Source: an uncultured Planctomycetota bacterium
GTDB lineage: Bacteria > Planctomycetota > Phycisphaerae > Phycisphaerales > UBA5793
Length of the DNA stretch: 55,443 nt
Direction of reading: 5' to 3'
Assembly: GCA_900696685.1 (NCBI GenBank)
Contig: CAADHA010000032.1
Span: forward strand, 1-55,443
Shown here: positions 1 through 55,443 of the stretch, in pieces
How the letters are laid out: the number at the start of each line of letters is the position of its first letter
Numbering within the stretch: position 1 is the first letter of the stretch
Notes under the pieces: generated by a model
What the model was told of the DNA's origin: nothing
The model's input: only the letters and a program-made list of their open reading frames with translations
Database searches by the model: none
Made by a program: the position numbers and the translations under genes

Positions 1-8
1 CATGCTCC

Positions 9-1415
9 TCACGCGCCACGGCTGGAGCGGATGCGCTCGCCGCTGCCTCCGCCGCCGAGGAATCCCGCGTAGTTGCGCATGAGCAGGTTCGCCTCAATGC
101 GCTGCACGAAGTCCAGGCCGACGCTGACGACGATGAGCAGACCCGTCCCGCCCAGGAAACTTGACACGGTAAACGGAATGTCGAGCGCGCGAGCCACAAC
201 GGTGGGGATGACCGCGATGATTGCAAGGAAGCCGGCGCCGACGTACGTCACCCGCTCCAGCACCGTTTCAAGGTACTCCGCGGTGCGCGGGCCGGGACGC
301 AGGCCGGGGATGAACGAACCATGGTTGCGCAACTGCTCGGACATTTCCTTGGGATTGAACTGCACCGTCGTCCAGAAGTAACTGAAGAAGTAGATGAGGA
401 GGATCTCGAGGACGACGTAGGGGTAGTTGCCCATGGACATCGAGCGGCCGAGGAAGTCGGTGAAGGTGCCCCACCACTTGACTTCGCTTCCGGAACTCAC
501 GCCTGCAAGGCTGGCCAGTCCGACTGAGGGGAAGATCATCAGTGACTGCGCGAAGATGATGGGCATGACGCCGCCGTGGTTGATGCGCAGAGGGAGGAAG
601 GCTTTCTGCCCGCCGTAGACTTTTCGGCCGCGGGTGTGCTTGGCCTGCTGGATGGGAATGCGGCGCTGGGCGACGGTGATCACGATCGCCCCGGCAGTGA
701 CGGCGACGAAGGAGCAGATGAGGAAGATGACCGACAGCGGGCCGTACTTCGCGTTGCTCGTGGCGTCGAGGCTGAAGTCGCTGACGACGAGATTGACGGC
801 GGTGGGCATGCGTGCGAGGATGCCGGCGGTGATGATGAGCGAAACGCCGTTGCCCAGCCCGTACTTGTCGATCTGCTCACCCAGCCACATGAGAAACGTC
901 GTGCCCGCCACGAGCGCCAGCACGCCCTGGATGCGGAACGACCACAGCAGCGCGGGGTTGTCCGCGATTGCCGGGTAGATCATGTGCTGCGACTGCATGT
1001 AGGTGAGCCAGCCGAAGCCCTGGAGGATGCACAGGCCGATGGTGGCGTAGCGCGTCCACTCCTGTATCTTCTGGCGTCCCGTCGGGCCTTCCTTCTGGAG
1101 CTTCTTGAGCGGCTCCCAGGCGGAGGCGAGGAGTTGGAAGATGATGGCGGCGGAGATGTAGGGCATGACGCCCAGGCCGAAGATCGTGGACTGCCCGAGG
1201 TCGCCGCCGGTGAACGTGGAAATGTAGAGCGCGAGTTTGCCCGCGGGACCGGTGTCCGAGCCCTGCGTCTGGAAATACTCCGCCAGTTTCGACTGGTCCA
1301 CGCCCGACAGGGGAATCCAGAACCCCACCCGGTAGATCGCGAGCATCGCGATCGTGAAGAGCAGTTTGTTCCTCAGTTCGGGAATGCGGAAGACATTGAG
1401 GAAGGCCTGGAGCAT
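9..1415 (-). CDS. secY: Protein translocase subunit SecY
   Basis: Core channel protein of the Sec translocon in the inner membrane; with SecE and SecG it moves unfolded proteins across or into the membrane. The translation has the family's N-terminal pattern (FRIPELRNKLLFTIAML, then YRVGFWIPLSG), about ten hydrophobic segments, the conserved GLGNGVSLII and the cytosolic loop RRIPIQQAKHTRGRKVYGG, and normal length (about 468 residues). The ATG at 1415 is preferred over a TTG three codons upstream. It is the last gene of the ribosomal cluster, its usual place. Right after its stop, bases 1-8 read GGAGC then ATG on the minus strand, so another gene starts at the window edge; adk or map would be usual, but it is not visible. 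Confidence 0.97.
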   Translation of the reverse strand: MLQAFLNVFRIPELRNKLLFTIAMLAIYRVGFWIPLSGVDQSKLAEYFQTQGSDTGPAGKLALYISTFTGGDLGQSTIFGLGVMPYISAAIIFQLLASAWEPLKKLQKEGPTGRQKIQEWTRYATIGLCILQGFGWLTYMQSQHMIYPAIADNPALLWSFRIQGVLALVAGTTFLMWLGEQIDKYGLGNGVSLIITAGILARMPTAVNLVVSDFSLDATSNAKYGPLSVIFLICSFVAVTAGAIVITVAQRRIPIQQAKHTRGRKVYGGQKAFLPLRINHGGVMPIIFAQSLMIFPSVGLASLAGVSSGSEVKWWGTFTDFLGRSMSMGNYPYVVLEILLIYFFSYFWTTVQFNPKEMSEQLRNHGSFIPGLRPGPRTAEYLETVLERVTYVGAGFLAIIAVIPTVVARALDIPFTVSSFLGGTGLLIVVSVGLDFVQRIEANLLMRNYAGFLGGGGSGERIRSSRGA

Positions 1416-1508
1416 GGTGTGCAAACCGATCTGGGAATGAAGCAGAGGCGAAGATGCCGGCAGCCCCGCCTGATCGAAGGGCGTCGCCGCTCATGGTCGA
1501 TCCATCAA

Positions 1509-2003
1509 TCAGGCGGAGGTTTTTTTCGCGGTCGCCGGCCGCGTCCACGCGGCGGGCATGTACACCTCGATCGTCCCTCCGGCTTTCTCAATCTTTTCGC
1601 GCGCGGCCTGCGAGACCTTTCCGGCGGAGACCTTGAGGCGCCGGCTCAGCTCACCGCAGCCGAGCACCTTGACGGGAAGCGCTTCGTCGCGCACCAGGCC
1701 CTTGGCAATGAGGGACTGGGCGTTGACCGCCTCGCCGTCGGCGAAATGTTTCTCGAGGTCGCGCACGTTGATGACGTGGAACCGCGTGGCGAAGACCTTA
1801 TTGGAGAATCCTCGCTTGGGGATTCGCCGGAAGTAGGCGAGTTGGCCGCCCTCGCGGGCGAGTTTCTCGCTCCAGCCGCTGCGCGACTTCGCGCCCTTGT
1901 GTCCCCGCCCGGAGGTTTTGCCGAGGCCGGAGCCGCGGCCGCGACCGACGCGCTTGCGGTCCTTATGTCGTTCGACGAGGCTTGTGATCTCATGGATCAT
2001 CAT
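1509..2003 (-). CDS. rplO: 50S ribosomal protein L15
   Basis: Large-subunit protein that binds 23S rRNA late in assembly. The Gly/Arg-rich N-terminus (RKRVGRGRGSGLGKTSGRGHKG) and the C-terminal core (VKVLGCGELSRRLKVSAGKVS) are typical. Length is 164 residues, slightly above the usual 145-150. Two consecutive ATG codons (2003, 2000) can start it. It follows rpsE directly; the rpmD (L30) gene usually found between them is absent. Confidence 0.96.
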   Translation of the reverse strand: MMIHEITSLVERHKDRKRVGRGRGSGLGKTSGRGHKGAKSRSGWSEKLAREGGQLAYFRRIPKRGFSNKVFATRFHVINVRDLEKHFADGEAVNAQSLIAKGLVRDEALPVKVLGCGELSRRLKVSAGKVSQAAREKIEKAGGTIEVYMPAAWTRPATAKKTSA

Positions 2004-2083
2004 TGTGGCAACTCACTTTCGACGGGGCGGATTTCAGCAATGCGGCCCCGAAACAACTTCAGTTCTTCCGCGCGCCCGAGGCC

Positions 2084-2761
2084 TCACTCAGGCGCGGAGG
2101 CGGCGTCGGCGCCTGCGGTTTCACTCTCGCCGGCTCCGCCGCGGCGCGGTCGACGTCCTCCGCCGCGGCGCCCGCCCCGTCCGCCGCCGGCCTGCTTCTC
2201 TTCGCGCTTGGGCTCCGGCTTTCGCACGTACTCGACTTCGGGCGCGTTTGCGGTGAACTCCTCGACGTGCGTCGTCTCGATCGAAACGCCGCGCAGCGCC
2301 TCGACCTGACTCTTGGAGCGGAGTTGCTTGAGTCCCTCCAGAGTGGCCTTGACGAGGTTCTTCTTGTTCGTCGAGCCGTAGCACTTGGTCAGGCAGTCGC
2401 GCACGCCCGCGAGTTCGAGGACGGCACGGACGGTTCCGCCCGCGACGACGCCCGTGCCTGGACTGGCGGGGAGCAACCGCACCTCGCTGGCGCCGAAGCG
2501 CCCGAGGACGGAGTGAGGAATGGTGCCCTTGATCAGCCTGACGTCAATGAGGCCGCGCCGTGCGTCCTTCTCGGCCTTTTCGATCGCGGGGGGCACTTCC
2601 TTGCCCTTGGCATAACCGAAACCGACTCGGCCGCGCCGGTCTCCGACAACGACGAGCGCGCCGAAACTGAAGCGTCGGCCTCCCTTGACGGTCGCGGCCG
2701 TGCGGAACACGCCGACCGTGCTCGACTCAAAGCCCTGTGATTCGCTGGATTCGTCGATCAT
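2084..2761 (-). CDS. rpsE: 30S ribosomal protein S5 with long RGG-rich C-terminal tail
   Basis: Small-subunit protein involved in decoding accuracy and mRNA entry. The double-stranded-RNA-binding domain is seen at residues 15-80 ([30 protein letters not shown]) and the S5 C-terminal domain at about 80-165 ([14 protein letters not shown]). At 225 residues it is longer than the common 165-175. The excess is a tail after residue 170 with acidic/basic patches and an RGG-type stretch at about 192-208 followed by an Ala/Glu-rich end. Whether the tail is ordered or binds RNA is unknown. Confidence 0.96.
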
Positions 2762-2821
2762 GTTCCTGTATCCGATTCTCAGTGTGCCGCCGTTGCAGGC
2801 CTGACGGGTGCGGTTGAATGT

Positions 2822-3184
2822 TCAGAACTGGAGTCCGCCTTCGCGCGCGGCGTCGGCCATCGCCTTGACTCGGCCGTGATAACGAAGCCCGTTGCGGTCG
2901 AACTGGACCCGGGTGACGCCGGCCTCGACGGCACGCCGGGCGAGCAACTTGCCGACTTCCGAAGCGGCCGCGCGGTTGCATCGAGACTGGCCCGCGAAGT
3001 CGGCGTCGCGCGAACTCGCGGCCGCGAGCGTCCGCCCCGCGACGTCGTCGATCACTTGCGCGTAGATGTACTTGAGCGAGCGATAGATGGACAGGCGCGG
3101 ACGCTGCGGCGTGCCGAAGATCCGGCGGCGCAGACCCCGCTTGCGGCGCGTCCGACGAAGCACTCTCTCTGATGTTCGACTCAT
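2822..3184 (-). CDS. rplR: 50S ribosomal protein L18
   Basis: 5S rRNA-binding protein of the central protuberance. The pattern [18 protein letters not shown], the [13 protein letters not shown] helix and the end [28 protein letters not shown] are diagnostic. Length 120 residues is normal, and its place between rplF and rpsE is canonical. Confidence 0.97.
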
Positions 3185-3239
3185 GTCCCATTCCTCCCGG
3201 GCCGCGGCCCGAGTCAGTCTTCTTCACGGCGCCGAGGCC

Positions 3240-3794
3240 TCAGCGGCCGACGACCGTCTTGCCTTCCTTGCGGATAATCTGTTCGTTGGCGTACTTCACT
3301 CCCTTGCCGTTGTAAGGCTCGGGCTTGCGCTGAGCACGAATCGTGGCGGCGAACTGTCCCACGACCTGCTTGTCGGCCGAGGAGAGCGTGATGAACTGCC
3401 TCTCGACCGCGACCTTGACGCCGGGCGGAACGGGCAACTCGACGGGCTTCGAGTAGCCGAGGTTCATCACCAGCTTGTTGCCCTGGAGCGAGGCGTTCCA
3501 GCCTACGCCGACGACTTCAAGTTTCTTCTCGTAACCTTTCGTCACGCCGCTGACCATGTTCTGGATGAGCGATCGCGTGGTGCCCCAATAGGCGTTGCAC
3601 GCCTGGTCCTCCGCCCTCGACTCGGGAAGAGTGCAGACGATCTCGCGCTTCTCGGCATTCCACCGGACCTCGATCTCCGGCCGATGCGTGAACTGGAGTT
3701 TGTTGGCGCCCTTCTCGATGGCGACGTGGCGATCGCTGATGGCGACGTTCACGCCGGCGGGCACGGCAACAGGTTTCTTTCCGACTCGAGACAT
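3240..3794 (-). CDS. rplF: 50S ribosomal protein L6
   Basis: 23S rRNA-binding protein near the factor-binding site. It starts MSRVGKKPVAVPAGV, the standard L6 beginning, so the ATG at 3794 is chosen although the frame stays open another 26 codons upstream into rpsH. It ends with EPYNGKGVKYANEQIIRKEGK, the family C-terminal signature. 184 residues, normal length. Confidence 0.97.
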   Translation of the reverse strand: MSRVGKKPVAVPAGVNVAISDRHVAIEKGANKLQFTHRPEIEVRWNAEKREIVCTLPESRAEDQACNAYWGTTRSLIQNMVSGVTKGYEKKLEVVGVGWNASLQGNKLVMNLGYSKPVELPVPPGVKVAVERQFITLSSADKQVVGQFAATIRAQRKPEPYNGKGVKYANEQIIRKEGKTVVGR

Positions 3795-3823
3795 GACGCT
3801 TGCTCCTGCGAGGTCTGCGGCGG

Positions 3824-4222
3824 TCAATCGACCGTGGCCAGCAACTCGCCCCCGACCTTGAATTCGCGGCACTTGCGATCACTGAGCACGCCCCGGCTGG
3901 TGGAGACGATGGCAATGCCCAGCCCATCGAGGGGCCGCTTGAGACTCTGGACACCGGTGTAGACGCGCTTTCCAGGCTTGCTCTCCCGCCGGAGCGTGTG
4001 CAGGACGGTCTCCCCCCTCGGGCCGTACTTGAGGTGGACGCGGATCAGTCCGCCGAGGCCGTTGTCGATCACGTCGTATCCCGCGATGTAGCCTTCATCG
4101 CGCAGGACGTCGCAGACGCCTCTGCAGACGCGGCTGTTCACGCAGTTGACCGTGGTCGCGCGGTTCTGCAGCGCGTTGCGGATGCGGGTGAGCATGTCGG
4201 AAATCGGGTCGTTGAATGACAT
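3824..4222 (-). CDS. rpsH: 30S ribosomal protein S8
   Basis: 16S rRNA central-domain binder; in E. coli S8 also represses its own operon. It starts MSFNDPISDMLTRIRNA and has the C-terminal motif GLGIAIVSTSRGVLSDRKCR with the family STSRGVLSD variant. 132 residues, normal length. Confidence 0.97.
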   Translation of the reverse strand: MSFNDPISDMLTRIRNALQNRATTVNCVNSRVCRGVCDVLRDEGYIAGYDVIDNGLGGLIRVHLKYGPRGETVLHTLRRESKPGKRVYTGVQSLKRPLDGLGIAIVSTSRGVLSDRKCREFKVGGELLATVD

Positions 4223-4305
4223 CAGTCAAACCCTCGTCTTCGTTCCTGTGAGGCGGCCGGCCCGGCGTGGTTGCAAGGCAGGGAGGCGCGCCTGTTCATG
4301 GCGTT

Positions 4306-4491
4306 CTACCAACTCGACTTTCGCATTCCGGGAATCAGCCCCTGGTGGGCGAGTTCGCGCAGCATGATGCGGCTGATGCGGAACTTTCGGTAAACGCCCC
4401 GGGCGCGGCCGGTGATCTCGCACCGACGCACCTTGCGCGTCGAGAACTTCGGCGGTCTCTTCATACGGGCCATCTGTGCCTTTGTCGCCAT
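4306..4491 (-). CDS. rpsN: 30S ribosomal protein S14, short form lacking the zinc ligands
   Basis: Small-subunit head protein. Length (61 residues) and layout match the short, zinc-type S14, with the conserved [14 protein letters not shown] and [10 protein letters not shown], then [17 protein letters not shown]. Of the four cysteines that bind zinc in this form only Cys24 remains; positions 27, 40 and 43 are Thr, Ser and Met. The protein thus keeps the short architecture but cannot form the usual Cys4 zinc site. The start is fixed by the canonical [10 protein letters not shown]. Confidence 0.95.
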
Positions 4492-4538
4492 CGGGTCTTT
4501 CCTTCGCGGCCGGGCCGCGCCTGATCGTGTACCTGTCC

Positions 4539-5132
4539 TTACGAGTCCGCCCGCTTGAAGGGCCAGCCGAGTTCCGCGAGCACGAAGCGGCTGATCTCGG
4601 GGTTCGAGTTGCGGAAGGAGATGTTGATGTGCATGCCGTGCGAGTGCGTCACCTTGCCCATGTCAATCTCGGGAAAGACGGCCTGCTCGCTGAATCCGAA
4701 CGAGTAGTTCCCTTGCTTGTCGAAGGAGGAGTCCTTGAGGCCGCGGAAGTCCTTCACGCGCGGAATGGCGAGGTGGATGATGCGCTGGAGCAGGCTCCAC
4801 ATGCGGTCGCGCCTCACGGTGACCATTGCAGCCGAAGTCGCCCCCTCGCGCACCTTGAAGTTCGCCACCGACTTCTTCGCGGTCAGGAGCACGGGCTTCT
4901 GCCCCGTGATGGTCGAGAGGGTGCCGACGATCGTGTCGCGGACCTCGGGCTTGAGTTTGTTGTTCTCGAGCTGCTTGCCCATGCCGGTGTTGACGACGAC
5001 CTTCTCGAGGCGCGGAAGCGCCATCGGGTTGGCGATGCCGAACTTCTCCTTGACCTTGGGGAGAACTTCCTTCTCGAACTTCTCCTGAAGGGCGGTCCGG
5101 GCTCGGGTTGGCGTGGTTGCGGTTGCTGTCAT
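4539..5132 (-). CDS. rplE: 50S ribosomal protein L5
   Basis: 5S rRNA-binding protein of the central protuberance. Motifs: [49 protein letters not shown] and [17 protein letters not shown]. 197 residues; the N-terminal Thr/Ala-rich extension of about 14 residues is longer than usual. Confidence 0.97.
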
Positions 5133-5179
5133 GGTCGTTCATCCAGTCGAATGGGTCGGTCGCGGACACCGTGCCTGGG

Positions 5180-5686
5180 TCAGGTCTTCCTTCCGGTGCC
5201 GGTCTTCTTGGTGCTGCTGGCGGCCTTGCGGCCGGCGGCCTTTCCGCTCCCGGCCCTGGCGGCGCCCTTCTTCGCGCCCGCGCGGGCGCGGGTGTGCTTC
5301 TTCTTCGGTGAGGTTCTCCTGGCGTGAGCGGTCCGGGCGCCTGCGGCGCCGTGCGCCTCGCGCGGGCCGTGACCCGGTCCGAGTTCCCCGCCGCCGCGCG
5401 CCGCGACGCGCACCTTCGATCCGTCGTCCTTCACAAGAAAGCGGACGCGCGTCGCCCGGCCGTCCACGACGGGACTGACGTTGGAGAGGTGAATGGGCAT
5501 CTCGCGCGTGATGACGCCGCCCTGCGGATTGGTCTGCGAAGGCTTGAGGTGCTTGATGCGGGTGTTGAGGCCCTGCACGATCACCGCACTGCGCTTGGGA
5601 ATCACTTTGAGCACGGTGCCGGTGCGGCCGCGGTCGGACCCGGCCGTCACCATCACGGTGTCACCCTTTCGGACATGAGCGGGCAT
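5180..5686 (-). CDS. rplX: 50S ribosomal protein L24 with long basic tail
   Basis: Assembly-initiating large-subunit protein. The KOW motif region (KGDTVMVTAGSDRGRTGTVLKV) and the HLKPSQTNPQGGVITREMPIHLSNV stretch, interrupted here only for quoting length, define L24 up to about residue 97. It then continues for about 70 residues rich in Ala, Gly, Arg and Lys (for example SPKKKHTRARAGAKK), making 168 residues instead of about 105. The tail resembles histone H1-like low-complexity sequence. Its stop lies 2 nt from rplN upstream and the frame is intact, so it is not a read-through artefact. Confidence 0.95.
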   Translation of the reverse strand: MPAHVRKGDTVMVTAGSDRGRTGTVLKVIPKRSAVIVQGLNTRIKHLKPSQTNPQGGVITREMPIHLSNVSPVVDGRATRVRFLVKDDGSKVRVAARGGGELGPGHGPREAHGAAGARTAHARRTSPKKKHTRARAGAKKGAARAGSGKAAGRKAASSTKKTGTGRKT

Positions 5687-5688
5687 GG

Positions 5689-6075
5689 TCAGAGCACCTC
5701 CGTGGCGAGCGAGACAATTTTGAGGTAGTTCTTCTCGCGGAGTTCGCGGGCAACGGCGCCGAAGATGCGCGTGCCCTTGGGATTGCCGTCGTCGTTGATG
5801 AGGACGACGGCGGAGTTGTCAAAGCGGATGACCGAACCATCTGGCCGGCGCGTGGGATAGGCGGTGCGGACGACGACGGCCTTCACCTTGTCGCCGGCCT
5901 TCACGTCGCCGCCGGGCAGCGCCTTCTTGACGGCGCAGATGACGCGGTCGCCCACCCCCGCGGTGCGGCGGGTGAAACGGCCTTTGGCCGTCGATCCACC
6001 GAGCACGCGGATGATGTAGGCGATCTTGGCGCCGGTGTTGTCCGCGACTTCGACTCGTGCTTCTTGCTGGAGCAT
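5689..6075 (-). CDS. rplN: 50S ribosomal protein L14
   Basis: Large-subunit protein at the subunit interface. Signatures: [20 protein letters not shown], the basic [15 protein letters not shown] and [22 protein letters not shown]. 128 residues, slightly above the usual 122 because of a short N-terminal MLQQEAR start and small insertions. It sits in the canonical place between rpsQ and rplX. Confidence 0.97.
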
Positions 6076-6136
6076 GACTTGATCCGTTCCGTCTCAAACC
6101 GCCGGTCCGTGGACCGCACGGCAACCTCGAGCGCCG

Positions 6137-6454
6137 TTACTGGGCGAGGGCCTGACCCTCATCGTGCAGCCGAACCTCCGCCACCGCCGAGGCGACCACC
6201 CGCACGACCTTCCAGCGCTTGGTCTTGCTCATCGGACGGCAGGGCATGATCTCCACGCGGTCCCCCAATGCGCTGACGTTGGCCTCATCGTGTACCGTGC
6301 GGTAGGCGCGGCGGCGGATGATCTTTCCGTACTTCGGATGGCGCACCTGGAACTCGATGCAGACACGGCGCGTCTTGTCGGTCGAGGCGCGGTCGACGAT
6401 CCCCTCTTCGAGAGGACGGACGCGCCGGCGCGGGATGGCGACTTTCGTACTCAT
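6137..6454 (-). CDS. rpsQ: 30S ribosomal protein S17
   Basis: 16S rRNA 5'-domain binder. It contains the OB-fold pattern GIVDRASTDKTRRVCIEF, the HPKYGKIIRRR stretch and the MPCRPMSKTKRWKVVRVV motif (S17 usually has E-x-RP-S-KTK-R). 105 residues. Its ATG overlaps the TGA of rpmC, implying translational coupling. Confidence 0.96.
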   Translation of the reverse strand: MSTKVAIPRRRVRPLEEGIVDRASTDKTRRVCIEFQVRHPKYGKIIRRRAYRTVHDEANVSALGDRVEIMPCRPMSKTKRWKVVRVVASAVAEVRLHDEGQALAQ

Positions 6455-6657
6455 GCCTGGGACTGCCTTTCGATCTCGCGGCGACGACGCTCGGTCAACA
6501 GGCGAGCCACGTCGCGGCGCACCTTGCCGAACTGGGAAGAATCCTCGATTTTCTCGGTGACGGCCTGCGTGCGCAGGTCGAAGAGGTGGCGGCGCAGGCG
6601 GACGACCTCCTCCTTCACTTCCTCATCGCTCAACTTGTGTGCTTCCTTGGCCTTCAT
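6451..6657 (-). CDS. rpmC: 50S ribosomal protein L29
   Basis: Small helical large-subunit protein at the exit-tunnel rim. It begins MKAKEAHKLSDEEVKEEV and has the family HLFDLRTQAV and KVRRDVARLLTERRRRE motifs. 68 residues. It overlaps rpsQ by 4 nt. Confidence 0.96.
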   Translation of the reverse strand: MKAKEAHKLSDEEVKEEVVRLRRHLFDLRTQAVTEKIEDSSQFGKVRRDVARLLTERRRREIERQSQA

Positions 6658-6711
6658 GTGTTCATTCCATGTGTTCGGGCGGTCCAGGCCGCTCCGGGGT
6701 TCGTCGGTTCG

Positions 6712-7131
6712 TCAGACCGTCAGGCGCCTCGCGATCATGCGGCAGCGGACGGGCATCTTCATGGCGACGCGGGCGAGGGCGCCCTGCGCTGCTTCGTGGG
6801 GCACGCCGGCGATCTCGATGAGCACCGTGCCCGGCTTGACGCGCGCGGCCCAGTACTCCGTTTCCGCCTTGCCCTTGCCCATGCGCGTCTCGATGGGCTT
6901 CTTCGAGATCGGCTTGTCAGGGAAGACGCGAATGAAGACCTTGCCCTCGCGCTGGAGGAAGTGGGAGCAGGCGACGCGGCCCGCTTCGAGTTGCCGGGCG
7001 CTGACCCAGGCGTGTTCGAGGGACTGAAGCCCGAAGTCGCCGTAGGCCACGTAGTTGCCGGCCGTCGCGTTGCCGCGCAGCCGCCCGCGCTGCTGCTTGC
7101 GGAACTTGGTTCTCTTGGGCATCCGGGGCAT
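6712..7131 (-). CDS. rplP: 50S ribosomal protein L16
   Basis: Large-subunit protein organising the A-site region. Signatures: MPKRTKFRKQQRGRLRGNA, LEAGRVACSHFLQREGKVFIR and the MGKGKAETEYWAARVKPGTV stretch. 139 residues. ATG codons at 7131 and 7122 are both possible; the second gives the classical MPKR start. Confidence 0.97.
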   Translation of the reverse strand: MPRMPKRTKFRKQQRGRLRGNATAGNYVAYGDFGLQSLEHAWVSARQLEAGRVACSHFLQREGKVFIRVFPDKPISKKPIETRMGKGKAETEYWAARVKPGTVLIEIAGVPHEAAQGALARVAMKMPVRCRMIARRLTV

Positions 7132-7203
7132 CGGGGTTCATCCTTCCATTCGTCTCGTCGCGCGGGGCGCATGCCCGACGCGCATCGTCACTTTTCAATT
7201 CAA

Positions 7204-7902
7204 TCAGCGTCGCCCGCGCGCGCGGGCCCTTCCGCCCGCGGCCGTCGATTCCGCCTCTTCCGTTGCTTCGTAGAGTCCCTTGTAGACCCACACTTTCACG
7301 CCGATCGTCCCCGACTTGGTGAAACTCGGCGCGAAGCCGTAATCCACATTGGCCTGGAGCGTCTGAAGGGGAATGGAACCGAGGCTTACGGTGAGCGTGC
7401 GGCTCATTTCGGCGCCTCCGAGGCGTCCTGAGACCGTGATCTTGACGCCCTTGGCTCCGGCCTGCATCGCCCCCTCGGCCCTCATCTTGAGAATGCGGCG
7501 GAAACTGGCACGCTTCTTCAATTGCTCGGCAATCCCCTCAGCGATCAGCTTGGCGTTCGTATCGGGGCTCTTGATCTCGACGATCTTGATCGAGACCTGC
7601 CGGCCGGTCATGGTCTGAAGATCCTGCTGGAGTTTCTCGACCTCGGCGCCGCGCGGCCCGATGACCAGCCCGGGGCGAGCCGTCTTGAGGACGATCGAGA
7701 GTTCCTGCCGCGTCCGCTCGATGTGAATCTCCGAGACGGCGGCGAAGGGGGGCGTGCGGTTGAGGCGCTTGTCCACGTATTCGCGGATGCGGTAGTCCTC
7801 GACGAGCAGCTCGCCGTAGAGCGCCTTGGGCGCATACCAGCGGCTTCGATGCGGCTCGGTGATGCCGACGCGGAATCCGAGAGGATGACACTTCTGTCCC
7901 AT
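7204..7902 (-). CDS. rpsC: 30S ribosomal protein S3
   Basis: mRNA-entry-channel protein. It starts MGQKCHPLGFRVGI, has the KH domain with GLVIGPRGAEVEKLQQDL, and the C-terminal domain with GAKGVKITVSGRLGGAEMSR and GTIGVKVWVYKG. 232 residues with a short basic end. Canonical place after rplV. Confidence 0.97.
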   Translation of the reverse strand: MGQKCHPLGFRVGITEPHRSRWYAPKALYGELLVEDYRIREYVDKRLNRTPPFAAVSEIHIERTRQELSIVLKTARPGLVIGPRGAEVEKLQQDLQTMTGRQVSIKIVEIKSPDTNAKLIAEGIAEQLKKRASFRRILKMRAEGAMQAGAKGVKITVSGRLGGAEMSRTLTVSLGSIPLQTLQANVDYGFAPSFTKSGTIGVKVWVYKGLYEATEEAESTAAGGRARARGRR

Positions 7903-7982
7903 GGTTGACTCAGTCCGTTTCGGGGCAGTTCGCCCCGCGTCTCATTGGGCCGGCCGGCGCGGTGCGCCGGAGCGGCGGTTTG

Positions 7983-8516
7983 CTACGCCTCCGCCACTGC
8001 CACGCGCACGTGGCTGGTTCGTTTCATGATGGGGTGCGCCCGCCCGCGGTCCTTGGGCTGGAAGCGCTTCATCGTCGGTCCCGCGTCCACCCGCGACTCG
8101 CAGACGACCAGGCGCGTGACATCGGCGTCGTTGTCTGCAGCCGACGCGATCGCCGACTCAAGGGCCTTTCGCACGAAGATCGCCGCTCGCTTGCGGCTGA
8201 ACTTGAGCATCGTCAGGGCGGTGTCGATGTCGCGCCCCCGGATGAGGTCGGAGAGCAACCGGACCTTTCGCGGGGAGATGCGAGCCCACTTGTGCGTGCC
8301 GTCAAAGTCCGCGATCTCGCCCACGCCGACATTCAATGCGGCGGCGAGCGCGCGGATGTCCTCGCGGCGGGGCGCGGGCTTGAAGTTGCCCTTCGTCCAG
8401 TTGCGGACGGCGGAGAGCGCGTTGATCCCCGGCCGGCGAAGCACCGACGCGAGTTGGGAGTCGCCGGCCCCCGAGGCCTTCACTCTCTCCCGGAATCGTT
8501 GTGCGTTGAGAATCAT
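7983..8516 (-). CDS. rplV: 50S ribosomal protein L22 fused to an XRE-like HTH N-terminus
   Basis: Exit-tunnel protein. Residues about 74-177 are ordinary L22 (HKWARISPRKVRLLSDLIRG, the SAIASAADN helix, GPTMKRFQPKDRGRAHPI, KRTSHVRVAV). In front lie about 72 extra residues in the same frame. Their pattern is that of a Cro/cI-type helix-turn-helix: QLASVL, then AVRNWTKGNFKPAPRREDI, then RALAAALNVGVGEIADF, matching the usual helix spacing and the G-x-x-x-P and LA-x-x-L-x-V-x-x-x-E-I positions. The frame is intact, and the N-terminal ATG at 8516 has rpsS ending 25 nt upstream, so the extension is genuine coding sequence. DNA or rRNA binding by it is inference. Confidence 0.94.
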   Translation of the reverse strand: MILNAQRFRERVKASGAGDSQLASVLRRPGINALSAVRNWTKGNFKPAPRREDIRALAAALNVGVGEIADFDGTHKWARISPRKVRLLSDLIRGRDIDTALTMLKFSRKRAAIFVRKALESAIASAADNDADVTRLVVCESRVDAGPTMKRFQPKDRGRAHPIMKRTSHVRVAVAEA

Positions 8517-8541
8517 GTGGTCCCAGCCTCTGCGCTCGGTC

Positions 8542-8832
8542 TCAGGCCTTGGCGCCCGAGACGATGCCTTCCTTCTTGTTGGTATGGCCGCGGAACTGGC
8601 GGGTCGGGCTGAACTCGCCGAGTTTGTGGCCCACCATGTCTTCCGTCACGAATACGTCGAGGAACGTGCGACCGTTGTGCACCTTGAACGTGTGCCCCAC
8701 GAACTCGGGGACGATGGTGCAGCGGCGCGACCAGGTCCTGATCGGCTCGCGCCGGCCGGACTGCGACATCCGCATCACCTTCACGAAGAGATGCTCTTCG
8801 ACGAACGGCCCTTTTTTCAATGAACGAGCCAT
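8542..8832 (-). CDS. rpsS: 30S ribosomal protein S19
   Basis: Small-subunit head protein near the A-site finger. It begins [16 protein letters not shown] and carries [22 protein letters not shown], quoted in part, and [14 protein letters not shown]. 96 residues, normal. Confidence 0.97.
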
Positions 8833-8844
8833 GATTCACGCTCC

Positions 8845-9699
8845 TCACAAAGTCAACTGGCCGTATCGCTTGCTGCGACGGCGCCGAATGATCCGCTTGG
8901 TCGAGGCGAGTTTGCGCTTGCGCGTGCGCCCACCCTTGGCGAAGACGCCTGTCTTGCCTGCGGGCGCGCGTCCGCCCTTGGACTTGCCCTCGCCCCCGCC
9001 CAGCGGGTGGTCGTAGTGATTGCGCACCATGCCGCGCGTCTTGGGCTTGCGCCCGCGGTGCCGGCTGCGGCCGGCCTTGCCCAGCCGCACCTGCTGATGA
9101 TCCGTGTTTCCAACCTCGCCGATCGTGGCGCGACACTCGACCGACACCTGCCGGATCTCGCCCGAAGGCATCACCAGCGTGGCCCACTTCTCCTCGCGGT
9201 TGGTCAGGCGGGCGGACATGCCCGCGGCGCGGCAGAGTTGCCCGCCCTTGCCCGGCACCATCTCAAGACAGTGCACGTTCAGGCCGGTGGGGATGAACTT
9301 GAGCGGCATGCAGTTACCGACCTTGGGCTCAATGCGCTCGCGGCTGCTGAGCAGGACTTCGCCGTCCCTGATTCCCCTGGGGGCAATGATGTAGCGCCGC
9401 TCGCCGCCGGCGTACTCCAGCAGAGCAAGGTGGGCAGAGCGGTTGGGGTCGTACTCGACGCCGACGACCTTGGCAGGCACATCGTCGATGTGCCGCTTCC
9501 AGTCAATGGCGCGATAGCGGCGCTTGTGCCCTCCGCCGCGGCCCCACACGGTAATCTTGCCCTGGTTGTTGCGCCCGGCCGACTTCGTGTAATGGCGCAG
9601 CAGCGACTTCTCCGGCGTGTGCTTGGTCACTTCCGCATGGACGTTGACGGAGGAGTTCCGTCGCCCGGCGCTGGTTCGTTTGTAAACTCGAATCGGCAT
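8845..9699 (-). CDS. rplB: 50S ribosomal protein L2
   Basis: Peptidyl-transferase-centre protein. Signatures: TSAGRRNSSV near the start, GRNNQGKITVWGRGGGHKRR, GGQLCRAAGMSARL and the C-terminal VRNHYDHPLGGGEGKSKGGR containing the conserved HPHGGGEG-type loop (here HPLGGGEG). 284 residues. The ATG at 9699 gives the MPIRVYKRTSAG start; a TTG two codons upstream is the alternative. Confidence 0.97.
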   Translation of the reverse strand: MPIRVYKRTSAGRRNSSVNVHAEVTKHTPEKSLLRHYTKSAGRNNQGKITVWGRGGGHKRRYRAIDWKRHIDDVPAKVVGVEYDPNRSAHLALLEYAGGERRYIIAPRGIRDGEVLLSSRERIEPKVGNCMPLKFIPTGLNVHCLEMVPGKGGQLCRAAGMSARLTNREEKWATLVMPSGEIRQVSVECRATIGEVGNTDHQQVRLGKAGRSRHRGRKPKTRGMVRNHYDHPLGGGEGKSKGGRAPAGKTGVFAKGGRTRKRKLASTKRIIRRRRSKRYGQLTL

Positions 9700-9753
9700 G
9701 GTCAAGCCCTTGTCGCACCTCCGCGGTCGCCGATGCGACCCGGAGCCGTTTCC

Positions 9754-10029
9754 TCAGAACAGTTCGATCCGGTCCTCCGCGTGAACGCGCACGATCGCTT
9801 TTCGCAGGTCGCTGGTGCGCGTGTAACCCAGGCGCGTGCGGCGGATCTTGCCCGGGCGCCGGGCGGTGTTCACCGCGACGACTCGCACCTTGTAGAGTTC
9901 CTCAACCGCCCGCTTGATGTCCTGCTTGCTGGCGCCGCGATCAACCTCGAACACGTAACGGTTCTGCTCCTGGGCCGTCGTATTCTTCTCGGTTACCAGC
10001 GGTCGTCGTATCACGATGGTGGCGTCCAT
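9754..10029 (-). CDS. rplW: 50S ribosomal protein L23
   Basis: Exit-tunnel docking protein for trigger factor and SRP. Contains [21 protein letters not shown], quoted in part, [21 protein letters not shown] and [13 protein letters not shown]. 91 residues. The start codon shares one base with the rplD stop. Confidence 0.96.
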
Positions 10030-10706
10030 CAGCGGCCTCCTTTCGTGGCGGCGCTGCGGTTCTTCGCTTCGCCCGTACAGTGGCTGCCGTCGAGAAAGGC
10101 CTGGAGATTCGCCTTCTCGATCACGAGGTAGCGATGGTTGAGCAGTTCAAACGCGTTCAACTGCTCCCACCGGATCGTGTCCACTCCGTCAAGGTTGCGG
10201 GCGCTTCGGCGAGCGTTGACGTTCTTTGAGTCCAGCGCGACGAGGCAGGAGCGGTCAATGCCCACCTTGTCGAGCAGGCTCTTGAACTCGGCCGTCTTGG
10301 GCGCCTCAAAGTCGATGCGGTCGATGATCTTGATTTCCTGATCGACGGCTTTGGCGAGCAGGGCGTTGCGATTGGCGAGGCGACGCATCTTGCGAGGCAT
10401 GTCCTTGCGGAAGTCCTCGCCGGTGCGCGTCTTGGCGAAGGCGACGCCGCCGCCTTTCATGACGTTGGTGCGCACGGTGCCGCGGCGGGCGTTGCCCGTG
10501 CCTTTCTGCTTGAAAAGTTTGCGCGTTGAGCCTTCGACGCGGGAGCGGTTCTTCGTGCGCGCCGACCCCTGCCGGCGGTTGGCGTGCGATCGCACGTAGG
10601 CCTGCTTGAGCAGTGCGGGGCGGATTTCGCCGCCGAGCAGAGCCTCGTTGACACTGAATGTGTCAACCTGCTTTCCCTTCAGATCATAAACAGGCAGTTC
10701 GATCAT
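10029..10706 (-). CDS. rplD: 50S ribosomal protein L4
   Basis: Large-subunit tunnel protein; in E. coli it also autoregulates the S10 operon. Shows the tunnel-loop region [24 protein letters not shown], quoted in part, and RGGGVAF-like [13 protein letters not shown]. 225 residues with a C-terminal tail of about 15 residues. About 247 nt without a convincing gene separate it from rplC, unusually wide for this cluster. Confidence 0.96.
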
Positions 10707-10953
10707 GATGGTCTTTCCTGGCCTTCCAACCGTGCCGCGCCGACAGGGGCCGGCGCACAGGGGTTGAAGGCTCGTTTCGCCTATCCTCCGACGCCATCCA
10801 TTGATGTTCCGGCGTGGCAGGAATCGACTCGGTTCGCTGCTGCTTGAGCCGCACCACTTTCTGTCGTCGCCGGGCAGTACCCTTCAGTCGTCGGGCTTCT
10901 CCGGCCGGGGGGGACGCTCGCCCCGCCCGCAATCATTCAATCACTCGCCTGGG

Positions 10954-11643
10954 TCAGTGTTTCTTCTTGCCGCTCGCCTGCAGTTGCTTGGAGCGGCCGA
11001 GACGCCGCGAAGTGCGGACGAAGAGTAGGCCGCCATTCGGCCCGGGAACAGCCCCCTTGACCAGCAAAATGTTCCGCTCCGGCTGGATCTCGACCACGTC
11101 GAGGTTCCGCGCCGTGACACGTTCAGCCCCCATGTGGCCGGCCATCTTCTTGCCCTTCTTGGGCTTGGGACCCGTGCCGCGATTGGTCGCATGGCCGGCG
11201 ATCGAGCCGGGCGAGCGGTGCTTGCGCTCCGTTCCGTGAGAAGCGCACAGACCCTTGAAGTTGTGTCGCTTCATCGTTCCCTGGAAACCCTTGCCCTTGC
11301 TGACGCCGATCACATCCACGAACTTCGTGTCCGCGAAGACTTCAACGGTCAGCGCCTGTCCCAACTCGGCGTCGCCGGCGTCCTCATCTAGCCGGATTTC
11401 ACGATGGTGCTTCTTGGGAGTGAGGCCGGCCTTGGCGTCGTGGCCGATGAGCGGCATTGTTGTGCGTCCCGGCTCCACGTCCTCGAAGGCGATCTGAATC
11501 GCGCTGTAGCCGTGGTCGTCCTTCGACTTGATCTGCGAAACGTAGCACGGCCCCGCCTGAATGACCGTTACAGGGACATTCCTTCCCTCCTCGGTGAAGT
11601 AGCGGGTCATGCCGATCTTTCGGCCCAGCAGTGCCTTGCTCAT
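10954..11643 (-). CDS. rplC: 50S ribosomal protein L3
   Basis: Large-subunit protein near the peptidyl-transferase centre. It begins [20 protein letters not shown] and has the loop [16 protein letters not shown] with the family's GTMKRH(N/G)F glutamine-methylation region, and [21 protein letters not shown] quoted in part. 229 residues. The ATG at 11643 fits the conserved MSKALLGRK start; the open frame upstream is not conserved. Confidence 0.96.
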
Positions 11644-11834
11644 AGCGACGTTGCTCCGTCTCGGGTCAGAGGTTGCGCGGGAGGAGTCGGCGAACGATCG
11701 CCGCTGTCGCCGGGCAACATGGCCGGTGCTGAAAACTTCCTGTCTTTCCGGGTGATCGACGCCGCCGCGGCGGAATCGACCGGCCCACCAATGCAATCGG
11801 CCGCCCTCTCAGGCGACCGCAGCGAGAACTCGTA

Positions 11835-12143
11835 TCACGCCTTAATCTTCACGAAAACACCCGCCGGGACAACGAGGCGATTGAGCGCTTCGACCGTGCG
11901 GGCATTGGGTTCCTGGATGTCAATGATGCGCTTGTGTGTGCGGATCTCAAACTGCTCGCGGGACTTCTTGTCGATGTGCGGCCCGCGCAGCACGGTGTAA
12001 CGCTCGATGCGCGTGGGCAGCGGAATCGGGCCCGACACGCGGGCGCCGGTGCGCTTGGCGTGATCGACGATCTCGCGGGCCGAGGCGTCAAGCGCCTGGT
12101 GGTCGTAGGCTTCCATGCGGATTCGAATCTTGGCTTCAGTCAT
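11835..12143 (-). CDS. rpsJ: 30S ribosomal protein S10
   Basis: Small-subunit head protein (NusE in antitermination). Signatures: [20 protein letters not shown] and [20 protein letters not shown], and [11 protein letters not shown]. 102 residues. The ATG at 12143 has AGGTGA five bases upstream. First gene of the cluster; tuf, fusA and rpsG/rpsL, often found upstream, are absent here. Confidence 0.97.
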
Positions 12144-12295
12144 TGAGTCACCTGGGATCAACTGGAATCATTCAACTGCGACATCGGAGACGGCCCGCTT
12201 GCGCCGCTTCCCCGCCGCCGGCCCGCACATCTGCCTGGCCCACCACTCCCGGATTGCGCCCGCCCCCATGGCCGGCGCGCGGTGAAAAGTCCCAC

Positions 12296-12323
12296 AGTAT
12301 ACGATTCCGCCTTGACCGGTCAA
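12296..12323 (-). promoter_or_regulatory. Sigma-70-type promoter of the S10 cluster
   Basis: On the minus strand TTGACC (12323-12318) and TATACT (12301-12296) are separated by 16 bp, close to the -35/-10 consensus. It predicts a start near 12289 and a leader of about 145 nt before rpsJ. The -35 element lies inside a perfect 12-bp palindrome TTGACCGGTCAA (12312-12323), a possible operator. Confidence 0.6.
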
Positions 12324-12434
12324 CTGCGTTGATTCGGGGGCATCGAAGCACACGAAGGGCGGATTGGTTCCCGGCGCGGGAGCGGCGGGGCGTTGAATCA
12401 GGCACCCAACCTCCACCTCCCTGACGCATGCGCC

Positions 12435-13802
12435 TCATGCGTGGCGCGGCGGATGGGCCTCGGGAAACCTCAGCGTGAATGTCGCACCCGCGCCCGGGCG
12501 GCTTTCCACCTCCAGCCGGCCGCCATGACGCTCCACGAGACGGTACGAGATTGAAAGACCAAGGCCCGTCCCCTTGCCAACTGGTTTGGTCGTAAAGAAC
12601 GGCTCGAAAATTCGGCTGAGGTGCTCCGGCGCGATTCCTGTCCCAGTGTCAGTCACGCGGAGCACCACGCAGCCGTGATCTCGGCTTGCAGCAAATGTGA
12701 GCACGGGATCGGGCGCCTCGGCCATCGCGTCGATCGCGTTGATTGCCAGGTTCACGAGCACCTGCTGCATCGCGAGGGGCAGGGTGCAGGTGCGCGCCAG
12801 CGGCTCGGGCACATCACGCACGATGCGCACGCGGTCGAGGCGGCGGTCGAGATCGACGACCTGGATCACGCGATCGATGAGTTGCCCGAGCGGGATGGGC
12901 GTGCCCGAGGGCGAGTCGGGCCGCGCGAATGAGGTCATCTGTCGCACGATCGTGTGGATGCGTTCGATCTGCTGGCGGAGCGTGAGGAGGGCGCCGGAGC
13001 GTGGGGCTTCCGGGTTGCGCTGCATCAGCTGGAGAACGCTGTCCATCGAGGCAAGGGGGTTGGCGATCTCGTGGGCCAGTCCGGCGGCCATCTGCCCCAG
13101 GGCGACCATCTTCTCGTGCTGAACCATCGCCTGCTGCTGATCGCGCAGGCGGCGCGACATTTCGAGGATGCGGCCGTGGTGCGCGAGGACGCGGCGCTCA
13201 TCGTCGCGCAGGCGACGCGTGATGCGGTTGACGATCAGGACAGTGACGTAGAGGGTGAGTACGAGGCCTGCGGCCTGGAGCCACTCGTCCCGAGTTGCCG
13301 GCGCCTCGCCCGCCAGGGCCAGAAGAGCAAGAAGGAGAGCGGCGGCGAGCGTCGCGGCGGCGCACGCCATGATCGGGCCCAGCAGGAGGCTCGCAAAGAC
13401 CATGTGAAAGACGAAGAAGCCGGTCATCGGGCTGCTCAATCCGCCGGTCCACAACACGAGAAGGGACAGCATGAGCAGGTCAACGGCGATCTGGGTCCAT
13501 ATGACGGCCAGGAGCCGCCGCGGCCGGCGCAGAAGCGCTGCGCCCCGGCGAACCCACTGCTGGATTGCGGCGTTGGCGGCAAGAAGCGCTGCGCCGACCA
13601 GTATCCCGCGCCAGGTGTTCGGAAACCACCCGAGAATCTGCCAGTCAATTACCGACCCGGCAAGGACCAGCGCTCCCGCGATCCAGCGCAGCGTCATGAA
13701 CCAGCGCACCTGCTGCACGAGGAGGCGAGGATGCGCCGCACCTGAAGCCGTACTCGATCGAACGATCCTGGATGCGTGCTGCTGCAAGAGCCGATCACTC
13801 AC
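12435..13802 (-). CDS. Membrane sensor histidine kinase, complete catalytic core
   Basis: Autophosphorylating kinase that would donate phosphate to a response regulator. Six hydrophobic segments lie between about residues 36 and 192 with little periplasmic loop, reminiscent of RegB-like membrane sensors. A coiled region follows, then the H-box [10 protein letters not shown] with His244, N-box [10 protein letters not shown] (351-360), G1 DTGTGI (385-390), F-box PFFTTK and G2 GTGLGL (411-416). 455 residues. Its ATG overlaps the TGA of the upstream kinase-like gene by 4 nt, so the two are co-translated. The likely partner is the sigma-54 activator encoded at 15399-16802 (inference from proximity and the NtrB-like core). 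The signal sensed is unknown. Confidence 0.93.
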
Positions 13803-14857
13803 GCTGTGGGAGTTTCTTCAGGGCCTGAGACGACGCCGACGGAGCGCGGCAGGTCGAGCATTTTCTGACCGGGCACATAGTCGGTCAAAACGATGCGTCG
13901 CACGTGCTGAAGCGCCTCGATCGTTCCGTTCATGCGGGCCAGGCAGGATCGGATGCGGGCGAGACGGTCGGGCAACTCGGCCGCGGCATCAGCGCGGCGG
14001 TGCAGCAACTGGACCTGGAGTTCGATGATAGCCAGGGCGTTGTTGAGTTCGTGGCTGAGCGTCCGGGCCGCCTGGTGGAGCGTTTCGACCTTGCGCTGCT
14101 CGTTGGCGGCGAGCTGCTCTGCGAGGTGGTTGTAGGTTGCCGCGAGCAGACCGAACTCGCCGGGCAGATCCGTCGGGACACGGTAATCGAATCGCTCGCG
14201 CGCCCATTCTCCGCTGGCGCGCCGGAGCAGGTCCACCGGGCGCAACACCATCCCCGTAATGCGCAGCACGACGAGAACGGAGATGTTGACCACGACGATG
14301 GCGGCGACAGCAATGCCCAGCACCACCCATCGGAAATAACCCGTGATCTCCACCTGCCGCGAGGAGGCCAGCGCCCGGGCATTGCGCGTCAGGGCGAGGA
14401 TGTCCGCCTGCATCGCGCCCTGCTCCGCCAGCAGTTCATGACCGAGTTCCACCTTTTCACCTCTGTCGAGCGCATCGGCCAGCGACCCCAACTCGTCGGC
14501 GAGGATCGGAAGGTTGTCGCCAAGTCGGTCGCGGATGGCCGGGCCGGGCGAGTCTGCGGGCCAGTCGAGGTCTTCCGCGAGGAGGCGCTCCAGGCTCAGA
14601 CGGATCTCGCCGGCCCCTCGGCGCAGGTCTTCGCTGCGGGGCCGTCCGCCCGCCTCCCGGGCAAGGACCATGCGAGTCTCAATGTCAATGACCAGCCCGC
14701 CCAGGTCGTGCAGCCGGGCGATGTAGGCGGTCGTTACGGCCCGGCTCTCGTCGAGGCGCTCCAGGAGCCGCTCGAGGAGGACCACGGCACCAATGGCCAG
14801 GACCGCAAAGAGGGCGATCAATGAGCCAAGCCCGAGAAGAAGTTTGCGACGCAGCAT
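13799..14857 (-). CDS. HAMP-HisKA protein without ATPase domain
   Basis: Predicted membrane sensor. Transmembrane segments lie at about 7-28 and 176-198 with a helical periplasmic domain between them, a HAMP domain at about 200-252, and a dimerisation/phosphotransfer segment with the H-box TLSHELNNALAI (His269). It ends at residue 352, some 80 residues after the His, with no N, G1 or G2 box. The next gene, overlapping by 4 nt, supplies a complete kinase. The likely role is a sensor subunit phosphorylated in trans, or a heterodimer partner (inference). The ATG at 14857 is chosen because the MLRRKLLLGLGSLIALF segment starts a membrane anchor and because upstream codons overlap the divergent gene's promoter; GGAGGA lies unusually close to this ATG, so the start is not certain. 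Confidence 0.82.
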   Translation of the reverse strand: MLRRKLLLGLGSLIALFAVLAIGAVVLLERLLERLDESRAVTTAYIARLHDLGGLVIDIETRMVLAREAGGRPRSEDLRRGAGEIRLSLERLLAEDLDWPADSPGPAIRDRLGDNLPILADELGSLADALDRGEKVELGHELLAEQGAMQADILALTRNARALASSRQVEITGYFRWVVLGIAVAAIVVVNISVLVVLRITGMVLRPVDLLRRASGEWARERFDYRVPTDLPGEFGLLAATYNHLAEQLAANEQRKVETLHQAARTLSHELNNALAIIELQVQLLHRRADAAAELPDRLARIRSCLARMNGTIEALQHVRRIVLTDYVPGQKMLDLPRSVGVVSGPEETPTA

Positions 14858-14894
14858 TCCTCCGGCAACATGCAAGCGGCGCGCCGCGAAGAGG

Positions 14895-14910
14895 CGGCAC
14901 GCCGATTGCA
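14895..14910 (+). promoter_or_regulatory. Candidate sigma-54 promoter before the ygbA-like gene
   Basis: CGGCACGCCGATTGCA has GG at 14896-14897 and GC at 14908-14909, exactly 10 bp between, and differs from the -24/-12 consensus TGGCACG-N4-TTGCA only in the first base. The predicted start, about 14921, lies 22 nt before the ATG at 14943. A sigma-54 activator gene is 0.45 kb away. Confidence 0.72.
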
Positions 14911-14942
14911 CCCGCATTTCGAGTACCCGGACGGAAGCCACC

Positions 14943-15380
14943 ATGTCGAATCTGATCGAAACTCCGATCCCGTTGCCGCAATCCCCGCGCCCGACATTAC
15001 CGGCCTCGGGTCGGGTCCCCGAGACGCCCGCGGACCGCCGCCTGAGGCGCGATCTGCGGACACTCTCTCTGTTCATCGAAACCTGGTGCCGCGCACATCA
15101 CGCCCGCCGGCGAAATTCCCCGGTGCGGATGAAGTCGCATGATGTGCCGGCCATTGCGGGCTGCGAAGTCTCGCTCTGCGCGTCCTGCAGGAAACTGCTG
15201 CAGCACTCGTGGGTGAAGCGGACGACCTGCCCTCTTGACCCCAAGCCCGCGTGCAAGCACTGCCCCTCGCACTGCTACCACCCGCACTACCGGCGGCGGA
15301 TCAGGATGGTGATGCGCGACTCGGGCCGGCGCTTGCTCATGCGCGGCCGACTCGACTACCTGCTGAAACTGCTCTTCTGA
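14943..15380 (+). CDS. YgbA-like protein, nitrous oxide-stimulated promoter family
   Basis: Small cysteine-rich protein of the family represented by E. coli YgbA. The C-terminal half carries the family core: CEVSLCASCRKLLQHS, CPLDPKPACKHCPSHCY, then HYRRRIRMVMRDSGRRLL, giving a C-x4-C-x2-C and C-x7-C-x2-C-x3-C arrangement consistent with a metal or Fe-S site. E. coli ygbA belongs to the nitrosative-stress (NsrR) regulon; its biochemical function is not firmly known. 145 residues; a Pro-rich N-terminus of about 35 residues precedes the domain. It lies between a divergent kinase-like gene and a convergent sigma-54 activator, behind a near-consensus sigma-54 promoter. The ATG at 14943 has GGAAG upstream; an earlier ATG at 14793 would lie antisense in the kinase gene and is rejected. 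Confidence 0.85.
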   Translation: MSNLIETPIPLPQSPRPTLPASGRVPETPADRRLRRDLRTLSLFIETWCRAHHARRRNSPVRMKSHDVPAIAGCEVSLCASCRKLLQHSWVKRTTCPLDPKPACKHCPSHCYHPHYRRRIRMVMRDSGRRLLMRGRLDYLLKLLF

Positions 15381-15398
15381 GAGACGGACCGCGACGGC

Positions 15399-16802
15399 TC
15401 ATTCGTCCGACTTGGCGATCCCGAGTTCCTCCATCTTTCGATAGAGTGAGGAGAGGCCGATGCCGAGGTGGCGCGAGCATTCGTTCTTGTCGTAGCCGTG
15501 GCGGCGGAGCGAGTAGAGGATGTGCTGGCGTTCGAACTGGCGCAGGGCTTCGCGGAGTTCCTCCCCGCCTTCGCCGGTCGCCTCGCCGCCGCCGAAGGGC
15601 AGATCGGCGACACCGATCTCATGGGAGTCGGCGAAGATGACGGCTCGCTCAACGACGTTCTCGAGTTCGCGGATGTTGCCCGGCCAGTCATGGCTCAGCA
15701 GGGCGCGCATGGCGCCGTTTGTCATGCCTGGCACGGGCTTGTTCATCTGGCTCGCATACTTCCTGAGGAAGTGATGCGCGAGAAGCGGGATGTCCTCGCG
15801 GCGCTGTCGCAACGGCGGGAGTTCAATCTTCACCACGTCCAGCCGGTACATCAGGTCCTCGCGGAACTGTCCCTTGGAGACCATCTCGCGCAGGTCGCGG
15901 TTGGTCGCGGCGATGATGCGGACATCCACCGGCCGGCCTCGCGTGTCGCCCACGGGAACGACCACGCGCTCCTCAAGGACGCGCAGGAGCATGGACTGAG
16001 TCGCGAGGGGGAGCGTCGAGATCTCGTCGAGGAAGAGCGTCCCCCCCCCGGCCGCCTCGAAATAGCCGACGCGGTCCGCCGTCGCGCCGGTGAAGGAGCC
16101 TTTTCGGTGTCCGAAGAGTTCGGAGGCAATGAGCGTTTCCGGGATCGCGCCGCAGTTGACGGGAACGAAAGGCTTGTCTCGCGTCACGCCGTTGTAATGG
16201 ATCGCCCGGGCGATGAGTTCCTTGCCGGTCCCGGATTCGCCGAAAATCAACACCGTGCTCTTGACGGCCGCGAGGCGGCGGACCATCTCGAAGAGGCGCA
16301 GCATCGAGGGCGCCTGACCGACAAGGTTGTCAAAGGCGCACTCGGCCGCGAGTTGTTCCGTCATCAGCCGGTTGGCGCGCCACATCTCACCGTGCGCCAG
16401 CGCCCGTTCGACCTTGAGGAGCAGGTCTTCGAACTGGATAGGTTTGAGGAGGTAGTCGGCGGCGCCGGCCCGCATCGACTCGACGGCGCTGTCCACCGTG
16501 CCGTAGGCCGTCAGGATCACCACAGGCGTCTGCGGCGCCAGGCGGCGCAGATTGGCCAGCAAGGCCAGCCCGTCCATCTCGGGCATGCGAACGTCCGCGA
16601 GCACGAGATCGAAGGGCCGCTCCAGCGCCTTCTCGTATGCGATGCGCCCATTGGGGGCCTGCACGACGCTGTAGCCCTCCTGCTCGAGCAGTTCCGCGAG
16701 CGACTCGCGGAGAACCTGCTCATCTTCGGCAATGAGGATGGATCGGGGCATGGGGGCGTCGTTCGCTTTCCCGCTGGCCGCCGTTTCCCGCTTCTGCTCC
16801 AT
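15399..16802 (-). CDS. NtrC-family sigma-54-dependent response regulator
   Basis: Phosphorylation-controlled activator of sigma-54 RNA polymerase. Receiver domain (about 20-135) with acidic pair ED at 26-27, phospho-acceptor Asp70 in LVLADVRMPEMDG and Lys120. AAA+ domain with Walker A GESGTGKE (188-195), the sigma-54 contact loop GSFTGA (235-240, variant of GAFTGA) and Walker B GGTLFLDE (253-260). A Fis-type helix-turn-helix ends the protein (SRHLGIGLSSLYRKMEELGI). 467 residues. ATG 16802 or ATG 16751 (MPRSILIAEDE) may start it. Three candidate sigma-54 promoters lie within 2.4 kb, which suggests local targets. Confidence 0.95.
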   Translation of the reverse strand: MEQKRETAASGKANDAPMPRSILIAEDEQVLRESLAELLEQEGYSVVQAPNGRIAYEKALERPFDLVLADVRMPEMDGLALLANLRRLAPQTPVVILTAYGTVDSAVESMRAGAADYLLKPIQFEDLLLKVERALAHGEMWRANRLMTEQLAAECAFDNLVGQAPSMLRLFEMVRRLAAVKSTVLIFGESGTGKELIARAIHYNGVTRDKPFVPVNCGAIPETLIASELFGHRKGSFTGATADRVGYFEAAGGGTLFLDEISTLPLATQSMLLRVLEERVVVPVGDTRGRPVDVRIIAATNRDLREMVSKGQFREDLMYRLDVVKIELPPLRQRREDIPLLAHHFLRKYASQMNKPVPGMTNGAMRALLSHDWPGNIRELENVVERAVIFADSHEIGVADLPFGGGEATGEGGEELREALRQFERQHILYSLRRHGYDKNECSRHLGIGLSSLYRKMEELGIAKSDE

Positions 16803-16871
16803 GCCTGATTATTGTCACGCGGGAGCGGAGGCGAGACAGCACGGGACAGGGGATTGTGGTGGCGGCGGTCT

Positions 16872-17429
16872 TCAGGGCTTCAGAAACTCCTCCGGGATGG
16901 GGAACTGCTCCGTCTCACGCTGCCAGAGGACGCTGACGATCCACCACCGCCCGGCGCTCTCGACGAGTTGAATGCTGTTGACGCCGCGTGCGTAGGGCTG
17001 CTCCTCTTGCGCGGTCCGGCGGCTCTCGTAGACGCTCAGCACGTGGGCGATCTGTCCAAAGCGCTCGATGCGCATCGAGGCGGACTTCTCGAAGTAGCCC
17101 GATCCTTCAAGATAGCGGCGCTCCCGCTCAACGTACTCCTCAACAGGCACGCTGTCGACGACGGCCGTGCCGTGCGCCGCCCGGGCCACGCTCAGCCTTG
17201 CGCCGGGGAAGAACAGGGCGCGATAGCGGTCCCAGTCGCGGGCCTGCCCCTTTGGTCCGGAGATGGTGTCGTACATCGCCGCCACGATGCTCTCGACTGT
17301 GCGGACATGTTCCGGGTGAACAGCTGCACCATGGGCCTCCATTCCGCCCGGAGGCTGGACAGCGGCGGGTACATTGAAAGGAACCAGGGCGGAAAGGCAG
17401 AATGCGGCAAGACACAGTGCGCGGCGCAT
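16872..17429 (-). CDS. Secreted NTF2/SnoaL-like protein
   Basis: 185 residues with a signal peptide (MRRALCLAAFCLSALVPFNVPAAV) and a mature part shaped like the small alpha+beta-barrel NTF2/SnoaL group: an N-terminal helix (VESIVAAMYDTISGPKG), RDWDRYRALFFPGARL, and C-terminal strands with VNSIQLVESAGRWWIVSVLW. No catalytic residues can be assigned. The start at 17429 has AGGAG upstream; the frame is open further upstream but unlike coding sequence. It is divergent from the multihaem operon and has its own candidate sigma-54 promoter, suggesting a shared role. Confidence 0.75.
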   Translation of the reverse strand: MRRALCLAAFCLSALVPFNVPAAVQPPGGMEAHGAAVHPEHVRTVESIVAAMYDTISGPKGQARDWDRYRALFFPGARLSVARAAHGTAVVDSVPVEEYVERERRYLEGSGYFEKSASMRIERFGQIAHVLSVYESRRTAQEEQPYARGVNSIQLVESAGRWWIVSVLWQRETEQFPIPEEFLKP

Positions 17430-17464
17430 GAGGACTCCTCTCGTGTTGAAGACGTGCGATCGAG

Positions 17465-17480
17465 TGCAACTGGCGTACCG
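17465..17480 (-). promoter_or_regulatory. Candidate sigma-54 promoter before the NTF2-like gene
   Basis: Minus strand reads CGGTACGCCAGTTGCA: GG at 17479-17478, GC at 17467-17466, 10 bp apart, with a perfect TTGCA -12 element and two mismatches in the -24 element. The predicted start near 17454 is about 25 nt before the ATG at 17429 and leaves room for its AGGAG. Confidence 0.6.
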
Positions 17481-17700
17481 GATGAAGGGGCGGGCAACCA
17501 GCGGCCCCGCGTCGGGTTTCCTGCTGCTGCGGAAGATGCGCTGTCCGTATTGCAGCACCGGCTCACCCGGATTCGGGAATGAGAGCGCGCTGCGTTTCTC
17601 AAAACCGAGAATCGCGATCTGAAGGCACGAAGCTGGTGTGCACGGCGGGTGAAAATCCGGCGGCGGGCGGTCAATACCGGGGTGATCTCCCCGATCGGTG

Positions 17701-17716
17701 CGGCACGTAACGTGCA
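17701..17716 (+). promoter_or_regulatory. Candidate sigma-54 promoter of the multihaem operon
   Basis: CGGCACGTAACGTGCA: GG at 17702-17703 and GC at 17714-17715, exactly 10 bp between. Two bases differ from TGGCACG-N4-TTGCA. It overlaps a 13-bp palindrome GCACGT-A-ACGTGC (17703-17715). The predicted start near 17727 lies about 60 nt before the first gene. Confidence 0.6.
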
Positions 17717-17786
17717 TCGGTCGTTCCCGACCCGTAGGAAGATGCCCTTGCAGCAACGAGCCGCCAAACGAGAGTCAGGTCACGCG

Positions 17787-19181
17787 ATGCAAGTCCGCGG
17801 TCCGATTCTGCGGACCTGGCTCCTTGCGTGGCTGATCGTTCTCGGGCCTGGCGGGGGGCTGGCCATGATCGCCCCTGGCACGGACCAGCCGCCGCGCAAG
17901 CCGACATCGGCGACAGCAACGTGTACGGAGTCGGGCTGCCACGCCGACCTCCTGGCGCACCGCTTCCTGCATGGTCCGGCGGCGGGCCAGAAGTGCGACG
18001 CCTGCCACGAATACGAAGAGCCGCGCGAGCATCGTTTCCGCGATCTCGCTGAACGCGACCTGTGCGCAAAGTGTCATCCGATGGAGCACCGCAACGTGGT
18101 GCACAAGCCGGTGCGCGACGGGCAATGCAGCGGCTGCCACGACCCCCACGGGTCGGATCACCGCAAGATGCTCATCGCCGATCCGAGCCGGGGGTTGTGC
18201 GTAACCTGCCACATCCATGAGCAACGGGCGGAGGAGCACGTGCATGGGCCCGTGGCGGCAGGCGCGTGCATCCTCTGCCATGAGCCGCACTCCTCGTGGA
18301 GACCCGGCCTGCTGGTGAAGGACTCCAACGACCTCTGCGCGGATTGCCACGCGGAAGTGCGCCAGAGCGGCGCGGGGCTGCACCTCCACGCCGCGATGGA
18401 ACAGGGCTGCACCAGTTGCCACAATCCACACGCCTCGCTCAACCAGTTCATGCTCCACAAGCCGACCGATGAACTCTGCGCGTCGTGCCACAACAGCCTA
18501 GTGGAGTCGCTGTCCTCATCGGCGGTGGTGCATGGAGCCGTTCACGAGGCCAACGGCTGCACGCAGTGCCACTCGCCGCACTCGTCGATGCTGCCGAATC
18601 TCCAGAAGCATGCCGAGCCGGAGACGTGCCTCGCATGCCACGACCGGCCGGTGAAGGCGGCGTCGGGCCGGCTGCTCACCAACATGGCTCTTCTGCTGCA
18701 TGAGTCGCCGGACCATCACGGCCCGATCCGCGAAGGATCGTGCTCGTCGTGCCACGAGCCTCATGCGGCCGAGCATGCCAATCTCCTCGTCGAAACCTAT
18801 CCGCCCGAGTTCTACGCCCCGTTCAACGTGGATCGGTACGCGCTGTGTTTCAGTTGCCACATGCCGGAGATGGCGACGAGCAAAGCGGGGCCGGGCCTGA
18901 CGCGCTTCCGCGACGGCGACCTCAACCTGCACTGGCTGCACGTCAACCAGGAAAAGGGCCGCACCTGCCGCGCCTGCCACGAAGTGCACGCATCCAAGCG
19001 TCCGTTCCACATCCGTGAGTCAGTTCCTTTCGGGAGCAGCGGCTGGATGCTGGAGATCAACTTTGAGGCTTTGCCGGACGGCGGAACATGCGCACCGGGC
19101 TGCCACGTCGAGCGGACGTACGCGCGCGGCGAGGCCGTGCGCCCCGTTGAGTCTCGATCCACCAGGGGAGGCGCTCCATGA
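17787..19181 (+). CDS. 15-motif multihaem cytochrome c (doubled CXXCH type), paralogue 1
   Basis: 464 residues with an N-terminal export signal (ILRTWLLAWLIVLGPGGG). I count 13 CXXCH motifs plus CTESGCH (CX4CH) at the N-terminus and CAPGCH (CX3CH) near the C-terminus. Many are in the paired form C-x2-CH-x-PH typical of doubled-CXXCH domains (CDPHG, CHEPHSS, CHNPHAS). Conserved non-haem blocks LVETYPPEFYAPFN, LTRFRDGDLNLHWLHV and FGSSGWMLEINFE are shared with the two paralogues at 27049 and 28578. Predicted periplasmic electron carrier; redox partners are inferred from the operon. The ATG at 17787 is chosen for the signal peptide; the frame is open further upstream into the promoter. It overlaps the next gene by 4 nt. 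Confidence 0.92.
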   Translation: MQVRGPILRTWLLAWLIVLGPGGGLAMIAPGTDQPPRKPTSATATCTESGCHADLLAHRFLHGPAAGQKCDACHEYEEPREHRFRDLAERDLCAKCHPMEHRNVVHKPVRDGQCSGCHDPHGSDHRKMLIADPSRGLCVTCHIHEQRAEEHVHGPVAAGACILCHEPHSSWRPGLLVKDSNDLCADCHAEVRQSGAGLHLHAAMEQGCTSCHNPHASLNQFMLHKPTDELCASCHNSLVESLSSSAVVHGAVHEANGCTQCHSPHSSMLPNLQKHAEPETCLACHDRPVKAASGRLLTNMALLLHESPDHHGPIREGSCSSCHEPHAAEHANLLVETYPPEFYAPFNVDRYALCFSCHMPEMATSKAGPGLTRFRDGDLNLHWLHVNQEKGRTCRACHEVHASKRPFHIRESVPFGSSGWMLEINFEALPDGGTCAPGCHVERTYARGEAVRPVESRSTRGGAP

Positions 19182-20197
19182 AGTGTCCGCGTCGGCCGGT
19201 CATCCCGGTCTCCCTTCTGATTGTCTCGCTGTGTGCCGCGCTCGCCGCGAGCGCCGCCGTGCCGCCCGCCGGTTCCACCGCGGCGCCTCTTACGCTCTCC
19301 GACCTCGACGGCAATGCGTTCGAGCCGGCCCGCGTCCGCGACCGGCCGTATCTCCTCATCTTCGGCGAACTCTACCACAAGCAGACGCGCGAAGCGTGCG
19401 CCGAGATCGAGCGCGTGCTCGCCGACCAGCGTTTCGCCGGCGACGGACTGGCGCCTGTTCTCATCGTGGCGCAGCGCCTCTCGCGCCTGGAACTCAAGAC
19501 TCAGGCTGAGTCGCTTGGGTTTGCGGGGATCATCCTGCATGACCCCGACCGGCGCGCCTTCGCCGACTATCGCATCAGCGTCATGCCTTCAGTCGTGGTC
19601 GTCGGGCGCGACCAGAAGGTGATTCACAGTCTTCCCGGCCTGACGCCTCGATTCGCCGACATCCTCACGGACGCACTCCTGGTCGGTCTCGGCCGACTCA
19701 GCGCCGCCCGCTTCGAAGAAACGCTGCGCGGCGGGGACGGCGTCGCACTCAAGGAAGAACAGGTCAGGGCGAACCGCCTCACGCAACTGGCGCGGCAACT
19801 GGCGCGCCGCGGTCTGGATGAAATGGCCGAGGAGAAGTACAGCGAAGCGCTGCACCTCTGGCCCGAGAGCGTCGAGGCCCGACTCGGCCTCGGCAGGCTG
19901 CACCTCAAGCGCCGCCGCATCGCCGACGCCGAGTCCCAGTTCCGCGCCGTCCTCGCCGCCTCGCCCGATCTCGTCGAGGCGACGCTCGGTGTGGCGTTCG
20001 TGCAGACCGTCCGCGGCGGAGACGAACTCGTCGAAGCCGAACGTCTCGTGCGAGGCGTGCTCGATCGCGACGCCTCCCAGCCCCGCGCCCACTACCTGCT
20101 CGGACTGATCCACGAGCAGCGCAACAAGATGAATGAGGCCGCGGCCAGTTACCGCCGCGCCGCTGAACTGCTCCTTGAACGCCAGGTCGCGGAGTGA
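19178..20197 (+). CDS. Exported thioredoxin-fold/TPR protein without CXXC, copy 1
   Basis: 339 residues. Signal peptide (about 1-27), then a thioredoxin-like fold: a strand LLIFGELYHKQTREAC where CXXC would be, and the cis-Pro loop region ISVMPSVVVVGRDQKV. The catalytic cysteine pair is missing. From about residue 195 there are TPR-like helical repeats (ANRLTQLARQLARRGLDEMA, ARLGLGRLHLKRRRIADAES, HYLLGLIHEQRNKMNEAAAS). It is translationally coupled (ATGA) to the preceding cytochrome. A similar protein closes the operon at 30055. A scaffold or assembly factor for the cytochromes is plausible but inferred. Confidence 0.82.
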   Translation: MKCPRRPVIPVSLLIVSLCAALAASAAVPPAGSTAAPLTLSDLDGNAFEPARVRDRPYLLIFGELYHKQTREACAEIERVLADQRFAGDGLAPVLIVAQRLSRLELKTQAESLGFAGIILHDPDRRAFADYRISVMPSVVVVGRDQKVIHSLPGLTPRFADILTDALLVGLGRLSAARFEETLRGGDGVALKEEQVRANRLTQLARQLARRGLDEMAEEKYSEALHLWPESVEARLGLGRLHLKRRRIADAESQFRAVLAASPDLVEATLGVAFVQTVRGGDELVEAERLVRGVLDRDASQPRAHYLLGLIHEQRNKMNEAAASYRRAAELLLERQVAE

Positions 20198-20202
20198 GCA
20201 CG

Positions 20203-20661
20203 ATGTCAGATCATCACGAACACGAGCATGATGTCGCCTGCGAACCGCTTACCTGCGGCCGGCGGCGCTTCTGCCAGGCGGCCATCGGCGGAGCAACGGC
20301 GATCACCGTCGGGACAGTCGTGTATCCCATCGTCGCATTTCTCAAGCTCCCCGTCCGGCTCGGCGACGCGAAACCCGTCGAGGTTCCGCTCGAACGCCTC
20401 GTGCCCGGACAGGCCTACTACGCGGACTTCCAGGGGCAGCAGGTGATCGTTGTCATGGCCGAAGCCGGTCCGAAGGTCTTCGACGCGGCATGCACGCACC
20501 TCGGCTGCAACGTGGTGTGGGACACGGCCCATTCCAACTTCCATTGCCCCTGCCACGGAGCGGTCTTCAGCGGCGAAGGCAAGGTCGTCAGCGGACCCGT
20601 CAGCACGCCTCTGCGCGAAGTGCCGTTCGAGGTGAAGAACGGAGTGCTTGTGATCTCGTGA
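20203..20661 (+). CDS. Rieske [2Fe-2S] protein of a cytochrome b complex
   Basis: Transfers electrons from quinol to a c-type cytochrome. 152 residues: a His-rich N-terminus, an RRR-F twin-arginine-like stretch (residues 20-23), one membrane anchor (about 27-48) and a Rieske domain with CTHLGC (Cys97, His99, Cys102) and CPCH (Cys115, Cys117, His118), that is all four cluster ligands and both disulfide cysteines. The ATG at 20203 is preferred because GGAG lies 8 bases upstream; a GTG at 20194 is possible. Next gene in the same direction is cytochrome b6. Confidence 0.95.
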   Translation: MSDHHEHEHDVACEPLTCGRRRFCQAAIGGATAITVGTVVYPIVAFLKLPVRLGDAKPVEVPLERLVPGQAYYADFQGQQVIVVMAEAGPKVFDAACTHLGCNVVWDTAHSNFHCPCHGAVFSGEGKVVSGPVSTPLREVPFEVKNGVLVIS

Positions 20662-20801
20662 GGACTGAGGCATCAAGGGATCGAGGGATCAGGTGTATGA
20701 GACGCTGAGGAGTTGATGAGACGACAGTGGCGGACCATTCGAGGCCACTTGCGTCCTCTTCTGCGGCGCACCAACTGAACGAAACGACAGGGACCAGGAA
20801 C

Positions 20802-21461
20802 ATGCGTGTGATACGGGACACCTACGGCTGGATCGACGAGCGCTTCGCGGTGACGCCGCTGCTGGAGAAGAACGTCACGAAGAAGATGGTGCCGCGCACT
20901 TTGTCGTGGGCGGGCTGTTTCGGCGGTCTGGCGTTCTTCACCTTCCTCGTGCAGGTCTTCACGGGCATGCTGCTGCTGATGTACTACAAGCCGCATCCGG
21001 AAGCGGCATGGGACAGCGTGACGTTCATCAAGTCAAACGTGACGATGGGGTGGCTGGTGCAGCGGATTCACGCCGTCGCCGCCAACCTGATGATCGCGCT
21101 CGTGCTCATGCACATGGCGCGCATCGCCTACTACAAGATCTACCGCAAGCCGCGCGAACTGCACTGGATGAGCGGCGTCTTCCTGCTCCTGCTTACGACG
21201 ATGATGGCCTTCACGGGCTACCTCCTGCCGTGGACGCAACTGAGTTACTGGGGCGCCAAGGTGGGAACGGAGATTCCCAGCGCCATCCCGATCATCGGCC
21301 AGGACGTGGTCGAGTGGGTCCGCCGCGGCAAGGCGATCAGCGGCGAGACGCTGGGATTCTTCTTCTCCCTGCACATCTGGATACTCCCAGCCGTGATGAG
21401 CGCGTTCATGGGTCTGCACTTCGTGATGATCCGGAGGACGGGCATCTCGCGGCCGCTGTGA
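20802..21461 (+). CDS. Cytochrome b6-type subunit with conserved haem c_n cysteine
   Basis: Membrane subunit that binds two b haems and oxidises quinol. 219 residues, four transmembrane helices. Haem ligands are His90/His104 in helix B and His191/His206 in helix D; the 13 and 14 intervening residues are the b6-type spacing (bc1 cytochrome b has 13 and 13). Cys39 in AGCFGGLAFFTFLVQVFTG aligns without gaps to the Cys of b6 that carries covalent haem c_n. About 140 bp without a gene precede it. With the Rieske gene upstream and the split subunit IV downstream this is a b6f/Firmicute-like arrangement. Confidence 0.95.
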   Translation: MRVIRDTYGWIDERFAVTPLLEKNVTKKMVPRTLSWAGCFGGLAFFTFLVQVFTGMLLLMYYKPHPEAAWDSVTFIKSNVTMGWLVQRIHAVAANLMIALVLMHMARIAYYKIYRKPRELHWMSGVFLLLLTTMMAFTGYLLPWTQLSYWGAKVGTEIPSAIPIIGQDVVEWVRRGKAISGETLGFFFSLHIWILPAVMSAFMGLHFVMIRRTGISRPL

Positions 21462-21493
21462 GCGGCTGAAGACTGCCGAGGAAGGACCCGGCG

Positions 21494-23146
21494 ATGGGCG
21501 TCGATTACAGAGAGCAATACGAGCCGGACCAGCTCGAGCCGTTCTGGCCCAACGAGATCATCAAGATGATCGTGTCAGTGCTCTGCTGCCTGGCGATCAT
21601 CATGTTTCTCGTGATTCTGCCGGTGCTGCTCGAAATGGTCGGTCTGCCGGGCCTGGCGCACGAGGAGCAGCCGGCCAACCCGCGCGGCTCGACGCCCATC
21701 GGCATCAAGCCCGAGTGGTACTTCCTCGCTGTCTACCAGTACCTGCGCATCTGGCCGACGGAACTGCTCGGCCTGAGCGGCAAGACGTGGGGCGTGCTCA
21801 GCCAGGGACCGCTCATCCTCGTCATCGTCCTGCTGCCCTTCATTTATCGCGGGCGCCGCGCCTTCACACGCCCCAACTGGTGGTACCGCATCAGCGTCAC
21901 GGTCGTGCTTGCGCTGGCGATTCTCTTCACCTTCTGGGGCGGCTGGCCGGAGGCGCACGGAGAGAACGGCGAGCACCTCGCCCCGCTGCGCGACTACTTC
22001 ATGCACCAGCCGCTGTTCTTCATCTTCACCGCCCTGACGATCGTGGTCTTCTACGTGCTCGTGGCGCAGGAGCGCAAGGCGATCCGGCACGTGCTGCACC
22101 GCGAGACGGGCGCGTCGGCGGATCGCGCCTCGGGCGGATCGCAAGCGCGGCGCCCGCCGGCGAAAGCGTCCGCGCCGGCGCGGCACGGACTGGCCACGCC
22201 CGCAGCGCTCGGCGTGCTGTGTGCAGCGGCGCTGGCAGCCGTCGCCCTTGCCGCCCTCGCACCTCCCGCACCGAACGAGGACTACGGCGAAGATCCCTAC
22301 AGCCGGAACAACTGCGTGCAATGTCATGCCAATCTGCCGGGGCGCTCCAGCGAGATCGTCGAACTCGAATGGAAGCACAGCGTCCACTTCGGCGCGAAGG
22401 TGGGATGCGACGGCTGCCACGGCGGCAACGCCGCTCTTCGCCGCGAGCAGTTTGAGTCGGAGGACGCCTTCAAGCGCGCGGCCCACCTCGAACGCCACAC
22501 CGACTTCCTCGTCATGCATTCCGCAGAGCGCGAGTTCGTGAGCGAGGCGCGCGGGCGCGCGGTCTCCTACTTCTGCGGCAAGTGCCACGCGGACATCAAG
22601 GAGAAGCACCTCGGCAGCCCCCACGGCGACTTCGGCGACCCGACCTGCCTCTACTGCCATGGACAGGGGAGCCACCGCATCACCGAGCCTTCGCCTGAAA
22701 TCATCGACACGCGCTCGCGCGCGGAGGGCGGGCGATGCTCTCCTTGCCATCGGGCCGCGACAATGGAGGCCGTCGGCCGGATCAAGGACATTCTCGTGAC
22801 GACCGAGCAACAGGTGGCGGCTTCGACTGACCTCAGCGCCGATCTGACGGCGTGGGGCTATCGCAACCTCTCGCTCGAGCAGGCGCGGCAGAACGCGGCC
22901 GAGGTCAACTCGCGCCTGCGCCAGGTCTTTCACAGTTTCAACATGCGGGAGATCAACAACTTCGCCGCGGAAATCCGCGACGGGGTCGAACGAATCGAGG
23001 CGACGCACGAACTCGTGCAGCGCCTCAAGAGCCAGCAGCGCAGCCAGACGATGGTGGGCAGCGCCGCGGTGGCTCTGCTGCTGATGTTCTCAGGGCTGCT
23101 CGTGTATTACAAGCACGCGTTTCTCGACCGGGGACACGGGTCGTGA
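21494..23146 (+). CDS. Subunit IV-like cytochrome b C-terminal domain fused to pentahaem cytochrome c
   Basis: 550 residues. Residues 1-200 match subunit IV: helix at 23-45, the quinol-site motif PEWY (73-76) in GIKPEWYFLAVYQYLRIWP, and further helices at about 104-117, 133-150 and 172-190. A Pro/Ala linker and a membrane segment (about 233-257) follow. Residues 270-420 hold five CXXCH motifs (274, 305, 361, 385, 415), then a helical region and a last transmembrane helix (about 525-545). So the cytochrome that would normally be a separate cytochrome f or c1 is covalently attached to the quinol-oxidising half. No separate cyt f/c1 gene is seen in the operon. Confidence 0.92.
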   Translation: MGVDYREQYEPDQLEPFWPNEIIKMIVSVLCCLAIIMFLVILPVLLEMVGLPGLAHEEQPANPRGSTPIGIKPEWYFLAVYQYLRIWPTELLGLSGKTWGVLSQGPLILVIVLLPFIYRGRRAFTRPNWWYRISVTVVLALAILFTFWGGWPEAHGENGEHLAPLRDYFMHQPLFFIFTALTIVVFYVLVAQERKAIRHVLHRETGASADRASGGSQARRPPAKASAPARHGLATPAALGVLCAAALAAVALAALAPPAPNEDYGEDPYSRNNCVQCHANLPGRSSEIVELEWKHSVHFGAKVGCDGCHGGNAALRREQFESEDAFKRAAHLERHTDFLVMHSAEREFVSEARGRAVSYFCGKCHADIKEKHLGSPHGDFGDPTCLYCHGQGSHRITEPSPEIIDTRSRAEGGRCSPCHRAATMEAVGRIKDILVTTEQQVAASTDLSADLTAWGYRNLSLEQARQNAAEVNSRLRQVFHSFNMREINNFAAEIRDGVERIEATHELVQRLKSQQRSQTMVGSAAVALLLMFSGLLVYYKHAFLDRGHGS

Positions 23147-23155
23147 GGCCGGTGG

Positions 23156-25402
23156 ATGATGATGGCCAGGATCAATCAGATCGAGCAGCGCCCCGGCGCC
23201 GACCGGTCAGCGTCTCGCCCTCGTGCCGGACTTGTCCTCTGGCTGGCGGCGGCGTGGGCTGCTGCCGCGCCCGCCTTCGCCCAGCCGGAGCGCGTGGCGG
23301 CGGAGAATCGCCGCTGCCTCAACTGTCACGGCCAGGCGCACATCGCCACGCTTGATCCCTTTGAGAGACGGTCGATGATCGGCCTGGCGGACCGCGGCGC
23401 CACGCCGCCCGGTGAAGAGCCGGCGCAGCGGCCTCGCCTCTATCTCTCGCCCGAGGAATACCCGCTGCGCCTTCACACGGCCCTGTCGTGCGTGGACTGC
23501 CACGCCGACGCCCGCGACCTGCCGCACGCGCAGAAACTCAGGCCGAGCACCTGCTCATCAGGCGGCTGCCACGCGAAGGAGGCGTCGGCCTTTCTGCGAG
23601 GCGGGCACGCGGACGCGGCGCTGAAGTCCAACGGACCTGCGCCGACCTGCACGACCTGCCACGGCGGTCACGACATCCGCCCCGCCCGCGACCGTGATTC
23701 GAAGGTGCATCCGGTGAACATCGTGGCGACGTGCGGCGGCTGCCATGACAAGCACGCGCCGCACGCTGGAGACCAGCCCGCCGGCCAGGCGCTGGTGAGC
23801 GCGTATCTGGAGAGCGTGCATGGAACGCTGGTGACGCGCGGCGGCCTGGCCGTCGCCGCCACCTGTGCCGACTGCCACGGCTCTCACGAGGTCTACTCCT
23901 CCGACGATCCACGCTCGCTCGTTCACCGCGACAACGTGCCGACCACGTGCGGCCGGTGCCACGTCGGCATCAACGAAACCTATGAAAAGAGCGTTCATGC
24001 CCAGGTGCGCCGCGACGGGCGCGAGAACGGGCACAAGGCGCCGGTCTGCACCGACTGCCACACGGCCCACGGCATCTCGCGGACCAACGTGCCCGGCTTC
24101 ATGCTCGACATCGTCAACGAGTGCGGTGAGTGCCACGACGACCCCGCTCTCTCCGGCACGCGGCGCGCGACCTTCTATGAGACCTATCGCGCCAGTTACC
24201 ACGGGCAGGTGACGCGGCTTGGCTCGATGCGGGCGGCCCGCTGCAGCGACTGCCACGGCGCCCACGACATCCTGCCCATCCGCGATCCCGCTTCGCGCCT
24301 CCATCCCGATCATCGCGTGCAGGTCTGCCGGCAGTGCCATCCCGGCGCGAACGCCAACTTCACTCTCTTCGATCCTCACGCGGACTACCGCGACTACCGG
24401 CGCTATCCCCTGCTGCACGGCGTGTGGCTCTACTTCCTGATCGTCATCAGCGCCGCCTTCGGCTTCTTCGGCCTTCACTCGCTGCTGTGGTTCGGTCGGA
24501 TGCTGCTCGCCCGGCGCAGGCACGGACCGCGGCCGGACCACCGCGGCAAGCCGGCGATCCGTCGCTTCACGCGCATCAACCGGGTGAACCACGCGCTGGT
24601 GATCATCAGTTTCTTCGGTCTGACCTTCACGGGCATTCCCCTGTTCTTCTCGGAAAGGCCGTGGGCGCTGATGATGGCGAAGGTCTTCGGCGGCGTGGAC
24701 GCCGCGGGAGTGTGGCACCGCTTCTTCGCCGTGATGCTCATCGTCAACTTCCTCCTGCACGCGATCGGGCTGGCGAGGCATGCGACAGCCAGAGTGCGAT
24801 CCGACGCCCAGGCGGGGCGGACGCCGGTGCGGTCGCTCGCGTCATGGGCCTTCGGGCCGCATTCGCTCTTTCCCCGCTGGCGCGACGTGAAGGACTGCGC
24901 CGCGATGTTCCGCTACTTCTTCACCGGGCGGGGCAAGCCCGCCTTCGGGCGCTGGACCTACTGGGAGAAGTTCGACTACTGGGCGGAGATCATCGGCACG
25001 TTCATCATCGGCGGGTCGGGTCTGCTGCTCTGGTTTCCGACGCTCTTCTCGACCTGGCTTCCGGGGTGGATCTTCAATGTTGCAATGGTCGTGCATGGGT
25101 ACGAGGCGCTGCTGGCCGTCGGATTCATCTTCACCATCCACTTCTTCAACGCTCACATCCGCCTTGAGAAGTTCCCGGTGGATGATGTGATCTTCACCGG
25201 CCGGGTGGCGGAGGACGAGTTGAAGCACGAGCGGCCTGTGGAGTATGCCCACCTTGTGGAAACAGGGCGGCTGGAGGCGATGCGCATGCCCGCACCGCCG
25301 CGGTGGCAGCACATCGCGGCCGTCGTGTTCGGCATCACCGCCATGCTCATCGGTACGGGGATGGTGGTGCTCATCGTGCTGGCGGGCCTTCGGGCGCTTT
25401 AG
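23156..25402 (+). CDS. Multihaem cytochrome c fused to six-helix cytochrome b
   Basis: 748 residues. A signal peptide (about 24-43, AAAAPAFAQ end) is followed by a periplasmic region to about residue 420 with 10 CXXCH motifs and one CX4CH (CSSGGCH). Then come about six transmembrane helices with histidines placed as in b561/NrfD-free diheme cytochrome b membrane domains (for example NHALVIISFFGLTFTGIPLF, WHRFFAVMLIVNFLLHAIG, VHGYEALLAVGFIFTIHFF). The N-c/C-b layout recalls Geobacter CbcL-type quinone-linked proteins; homology beyond layout was not tested. Three in-frame ATGs (23156, 23159, 23162) start it. 9 nt from the preceding gene. Confidence 0.9.
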   Translation: MMMARINQIEQRPGADRSASRPRAGLVLWLAAAWAAAAPAFAQPERVAAENRRCLNCHGQAHIATLDPFERRSMIGLADRGATPPGEEPAQRPRLYLSPEEYPLRLHTALSCVDCHADARDLPHAQKLRPSTCSSGGCHAKEASAFLRGGHADAALKSNGPAPTCTTCHGGHDIRPARDRDSKVHPVNIVATCGGCHDKHAPHAGDQPAGQALVSAYLESVHGTLVTRGGLAVAATCADCHGSHEVYSSDDPRSLVHRDNVPTTCGRCHVGINETYEKSVHAQVRRDGRENGHKAPVCTDCHTAHGISRTNVPGFMLDIVNECGECHDDPALSGTRRATFYETYRASYHGQVTRLGSMRAARCSDCHGAHDILPIRDPASRLHPDHRVQVCRQCHPGANANFTLFDPHADYRDYRRYPLLHGVWLYFLIVISAAFGFFGLHSLLWFGRMLLARRRHGPRPDHRGKPAIRRFTRINRVNHALVIISFFGLTFTGIPLFFSERPWALMMAKVFGGVDAAGVWHRFFAVMLIVNFLLHAIGLARHATARVRSDAQAGRTPVRSLASWAFGPHSLFPRWRDVKDCAAMFRYFFTGRGKPAFGRWTYWEKFDYWAEIIGTFIIGGSGLLLWFPTLFSTWLPGWIFNVAMVVHGYEALLAVGFIFTIHFFNAHIRLEKFPVDDVIFTGRVAEDELKHERPVEYAHLVETGRLEAMRMPAPPRWQHIAAVVFGITAMLIGTGMVVLIVLAGLRAL

Positions 25403-25474
25403 TGGTTCTGCCTTGTCCACTTTTGGCGCGCGGGGCACGGGGATTGCGGAGTGAATGGTGCAACGGAGTCTGGC

Positions 25475-27052
25475 ATGACCGATCCAGCGGAAAAACACGA
25501 TTCATGCGAACAGCCGCGGCCGACCCCGGCGGCGGCCGCTCCCCGGTCCGCCCCGGGCTGGTGGCGGCTGCTGGGCCTGCGCCGCGCCAATCGCCGCTAC
25601 CTCCCTGTCGGGTTGACGCTCTGGGGCAAGATCGCCTATCCGGCGGTCATCCTCGTCGCGGGCGGGCTGGGGTTCGTCGAATACTCCATGCAACCGGACT
25701 TCTGCCGCTCCTGTCACATCATGGAGCCGTATTACAAAGCATGGCACGAGTCCACACACCGGGACGTGCCCTGCGGCGACTGCCACTTTGAGCCGGGATT
25801 GGAGAACACGCTCAAGGGCAAGTGGCAGGCGAGCAGCCAGGCTGTCAGTTACATCACGCGGACGTACGGCTCCAAGCCCCACGCGCAGATCCAGGATGCC
25901 TCGTGCCTCCGGGCCGGCTGCCACGAGCAGCGGCTCCTCAGGGGGCTCAGCGAGTGGGAAGTCGCCACGCACCGGGGCGACACGATCAAGATCCACTTTG
26001 ACCACGCGCCGCACCTCGGCGAGATGCGCCGCGGCAAGCAACTGCGCTGCGTCTCGTGCCACTCGCAGATCGTGCAGGGCCAGCACCTCGTCGTCACGCT
26101 CGACACCTGCTTCACCTGCCACTTCAAAGGAATGAAGCACGGGCGCGATGAAGAGGTAATCGGCGGCTGCGGCTCGTGCCACGGCGCGCCCAGAGGCGAC
26201 ATCCGGCTCTCCACCGGCATCTTCAACCACAAGGAGTTCCTCGATCGAGGCGTGGCGTGTGAAAACTGCCATGCCGAAGCCGTCAAGGGTGACGGCGAGG
26301 TGCCTCGCCAGATGTGCTGGAACTGCCACAACCAGCCCCAGCAACTGGCCCGCTACGGCGAGACGCAACTCCTGCACCGCGCCCACGTCACCGACCACAA
26401 ACTCGAATGCTCTGACTGTCACGTGCAGATCGAGCATCACCTGACGGCCAACGCCGCGAGGGCGCTTTCCTTCACCGGCTCCGACCACAAGCCGCTGGCG
26501 ACCTCGGAAGGTTGCGGACAGTGCCACGAAGGAACGCACTCCAGCCCGGCGCTGCTCTACAGCGGCCGCGGCGGGCACGGCGTGCCCCAGATGCCCAGCC
26601 CCATGTTCGTCGCACAGGTGGATTGCATCGCCTGTCACACCCAGGGCAAGGACGGCCTGTCTCACGGCGTAAGCGGGCGCACCTACCTTGCCGCGCAGAA
26701 GGCCTGCGACTCCTGCCACGGTCAGCGCTACGACGGCATTCTCGATATCTGGAAAAAGTCGATCGACACCCTTCTCACGGATGCGCAAGCCGCCGTAGAA
26801 GAGGCCCGGGCCGCACTCGACTCAACCCGCCCGGCCGATGAGAGGGAGCGACTCGACCTCGAGCGCCTCTTCAACGACGCCGCAGACAATGTGCTTTTCA
26901 TCCGCGCCGCCCACGGCGTTCACAACCTCACCTATGCCACGGCCCTGCTCAACCTGGCAATCGACAACTGCCGCGAGATCGTCGAGCGATTGACGTCGCC
27001 GCAGGCGGCGCCGACAGAAGAGGCGCAGCCATCGGAAGAGGATGAGCCGTGA
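25475..27052 (+). CDS. NapC/NirT-like membrane-anchored multihaem cytochrome c
   Basis: About 525 residues. One N-terminal transmembrane anchor (LWGKIAYPAVILVAGGLGFVEY, quoted in part) is followed at once by FCRSCHIMEPYYKAWHES and DVPCGDCHFEPG, the start typical of NapC/NirT quinol dehydrogenases. In total 11 CXXCH and one CX4CH (CLRAGCH). The last third (after about 420) is haem-free and helical, with an acidic end. Such proteins pass electrons from menaquinol to periplasmic carriers. The ATG at 25475 has GGAG six bases upstream; an ATG at 25451 also has GGAG nearby and would add eight residues. Confidence 0.9.
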   Translation: MTDPAEKHDSCEQPRPTPAAAAPRSAPGWWRLLGLRRANRRYLPVGLTLWGKIAYPAVILVAGGLGFVEYSMQPDFCRSCHIMEPYYKAWHESTHRDVPCGDCHFEPGLENTLKGKWQASSQAVSYITRTYGSKPHAQIQDASCLRAGCHEQRLLRGLSEWEVATHRGDTIKIHFDHAPHLGEMRRGKQLRCVSCHSQIVQGQHLVVTLDTCFTCHFKGMKHGRDEEVIGGCGSCHGAPRGDIRLSTGIFNHKEFLDRGVACENCHAEAVKGDGEVPRQMCWNCHNQPQQLARYGETQLLHRAHVTDHKLECSDCHVQIEHHLTANAARALSFTGSDHKPLATSEGCGQCHEGTHSSPALLYSGRGGHGVPQMPSPMFVAQVDCIACHTQGKDGLSHGVSGRTYLAAQKACDSCHGQRYDGILDIWKKSIDTLLTDAQAAVEEARAALDSTRPADERERLDLERLFNDAADNVLFIRAAHGVHNLTYATALLNLAIDNCREIVERLTSPQAAPTEEAQPSEEDEP

Positions 27053-28581
27053 GGACCACGAGGGTAACAACCCGGTGCCGCGGGCGCCCCGGCTGCGCGG
27101 CGCGCGGTTCCGTGCTGCCTGTCCTCGGCATGATCGCACTCATCGCTCTGATCGGAGCGGGATGCAGCCGCTCATCGGAACGGGACGACGAGGCAGGCAA
27201 GGCCGGCGGCGCTTCCGCGGACACGCCGATGCGATACGTCAAGTCGCCCTCGGCTCTGGAGCCGCCAGCGGTCATGCCGCGCTTCGTCGCTTCTGACCAT
27301 CCGGCGCCCCGGCCGGCGGAAGCGCTGGCGGAGGGGGCGTCCTGCGTCACGCCCGAGTGCCACGCCGCGTTCGGCGCGGCAGAGAGGATCCACGGCCCCA
27401 TCGCCGCAGGCGACTGCTTCTCCTGCCACTTCGAAGATGCGGGCGGACATACTTACCCGCTGCGCCGCGAGGGGGATCGCACCTGCACCTTCTGCCACCA
27501 GACCGGCCGCATGCGCGAACATCGCCACGCGGCGATGGATGCGCCGGGCTGCATGGGATGCCACGATCCGCACGCGGCCGGCAAGTTCCTCCTTGTGGCC
27601 GAATCGGTTGACCGCGTGTGCGCGACGTGCCACGCGCTCGACGAAGGCCGGCACGCGCACGGCCCCTACGCCGCGCGCGAGTGCTCGGCCTGCCACCTTC
27701 CGCACGACTCGAACAACGTCCACCTGCTGCGGGGCGGAAGCGGGTCGGATCACTGCTTCACCTGCCACGCCGAGACGCGCCACGCCCTCGCCAACGCGCC
27801 CTTCATTCATGCGCCGGCCGAATCCGAGTGCACGACCTGCCACGTCGCGCACGCCTCGAACTTCCCGGCGCATCTCAAGGGCCCGATCGAGTCGCTTTGC
27901 CTCGACTGCCACACGGGCCTGGAGGAAGCGATCGCCGGGGCGCGCACGTCGCACGCCGCGGTCTTCACGGCAGACTCCTGCGCGAATTGCCACGATGCGC
28001 ATGCATCGGGGCGCCCGCGGCTCCTGCGCGACCGGCAGACGACGCTGTGCCTCTCGTGCCACAACCGTGAAGTTGTCGCCAACGACGGGCGGAAGATCCC
28101 CGACATGACCGCGAGCGTCGTGAATCAGCGCTTCCTGCACGGCCCGGTCGAATCCGGCGACTGCTCCGCCTGCCACAACGTCCACGGCGCTTCACACGAC
28201 CGCCTCCTGCGCCAGAACTTCCCCACCAGTTTCTACGCGAAGTTCGATCTTCAGAACTACGCCCTCTGCTTCAGTTGCCACCCGCAGGACCTCGTCCTGT
28301 CGGAGCGCACGACCTCGCTCACCGACTTCCGCGACGGCGACCGCAACCTGCACTACCTGCACGTTCACCGCGACGAGAAGGGTCGGACATGCAAGACCTG
28401 CCACGCGATCCACGGCTCAGACCTGCCGCGCCATGTCGCCACGCAGGTGCCCTTTGAAAACTCGACGTGGCTCATGCCCATCGGCTTTGAGCGCCTCGAA
28501 GATGGGGGCAAGTGCGCGCCGGGATGCCACGTCGCAATGACCTACCACCGCGGGCAGGCGGAAACAGGAGGCCAGCCATGA
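27049..28581 (+). CDS. 15-motif multihaem cytochrome c lipoprotein, paralogue 2
   Basis: 510 residues, GTG start at 27049 overlapping the previous stop. The hydrophobic N-terminus ends in LIALIGAGCS, a plausible lipobox, so the protein may be lipid-anchored. Haem motifs: CVTPECH (CX4CH), 13 CXXCH, CAPGCH (CX3CH). It shares with paralogues 1 and 3 the blocks TSFYAKFDLQNYALCFSCH, LTDFRDGDRNLHYLHV and GFERLEDGGKCAPGCHV. An upstream disordered stretch of about 60 residues is specific to this copy. Confidence 0.9.
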   Translation: MRTTRVTTRCRGRPGCAARGSVLPVLGMIALIALIGAGCSRSSERDDEAGKAGGASADTPMRYVKSPSALEPPAVMPRFVASDHPAPRPAEALAEGASCVTPECHAAFGAAERIHGPIAAGDCFSCHFEDAGGHTYPLRREGDRTCTFCHQTGRMREHRHAAMDAPGCMGCHDPHAAGKFLLVAESVDRVCATCHALDEGRHAHGPYAARECSACHLPHDSNNVHLLRGGSGSDHCFTCHAETRHALANAPFIHAPAESECTTCHVAHASNFPAHLKGPIESLCLDCHTGLEEAIAGARTSHAAVFTADSCANCHDAHASGRPRLLRDRQTTLCLSCHNREVVANDGRKIPDMTASVVNQRFLHGPVESGDCSACHNVHGASHDRLLRQNFPTSFYAKFDLQNYALCFSCHPQDLVLSERTTSLTDFRDGDRNLHYLHVHRDEKGRTCKTCHAIHGSDLPRHVATQVPFENSTWLMPIGFERLEDGGKCAPGCHVAMTYHRGQAETGGQP

Positions 28582-30005
28582 GACTCAGCCGAACACTCTT
28601 CGCCTCAATCGCCACGCTCACCGCGGGCCTCACGCTCCTGGCGATGCAGGATCCGCCGAGGTCGAAAAGGCCCGCGGCCGCGGTTCCGCAAACCTCCTGC
28701 GTGACGGCTGAATGCCACGCCGACGTCAAGAAGCACGACATGCTGCACGGCCCGGTGGCAGTGGACGCCTGCGACGCCTGCCACAGCCCGGTGAGCCTGC
28801 CCGACCACACGTTCACGCTGGTGCGCGAGGCCAAGGACCTGTGCCTCTTCTGCCACGAGATGGATGTGACGGGCGCGAAGACGGTGCATGAGCCGCTCAA
28901 GACCGGCGACTGCCTCTCGTGCCACAATCCGCACGGCGGTTCGAGCCGTCTGCTTCTCACGGCGGGCAGCCCGTCGGCCCTCTGCCAGCAGTGCCACGCC
29001 GACGTCTTCACCGGCAGGAAGTCGATCCACGGCCCGGTTGCGGCGGGCGCCTGCGCCGCGTGTCACTCGCCGCACGCCTCGCCGCACGAGCATCTCCTCC
29101 TTGCCCAGGGGCGCGAACTGTGCCTCCAGTGCCACACCACCACGCGCACGCAGGTCGAGACGATGCGGTACGTGCACGGCCCGGTCAACACCGATTGCGC
29201 CTCGTGCCACGACCCGCACGCCTCTGATCATCCGATGATGCTCCACGAGGCGCCAGGCGCGCTGTGCCTGACCTGCCACGAGACGATCAAGCACATCGTG
29301 GACACGGCCACGACGCAGCATGCCGCCGTCACGACCGACCAGGAGTGCCTCAACTGCCACGAGTCGCACGCATCGGACCATCCGCGCATTCTCAAGGGCG
29401 ACATGATGGACCTGTGCCTCAAATGCCACAACCGCGAGATCAAGATGCCCGACGGGCGCAGCCTCGCCAACATGAAGGCCGTCTTCGCCACGGGCGCAAG
29501 CCTGCACGGACCGGTGGCGCAGCACAACTGCGCGGCGTGCCACGAGATTCACGGCGGGGGCAACTTCCGCCTGCTCGTGCATGAGTACCCGCCGCAGTTC
29601 TACGCCCCCTTCAAGGAGGAGAGCTACGCCCTGTGCTTCTCGTGCCACGACAAGGATCTCGTGCATGACGAGAAGACCACGGCGCTGACCAACTTCCGCA
29701 ACGGCGACACCAACCTGCACTTCCTCCACGTCAACAAGGACAAAAAGGGCCGGACCTGCCGCGCCTGCCATGAAACCCATGCGAGCAACAAGGCCAACCA
29801 CATCCGCGAATCGGTCCCATTCGGCACAGGCGGGTACAAACTCCCGATCAACTTCGAGAAACTCGCGGACGGGGGCAAGTGCGCGCCGGGTTGCCACGTG
29901 GCTTACGAATACAACCGCACCAAGGCGGTCGAGTATCGCGCCGCGGACAAGGCCGCGACCTGGCCCGGCGAACAGCCGGCCCAGCCGCCGGGCGGGAACC
30001 GATGA
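28578..30005 (+). CDS. 15-motif multihaem cytochrome c, paralogue 3
   Basis: 475 residues, ATG at 28578 overlapping the previous TGA and preceded by AGGAGG. Signal peptide MRLSRTLFASIATLTAGLTL. Motifs: CVTAECH (CX4CH), 13 CXXCH, CAPGCH (CX3CH), in the same order as paralogues 1 and 2. Several units end C-x2-CH-x-PH/SHAS-D-H (CHDPHASDH, CHESHASDH), i.e. internal repeats of the doubled-CXXCH type. The C-terminal 30 residues are Pro/Ala-rich. Predicted periplasmic electron carrier. Confidence 0.92.
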   Translation: MRLSRTLFASIATLTAGLTLLAMQDPPRSKRPAAAVPQTSCVTAECHADVKKHDMLHGPVAVDACDACHSPVSLPDHTFTLVREAKDLCLFCHEMDVTGAKTVHEPLKTGDCLSCHNPHGGSSRLLLTAGSPSALCQQCHADVFTGRKSIHGPVAAGACAACHSPHASPHEHLLLAQGRELCLQCHTTTRTQVETMRYVHGPVNTDCASCHDPHASDHPMMLHEAPGALCLTCHETIKHIVDTATTQHAAVTTDQECLNCHESHASDHPRILKGDMMDLCLKCHNREIKMPDGRSLANMKAVFATGASLHGPVAQHNCAACHEIHGGGNFRLLVHEYPPQFYAPFKEESYALCFSCHDKDLVHDEKTTALTNFRNGDTNLHFLHVNKDKKGRTCRACHETHASNKANHIRESVPFGTGGYKLPINFEKLADGGKCAPGCHVAYEYNRTKAVEYRAADKAATWPGEQPAQPPGGNR

Positions 30006-30054
30006 GTCGAGATGAATGAAGCGCCCATCGCGGCGCGGGTAAGGAGCCGACGTC

Positions 30055-31053
30055 ATGAGAATCATTCCCTGGATGGCCTTGGGCGCGGCGGCCCTCGCCG
30101 CGGCGGCGGCCCTCGCCGCAGCCGACGACCTGCGCGTCGTCAAGCGCGGTGAGATGATCCCCCCCTACTCGCTCACCGCACTGAGCGGACCGAACGTTGA
30201 CAACGCCTCGAAGCGCGAGCGAGCGTCCATAATCGTGTACCTCTCGGCACAGCAGGTCAGTTCGACGAGGGCAGCCGTCGACTCCCAGCAGGTGGCGACG
30301 GCGCTGAGGCGGAGTGATCTCGAACTCCAGCACATCACTGCCGACGTTGCCCAGGCCAACTGGTTCCGCGAGTTCCGCGACAGCGCCGGCGTTCGCGCGC
30401 CGCTCGGTCTGGACTTCGACCGCATCTTCTACGGCCAACTCGGGGTCATCGTCCTTCCCACGACCATCGTCGTTGATGCCAAGGGGCGGCTGAAGCATGT
30501 GATCGCGGGCTACAAGCCGGACTTCGCTCACGTCCTCGATGCCTACGCCCGCCATGCCCTCGGGCTGCTCGACGATGCACAACTCGAAGAGGCGCTGGCC
30601 GCCAAGGGTTTTGCACGTGATGCGCCCGCGGACCGCGCTGCGCGCCACCGCGCCGCGGCGAATCTGCTGCGCGAGCGCGGCCTGCTCGAGGATGCCGAGA
30701 AGGAACTGCGCAAGGCCATCGAGATCGACCCGCAGGGCGTGGACAGCCGCCTCGACCTCGCTTCGCTCTGTATCGCCCTTCGGCGCTTCGACGAGGCCGA
30801 GTCGCTGGTGAACGAAGCCGTGAAGATCGAAGCCGACAACCGCCGCGCGAAACTCCTGCGCGGGATTCTGCGTTACCATGCCGGCGATCTCGACGAAGCG
30901 GAGAGAATTCTCACCGAATCCCTCGTGCTGAACACCGACCCGGCGCGCGCGCATTACTTCCTCGGCTTGATCCACGAGGCGAGGAAGAACTCCGAGAAAG
31001 CACTCGAACATTACCGCAAAGCACTCGAGCGCCTCCTCGGTGAGAAACCGTAA
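30055..31053 (+). CDS. Exported thioredoxin-fold/TPR protein without CXXC, copy 2
   Basis: 332 residues. Ala-rich signal peptide (1-23), a thioredoxin-like domain with SIIVYLSAQQVSSTRAAV in place of the CXXC helix and a preserved cis-Pro strand (LGVIVLPTTIVVDAKGRL), then TPR-type repeats (AANLLRERGLLEDAEKELRK, LASLCIALRRFDEAESLVNE, HYFLGLIHEARKNSEKALEH). Only one Cys in the mature protein, so it cannot be a dithiol oxidoreductase. Paralogue of the 19178 gene, which likewise follows a 15-motif cytochrome. Last gene of the operon. Confidence 0.82.
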   Translation: MRIIPWMALGAAALAAAAALAAADDLRVVKRGEMIPPYSLTALSGPNVDNASKRERASIIVYLSAQQVSSTRAAVDSQQVATALRRSDLELQHITADVAQANWFREFRDSAGVRAPLGLDFDRIFYGQLGVIVLPTTIVVDAKGRLKHVIAGYKPDFAHVLDAYARHALGLLDDAQLEEALAAKGFARDAPADRAARHRAAANLLRERGLLEDAEKELRKAIEIDPQGVDSRLDLASLCIALRRFDEAESLVNEAVKIEADNRRAKLLRGILRYHAGDLDEAERILTESLVLNTDPARAHYFLGLIHEARKNSEKALEHYRKALERLLGEKP

Positions 31054-31072
31054 ACGTGCTGGCCCGGTAAAC

Positions 31073-31149
31073 GGGACAGGTACATTTTATGTCTCTGATC
31101 GCCAATGACTTACGTGATGCAATTGACCAGAAATAAATGTACCTGTCCC
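31073..31149. repeat. 15-bp inverted repeat, REP/MITE-like
   Basis: GGGACAGGTACATTT (31073-31087) and its exact reverse complement (31135-31149) flank a 47-nt AT-richer centre, 20 nt after the multihaem operon. The arms resemble REP-like sequences linked to REP-associated tyrosine transposases in other bacteria (from memory). It may also end transcription. No transposase is nearby. Confidence 0.7.
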
Positions 31150-31174
31150 CTTTATTCCTGCAGCCGAATGGCGG

Positions 31175-31702
31175 TCAGAGGGTCAGCAGGACGCGCAGCG
31201 CGGCGAAGTTGATGAAACCCACCGCGACCATGATCGATGCGGAGAGGAACAGACCTTCGATCTCATCCTGCTCTTCGTACGCGCGCGTCGCCGCCCACGC
31301 CGTCAGTCCCAGCGCGCACACTATGCCGGAAACAAAAGCCGCGATGTAGCCGTACACACCGCCGAAGCGAAGCAGGAACCACGCCGCCGCCGCCCACGCC
31401 AGCATCGGCGCAACGCCGAAGGCCACCCATCGGAAGCTCCAGAGCCATGCCCAGGAGCCGGCTTCGTCGTTCTGCTCAAGCACCGACTCCTGGTACTCCC
31501 GCCCGCACTCCGGGCACCGGTTGCTGTCGATTCCGCGCATGTCGTAACCGCACGACGGGCAGACGCGCTCACGGTCAATCACCGGCGGCGGGCGCCAGAT
31601 TTCCATTGGCGGTCGCTCGGGCGGAGGAAGGACGTCATAGGTCGCGTCCTGTCCGGCGGACGGAACTTCTCTGGCGGCGTGATCGTTGGAAGCAGCAGGC
31701 AT
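31175..31702 (-). CDS. Zinc-ribbon membrane protein
   Basis: 175 residues. A Pro-rich N-terminus, then a rubredoxin-like zinc ribbon CPSCGYDMRG...RCPECGREY (Cys-x2-Cys twice, about residues 48-66), then three or four hydrophobic segments (FRWVAFGVAPMLAWAAAAWF, GYIAAFVSGIVCALGLTAWA, LFLSASIMVAVGFINFAAL). This ribbon-plus-helices layout is common in Phycisphaerae. Function unknown. Convergent to the multihaem operon. Confidence 0.75.
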   Translation of the reverse strand: MPAASNDHAAREVPSAGQDATYDVLPPPERPPMEIWRPPPVIDRERVCPSCGYDMRGIDSNRCPECGREYQESVLEQNDEAGSWAWLWSFRWVAFGVAPMLAWAAAAWFLLRFGGVYGYIAAFVSGIVCALGLTAWAATRAYEEQDEIEGLFLSASIMVAVGFINFAALRVLLTL

Positions 31703-32017
31703 GGGGCACTTCGTATCGTCAAGTTTACGTCATCGCCGGCGCGAAGGCGGGGACGCTTTGGGAGCGCGGACCACGCCGGCGCGCGATTGACGCCCGAGCC
31801 GGTGAGATCGACCGTCCGCTTCATGACGTGGCCCTCCGGTCGCAGAGCCTCCCTCCGGACCACGGCACCCGACGGATTGCAGACAGGTTCTGCGACCCGC
31901 GAGCCGGCGTGAACGTGACGCGCCGGTGCGTCCGGCTACACTTTGCGTTCAGTCCGGGGCGGCCGCGCGGCCGCCGCGCTCCTTGCTTGGCTCGCCAGGT
32001 TGAAAGGCCGCAGCGCC
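31703..32017. other. Intergenic region before sucC
   Basis: 315 bp between divergent genes. A weak sigma-70-like pair GTGACG (31915-31920) and TACACT (31937-31942), 16 bp apart, could drive sucC. Nothing else recognised. Confidence 0.4.
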
Positions 32018-33217
32018 ATGAAAGTTCATGAATACCAGGCCCGGCAACTCCTCGCCGACGCCGGCATCCCCGTTCCCCCCGGCGTTGTCTGCACCGACGC
32101 CACTCGCGCCGCGGAGATCTACAAGCAGGTCTGCCGCGACGCGGGCACGCAACTCGCCGTCGTCAAGGCGCAGGTCCACGCGGGCGGGCGCGGCAAGGCG
32201 GGCTTCGTCAAACTCGTTCGCTCTCCGCAGGAGGCCGAGGACGCGGCGAAGTTCATGCTCAGCCATCGCATGGTCAGCCCGCAGACGGGCGCGGAAGGCC
32301 TGGAGGTGAAGAAACTCCTGATCGCGGCGGGCGTGGACATCGCGCGCGAGTTCTACCTCGCCATCACGACTGACCGATCCCGCAACACCAACACGCTCAT
32401 TGCTTCGGCCGAGGGCGGCGTCGAGATCGAGAAGATCGCCGCCGATCGACCCCAGGCGATCATCAAGATGCCTCTGCACCCGCTCATCGGCCTCCAGGCG
32501 CACCAGGCGCGAGAGGTCGCGTTCCGCCTCGGCTTCACGGGCAGCCAGGTCGGGCAGGCGGTCAAGATCATGCTCAATCTCGCCGCACTTTTCCTCGCCA
32601 AGGATTGCTCGCTTGCCGAGATCAACCCGCTCATCGTGACGCCGCCGACGGAGTCGCAGCCCGACGGCGTGGTGATGGCGATCGATGCCAAGTTCAACTT
32701 CGACGACAATGCCCTCTTTCGCCACAACGACATCAACGAACTCTTCGACCCGACGGAGGAAGACCCGGCAGAGTTGCGCGCGGCCAAGTTCGGCCTGTCC
32801 TTCATCAGCCTCGACGGCAACATCGGCTGCCTCGTCAACGGCGCCGGCCTGGCCATGGCCACGATGGACATCATCAAACTGCACGGCGGCGAGCCGGCCA
32901 ACTTCCTTGACGTCGGCGGCAGCGCCACCGAAGAAGCCGTGACCGAAGCCTTCCGCATCATCCTCTCGGACAGAAAGGTCAAGGGCGTGCTCGTCAACAT
33001 CTTCGGCGGGATCATGCAGTGCGACCGCATCGCACGGGCGATCGTCAGCGCCGCCAAGGAAGTGGGTTTCAACGTCCCGCTCGTGGTGCGGCTGGAGGGG
33101 AGCAACGTGATCGAAGCGAGGAACATCCTCGACGCCGCCCGCGGCGAGATCGCGGCGATGCGCAGCGCCAAGGACCTCACCGACGCCGCGAAACAGGTGT
33201 GCGCCGCCGTGGCCTGA
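32018..33217 (+). CDS. sucC: Succinate-CoA ligase [ADP-forming] subunit beta
   Basis: TCA-cycle enzyme subunit converting succinyl-CoA, ADP/GDP and phosphate to succinate and ATP/GTP with the alpha subunit. It starts [20 protein letters not shown], has [17 protein letters not shown] (ATP-grasp), [11 protein letters not shown] and the C-terminal CoA-ligase part [17 protein letters not shown] and [13 protein letters not shown]. 399 residues, normal. The alpha-subunit gene sucD, usually next, is not in the window. Confidence 0.96.
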
Positions 33218-33253
33218 GGCGCACGGCGCGAGCCGGAGTCGCCAGCGAGGAAT

Positions 33254-33276
33254 GGATCATCGCAGCGCGATGATCC
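33254..33276 (+). terminator. Hairpin after sucC
   Basis: GGATCATCGC-AGC-GCGATGATCC: perfect 10-bp stem with a 3-nt loop, 36 nt after the sucC stop. No U-tract follows, so it may stabilise the 3' end rather than terminate by itself. Confidence 0.5.
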
Positions 33277-33453
33277 GAACCCTGACTGTGAGAAAGGGCC
33301 CCTGCCGTTCGCCGGCCTTCGCGGTTTGATCCGGCAGTGTCGCCGTTGCGCTCAGGCGCTCACCCTCGCCGCGCGCCGCAGCCGCGCATTCGTCCAACTC
33401 CCGTGCTCACGCTTGGGGCTCGGTTCGCCCGGTCGTAACGACGAATCGCTCGC

Positions 33454-34224
33454 TCAGCGCGGATCATTCACCCAGCCGAAGCGAGTCGTGTAGTTGCCCA
33501 TGCTGAACTTGCGCTGCTTTGCGGCGAAGAGGAACTCCCAGGCGTCGAGGTCGCCAACTTCAATCCGGTCGGGCTGGCCGCCTTCGGCCGGGCGGATGGG
33601 ATTGACCGATCCGTCTAGATGGCCGATGTTTCCCGTTCCCTTGTGCCGGTCGGTGATCTGGTCTTCGTTGGCCCAGGCGCCGTCGTCGATGCGCTGGTTG
33701 TACCAGACCTCGTCTTCTTCCATGAGGGTTGGAGGGGGGATTAGCAGGAGGTCCGACTGCGAGCCGAGTTCCGGATTCTTCCGGTAGAAGAAGGGCGACT
33801 GGAGATCGATCTTCGCGCCTCCCATGTTGTGAGGCATGGTGTAACTGAAGAGTTGATTGGCCTGGCGTTTCTCCGTGGGGCATTCGAAGACGAGTTCCAC
33901 CTTCGAGATGTAGCGCCACAGCAGGCCGTTGTACGGCGGTCCGTTGAACGGGGGCGGCACTCCCTGCAACAGATTGTTGTTCTTGCCGCACCAGTCCAGG
34001 CCGCGCGGATGCGTCGCCGTCCCCGGCAACTGGCCTTTGTGGTCGTCGGCCGCGTAGTACGTTTGCGCCAGCACGACCTGACGCATGTTGCTGCGGCAGA
34101 TGACGGCGCGGGACTGGTCGCGGGCGCCCGCCAGCGACGGCAGAAGCAGGGCGATGAGCAGCGCGATGATCGAGATCACCACGAGCAACTCAACGAGGGT
34201 GAAGCCGGCGGGCCTTTCCATCAT
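33454..34224 (-). CDS. Prepilin-like secreted protein with N-methylation signal
   Basis: 256 residues. MMERPAG then [20 protein letters not shown]: a class III (type IV prepilin) leader with cleavage after Gly and Glu at +5, followed by the helix that inserts in the membrane. The soluble part has the GHLDGSV motif and the layout of the planctomycete pseudopilin-like families (DUF1559-like). ATG 34224/34221 give a normal short leader; an ATG at 34263 would give a 20-residue leader. Substrate or function unknown. Confidence 0.82.
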
Positions 34225-34281
34225 CCGAGCCGCACGGGACGGCAGCGCTGGTGCTGGAGCCATCAGGTTCTTCCTGCCACG

Positions 34282-34875
34282 TCAGAAGTTGATGCGAAGA
34301 GAGAGACCGCACGACGACGAGTACCGCAGAAACGACCCGCCGCGCCAACTCGATGAGCCGCAGTGCCGCGGGACCGGCTTACAGTAGTTGAACCGGTACT
34401 GCGATGGACGGAAAGACCAGCCGTAGGACCCGTACCAATAGTACGGCCCGTAATAGTGCCAGCCCGACCAGTGGGTCGGCGAGTAGTAGTAAGTGTTGCG
34501 GTAGCGCCGCGTCGAGTACGGATCGACGCGGAACTCTTCAACCGAGATCATGCCGGGGGGCGGACTCGTGTACGCCCCGGGAGGCGGGGCGAGAGGCTCC
34601 TGCACGTACCGGGCGTATTGCACAGCCGGCATCGTGCCGCCCGCGTCCATGACGGACTGCTTTGTGATGAGCCGGGCGCGATTCTGCGGCGGATAGACCT
34701 GCGCGTATGTCCGCTGCACCGGCCGCCCGTGGAGCACCGTCCCCGCGGATTGCCCGTCGACAATGACCTGAGCCGATGCGGCCGGCGCCAGCGCGAGCAC
34801 GCCCAGCCAGAGGGCGCCGCGCAGAATCCAGAGATTGATGAGTGACTTTTCTGAGTGTTTGAAGGTGCTTCTCAT
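34282..34875 (-). CDS. Secreted Tyr/Pro-rich protein
   Basis: 197 residues, signal peptide ending PAASAQ. The mature part has a PPPGAYTSPPPG region and an aromatic stretch (GWHYYGPYYWYGSYGW) near the C-terminus, and six scattered cysteines or fewer. The ATG at 34875 has GGAG seven bases upstream. No family recognised; a surface or matrix role is possible. It lies 57 nt upstream of the preceding prepilin-like gene in the same direction. Confidence 0.65.
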   Translation of the reverse strand: MRSTFKHSEKSLINLWILRGALWLGVLALAPAASAQVIVDGQSAGTVLHGRPVQRTYAQVYPPQNRARLITKQSVMDAGGTMPAVQYARYVQEPLAPPPGAYTSPPPGMISVEEFRVDPYSTRRYRNTYYYSPTHWSGWHYYGPYYWYGSYGWSFRPSQYRFNYCKPVPRHCGSSSWRGGSFLRYSSSCGLSLRINF

Positions 34876-35013
34876 TTCAGAACTCCAATCCAGTCGTTGC
34901 GGCATCGAGGCCGACCGGCGCGCGACCGGGCCGCGCTGTCACCATACCATACCCGATTCTGCCGCCGAATGCCGCCGATTCTCCGGTATTTTGAGTGAAA
35001 TGGGCGTTCTCCG

Positions 35014-36024
35014 ATGAATTTCTACCCCCTGCGCTTCCGGCCGATCCTCGTTCCCAAGCCCTGGGGCGGGCGGAAGATCGCCACCCTCGGCCGCGACCTC
35101 CCCGGAGGGCTGCAAGCGCCTGTCGGCGAGTCGTTGGAACTCGTCGATCTTCCCGACCAATCGAGCGTCGTTGACGAGGGCCCGCTTGCCGGCCGAACGC
35201 TCCACGAACTGCTCGAAGCAGATTCGCCGTCGCTGCTGGGCGACCTGAGGCCGACCGGCGAGGGCGGGTTTCCTCTGCTCGTCAAGTATCTGGATGCGCG
35301 CGAGAACCTCTCCATTCAGGTTCATCCCGACGAGGCGTATGCGGCGGCGAACCCCGGTGTGCGAAGCAAGACCGAAGCGTTGTACGTCCTGGAGGCTGAG
35401 CCGGCTGCGGTCGTGTACAGAGGGATCAGGCCGGGCGTCACGCCGCAGCAGTTGCGCCGCGACGCCGAGACTGGTGACATCGTCGACGATCTCATCGCCA
35501 CGCCGGTAAAAGCCGGCCAGTGCTTGTTTCTGCCCGCCGGAACGTGCCACGCTTATGGCGCAGGTGTATTCGGCGTCGAGATCCAGACTCCCGGGGACAC
35601 GACGTTCCGGCTCTACGACTGGGGCCGAACCGGACGCGAACTGCACCTGGACCAGGCCGTTGCCTGTACGAACTTCGCCATCGGGGCGGAGGACTTTGCC
35701 AAGGCCCAGCGCCGCACTCATGTCGCCGGCGTTTTCACTACCATGAGCAAGATCTGCACCTGCGACGCGTTCACCATTGAGAAGGTGCGCATGGTCGAGC
35801 AGTACGGCCAGGAGATTCCCTATGACCGCCCCGCCGTGTGGGTGGTGCTTGAGGGATCTGGTGTGATCACCGGCAGCCCGGCCGGGATCGACGTCGAGTT
35901 CAGGCGGGGAGACGTGCTCCTGATTCCCGCGTGTCTGCATGAAGCCCGCGTGCAGATTCGCCGGGATACGGTCTGGCTGGACGTCCAGTTTCCGCGGGTA
36001 GGGACCGATATCCTGCTGGCGTAG
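35014..36024 (+). CDS. manA: Mannose-6-phosphate isomerase, class I
   Basis: Interconverts mannose-6-phosphate and fructose-6-phosphate. Cupin-type enzyme with the zinc motif NLSIQVHPDEAYA (Gln102, His104), a Glu in TEALYVLEAE and His in PAGTCHAYGAGVFGVEIQT, and the RLYDWGR segment. 336 residues, as for the short bacterial class I forms. Stand-alone gene between a divergent secreted protein and a sigma factor gene. Confidence 0.93.
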   Translation: MNFYPLRFRPILVPKPWGGRKIATLGRDLPGGLQAPVGESLELVDLPDQSSVVDEGPLAGRTLHELLEADSPSLLGDLRPTGEGGFPLLVKYLDARENLSIQVHPDEAYAAANPGVRSKTEALYVLEAEPAAVVYRGIRPGVTPQQLRRDAETGDIVDDLIATPVKAGQCLFLPAGTCHAYGAGVFGVEIQTPGDTTFRLYDWGRTGRELHLDQAVACTNFAIGAEDFAKAQRRTHVAGVFTTMSKICTCDAFTIEKVRMVEQYGQEIPYDRPAVWVVLEGSGVITGSPAGIDVEFRRGDVLLIPACLHEARVQIRRDTVWLDVQFPRVGTDILLA

Positions 36025-36150
36025 GCGCGTCGCGGCGCGTTCGCGCCGGTCGCTCGAGCGCGACTCACGGCAAGAACGGTGCAGTTGGCGCGGGAATATC
36101 GATTGGGTTCTGTGGAATACCGCACGCCTTTGGGCGTCGAATTGAATGAC

Positions 36151-36711
36151 ATGCCGCTTGCCCTGACCGAACACGATTTGGGACGGCTGATGCAGTCGAT
36201 GGGGCCCCGGCTCCTCGCACTGGCGCGCGGCATCTGCCGCGACAGCGCCGTCGCCGAAGACGTCGTGCAGGAGGCGTTTGTCAAACTGTGGAACACGCCG
36301 CCGGACGGTCCGGAGCAGGTCGTTCCCAGCTGGCTCAAGCGCGTCGTCGTGAACCTCTCGATCAACCATCTGCGGCGGCGCAGGAACACGCAGACGCTGC
36401 CTGAGTGCGGTGAGGACCGCGCCCTTCGGCACGACCGGCTTCCCGAGGCGCAGATCGACCTGAGCGACAACATGCGCCGCCTCGAATCGGCGCTCAGCCG
36501 CCTGCCCGACGACAAGCGCGCGATACTCGTGATGAAGGTGTACGACGAGATGAGTTACGAGGAGATTGCAAGGGCGATGGAAGTTCCGATCGGGACGGTA
36601 ATGAGCCGGTTGAACCGGGCGCGGGCCGCGCTCAAGGAACTGATGGAGGCGGATTTGAAGCACGCCGAAGCCGATCCGCTGATCTTCCCGCTTCGGCGGG
36701 CGCAAGGGTAA
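36151..36711 (+). CDS. ECF-type RNA polymerase sigma factor
   Basis: 186 residues from the ATG at 36151; a GTG at 36079 would add 24 residues and neither has a clear ribosome site. Region 2 (GICRDSAVAEDVVQEAFVKL) and region 4 (LPDDKRAILVMKVYDEMSYEEIA, quoted in part, then VPIGTVMSRLNRARAALKEL) are seen; no region 3, no N-terminal region 1. It directly precedes a zinc-finger anti-sigma gene. Confidence 0.93.
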   Translation: MPLALTEHDLGRLMQSMGPRLLALARGICRDSAVAEDVVQEAFVKLWNTPPDGPEQVVPSWLKRVVVNLSINHLRRRRNTQTLPECGEDRALRHDRLPEAQIDLSDNMRRLESALSRLPDDKRAILVMKVYDEMSYEEIARAMEVPIGTVMSRLNRARAALKELMEADLKHAEADPLIFPLRRAQG

Positions 36712-36730
36712 GGACGACGAGGTGATGACC

Positions 36731-37852
36731 ATGGAGCGATACGAATGCCAGGATGTGCAGGCGGTGCTGTCGGGGCTGCTCGACGGCGAACTGGATGCGC
36801 CGGCCGCGCACCTTGCCGAGGCGCATCTCGCGCGGTGCGGACCGTGCCGCGACCTGCTCCAGCAGGCCGAAGAGACCGATGACGTGCTTCGCGTTGCGAT
36901 GGCGCGGCACGAAGTGTGGCCGGCCTCGCTTGAACGGCGCATCAGGGCCGAGGTCTTCGGCGTCGTCGGTGAAGCCGACGCGAATCACCGCCGGCGCCGC
37001 CTGCTCATCGCCGCATGGAGCGGGTGGTCCATGGCGGCCGTGGTCATGCTTGGATTCGGATTCTCCATTTCACAGGGTTGGCTCACCGCGCGGCCCGCCG
37101 AGAGCAGCCCCCCCCTCGCGTTCGCCGACACCGGGCCGGAGATCGCCCCGGGCGATCCGGACGTCTGGCTGTCGCCCGTCGGCAGCGAGGACCTGGCTCG
37201 ATCGATCTTCGACGATCTTCTCCTGACCGAAGCCGGGGCTGCGGCGCACGAGGAAGGTGAAAGCCCAGCCCCCGCCGTGCAAGGGCCGGCGCTGGCCATG
37301 GAAAATGAACCTTCTGACACGAGGGTGTCTCAGCCTATCGCGCCTGCACGGCCCGCGTTCAGCAACCTCGCCCTCGCGGGAATGGAGGCGGAGATCAGCG
37401 CGGCCCGGCAGGCCGAAATGTGGGCGTCGGCCCGCGCTGCCCGGGAGCAGCAGCCCGTCCTTGCGCCTGTCGAGGAGCCTGGGCCTGCGGTCGAATCGTC
37501 GGCGCAGTTCGCCGCGGCCGAGGCTGAGTCGGGCGACCCGACCATGGGTGAAGTGCTGCACCAGGCATCGATCCTTCTGACCGCGCTCGCGCAGGCGGGC
37601 GACGAATCCTTCGGCGATGTCCGCAAGGTCCAGCAGGCTCTTTCGAGTGATGACGTGCTCGAGCGGCTGGCGATGGCTCGCGGCGACCTCGATTCGCCCG
37701 ATTCGGTCGATCTCGTCAACCGCGCCTGGACCCTGCTGGAGTGGACCACCGGGAGTGTCGATCAGGAAGAACTGGAGCGAGTCAAGCACTCCATCGCCAT
37801 GCAGGACCTGCCGAGACGGCTGGAGCAACTGAGTGACCTGTACTGGAACTGA
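36731..37852 (+). CDS. Zinc-finger anti-sigma factor, single-pass membrane protein
   Basis: 373 residues. N-terminal ZAS-type domain: Cys4, then HLAEAHLARCGPCRDLL giving the His-x3-Cys-x2-Cys pattern. A transmembrane helix follows (WSGWSMAAVVMLGFGFSI, about 98-116), then a long Ala/Pro/Glu-rich extracytoplasmic part ending in a helical segment (about 270-370). Expected to bind and silence the neighbouring sigma factor. Starts at 36725 or 36731 are possible; GAGG lies eight bases before the latter. Confidence 0.87.
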   Translation: MERYECQDVQAVLSGLLDGELDAPAAHLAEAHLARCGPCRDLLQQAEETDDVLRVAMARHEVWPASLERRIRAEVFGVVGEADANHRRRRLLIAAWSGWSMAAVVMLGFGFSISQGWLTARPAESSPPLAFADTGPEIAPGDPDVWLSPVGSEDLARSIFDDLLLTEAGAAAHEEGESPAPAVQGPALAMENEPSDTRVSQPIAPARPAFSNLALAGMEAEISAARQAEMWASARAAREQQPVLAPVEEPGPAVESSAQFAAAEAESGDPTMGEVLHQASILLTALAQAGDESFGDVRKVQQALSSDDVLERLAMARGDLDSPDSVDLVNRAWTLLEWTTGSVDQEELERVKHSIAMQDLPRRLEQLSDLYWN

Positions 37853-37895
37853 TCCGGGAATCGCGGCGCGGCGTCAAGGCGGAGGCCGGCGCAGG

Positions 37896-38414
37896 ATGCA
37901 TGTCGGCCGAGCGCGGCTTCGCGCCGTTGCGTCCCTTGCCGCGAGCGCCCTGGCGGCGGCGCTTTCGGGATGCTCTTCTTCGATGCCCGCTGCCTCCACG
38001 ACCAGCGGACTGCGCGATGCGAACTTCCGGCACGACGCCACCCTCATCCCCGCAGCCGCCGAAGGCCGCGATGAAGAGGCCCGAAGAGTCATCACCATCG
38101 AACCGGACCCGGCGCGCGACGCCGAGATCCAATCGCTCCTGCGAAACGCTCTGGATTCACTTCGCTCGGGCGAGATTCAGCCGGCGCTCGATCTGCTCAT
38201 GCAGGCGCAGAGCATCGACGGGTGGGTGCGCAGCGAGCACGCCCCGGCTGTGCTCTTCTGGACCGGGCACGCCTACGACCAACTGGGCGAGCGCTTCGCC
38301 GCGATGGGCGCGTTCCGCCGCATCACGCTCCAGTATCCGAGCTCGGCCTTCGCCGAGCGTGCCACGCGCCGCCTGCGTGAACTCCGCAGCCGCACATCTC
38401 CGCAACAGCGCTGA
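37896..38414 (+). CDS. TPR-like lipoprotein
   Basis: 172 residues. Lipobox LSGC after AALAAAL (mature Cys about residue 26). C-terminal half is a TPR pair of the YbgF/BamD kind: FWTGHAYDQLGERFAAMGAF and ITLQYPSSAFAERATRRLRE. The ATG at 37896 has GGAGG upstream. Same direction as the sigma/anti-sigma pair, so part of the same operon and perhaps of the envelope response (inference). Confidence 0.75.
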   Translation: MHVGRARLRAVASLAASALAAALSGCSSSMPAASTTSGLRDANFRHDATLIPAAAEGRDEEARRVITIEPDPARDAEIQSLLRNALDSLRSGEIQPALDLLMQAQSIDGWVRSEHAPAVLFWTGHAYDQLGERFAAMGAFRRITLQYPSSAFAERATRRLRELRSRTSPQQR

Positions 38415-38487
38415 CCAGGCCGGGATTCAGACGCGTCCCGGATCGCCGCCACCCCTTGTTTTGCCGGTCAAAAGAATACACGCGTCC

Positions 38488-39786
38488 CTATTTTCCGGTG
38501 ATAGCGCGGTGGCCGTCGGTCAGGCGCATGGCGCGGCGGAGGCGGCGCAGGCCGCCGCTTGCCCCCAGCCAGGCCAGGCGCAGCCGCTCGCCGTACGAGC
38601 CGAGCCACGGCGCGCGCCCCGCGGCGCGGTCCGTCCGCAACAGCGCTGCTTCCACGTCGTCCATGGTCAGTGTCGTGCGTCCGGAAGCGCCGGCGTGCAG
38701 GCGTGCGAGCCAACCCGTTGCCGCCCACATGACCCACAGCGCCAAGAGGCCGGTGATGATCGGCATGGCGTAGTAACCCGGCCCCCACGCCCGCCCGTCA
38801 GCAAGGCGCGAATGCAGGTAGCGCAGCGTCAGTTCGTCGATCGCACGCACGTCTTCTTCATCGCGCGCCGGCCCGACGCCGAGGACCATCTCAAACCGCA
38901 ATCCAGCCGGCCAATCGCGGGCGAAGGCGGGCACTTCACCCCTGCCCGCGCCGAAGCGCCTGTGCGTGACGAACTGCCTGAGCGCACGCCATCCCAGTCC
39001 GCGGCCGCGAACCTCGCCGATCTTCACATCCTCGACGTGCGCGAAGACGACCTGCCGCAGCACCTTCGCCTGCCTGGCAGTCGGATGCTCCGGCGGCGAC
39101 GCGGCGATCTCCTCCTCAAACGCATCGACGAGCAGATCGAGGAGATCGCGCAGCCGCTCCTTGCGCACTTTGTCGAGTTTTGCTTGGCGCAGCATGTCGG
39201 CAAGCCAGGCCGCTCCGTCGAGGCGCTGCTCCACGGCCAGGTCGCTGCGACTGAAGATGCGCTCAAAGCCGCCGATAATGAGACGCTCCTCGCCGCCCGA
39301 GGCCTCGAGTCGATCGGTGAGCATGAGGCGGCTTCGCGGCTGCGCGACCTCAGGCAGGGCGCGCAGCATCCGCCGCAGATCGTCGAGATGCGTTCCCAGT
39401 GCCGCGCCGCGGTTGCGGATCATCGACGGGCATGCATAACTCAAGCCCACCTGCACGCCGCCTTCGCCGGGCATGGGCACGAATGGAAACAACTGGCACG
39501 CGAGGGGCTTGGCCTCGAGGCCGAACTCCGCGTGGATGCGGCATCGGCCGTCCGGCTCGAGAAAAATGCACGAACCGTCCTCGCGCTGGCGAAGCCAGAC
39601 GCGGCCGCGAAACTCAACCGTGGGCGATTGACCGAGGCGCTGCGCCCAGCCCTGGACTTCGAGACGCTTCAGGTCGTCCGGGCGCAGCTGCACGGTGAAG
39701 TCACGGCAGCACCCGGCACAACTGTGGCACGAGTAGCGCTGCGCGCCGGTGCGCGGCATGAGAATGGGCAGTGATCGCGGAGTCAT
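38488..39786 (-). CDS. YkgJ-family CxxCxxCC protein
   Basis: 432 residues. N-terminal zinc/iron-chelating domain with YSCHSCAGCCRDFTV (C-x2-C-x2-CC, about 19-27), CRIHAEFGLEAKPLACQLFPF and a later Cys in SYACPSM, which is the pattern of the YkgJ / FliB-like family. A hydrophobic helix lies near the C-terminus (AMPIITGLLALWVMWAATGW). The rest is helical and Arg-rich. Substrate unknown. Convergent with the TPR lipoprotein. Confidence 0.85.
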   Translation of the reverse strand: MTPRSLPILMPRTGAQRYSCHSCAGCCRDFTVQLRPDDLKRLEVQGWAQRLGQSPTVEFRGRVWLRQREDGSCIFLEPDGRCRIHAEFGLEAKPLACQLFPFVPMPGEGGVQVGLSYACPSMIRNRGAALGTHLDDLRRMLRALPEVAQPRSRLMLTDRLEASGGEERLIIGGFERIFSRSDLAVEQRLDGAAWLADMLRQAKLDKVRKERLRDLLDLLVDAFEEEIAASPPEHPTARQAKVLRQVVFAHVEDVKIGEVRGRGLGWRALRQFVTHRRFGAGRGEVPAFARDWPAGLRFEMVLGVGPARDEEDVRAIDELTLRYLHSRLADGRAWGPGYYAMPIITGLLALWVMWAATGWLARLHAGASGRTTLTMDDVEAALLRTDRAAGRAPWLGSYGERLRLAWLGASGGLRRLRRAMRLTDGHRAITGK

Positions 39787-39824
39787 CTGTCAGGCCGGCG
39801 GAGCGGCCCCGGTGCAATGAAGCA

Positions 39825-39848
39825 CCCCCGAGTATATGGACTCGGGGG
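39825..39848 (-). terminator. Hairpin after the DUF6263-like gene
   Basis: CCCCCGAGT-ATATGG-ACTCGGGGG: perfect 9-bp stem, 6-nt loop, 34 nt beyond the minus-strand stop at 39882. Minus-strand sequence after it is GTGCTTCATT, only weakly T-rich. Confidence 0.55.
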
Positions 39849-39881
39849 CGGGAATCAGGTCGTCAAGGATCACGGCGGCGC

Positions 39882-40913
39882 TCAATCATCCAGGCGCTTG
39901 ACCGAGGTCTGCACGCGCTGGTGATGGTTGGTGCGCACGGGCTTGTCGCCCTCAAAGATCGGCTCCTGGATCATCAGCCAGTTGAACTCGAGTTCGCCGA
40001 CGCGCTCGACGAGTTCGTTGTTCTTGGGATCCCAGATGTAGCGCCAGTCGCCCTTGATCATGTCGAACTTGGTTTCGAGCACCTTGAGCATGCCCTCGAT
40101 CTCTTCTTCAGGCGGCTCAAACTGGAGATCGATGACCATCTTCATGCCCAGGACGACGCGGTCTTCGCTCCGCTGGAGCATCTGGTAGTCGCTGGTGAAG
40201 GTCCACGTGCCGATGCCCTCCGCCTTGTTGCTGTTCTTGTCCTGCCAGGGCTTGGAGACGTCGCGAGAGTAGGTCTCGTTGCCGACGCGCCATGTGCTGG
40301 CGAAGAGTTCGCCGAGGCCCTCGGGCTTGTATTCGCCCGCTCGCCCCTGGATCGCCTGGATCTGTTCCATCAGTGCGACGGCCGGTTCCGAGCCTTTCAC
40401 CGTCTGCGGGTCGATATTCCCCTTGGAGTCTGCGGTGAACGTGATGGTCGAGGAGGCGAGCCTCTTGAGAGCCGCCGTCACATTGGCGTCCGTATCGGGA
40501 TCGGGCGCCTCCGTCGTCGAGTCGAATGTGTAGTTGCCGCCGAAAAAGGAGGAACCGCCCTCGGTGTAGAAGCGGTCGTAGGTCATGGTGATGTCGGCCG
40601 AACCGTCTTCGTGGACGTTGGTCACCGTGAATCGCATGACGTACTCGGTGTAGGAGCGATCGACCATCTCCTGCCCGGCCGCCTGCTGAATGCTCATGTT
40701 GTCGGCGCGGAAGAGATACTTGACGACGCGGTCCTTCTGGAACTTCGGGCCGAAGTAGACCTCATCGGCGGGCGAGGCGATCACGTCGGGCGCCGGCTTG
40801 GGATCCTGCGCGGCAGGAGCGCATGCGAGGGTCAACCCGATAATGCCAAAGCCCAGAAGAAGCGCGGCCGGGCCGAACCGGTGAAACCTCATCGACTTCG
40901 TAGATAAGGACAT
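39882..40913 (-). CDS. DUF6263-like lipoprotein
   Basis: 343 residues. The hydrophobic start ends in IIGLTLAC, a lipobox. Mature part: KDRVVKYLFRADNMSIQQ, ADITMTYDRF, TADSKGNI and repeated strand patterns of a secreted beta-rich protein; similar proteins in planctomycetes are named DUF6263 (from memory). The ATG at 40913 is preceded by GGAGG with 5-nt spacing. Function unknown. A TATGAT sequence on the minus strand at 41007-41002 may be its -10 box. Confidence 0.7.
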   Translation of the reverse strand: MSLSTKSMRFHRFGPAALLLGFGIIGLTLACAPAAQDPKPAPDVIASPADEVYFGPKFQKDRVVKYLFRADNMSIQQAAGQEMVDRSYTEYVMRFTVTNVHEDGSADITMTYDRFYTEGGSSFFGGNYTFDSTTEAPDPDTDANVTAALKRLASSTITFTADSKGNIDPQTVKGSEPAVALMEQIQAIQGRAGEYKPEGLGELFASTWRVGNETYSRDVSKPWQDKNSNKAEGIGTWTFTSDYQMLQRSEDRVVLGMKMVIDLQFEPPEEEIEGMLKVLETKFDMIKGDWRYIWDPKNNELVERVGELEFNWLMIQEPIFEGDKPVRTNHHQRVQTSVKRLDD

Positions 40914-41173
40914 TCCATCCTCCTGACTAGCCTGTCTGATCGGGCGGCCGCGTCCGGGTGGCGACCGAAACATCCCAGAAACAACACCCTGCACGACCGG
41001 GATCATAGCGCCGCTCTCCCGGCCGAAACCCGCGTCCGTGCCTGTGCATCGGACACTTCAATCCGTTCCACGAGAGAAGCAGGCTGCCGGGGCGCGCTTT
41101 GAGAAGGACGCACGAGCGAAGTCCCTCCGGCGTTTCCGGCCGCACGTGAGGCGCGGCGCGGCAACTGAGCCGG

Positions 41174-42760
<1,587 letters not shown>

Positions 42761-42888
42761 TCATGTGAAACCAGGCACGCGGACCCGCCCGACGAAGCGC
42801 GATGTCGCACCTCACCGCAGTTCGGAGACCTTGGAATCAAGGCTGGCCGCGGCTGCCGCCGCGGCACGGCGGCATTGCGATCGACCAA

Positions 42889-42961
<73 letters not shown>

Positions 42962-43227
42962 AACCACCGGGGCCTCGATCAAGCGCCGCAGGTTCGCGGC
43001 GACTTTTTACGCCCGCTTCGCGCGGTGGCTACATTGTATGGGCTTGTGCTTCCGCGAACAAGCACACGGTCGGCCCCGTGCGGCGGCGGGCAATCGCTGA
43101 TTCGCCGACGGATCGTGGCTCTCGGGCGCAGCCGTGGGCAGCGTCCCTGGAGCGCCCGGCGCATCTCGGCGACCGCGCACGGGCCGATAGAATGCGGCGG
43201 CGTGAAAGCGATCAGTGAGTGGAAGCC

Positions 43228-45108
43228 ATGAACCCGGCGGCAGCAGACTGGCGGATTCGGTTCGGATCGAAGATCGTCTCGCCGCAGCAGGCAGTGGCGG
43301 TCGTCAAGCCGGGGCAGCGGGTATTTGTCGGCTCGGGCGCGGCCGAACCGCAGTCACTTGTTGAAGCACTCTCGGCACGGATGGACATCAGCGACACGGA
43401 GATCGTCCACATCCTGACCCTTGGCGTGGCGACCTACGCGGAACCCAAATTCGGCGAGCGTTTCCGCCACAACGCGTACTTCATCGGTCCGAACGTGCGC
43501 GTCGCGATCGCCGAGGGCCGGGCGGACTACACGCCGATTTTCCTCTCCGAGATTCCCGCGCTCTTCCGCACCGGCCGGGTCGTGATCGACGTGGCGCTCA
43601 TTGCGGTCAGCCCGCCGGATGAGCACGGATACTGCAGTTACGGCGTCTCGACGGACATCGTGAAATCGGCGGCGGAGAGCGCGCGCCTGGTGGTGGGGGA
43701 AGTGAACAGCACGATGCCGCGTGCCCTGGGCGACTGCTTCATCCACGTCAGCGAGATCGACGTGCTCGTCGCGTCGGACCGGCCCATTCTCGAATCCTCG
43801 ACGGTTGAGCCGGACGACCTGTCGCGCCGCATCGCCCGGCACATCGCCGATCTCGTTGAAGACGGTGCCACACTTCAACTGGGGATCGGCACGATCCCCG
43901 ACGCCGTGCTTCACTTCCTCGGCGACTTCAAGGATCTCGGCATCCACACCGAGATGTTCAGCGACGGGATCATTCCGCTGATCGAAAAGGGCGTGCTCAC
44001 GAATCGGCGCAAGACGCTGCATCGTGGAAAGATCGTGGCCAGTTTCATCATCGGATCGCGGCGGCTCTACGACTTCGTGAACAACAACCCGCTCGTGGAG
44101 TTCCACCCCACCGAATGCACGAACGATCCGTTCATCATCGCGCAGAACGAGAAGATGATCTCGATCAACGCGGCGATTGAAGTCGATCTGACGGGACAGA
44201 TCTGCGCTGACTCGCTGGGCACGATGTTCTACAGCGGCATCGGCGGACAGGTGGATTTCACGCGTGGCGCAGCCCGGTCCCGCGGCGGTAAGCCGATCAT
44301 CGCCCTCCCCTCCACGGCTGAGAACGAGACAATTTCGCGCATCGTACCGACCCTCAAGCAGGGGGCCGGCGTCGTGACCAGCCGCGGCGACGTTCACTAT
44401 GTCGCGACGGAGTACGGCACCGCGTACCTGCACGGCAAGACGATTCGCGAGCGCGCCAACGCGCTCATCCAGATCGCCCATCCCAAATTCAGGCCCTGGC
44501 TCTTGTCGGAGGCGAAGGCGCGCCGTCTCGTCTACGCCGACCAGGTCGAACTGCCCATACGCGTTCCAGCCTATCCCGAAGAACTCGAGCGGTGGATCGA
44601 ACTCAAGGACTCCTCGCGTGCGTTCCTCAGGCCCCTTCGACTCACCGACGAATCAAGGCTACGCGAGTTCTTCTACCATCTTTCGCCCGAGTCCGTGCAC
44701 TACCGCTTCTTCCGCATGATCACCTCCATGCCGCACACGCGCCTGCAGGAGTTTCTCAGGATCGATTACGAGTCCGACATGGGCGTCGTCGTGCTGACGG
44801 GCAAGGGCGATGACGCACGGGTGCTCGGGATCGCGCACTACCTGAAGGATCCACGCACCAACTTCGCCGAGGCCGCGTTCCTGGTGCTCGATGAATGGCA
44901 AGGCAAGGGGATCGGCACTGCGATGATGAGGGCGCTCGTGGAAACTGCCCGCAAACAGGGTATCGCCGGCTTCACGGCCGACGTGCTGGCTGACAACGAG
45001 CGGATGATGCGCGTCTTCCACCGGTGCGGCTTCGCGGTGGAGAGCACACTGGCCGACGGCGTGTATCGCCTGCGCATTCCGTTTGAGTCGCCCAAACCGC
45101 AGGCATGA
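43228..45108 (+). CDS. Acetyl-CoA hydrolase/CoA-transferase fused to GNAT acetyltransferase
   Basis: 626 residues. Residues about 10-430 are a class I CoA-transferase of the acetyl-CoA hydrolase/4-hydroxybutyrate CoA-transferase group: ISPPDEHGYCS-like VSPPDEHGYCSYGVS, LGIGTIPDAVLHFL, SISINAAIEVDLTGQ-like motif containing the Glu of the catalytic region, SGIGGQVDFTRGA and VHYVATEYGTAYLHGK. Residues about 460-620 are a GNAT domain: RPLRLTDESRLREFFYHLS, VLDEWQGKGIGTAMMRALV (acetyl-CoA pyrophosphate loop) and DNERMMRVFHRCGF. The fused N-acetyltransferase could acylate the CoA enzyme or a partner with product acyl-CoA (inference). ATG 43228 preferred over GTG 43219. TAGAAT at 43182 may be a -10 box. 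Confidence 0.9.
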   Translation: MNPAAADWRIRFGSKIVSPQQAVAVVKPGQRVFVGSGAAEPQSLVEALSARMDISDTEIVHILTLGVATYAEPKFGERFRHNAYFIGPNVRVAIAEGRADYTPIFLSEIPALFRTGRVVIDVALIAVSPPDEHGYCSYGVSTDIVKSAAESARLVVGEVNSTMPRALGDCFIHVSEIDVLVASDRPILESSTVEPDDLSRRIARHIADLVEDGATLQLGIGTIPDAVLHFLGDFKDLGIHTEMFSDGIIPLIEKGVLTNRRKTLHRGKIVASFIIGSRRLYDFVNNNPLVEFHPTECTNDPFIIAQNEKMISINAAIEVDLTGQICADSLGTMFYSGIGGQVDFTRGAARSRGGKPIIALPSTAENETISRIVPTLKQGAGVVTSRGDVHYVATEYGTAYLHGKTIRERANALIQIAHPKFRPWLLSEAKARRLVYADQVELPIRVPAYPEELERWIELKDSSRAFLRPLRLTDESRLREFFYHLSPESVHYRFFRMITSMPHTRLQEFLRIDYESDMGVVVLTGKGDDARVLGIAHYLKDPRTNFAEAAFLVLDEWQGKGIGTAMMRALVETARKQGIAGFTADVLADNERMMRVFHRCGFAVESTLADGVYRLRIPFESPKPQA

Positions 45109-45171
45109 CGGGGCTTTCCAACTGCCTAACCGGCGGCAGAACCTCCACCGTCTCATGCCCTGGGATACCCT

Positions 45172-47664
45172 TCAACGGTCCAGCGCCGCCGCGCGGAAGA
45201 TCAGCGGGAACGTCGCCTGCGACCAGCCGCGATACTGCGGGCGGAAGGCAAAGAGGTGCACGCGCCCCCGGCCATACTCGATGCGCACCCATGCTCCCTG
45301 GTTCTCGATCACCTGAGGCTCCTTGATCCAGCCGGAGAGCAGAACGCGCGTCGGCGCATAGCGCATCAGGATTTGTGCGCGCGGAATCGTCACCACCCCC
45401 GCGTCGCGCTGCTCCTTGTCGGTCATGACGCGATACGCGGCTGATCGCGAGAAGAAGAGGGGAATCGATTCCGGCAGGCCGACGGTCAGGTCGTGCGGCT
45501 CGGCGATGCCGCGCAGCACGCTACCGGGACAGGAAAAGCCCTTCGCTTCCGCCCCGCGAGTGACATCAACCAGCGGCAGTTTCATCAGATCAATGGCCCA
45601 CTGGCTGGAACTCGCAAATGTGATGAGCGTCCCGCCGCGACGCACAAACTCCTCGACCGCGACCGCGCCCTCCGGCGCCAGACCTCGCGTGAACTCCTCG
45701 GGCACCGTGCCGGGCGTGCGGCCGTCGTCGAGCGTGCGCGGGCCGAGGTCGGCGATGATGAGCACATCGAGGAAGTCGTGGAGATTGCCGGCGCGGATCA
45801 TCTCGTTGCGCACGGAAACGCAGGGAATCTCCCACGTGTCGAGCACCCAGCGCATCCAGCCTTCGTCCATGCTTCCCGACCAGGGGGCATAGAGGCCGAG
45901 GCGCGGCAGGCTGTGTACGGGGAGGCCCTCTGCATCTTCAGGTTGATTCTCGACCGCGAAGAGGCCTGCCCCATCACCCTCGGTGCGGAACCTCCACTTG
46001 CTTCCATCAGCAAGCGACCGGGCGATCCGCGTCCACGTACTGCTGTGCCACGATGAGAGCACACCTTCGCCAATCGCGGTTCGGCTATCGCCGATGAACC
46101 TGCCCGTCGCTTCGTCGACCGTCATCACTCGACGCAGTTCGACCTCCAGCGGCTGCATGACCTCGACCCGCCGCACGCCGAGCAGATACGGCAGCGTCCA
46201 GCCCGCCACGTCGTAGGGCGGATCGCCTTCGGGATAGCGCTGCACTTCCATGAGGTCTTTGACGTGCGTGCCGTAGGGCTGCTGCCGCTGGATAACGATT
46301 GAGCCGGCGGGCCAGGTGCGGCCGTCCGCTTCGATCGCGTCGTCGGCAACGTGCATTTCGACGCCGGTGGCGAGGAGAACATCGACGAAGCGGGCGACCG
46401 CGTCGGGGTCGCGGTTGTCGCTGGGAATGATCCAGGCGCGCGGGGCGCCCTCGACGGGCGCGGCGAGCGTGCGCTGCGCCGCCTCGACGGCATTGCGAAG
46501 CCAGAAGTGCGGCTCGCGCGTCAGGCTGCCCAGCAGCGACCGGCCGAAGGCCATCTCGTAATCGATGATGTCGCGCAGCCGCCACCATCCGCCGAGCCAG
46601 GGCATCGGAAACCGATTCGACGCGATGTACTCCGCCGCGCCCGTCGGCGAGCGCAGGCGCGTGATGGGCAGAAAGATCGGCGTGGCGAGGTCGGCCGACG
46701 CCGCCTCCGTCAGGATGCCGATGATGTTGTGCCGCACCGGCACGTTGCGGTTGCCCCCGTTCCACCACATGTCATAGGACACGCCCGACGACACGCCGCT
46801 GAAGCCTTCGCGCGTCAGGTCGAGCAAGGCCCGGCTGCCGATCGCGTCGATCCCCGTGATGATGTTCGGGTCCAGGTTCGGATTCAGCGGATCGCGATAG
46901 GGCGGCACGAAGAGGCGCTCGGTGTTCGACCCCTGCTGATGCACGTCCCAGTAGACCTGCGGGAACCACTCGGTGTAGAGCATCTGCGTAACGAGGCGCG
47001 TCTCGCTCTGAGTCAGCATGAACCAGTCGCGATTGTTGTCGTGCCCGCTGTAGTACTGATACAACTTGAGCAGGTCGGCGGCTTCGTGCGGCGTGCCGAC
47101 CGTCTGCCGGTACCAGTTCGTCACGTGATCGACGCCGTCGGGATTCGTCACGTAGAGGACGGTGACCATCTTCTCGCGGGCGCTCTTCCATGGCTCTTCC
47201 ATCGAGGCGGCGAGGTTGAAGGCGAACTCCATGCCGAACTGCGCGCCGGCGCACTCATTCGAGTGCATCGCGGTGGAGATGAAGAGGATGAGGCGGCCGT
47301 GATTGACCGCCGCGTCAATCTCCGCCTCGCTCTTGCCGCGTGGGTCGGCGAGGGTCTTCGCATGGGCCTTGATCTCATCGAGTCGCGCGAGATTCGCCTC
47401 GTTGGAGATGATGGTGATGAGGAAGTCGCGGCCCTCCGTCGTGGAGCCGATTCTCTTTGTAACAGCGTGAGGAGACTCGGCGTCGAGGCGGATGAAGTAG
47501 GAACTCACCTCGTTCCAGTCGGCCAGTTGAAAGTCGGCGCCGAGCGGCCGGCCCAGATGCTCGGAGGGCGTGGCGACGTCCGCTCCCCGCGCGACAAGCG
47601 CCGCAGTTGCCGCCGCACACACAGCCAGAAGGAACGGCTGTGCCCTTGGCGCTGATCTCTGCAT
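45172..47664 (-). CDS. Secreted M14-family zinc carboxypeptidase-like protein
   Basis: 830 residues. Signal peptide (about 1-27). M14 zinc site: His134 and Glu137 in STAMHSNECAG, NPDG (174-177), NNRDW (210-214), His242 in WDVHQQG and Glu320 in GILTEAAS, all in the family order. About 480 residues follow, including a glutamine-amidotransferase-like/ThuA-like region (LIIADLGPRT, VEEFVRRGGTLITFASS) that may be structural. Exported peptidase acting on peptides or wall-derived material; specificity unknown. Convergent with the CoA-transferase gene. Confidence 0.9.
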   Translation of the reverse strand: MQRSAPRAQPFLLAVCAAATAALVARGADVATPSEHLGRPLGADFQLADWNEVSSYFIRLDAESPHAVTKRIGSTTEGRDFLITIISNEANLARLDEIKAHAKTLADPRGKSEAEIDAAVNHGRLILFISTAMHSNECAGAQFGMEFAFNLAASMEEPWKSAREKMVTVLYVTNPDGVDHVTNWYRQTVGTPHEAADLLKLYQYYSGHDNNRDWFMLTQSETRLVTQMLYTEWFPQVYWDVHQQGSNTERLFVPPYRDPLNPNLDPNIITGIDAIGSRALLDLTREGFSGVSSGVSYDMWWNGGNRNVPVRHNIIGILTEAASADLATPIFLPITRLRSPTGAAEYIASNRFPMPWLGGWWRLRDIIDYEMAFGRSLLGSLTREPHFWLRNAVEAAQRTLAAPVEGAPRAWIIPSDNRDPDAVARFVDVLLATGVEMHVADDAIEADGRTWPAGSIVIQRQQPYGTHVKDLMEVQRYPEGDPPYDVAGWTLPYLLGVRRVEVMQPLEVELRRVMTVDEATGRFIGDSRTAIGEGVLSSWHSSTWTRIARSLADGSKWRFRTEGDGAGLFAVENQPEDAEGLPVHSLPRLGLYAPWSGSMDEGWMRWVLDTWEIPCVSVRNEMIRAGNLHDFLDVLIIADLGPRTLDDGRTPGTVPEEFTRGLAPEGAVAVEEFVRRGGTLITFASSSQWAIDLMKLPLVDVTRGAEAKGFSCPGSVLRGIAEPHDLTVGLPESIPLFFSRSAAYRVMTDKEQRDAGVVTIPRAQILMRYAPTRVLLSGWIKEPQVIENQGAWVRIEYGRGRVHLFAFRPQYRGWSQATFPLIFRAAALDR

Positions 47665-47730
47665 CGCGAATCTCCTATCTCCTGAGTGGACTTCGCGGCC
47701 GGCGTCGGGGCAGGCGGCACGGAATCCACT

Positions 47731-48366
47731 CTAGCAAGGCCGATCGCTCCGCGCCGCGAATCTGACGTGGAACATCGAGGGCACATCCGCCCGCCATCGG
47801 TCCAGGCGCAGCGTGATGATCGTGTCCTCGACATTGGTGAGCGTGACGATGAGCATCGCCAGGCGCGGCAGGACCAGCGGCCCGTCGAGCAGAATTGCCG
47901 CAGCACCGATGGAGACGAACAACCAGCACGACTTGGCGACCCACGTGTGATAAGCGGGCAGGCGGCCGAACTTCCTCAGAGCCGCCGTCAACGAAATCGC
48001 ATAACTGCCGATCATGACTGAAACGATGATCGACTCAGACGCGATGAAATCCGGATCGAGCAGCGCCAGACCCAGGAGCAGCGCCCCGTACATGAACGCA
48101 TCGGCGAGGCTGTCGAGCCGCGCGCCGAGAATCGAGCGCTGGTTGAAGAGGACAGCGATTCGGCCGTCGAGCCAGTCGGTGATGAGCAACGCGCCGAAGA
48201 GCCAGAGGAACGCGACCGGTCGGCCGGCCCCGGCCAGCGCCAGCAACACTCCCGAACCGACCAGGCGCAGGATGCTCAGGACGTTGGGCACCGTCAGGAC
48301 GAGCCGCGATGGTTCTCCAGCGGCCTCCCCGCGAGACGCACCACGTTGCCGGAAAACCTCGGGCAA
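47731..48366 (-). CDS. CDP-alcohol phosphatidyltransferase family protein
   Basis: 211 residues, membrane enzyme of phospholipid head-group transfer. Motif DWLDGRIAVLFNQRSILGAR, then LDSLAD, fits D-x2-DG-x2-A-...-G-x3-D-x3-D, but the Arg that normally follows A is Val. Five or six hydrophobic segments. TTG at 48366 is chosen as start because GAGGGA precedes it; a later GTG at 48291 would remove the non-conserved N-terminus. Lipid product not assignable. Confidence 0.82.
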   Translation of the reverse strand: MPEVFRQRGASRGEAAGEPSRLVLTVPNVLSILRLVGSGVLLALAGAGRPVAFLWLFGALLITDWLDGRIAVLFNQRSILGARLDSLADAFMYGALLLGLALLDPDFIASESIIVSVMIGSYAISLTAALRKFGRLPAYHTWVAKSCWLFVSIGAAAILLDGPLVLPRLAMLIVTLTNVEDTIITLRLDRWRADVPSMFHVRFAARSDRPC

Positions 48367-48500
48367 GAGATCCCTCGCTCGAAGTGTAGCGCACGGAGGC
48401 CGACGATTGCGCGCGGACGCGAACGCAAGAGCGCTTCGAACGGCAGTTCAGATCGGACCGCCCTGGACCCGGGCGATTTCACCTTTACCGTCGATGCAAA

Positions 48501-48588
<88 letters not shown>

Positions 48589-48734
48589 ACGGCTGGACCG
48601 GCACAACGCCGCGCGCTGCGCCACTCGTCAAAGGTCAGGACGGGAGTGTAGGCCCGCTCCCTTTGCCGATCGGCCTCCCGCCCCAAATCCCGTCCCCTGC
48701 CGCCGCACTGCATCGCCGCCGCGAATAATCCCCC

Positions 48735-49448
48735 GTGTCCGAGCCACCCGACCAGCCCGAACCTCTCTGCGGCCTGATCATCATCGACAAGCCATACCGA
48801 CTCTCCTCGACCTCGATCGTCCGCGTCGTGAAGCGCCGGGCGCGCGGCGCGAAGACGGGCCACGCCGGAACACTGGACCCGCTTGCGTCGGGCGTGCTCA
48901 TCTGCTGCATCGGCCGGGCAACGCGCTGGGTCGAACGCCTGATGGCCCTGCCCAAGACCTATGAGTGCACCATCGACCTCTCCATCACATCAACGACCGA
49001 CGACCTCGAAGGCGTCATCACGCATGTGTCCGATCTCGTTGCTCCGTCGCGCGAGGCCATTGAGCAGATGCTTGCCGAACGCTTCTCGGGGGAGATTCTC
49101 CAGGCGCCGCCGATCCACTCGGCCATGCGCCTCGGCGGGAAGCGCGCCTACGAACTGGCCAGGCGAGGCCGGACGATCGCACTGGAGCCGCGACCGGTCC
49201 GAATCGACTCCATCGAGGTGCCTGAATACGAGTGGCCGCTGCTCTCGATGCGCGTGGTCTGCGGGCGGGGTACATACATCCGCTCGCTGGCGCGCGACAT
49301 CGGCGCAGCCCTGGGCGCCGGCGGCTGCCTGACGATGCTGCGCCGCACCGCCGTCGGACCGTTCAACCTCAACCGTGCATGGCTGCTTGATGATGTGCCC
49401 GATCCGATAGAGCAGTGCCACCTGATCGGCTCCGTGGAGATCGGGTGA
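48735..49448 (+). CDS. truB: tRNA pseudouridine(55) synthase
   Basis: Makes pseudouridine 55 in the T-arm. Catalytic Asp48 in HAGTLDPLASG, KTYECTIDL, QAPPIHSAMRLGGKRAYELAR, quoted in part, and CGRGTYIRSLARDIGAALG. GTG start at 48735. 237 residues, shorter than E. coli TruB (314) because the C-terminal PUA-like domain is missing, as in many bacteria. Confidence 0.95.
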   Translation: MSEPPDQPEPLCGLIIIDKPYRLSSTSIVRVVKRRARGAKTGHAGTLDPLASGVLICCIGRATRWVERLMALPKTYECTIDLSITSTTDDLEGVITHVSDLVAPSREAIEQMLAERFSGEILQAPPIHSAMRLGGKRAYELARRGRTIALEPRPVRIDSIEVPEYEWPLLSMRVVCGRGTYIRSLARDIGAALGAGGCLTMLRRTAVGPFNLNRAWLLDDVPDPIEQCHLIGSVEIG

Positions 49449-49458
49449 ATCTCCCCCC

Positions 49459-49486
49459 TTGCCGAGGATTCGCGAGTCGATAGAAT
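49459..49486 (+). promoter_or_regulatory. Candidate sigma-70 promoter of the aldolase gene
   Basis: TTGCCG (49459-49464) and TAGAAT (49481-49486), 16 bp apart, predict a start near 49493 and a 5' leader of about 69 nt. Confidence 0.45.
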
Positions 49487-49561
49487 GGTCAAAATGGAAG
49501 GCGGCGCGCACGTCGCATCCGCCTGGCCTGTCCCCAAGGGCTGTGCTTCAAGGAGTTTCCC

Positions 49562-50617
49562 ATGTCGAGCGTGAAGGAGTACCTGTCGGCCGAGGATCAG
49601 GCGCTGCTGACCTACAAGTGCCGGGGGATCTCGTCCCAATACCTGCACCTGCCCGGGCCGGACTTTGTCGACCGCGTCATCGCCGCCTCGGACCGCCCCC
49701 CCGCGGTTCTGAGGAACTACCAGTCGATTCTCGACCACGGTCGGCTGCGCGGATCAGGCTACGTTTCCATTCTGCCGGTCGATCAGGGCATCGAGCACTC
49801 CGCCGGCGCCTCCTTCGCACCAAATCCGATCTACTTCGATCCCGAGAACATCGTCCGCCTCGCCATTGAAGGCGGGTGCAACGCCGTCGCGTCCACATTC
49901 GGCGTGCTCGGCTCGGTGGCGCGGAAGTACGCCCACAAGATTCCCTTCCTCGTGAAACTCAATCACAACGAACTCCTGTCGTACCCGAACAAGTACGACC
50001 AGATCGGCTTCGGATCGGTGCGCCTCGCGTACGAGATGGGCGCCGTCGCCGTCGGCGCGACGGTGTACTTCGGCTCGGACGAATCCACCCGGCAGATCCA
50101 GGAAGTGGCCGAGTGGTTCGAGGAGGCACACGCGCTGGGCATGGTGACAGTCCTTTGGTGCTACTTGCGCAACAGCGCCTTCAAGGTGGACGGCAAGGAC
50201 TACCACGTCTCCGCCGACGGCACCGGACAGGCGAACCACCTCGGCGTCACCATCCAGGCGGACATCATCAAGCAGAAGCAGGCGGAGAACAACGGCATCT
50301 ACAACGCGCTCAAGTTCGGCAAGACCAACAAGAAGGTCTACGACGAACTCACGCCCGGTGATCATCCGATCGAGCTGTGCCGCTACCAGGTCGCCAACTG
50401 CTACATGGGGCGCTCGGGGCTGATCAACTCCGGCGGCGAGAGCAAGGGCGGGAGCGACTTCGCCGACGCCGTACGCACCGCGGTCATCAACAAGCGCGCC
50501 GGCGGCATGGGACTCATCTCCGGCCGCCAGGCGTTCCAGCGCCCGATGAGCGAGGGCGTGAAACTCCTCCACGCGATCCAGGACGTGTATCTCGACAAGG
50601 GTGTAACAATTGCATGA
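49562..50617 (+). CDS. fbaB: Class I fructose-bisphosphate aldolase
   Basis: Cleaves fructose-1,6-bisphosphate to dihydroxyacetone phosphate and glyceraldehyde-3-phosphate through a Lys Schiff base. 351 residues, co-linear with E. coli Fba[14 protein letters not shown] [95 protein letters not shown] and [18 protein letters not shown]. Start ATG 49562 with AAGGAG upstream. Confidence 0.96.
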
Positions 50618-50754
50618 CGACTGCGTGCGCGCAATCGCCAACGTCCGATGCAATCCCACTCAGGTGAAGGTGCCGGCGCGGGAGTGGTCATGCGTGATGG
50701 CCCAGAGCGGCCGGCCACGTCGCTCATTCGAGGAGCGCATTGCTGCGCCAGACG

Positions 50755-50794
50755 CCCGCTCACGGCCCTGTTGAGGGGCTTGGCCGTGAGCAGG
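50755..50794. repeat. Dyad, degenerate copy of the 50943 hairpin
   Basis: GCTCACGGCC (50758-50767) pairs with GGCCGTGAGC (50782-50791) around a 14-nt loop; flanking bases extend it with one mismatch. Confidence 0.6.
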
Positions 50795-50942
50795 CAACGG
50801 AATTGCGGGAGAGTGTGATGGAGAATGAGGGTGCGCCTGATGGGGTGCCCGCTACGCCATCAATTTGATCTCGCAATTTGCGAAGGCTGCGGTCAATGCG
50901 ACGCAGACAGATTGCAACGGCTGAGCCGGGAGAAATCAGAAA

Positions 50943-50978
50943 TGCCCGCTCACGGCCGTGGCAAGCCGTGAGCGGGCA
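50943..50978 (-). terminator. Strong hairpin after the secreted-protein gene
   Basis: TGCCCGCTCACGGC and GCCGTGAGCGGGCA form a perfect 14-bp stem with an 8-nt loop, 43 nt beyond the minus-strand stop at 51021. No U-tract on either side. Confidence 0.6.
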
Positions 50979-51020
50979 GGGCGATGGAGGAGAGAGAGCA
51001 AGGAAGAGAAGTCGATATCG

Positions 51021-52064
51021 TCAGCGAACCCGTTCGGTGACCACGGGTGAGAGTTTCTCGAAGGCGGCGGCCTGGAAGTGGACGGTCGCGCCGCGTGCAT
51101 TGCGAGGCACGGTGCGGACGAGCGTCGCCACGCCGTTGCTGTCGGCCCGGGCGCGGCCGATGAAGATGGGATTCTGCAGGTCCAAGGTCACGTTGAGACT
51201 GGCGATGAACGTATTGCCGGTGGTGAAACTGTAATAGAACGAGACTTCCTCGGCCGGCCGGTCGCCTTCGCACGTCAACGTGACGCGGCCGCCGGCGACG
51301 AGGCCGTCAACCGACAGCGCGAGTTGAGGAAGTTCGAGGGTGAGGTTGCCGCTGCAACCTTCGCTGGGAGAAGTCGTGCCCCAGATCACCCCGCCTTGCG
51401 TAACCGTGTAGGCCGGGTCGAAGTAGACGTCGAGCCGATCGCCGGCGTAGTTGATCTGAGCGCCGTATTGCGGGGCGCGAGGCGCGAGGCGCTGGAAGAG
51501 GGCCTGGCAGATGATCGGGCCGTCCGTCTGGAAGTTGAGTTCCTGCGCGCTGATCGTGGCGGAGAGTTCGCCCACGTCGGTCACGATGCCGGCAGTGAAG
51601 ATGGCCGGCTGGCGAGTGGGCGTGAAAGGCTCGAAGAAGCCGGTGAACTGCACGGCTCCCGCAGCCGGTGCGGCGCAGGTCATCACATCATGCTCCATCG
51701 TACCGTAGTTGTAGAAGTACACCCTCACTTTGCTGTCGATGAAGGGCATGGTCAGGCCGTTGTCGCCGACGTCGTTGACCGTATACCCGCTTGTGCGCAG
51801 TTTGCGGGCGATGGCGTCTCGCTTCTGCTGTGCGTTGGAGTTGGCGGGAATGGTGACATCCACGTACCGGTAACTGTTCGGATCGTGAATGTCTTTCGTC
51901 GTGTCCTGGAACTGAATGGTCACGGACGCGTCGGCCGAATTGCCGGGGTCCGAAAAGGCCATGTTGACGGGCTTGGTTTCGGCCAGGGCGGCTGAGGTCA
52001 GGCCGATGGCGAAGAGGAACGCGAGCATCGATCGACGGACGGAAGTGGAATGCTTGGAAGACAT
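51021..52064 (-). CDS. Secreted protein of unknown function
   Basis: 347 residues. Signal peptide (SMLAFLFAIGLTSAALAE). The mature part is beta-rich, with DPGNSADASVTIQF and DVTIPANSNAQQKRDAIARK early and a C-terminal module [30 protein letters not shown], quoted in two pieces, RADSNGVATL and GATVHFQA. A remnant with the same C-terminal module occurs at 54489. ATG at 52064 has AAGGAG seven bases upstream. No family recognised. Confidence 0.72.
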   Translation of the reverse strand: MSSKHSTSVRRSMLAFLFAIGLTSAALAETKPVNMAFSDPGNSADASVTIQFQDTTKDIHDPNSYRYVDVTIPANSNAQQKRDAIARKLRTSGYTVNDVGDNGLTMPFIDSKVRVYFYNYGTMEHDVMTCAAPAAGAVQFTGFFEPFTPTRQPAIFTAGIVTDVGELSATISAQELNFQTDGPIICQALFQRLAPRAPQYGAQINYAGDRLDVYFDPAYTVTQGGVIWGTTSPSEGCSGNLTLELPQLALSVDGLVAGGRVTLTCEGDRPAEEVSFYYSFTTGNTFIASLNVTLDLQNPIFIGRARADSNGVATLVRTVPRNARGATVHFQAAAFEKLSPVVTERVR

Positions 52065-52425
52065 GGTTTGCTCCTTCAGAGTTCGTTTGGGAGCGTAATT
52101 GCTCCCTGCCAATGCACTCGCAAACCATGGCGATGCAAGACAATGCGGCAGGGCACGGCCCCGGCAACCCCGCCCCTCCCGGGCCTCGCCGCTGCGGGGA
52201 CTTACCCTGATCGGCGAGGCAAATCCGTAATCCGTCGGAAGGTTCGCAACCCGATCGGGCTGCGGTGCGTAAGGGGAAAAGATGCAGAATCCGGCAGATG
52301 GTGCCCGAAATGACTCAACTCGCCGGTCCGACGCCCGATGTTCACAGGGCTGGACCGGCACGTTGCTTGCTGAACCGGATCAGGAGAGCCGGCTCTCCGC
52401 AGCGGCGGACAGGGAGGCCAGGCGC
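52065..52425. other. Structured intergenic region before the cyclo-ligase gene
   Basis: 361 bp. Contains hairpin GGGAGC-GTAATT-GCTCCC (52090-52107), a 9-bp stem GCCTCGCCG/CGGCGAGGC (52183-52191 with 52212-52220) with an inner GGG/CCC pair, and a perfect 16-bp palindrome GGAGAGCCGGCTCTCC (52383-52398) 28 nt before the gene. A non-coding RNA is possible (6S RNA lies next to this gene in many bacteria), but no 6S consensus was recognised. Confidence 0.45.
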
Positions 52426-53046
52426 ATGACGGGTCAGGAACGCCACATCCTACAGGCCAAGCAGGCCCTGCGCGACCAGATCAAGGCCCGCCTCGACGAT
52501 ACCACGCCGACTGAACTCTACGGCCTCTCCATTCTTGCGTCCGAGAACGTGATCGCCTGCGAGTCTTTCCGGCACGCGCGCACGATCATGATGTACGCCC
52601 CGCTCGCGCAGGAGGTCGACGTCTCCCACATCGCCCTGCGCTGTTTCCAGCAGAACCGCACCGTCTGCCTGCCGAAAATCGACTGGGATCACCACCGCAT
52701 GTGGCCCGTGCCCGTCAACAGTTTCGACGACTGCTCACTTGTCACGGACCGCTACGGGCTGCGCGTTCCGGAGCGCGGGGCGCCGATGCCCATCGAGATG
52801 ATCGACCTGGTCATTGTGCCGGGCATGGCATTCGACGCGGATGGGCGCCGTCTTGGCCGCGGCGGGGGGTACTACGACCGCTTTCTGGGCCAGCCGGGCT
52901 TCCTCGGCCGATGTATGGGGCTGTGCTTTGACTGCCAGATCGTCGATGCCGTCCCCCGCGTGCAACACGATGTAGTGATGGACTACATCGCCACGGAGAG
53001 GCGGCTCATCACGGTCGATCCGGCCGTCAGAGGACATCGGTCCTGA
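52426..53046 (+). CDS. 5-formyltetrahydrofolate cyclo-ligase
   Basis: Converts 5-formyl-THF to 5,10-methenyl-THF with ATP. 206 residues; IRTELR-like N-terminal helix KQALRDQIKARLDD, VDVSHIALRCFQQNRTVCLP, YGLRVPERG, DLVIVPGMAFDADGRRLGRG and GGGYYDRFLG are the family markers. ATG at 52426 preceded by GGAGG; the upstream open frame is not conserved. Confidence 0.92.
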   Translation: MTGQERHILQAKQALRDQIKARLDDTTPTELYGLSILASENVIACESFRHARTIMMYAPLAQEVDVSHIALRCFQQNRTVCLPKIDWDHHRMWPVPVNSFDDCSLVTDRYGLRVPERGAPMPIEMIDLVIVPGMAFDADGRRLGRGGGYYDRFLGQPGFLGRCMGLCFDCQIVDAVPRVQHDVVMDYIATERRLITVDPAVRGHRS

Positions 53047-53160
53047 CCCGCGCCCGCCGCCTCTCCCCCGCCTCGTCTGCTTGAACTGCGGCACAGTCGG
53101 CGCTCGCGGCGACGTATCATCTTCCAACCCGCCCACTTCACCGCGTTGATGGAGCAGGAC

Positions 53161-54480
53161 ATGGTTCTCGCATCCCAGATGGCCCGGCCCGGCACGACCA
53201 GGTCCAATATGTACGCACGCGGCGGCGCCAGGCGCAACCGAGTGATTGCCATTCTCGTCGGCGCCGGCATGCTCGCCCTCGTGGCCTGGTGGATCTGGCC
53301 CCGGACTCCGGGGGATGACGACACACACGGCAGCGGTCTGACGGAACTCGGTCCGTCGCTGGCCGCCGCGATGCCTTCGACACCTCTCGGCGGCGATTCG
53401 ACTGGCCGAGCGAACTCCAATCCCGCGCCCGGCGACCGTCCTGTGCGTCGTGAGTCAGAACAGGCCTCAGTTTCGCCGCAACTGCCTGCCGGCCGCGAAG
53501 GCGCATTTGAGCCGCTTGAGTCGCCCGCTTCAGATGCCAGTGTGGATGATCAGCCCGGCGGGGGGACGCAGCCGCTCACCATGGGGCAGTCGCCTCAGAA
53601 CACAGCCAGGAAAGAAGAGCCTGCACCGAAGGAACCGGTCCGCCAGCCGACCACCGCGCCCCAGCGTGACACCGCGGCGCCCGGTTTCCCGGCCGCCGGC
53701 GAGATTCACCCCGAGGTCGCGGTCCTGCTCGAACGGGCCGACCGCGAGATCCGCGGCAACCGCCTCGTCGAAGGTCGCGCCACGCTCAACTCGGCGCTGA
53801 CCCATCCGCGCGTCGGCCTCGCCGCCGAGCAGGTCCGCACTCGACTCGCCGAACTCAATGCGATGATGGTCTTCGGCAAGACCGTCGTCAAGGGCGATCC
53901 CTTTGCCGCGACGCACGTCATCAAGTCCGGCGACCGCCTCGTCTTCATCGCGCGCGAGAACGCCGTCGATCATCGCTTCCTCGCGAACATCAACGGCATG
54001 CCTAATCCCGATCAGATTCGGCTTGGCCAGAGCCTGAAAGTCATCCGCGGCCCCTTCCACGCCGAGATCGACAAGAGCGACTTCCGGCTCGACCTCTACC
54101 TCGGCGAGGCGGGCTCGAGCGGCCGCACCTACGTGCGCTCCTTCTTCATCGGCCTTGGCGAACTCGGCTCGACGCCGACGGGGCTGTTCCGCGTCAAGGC
54201 CAACGGCAAACTTGAGAATCCCGCGTGGACGAATCCGCGCACGGGTGAGCACTTCAAGAGCAAGGATCCCAACAACCCCATCGGAAAGTACTGGATCGGC
54301 CTCGAAGGCATCGACGAGAAGACCAAACTCCTCGACGGCTACGGCATCCACGGCACCATCGAACCCAAGTCGATCGGGCGCGAGATGTCGATGGGCTGCA
54401 TCCGCCTCTACGACGACGACATCGCCCTGCTCTACAGCATGCTGGCGCCGGAGAAGAGCACGGTGCTCATCCGGGAGTAG
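53161..54480 (+). CDS. LysM-containing L,D-transpeptidase (YkuD)
   Basis: About 439 residues. One N-terminal membrane anchor (RNRVIAILVGAGMLALVAWW), a long low-complexity Pro/Ala-rich linker to about residue 175, a helical segment, a LysM-like unit (THVIKSGDRLVFIARENAVD ... GQSLKVI, about 255-300), and the YkuD catalytic domain with GIHGTIEPKSIGREMSMGCIRL, quoted as HG-x11-S-x-GC-x-R (catalytic Cys near residue 409). It cross-links or trims peptidoglycan. Starts at 53149 or 53161; GGAG precedes the latter. Confidence 0.9.
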   Translation: MVLASQMARPGTTRSNMYARGGARRNRVIAILVGAGMLALVAWWIWPRTPGDDDTHGSGLTELGPSLAAAMPSTPLGGDSTGRANSNPAPGDRPVRRESEQASVSPQLPAGREGAFEPLESPASDASVDDQPGGGTQPLTMGQSPQNTARKEEPAPKEPVRQPTTAPQRDTAAPGFPAAGEIHPEVAVLLERADREIRGNRLVEGRATLNSALTHPRVGLAAEQVRTRLAELNAMMVFGKTVVKGDPFAATHVIKSGDRLVFIARENAVDHRFLANINGMPNPDQIRLGQSLKVIRGPFHAEIDKSDFRLDLYLGEAGSSGRTYVRSFFIGLGELGSTPTGLFRVKANGKLENPAWTNPRTGEHFKSKDPNNPIGKYWIGLEGIDEKTKLLDGYGIHGTIEPKSIGREMSMGCIRLYDDDIALLYSMLAPEKSTVLIRE

Positions 54481-54488
54481 GGCCGGCG

Positions 54489-54680
54489 TCACTCAAACGT
54501 CCACGTCACCGTGTGGCTGATCTGACACTCGATCGGCGCGACGGCCTGGAGGCGCGCCGTGCGACCGCGCGCAGCGGGCGGGACGTTGACCACTATCGTC
54601 GCAACGCCGTTCGAGTCGGCGCGCACGGCGGGCAGCGCCTGCGGACCGCGGTTCAGCAATGTCCCGCCGGGACAGCCGGG
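54489..54680 (-). pseudogene. 3' fragment of a secreted protein related to the 51021 gene
   Basis: The minus-strand frame encodes RADSNGVATIVVNVPPAARG, then RTARLQAVAPIECQISHTVT, the same C-terminal module as in the secreted protein at 51021-52064 (RADSNGVATL...). Upstream of about 54680 the frame stays open only because it is antisense to the sulfatase remnant, so the gene lost its 5' part. Confidence 0.65.
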
Positions 54681-54717
54681 TGGAATCTTCTGCGCGCCCT
54701 CGTGCGTCCCCCAGACG

Positions 54718-55313
54718 CGGTGAACAGCCGCCCCGATCCGCAGAACACGCCCTACGCACTCTTCTACCACACCATCACACCTCACGCGCGTCACGAAGAC
54801 GGCTCGGTCAAGCAGTGGTGGGACATCCACGACACCTCCCTGATCCCGCAGACGACCGGGTACGGGCACATGATGGAGGCGACGTTTGCAAAGAACCTGG
54901 AGGCGATCGACTCCGCGCTCTTCCGCGATCTGCTCGCGAATGAACCAGAAGACCGCCTTGGGGCGCTCGACGCGGACAGAAACTATCGCCCCGCGAGCAA
55001 CACGATCGTCTTCTTCCTCGGAGACAATGGAACTGATCCAACCCTCACGAACTACCGCGGCAAAGGCACGCTTTTCGAGGGTGGCGTTCGCGTGCCTCTG
55101 TTCGTGATGGGGGCGGGCGTGCCGCAGGGAGAGCCCGGTTACCCCATCATGGACAACCGGCAGATCAGCCACGTCGATTTCTACGACACGATCTGCGACA
55201 TTGTCAGCGCCCCGCCCGAGGTGCGCGACAACCCCGACGGCGCCTTTCACCGTCGCGGCAAGAGATTTGCCTGCAACATCGGATGGTCGGATCGGCCATG
55301 TATACACGAATGA
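54718..55313 (+). pseudogene. Sulfatase remnant (C-terminal part of catalytic domain)
   Basis: Plus-strand frame with NTIVFFLGDNGTDP, GKGTLFEGGVRVPLFVMGAG, and the DNRQISHVDFYDTICDI stretch: metal-binding Asp-Asn and the Gly-Gly-Arg loop of alkaline-phosphatase-fold sulfatases. The N-terminal half with the formylglycine signature C-x-P-S/A-R is absent, the frame runs back into the unrelated minus-strand fragment, and the end (CNIGWSDRPCIHE, stop near 55313) is abrupt. Broken gene. Confidence 0.7.
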
Positions 55314-55443
55314 GCACGCTCGATCACGTCATATTACATCGGATGCGCCAGGTGTGATCCGCCGCCGTCCAGAAGAGTCGCTCACAAGGTCGTGCTGAAG
55401 GCCTGTACCGCCGGCTGTTCGCGTTCAATCTGTGAGGAGTACC

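Follow-up and report, generated by a model that had tools for sequence, protein, structure and literature searches.

How Phycisphaerae respire is poorly understood, and the class is known mostly from environmental genomes. In a class survey (PMC11266412), outer-membrane cytochromes were sought with mtrBC models, and no bc1 complex was reported for Phycisphaerales. The locus described here, a run of ten genes crowded with c-type haem motifs, belongs to an uncultured member of Planctomycetota (Phycisphaerae; Phycisphaerales; UBA5793), assembly GCA_900696685.1, contig CAADHA010000032.1, of which positions 1-55,443 (55,443 nucleotides, hereafter "the window") were analysed. The gene set combines three different kinds of membrane cytochrome and is predicted to carry electrons from quinol, likely towards the cell outside; the ten genes are best read as that half of a trans-envelope electron-transfer chain which works at the inner membrane and in the periplasm. 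We give about an even chance to the fuller reading that two conserved cassettes stand end to end, and that quinol is oxidised by three membrane modules that pass electrons to 15-haem cytochromes (predicted to be MtrA-like), and from these to a probable conduit in the outer membrane whose genes lie elsewhere in the genome. The sequence itself shows the make-up of the gene set, its haem, PEWY and Rieske motifs, the ligands of b6, a conserved gene order and cassettes that also occur apart.

Genes g1 to g10 occupy positions 17787-31053, all on the forward strand (Table 1), with successive intergenic gaps of -4, -4, 65, 32, 9, 48, -4, -7 and 49 nt. They contain 73 c-haem motifs: 65 CXXCH (13, 0, 0, 0, 5, 10, 11, 13, 13 and 0 in g1 to g10, respectively), five CX4CH and three CX3CH. 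The same-strand run and these motif numbers, already given in the first-pass annotation, proved exact on recount, and its proposal that quinol-oxidising-type modules are joined to a long c-haem relay is supported. The motifs are not chance occurrences, since Paired_CXXCH (E 1e-55 to 1e-66 in g1, g8 and g9), Rieske, Cytochrome_B, Cytochrom_B_C and NapC/NirT all pass their Pfam cut-offs within the ten genes. An alignment of the 15-haem proteins (28 rows) shows no variation in either CX4CH cysteine or anywhere in the CX3CH motif, and almost none in the CX4CH histidine. In g4 and g6, b-haems are expected that would add to the 73.

Table 1. Features of the ten-gene run and of the region upstream of it (positions in the window).
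Feature	Position	Strand	Evidence or remarks
g1, 15-haem paired-CXXCH cytochrome, cassette A type	17787..19181	+	motifs, Pfam/NCBIfam; tree group A 100/100
g2, TPR protein	19178..20197	+	weak AhpC-type match, signal-like N-terminus, no CXXC
g3, Rieske iron-sulfur protein	20194..20661	+	CTHLGC...CPCHG
g4, b6-type cytochrome b	20727..21461	+	
g5, subunit IV fused to pentahaem domain with C-terminal helices	21494..23146	+	PEWY
g6, CbcL-like protein	23156..25402	+	11 haem motifs, cytochrome b561-type membrane domain
g7, NapC/NrfH-like anchor	25451..27052	+	CRSCHIM; extended to 12 haem motifs
g8, 15-haem paired-CXXCH cytochrome, cassette B position 1	27049..28581	+	lipobox-like N-terminus (by eye)
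g9, 15-haem paired-CXXCH cytochrome, cassette B position 2	28575..30005	+	
g10, TPR protein	30055..31053	+	weak ResA-type match, signal-like N-terminus, no CXXC
Sigma-54-type -24/-12 site upstream of g1	17701..17716	+	9-10/12 matches to the consensus
Divergent sigma-54-type site before small gene	17465..17480	-	
Small protein	16872..17429	-	signal-like N-terminus, no Pfam match; kept in L009-L011
Sigma-54-dependent response regulator	15399..16802	-	78-88% identical, divergent in L009-L011
HAMP/HisKA sensor protein	13799..15076	-	associated two-component system
PilS-like histidine kinase	12435..13802	-	associated two-component system

Several marks of a b6f-type complex are present in the window, namely a Rieske [2Fe-2S] motif, a short b6 with axial histidine pairs and a subunit IV with PEWY. 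The axial histidine positions and the CxGG cysteine of g4 are in register with plant/cyanobacterial b6, and an extra haem at this cysteine, beyond the 73, is possible. PEWY and the helix B histidine pair occur in all 17 cassette A loci, the helix D pair in 15/17 (by pattern match), and the strict Rieske [2Fe-2S] pattern in 13/17, including the window (it is unmatched in L139, L140, L141 and L143). A b6f complex was nonetheless set aside for g3-g5: no Pfam or NCBIfam match to a cytochrome f or c1 subunit was found among the ten genes and a pentahaem domain is fused to subunit IV, so that the module is classed as a multihaem Rieske/b complex. This domain of g5 (structure model poor, pLDDT 66) may replace cytochrome f. 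The Kuenenia complexes Kustd1480-1485 and Kuste4569-4574 are alike in having a b6-like cytochrome b, a subunit IV-like protein, a Rieske protein and, where cytochrome f would be expected, a multihaem cytochrome (PMC12954380); they differ in that here the pentahaem is fused to subunit IV, 15-haem and CbcL/NrfH-like proteins are added, and neither an NAD(P) oxidoreductase nor an HAO-like protein was found among the ten genes.

The second membrane module, g6, follows the CbcL/MtoC/MtrH plan of a periplasmic multihaem domain and then a b-haem membrane domain, and is called CbcL-like by this domain plan, shared with Geobacter CbcL (PMC9129911); it has 11 haem motifs and CbcL has 9. Its cytochrome b561 match (PF01292) reaches 30.0 bits, just below the 30.1 cut-off, and its CX4CH and membrane-part histidine are invariant (each in 21/21 aligned rows). 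A CbcL-like match was found in 96/397 class genomes, about a quarter, these being related and not independent genomes and many of the matches distant, down to E 1e-10; the wider family is much commoner here than in a survey of CbcL/MtoC/MtrH homologues, in the text of which the word Rieske is absent and whose table lists two CbcL-family homologues for Planctomycetes (PMC6295460). The third module, g7, passes NapC/NirT (PF03264, 34.6 bits against a cut-off of 24.1), has the CXXCHXM first haem and aligns to NrfH 2j7a, scoring under the NrfH equivalog cut-off (48.6 against 134.2).

The 15-haem proteins fall into three groups in the tree, sorted by gene position. Their fold is predicted to be MtrA-like: the model of g9, the one 15-haem protein modelled, resembles MtrA of MtrCAB (6r2q, chain A) across its first ten haem sites. 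Paired CXXCH haems are a further likeness to MtrA as described (PMC8805035), whereas five additional haem sites and a score below the MtrA/DmsE decahaem cut-off (TIGR03508, 127.1 against 192.2 bits for g9) separate the two; all 28 aligned 15-haem relatives match that model at E<=1e-10.

In the mechanism that we propose, quinol would be oxidised with bifurcation at the Rieske/b6 site, g6 would serve as a low-potential exit and g7 as an NrfH-like one, and the TPR proteins g2 and g10, whose AhpC/ResA-type matches are below cut-off, may hold or assemble the 15-haem proteins. By analogy with ImcH, CbcL and CbcBA of Geobacter, three exits in one gene run might match energy yield to acceptor potential. 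The Geobacter systems lie at separate loci, whereas here all exits, a Rieske/b6 module among them, stand in one run. In Geobacter, the three act as different inner-membrane quinol oxidases according to acceptor potential (PMC9129911).

From the 15-haem proteins, electrons may exit via a porin-like/NHL/12-haem cluster that lies in this genome on C160, a contig other than that of the operon. The cluster encodes a 12-haem, a tetrahaem and a pentahaem protein, two NHL proteins and a porin-like protein. That no outer-membrane porin is visible, as first annotated, holds within the window (no Pfam porin among the ORFs scanned) but not for the genome, given this cluster, which in the closest relative lies whole about 2.4 kb from the operon. 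In six relatives, a gene of the porin-like family has a cassette nearby; of the 96 genomes with a CbcL-like match, 93 carry the porin-like gene and three lack it, and 20 further genomes carry it in the absence of such a match. The protein may be a barrel by resemblance only, as it scores 19.4 bits against Porin_4 (cut-off 27), falls below every family cut-off and has a beta-moment z of 1.1; few of its 86 relatives are named as porin or similar. The MtrB/PioB porin (PF11854) has no match at E<=1 in the genome (assembly 94% complete), and thus the 15-haem proteins are found without the known partner of MtrA. This, together with the lack of a Pfam porin among the scanned ORFs, would also suit a periplasmic destination, in which the three quinol-oxidising modules feed, through the 15-haem proteins, acceptors such as NrfA and haem-copper oxidases, and no electrons cross the outer membrane. 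Such acceptors are possible, since the genome has NrfHA (C63), haem-copper oxidases (three COX1-type genes), NrfD-type genes and a second cytochrome b; since the porin-like/NHL/12-haem set has cassettes close by in several relatives, and nearly every genome with a CbcL-like match has the porin-like gene of the set, we regard this destination as unlikely.

Slightly less probable still is the reverse flow, from an extracellular donor through the conduit and the 15-haem proteins to the quinone pool or to the oxidases, which are at hand in this genome. Rieske/b6 complexes and proteins of the NrfH and CbcL types are known above all for oxidising quinol, which argues against uptake. So does the class survey, which reports no sign of chemolithoautotrophy in Phycisphaerales (PMC11266412). 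In its favour, the C160 cluster resembles in gene make-up the Uet set of cathode-oxidising Tenderiales (undecahaem, tetrahaem, NHL and porin), also described in Gallionella (PMC10734462), its haem and NHL parts being present and its porin part putative. In make-up it likewise resembles the NHL/multihaem clusters of D. ferrophilus, sharing a 12-haem, a tetrahaem and two NHL proteins (PMC9769857); compared with both, it has a pentahaem instead of trihaems, and no peptidyl-prolyl isomerase was noticed in it.

The full ten-gene order recurs in all three same-genus relatives examined, so the case that would have refuted the first-pass annotation, genes never found together elsewhere, did not arise. 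Its single unit around a b6/Rieske core is nevertheless not supported in that form. Beyond the genus, the run divides into cassette A (15-haem cytochrome, TPR protein, Rieske, b6, subunit IV, penta/hexahaem) and cassette B (CbcL-like, NrfH-like, two 15-haem cytochromes, TPR protein), which each have a 15-haem partner of their own. In the loci seen the two lie apart, and L134 is the sole divergent pair. Cassette A was found in 13 further genomes beyond the genus (with the TPR gene in 7/13), and its Rieske/b6 kind in 17/397 Phycisphaerae genomes, counted among related genomes. Sigma-54-type sites, scored against a 12-position consensus, lie upstream of 12/25 cassette starts tested, before starts of both cassettes; none scoring >=10 was found in the stretches examined around the C160 cluster or its G359 copy. 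The site upstream of g1 falls in shared alignment columns here and in the three same-genus relatives. The divergent site is likewise aligned in L009, and L010 and L011 have one of similar score at another place in that region. The divergent two-component system is conserved across the genus and is predicted to place the operon under sigma-54 control. That two independent cassettes merely adjoin by chance in one genus, serving different acceptors without joint action, would fit their separation elsewhere and the sites upstream of each, but is improbable given that they are joined in four genomes, that the gaps are short in this one and that an upstream site is aligned, and given that, outside the genus, a close g6 relative shares the genome in 4/13 cassette A genomes against 14/393 overall (Fisher p 6e-4).

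Tentatively, and with clearly less confidence than in the chain itself, Phycisphaerae may possess their own kind of trans-envelope chain, a sigma-54-switched redox gearbox with three quinol exits of different yield, in which MtrA-derived 15-haem cytochromes dock, without MtrB, to a porin-like/NHL/12-haem conduit, the core being present in about a quarter of the class. Models of the mtrBC type would likely miss both the Rieske/b6 cassettes (17/397) and the pairs of CbcL-like and porin-like genes (93/397). If the proposed chain is right, it would point to genes that could be deleted or tracked in cultured Phycisphaerae, and would offer a natural test of whether bacteria switch quinol exits with acceptor potential.

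The ten genes follow one another on the same strand with intergenic gaps of -7 to 65 nt, and the motif totals proposed in the first-pass annotation (65 CXXCH, 5 CX4CH and 3 CX3CH) were borne out by a motif count over the ten genes. In the 15-haem family the CX3CH and both cysteines of the CX4CH are invariant over 28 aligned rows, as is the CX4CH of g6 (21/21 rows). Housekeeping genes lie on either side of the run, those on the left beyond the sensor genes; coordinates are collected in the table.

Features of the ten-gene run, its surroundings and related loci (window positions unless a contig or locus is named; G000, own genome)
Feature	Position	Strand	Assignment	Basis
Ten-gene run	17787-31053	+	g1 to g10
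g1, g8, g9		+	paired-CXXCH cytochromes, 15 haem motifs apiece	Pfam/NCBIfam, motif count
g2, g10		+	TPR proteins; AhpC/ResA-type matches under cut-off	Pfam/NCBIfam
g3		+	Rieske	Pfam/NCBIfam
g4		+	cytochrome b6 type	Pfam/NCBIfam
g5		+	subunit IV, then five haem motifs	Pfam/NCBIfam, motif count
g6		+	eleven haem motifs, cytochrome b561-type membrane domain	Pfam/NCBIfam, motif count
g7		+	NapC/NirT anchor, twelve haem motifs	Pfam/NCBIfam, motif count
Left flank	9-1424, 10954-11796	-	SecY and ribosomal protein L3 match
Right flank	31943-33217	+	sucC-like
ORF, 667 aa	34939-36942	-	no Pfam match at E<=0.001
ORF, 624 aa	37900-39774	+	no Pfam match at E<=0.001
ORF, 378 aa	39771-40907	+	no Pfam match at E<=0.001
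Site before g1	17701-17716		-24/-12-like	prediction
Divergent site	17465-17480		-24/-12-like	prediction
Six-gene run	G000:C160		tetrahaem, NHL protein, pentahaem protein, porin-like protein, NHL protein, 12-haem cytochrome
Tetrahaem pair	G000:C18 (L100:6564-8279)		two tetrahaem genes
Second cytochrome b region	G000:C63:6000-24000 (L095)		cytochrome b; NrfA and NrfH about 6 kb on, opposite strand
12-haem protein	L135:2541-4874		beta-propeller-like N-terminal stretch	by eye

The alignment of g4 with plant and algal b6 spans its length (181.8 bits), and the axial histidines are in register, together with the CxGG cysteine, which in b6f holds an extra haem. Among 17 loci with cassette A (15-haem, TPR, Rieske, b6, subunit IV and penta/hexahaem genes), this cysteine, the helix B His pair and the PEWY of subunit IV are each found in 17/17; pattern matching detects the helix D His pair in 15, and 13 loci show a strict Rieske motif. 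The start of g7 is an NrfH-type CXXCHXM, and the protein was aligned with NrfH 2j7a; no CXXC was found in the TPR proteins (17/17 rows).

The first-pass annotation had read the genes as a single respiratory unit, to be checked by synteny, and the ten-gene order was found again in three same-genus relatives (L009-L011), with all genes and the same haem counts. The closest of them, L009 (WYBR01000109.1), was deposited as Vicinamibacteraceae and is perhaps a mislabelled bin. The own genome assembly comprises 4.3 Mb in 215 contigs (94% complete), and a draw of 397 genomes served as the sample of its class, taken to be Phycisphaerae; 19 of these hold a g5 match. The fusion of subunit IV with a multihaem part is present in the own genome and the three same-genus genomes (4/4), 13 others have the two as separate frames close together, and the remaining two belong to another Rieske/b type; among the best 120 of 217 protein matches, only the first 12 cover the full fusion. 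Outside the genus, a g1-like 15-haem gene opens cassette A in 13/13 genomes, seven of which also show the TPR gene; the other six, all of one family, are without it, and have a six-motif cytochrome. A 12-haem protein lies upstream of cassette A in L135, with distant similarity only to the 12-haem family of C160.

Cassette B (CbcL-like, NrfH-like, two 15-haem and TPR genes) is complete in L012, L013 and L014, truncated where the contigs end in L020, L021 and L055, and devoid of the NrfH-like gene in L018, L019, L022 and L028; this gene is split over two frames in L013 and L020. Both cassettes are divergent neighbours in L134, and g6 matches at E<=1e-200 outside the genus occur in 4/13 cassette A genomes vs 14/393 overall (Fisher p 6e-4). 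In a tree of 45 15-haem proteins, groups A (17 rows, support 100/100), B1 (12, 100/100) and B2 (11, 88/77) are each split from the remaining rows by a single branch, with five rows ungrouped. The three quinol modules also occur side by side, as a remote parallel, in loci of Ignavibacteriales, Bacteroidota and KSB1 (L030, L042, L061, L062), where genes for a CbcL-like protein with 19 haems, a cytochrome with 7 haems (matching NapC in 3/4), a Rieske protein, a fused b6-IV protein and a 9-11-haem cytochrome are grouped.

Divergently upstream of the ten genes come the genes for a response regulator of sigma-54 type and for two sensor proteins, kept there in L009-L011 (sensors partly cut by locus ends); parts of this set are near cassettes in L012, L013, L014 and L132. 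The -24/-12-like site before g1 occupies the same alignment columns in the own genome and L009-L011, with 9-10 of 12 matches to a consensus; the divergent site is in register in L009 only, L010 and L011 having sites of like score elsewhere. The window contains seven sites scoring at least 10, both strands counted. Outside the genus, a scan of up to 600 bases per start placed such a site before 12 of 25 chosen cassette starts, vs 0.59 expected on the basis of the same loci (p 1e-13). All these sites are predicted, as against mapped, promoters.

Clustering of all ORFs from 29 cassette-bearing loci, window included, gave, besides cassette and regulator genes, a haem-free, porin-like family of about 650-700 residues (L013, L014, L021, L024, L132, L140). 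No Pfam/NCBIfam model matches this family over cut-off (Porin_4, 19.4 vs 27 bits); a C-terminal Phe is present in 6/8 aligned members, and among 86 public relatives the names porin and OmpV-like are borne by a few, most being nameless or hypothetical. The own genome has a member within the C160 run, which recurs in the closest relative (G359) in the same order, 68-86% identical, convergent to the ten-gene run and about 2.4 kb beyond it. In G172 the porin-like gene is about 108 kb off on the same contig, and in G107 on another contig. The two tetrahaem genes on C18 are 60-63% identical to the tetrahaem of C160. Across the class, the porin-like gene is present in 113/397 genomes, in 17/17 with cassette A and in 93/96 with a CbcL-like match, many such matches being of distant types and the genomes being related, so that trials are not independent. 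Three genomes (G071, G238, G370) have a CbcL-like match without it and 20 (G005 to G393) the reverse; the two genes are <=15 kb apart in 25/93.

The most economical reading is that the ten genes would supply the half of a trans-envelope electron-transfer chain that sits in the inner membrane and periplasm, and that quinol would have three exits into it: Rieske/b6, the CbcL-like g6 and the NrfH-like g7. The Rieske/b6 module, with its PEWY, would be expected to bifurcate and conserve most energy, and would therefore fit high-potential acceptors; Geobacter CbcL serves low-potential ones (PMC9129911). The likeness of the three exits to Geobacter ImcH/CbcL/CbcBA is functional, and not one of common descent for all parts. 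The exits might act as a kind of redox gearbox, and the chain might dock to the porin-like conduit as its candidate outer-membrane part. The acceptor may instead be periplasmic, or the flow inward: genes for NrfHA, three proteins of COX1 type, and NrfD-type and molybdopterin proteins are likewise present in the own genome; a second cytochrome b gene is on C63. Rieske/b complexes of Kuenenia carry multihaem proteins in place of cytochrome f (PMC12954380), a 2018 survey listed two CbcL-family homologues in Planctomycetes (PMC6295460), iron-reduction potential was assigned to 4/29 Planctomycetota genomes from tunnel metagenomes (PMC10732223), and the Uet and D. ferrophilus clusters are alike in make-up to C160. 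Full-text searches, judged by titles, opening lines of abstracts and main-text passages of mainly open-access papers, found no description of the ten-gene set or of either cassette in Phycisphaerae, though one may exist elsewhere. The gene set is real, conserved and functionally coherent, and what is new here is that a single gene run joins a Rieske/b6 module to two known kinds of quinol oxidiser and to partners of MtrA-like type.
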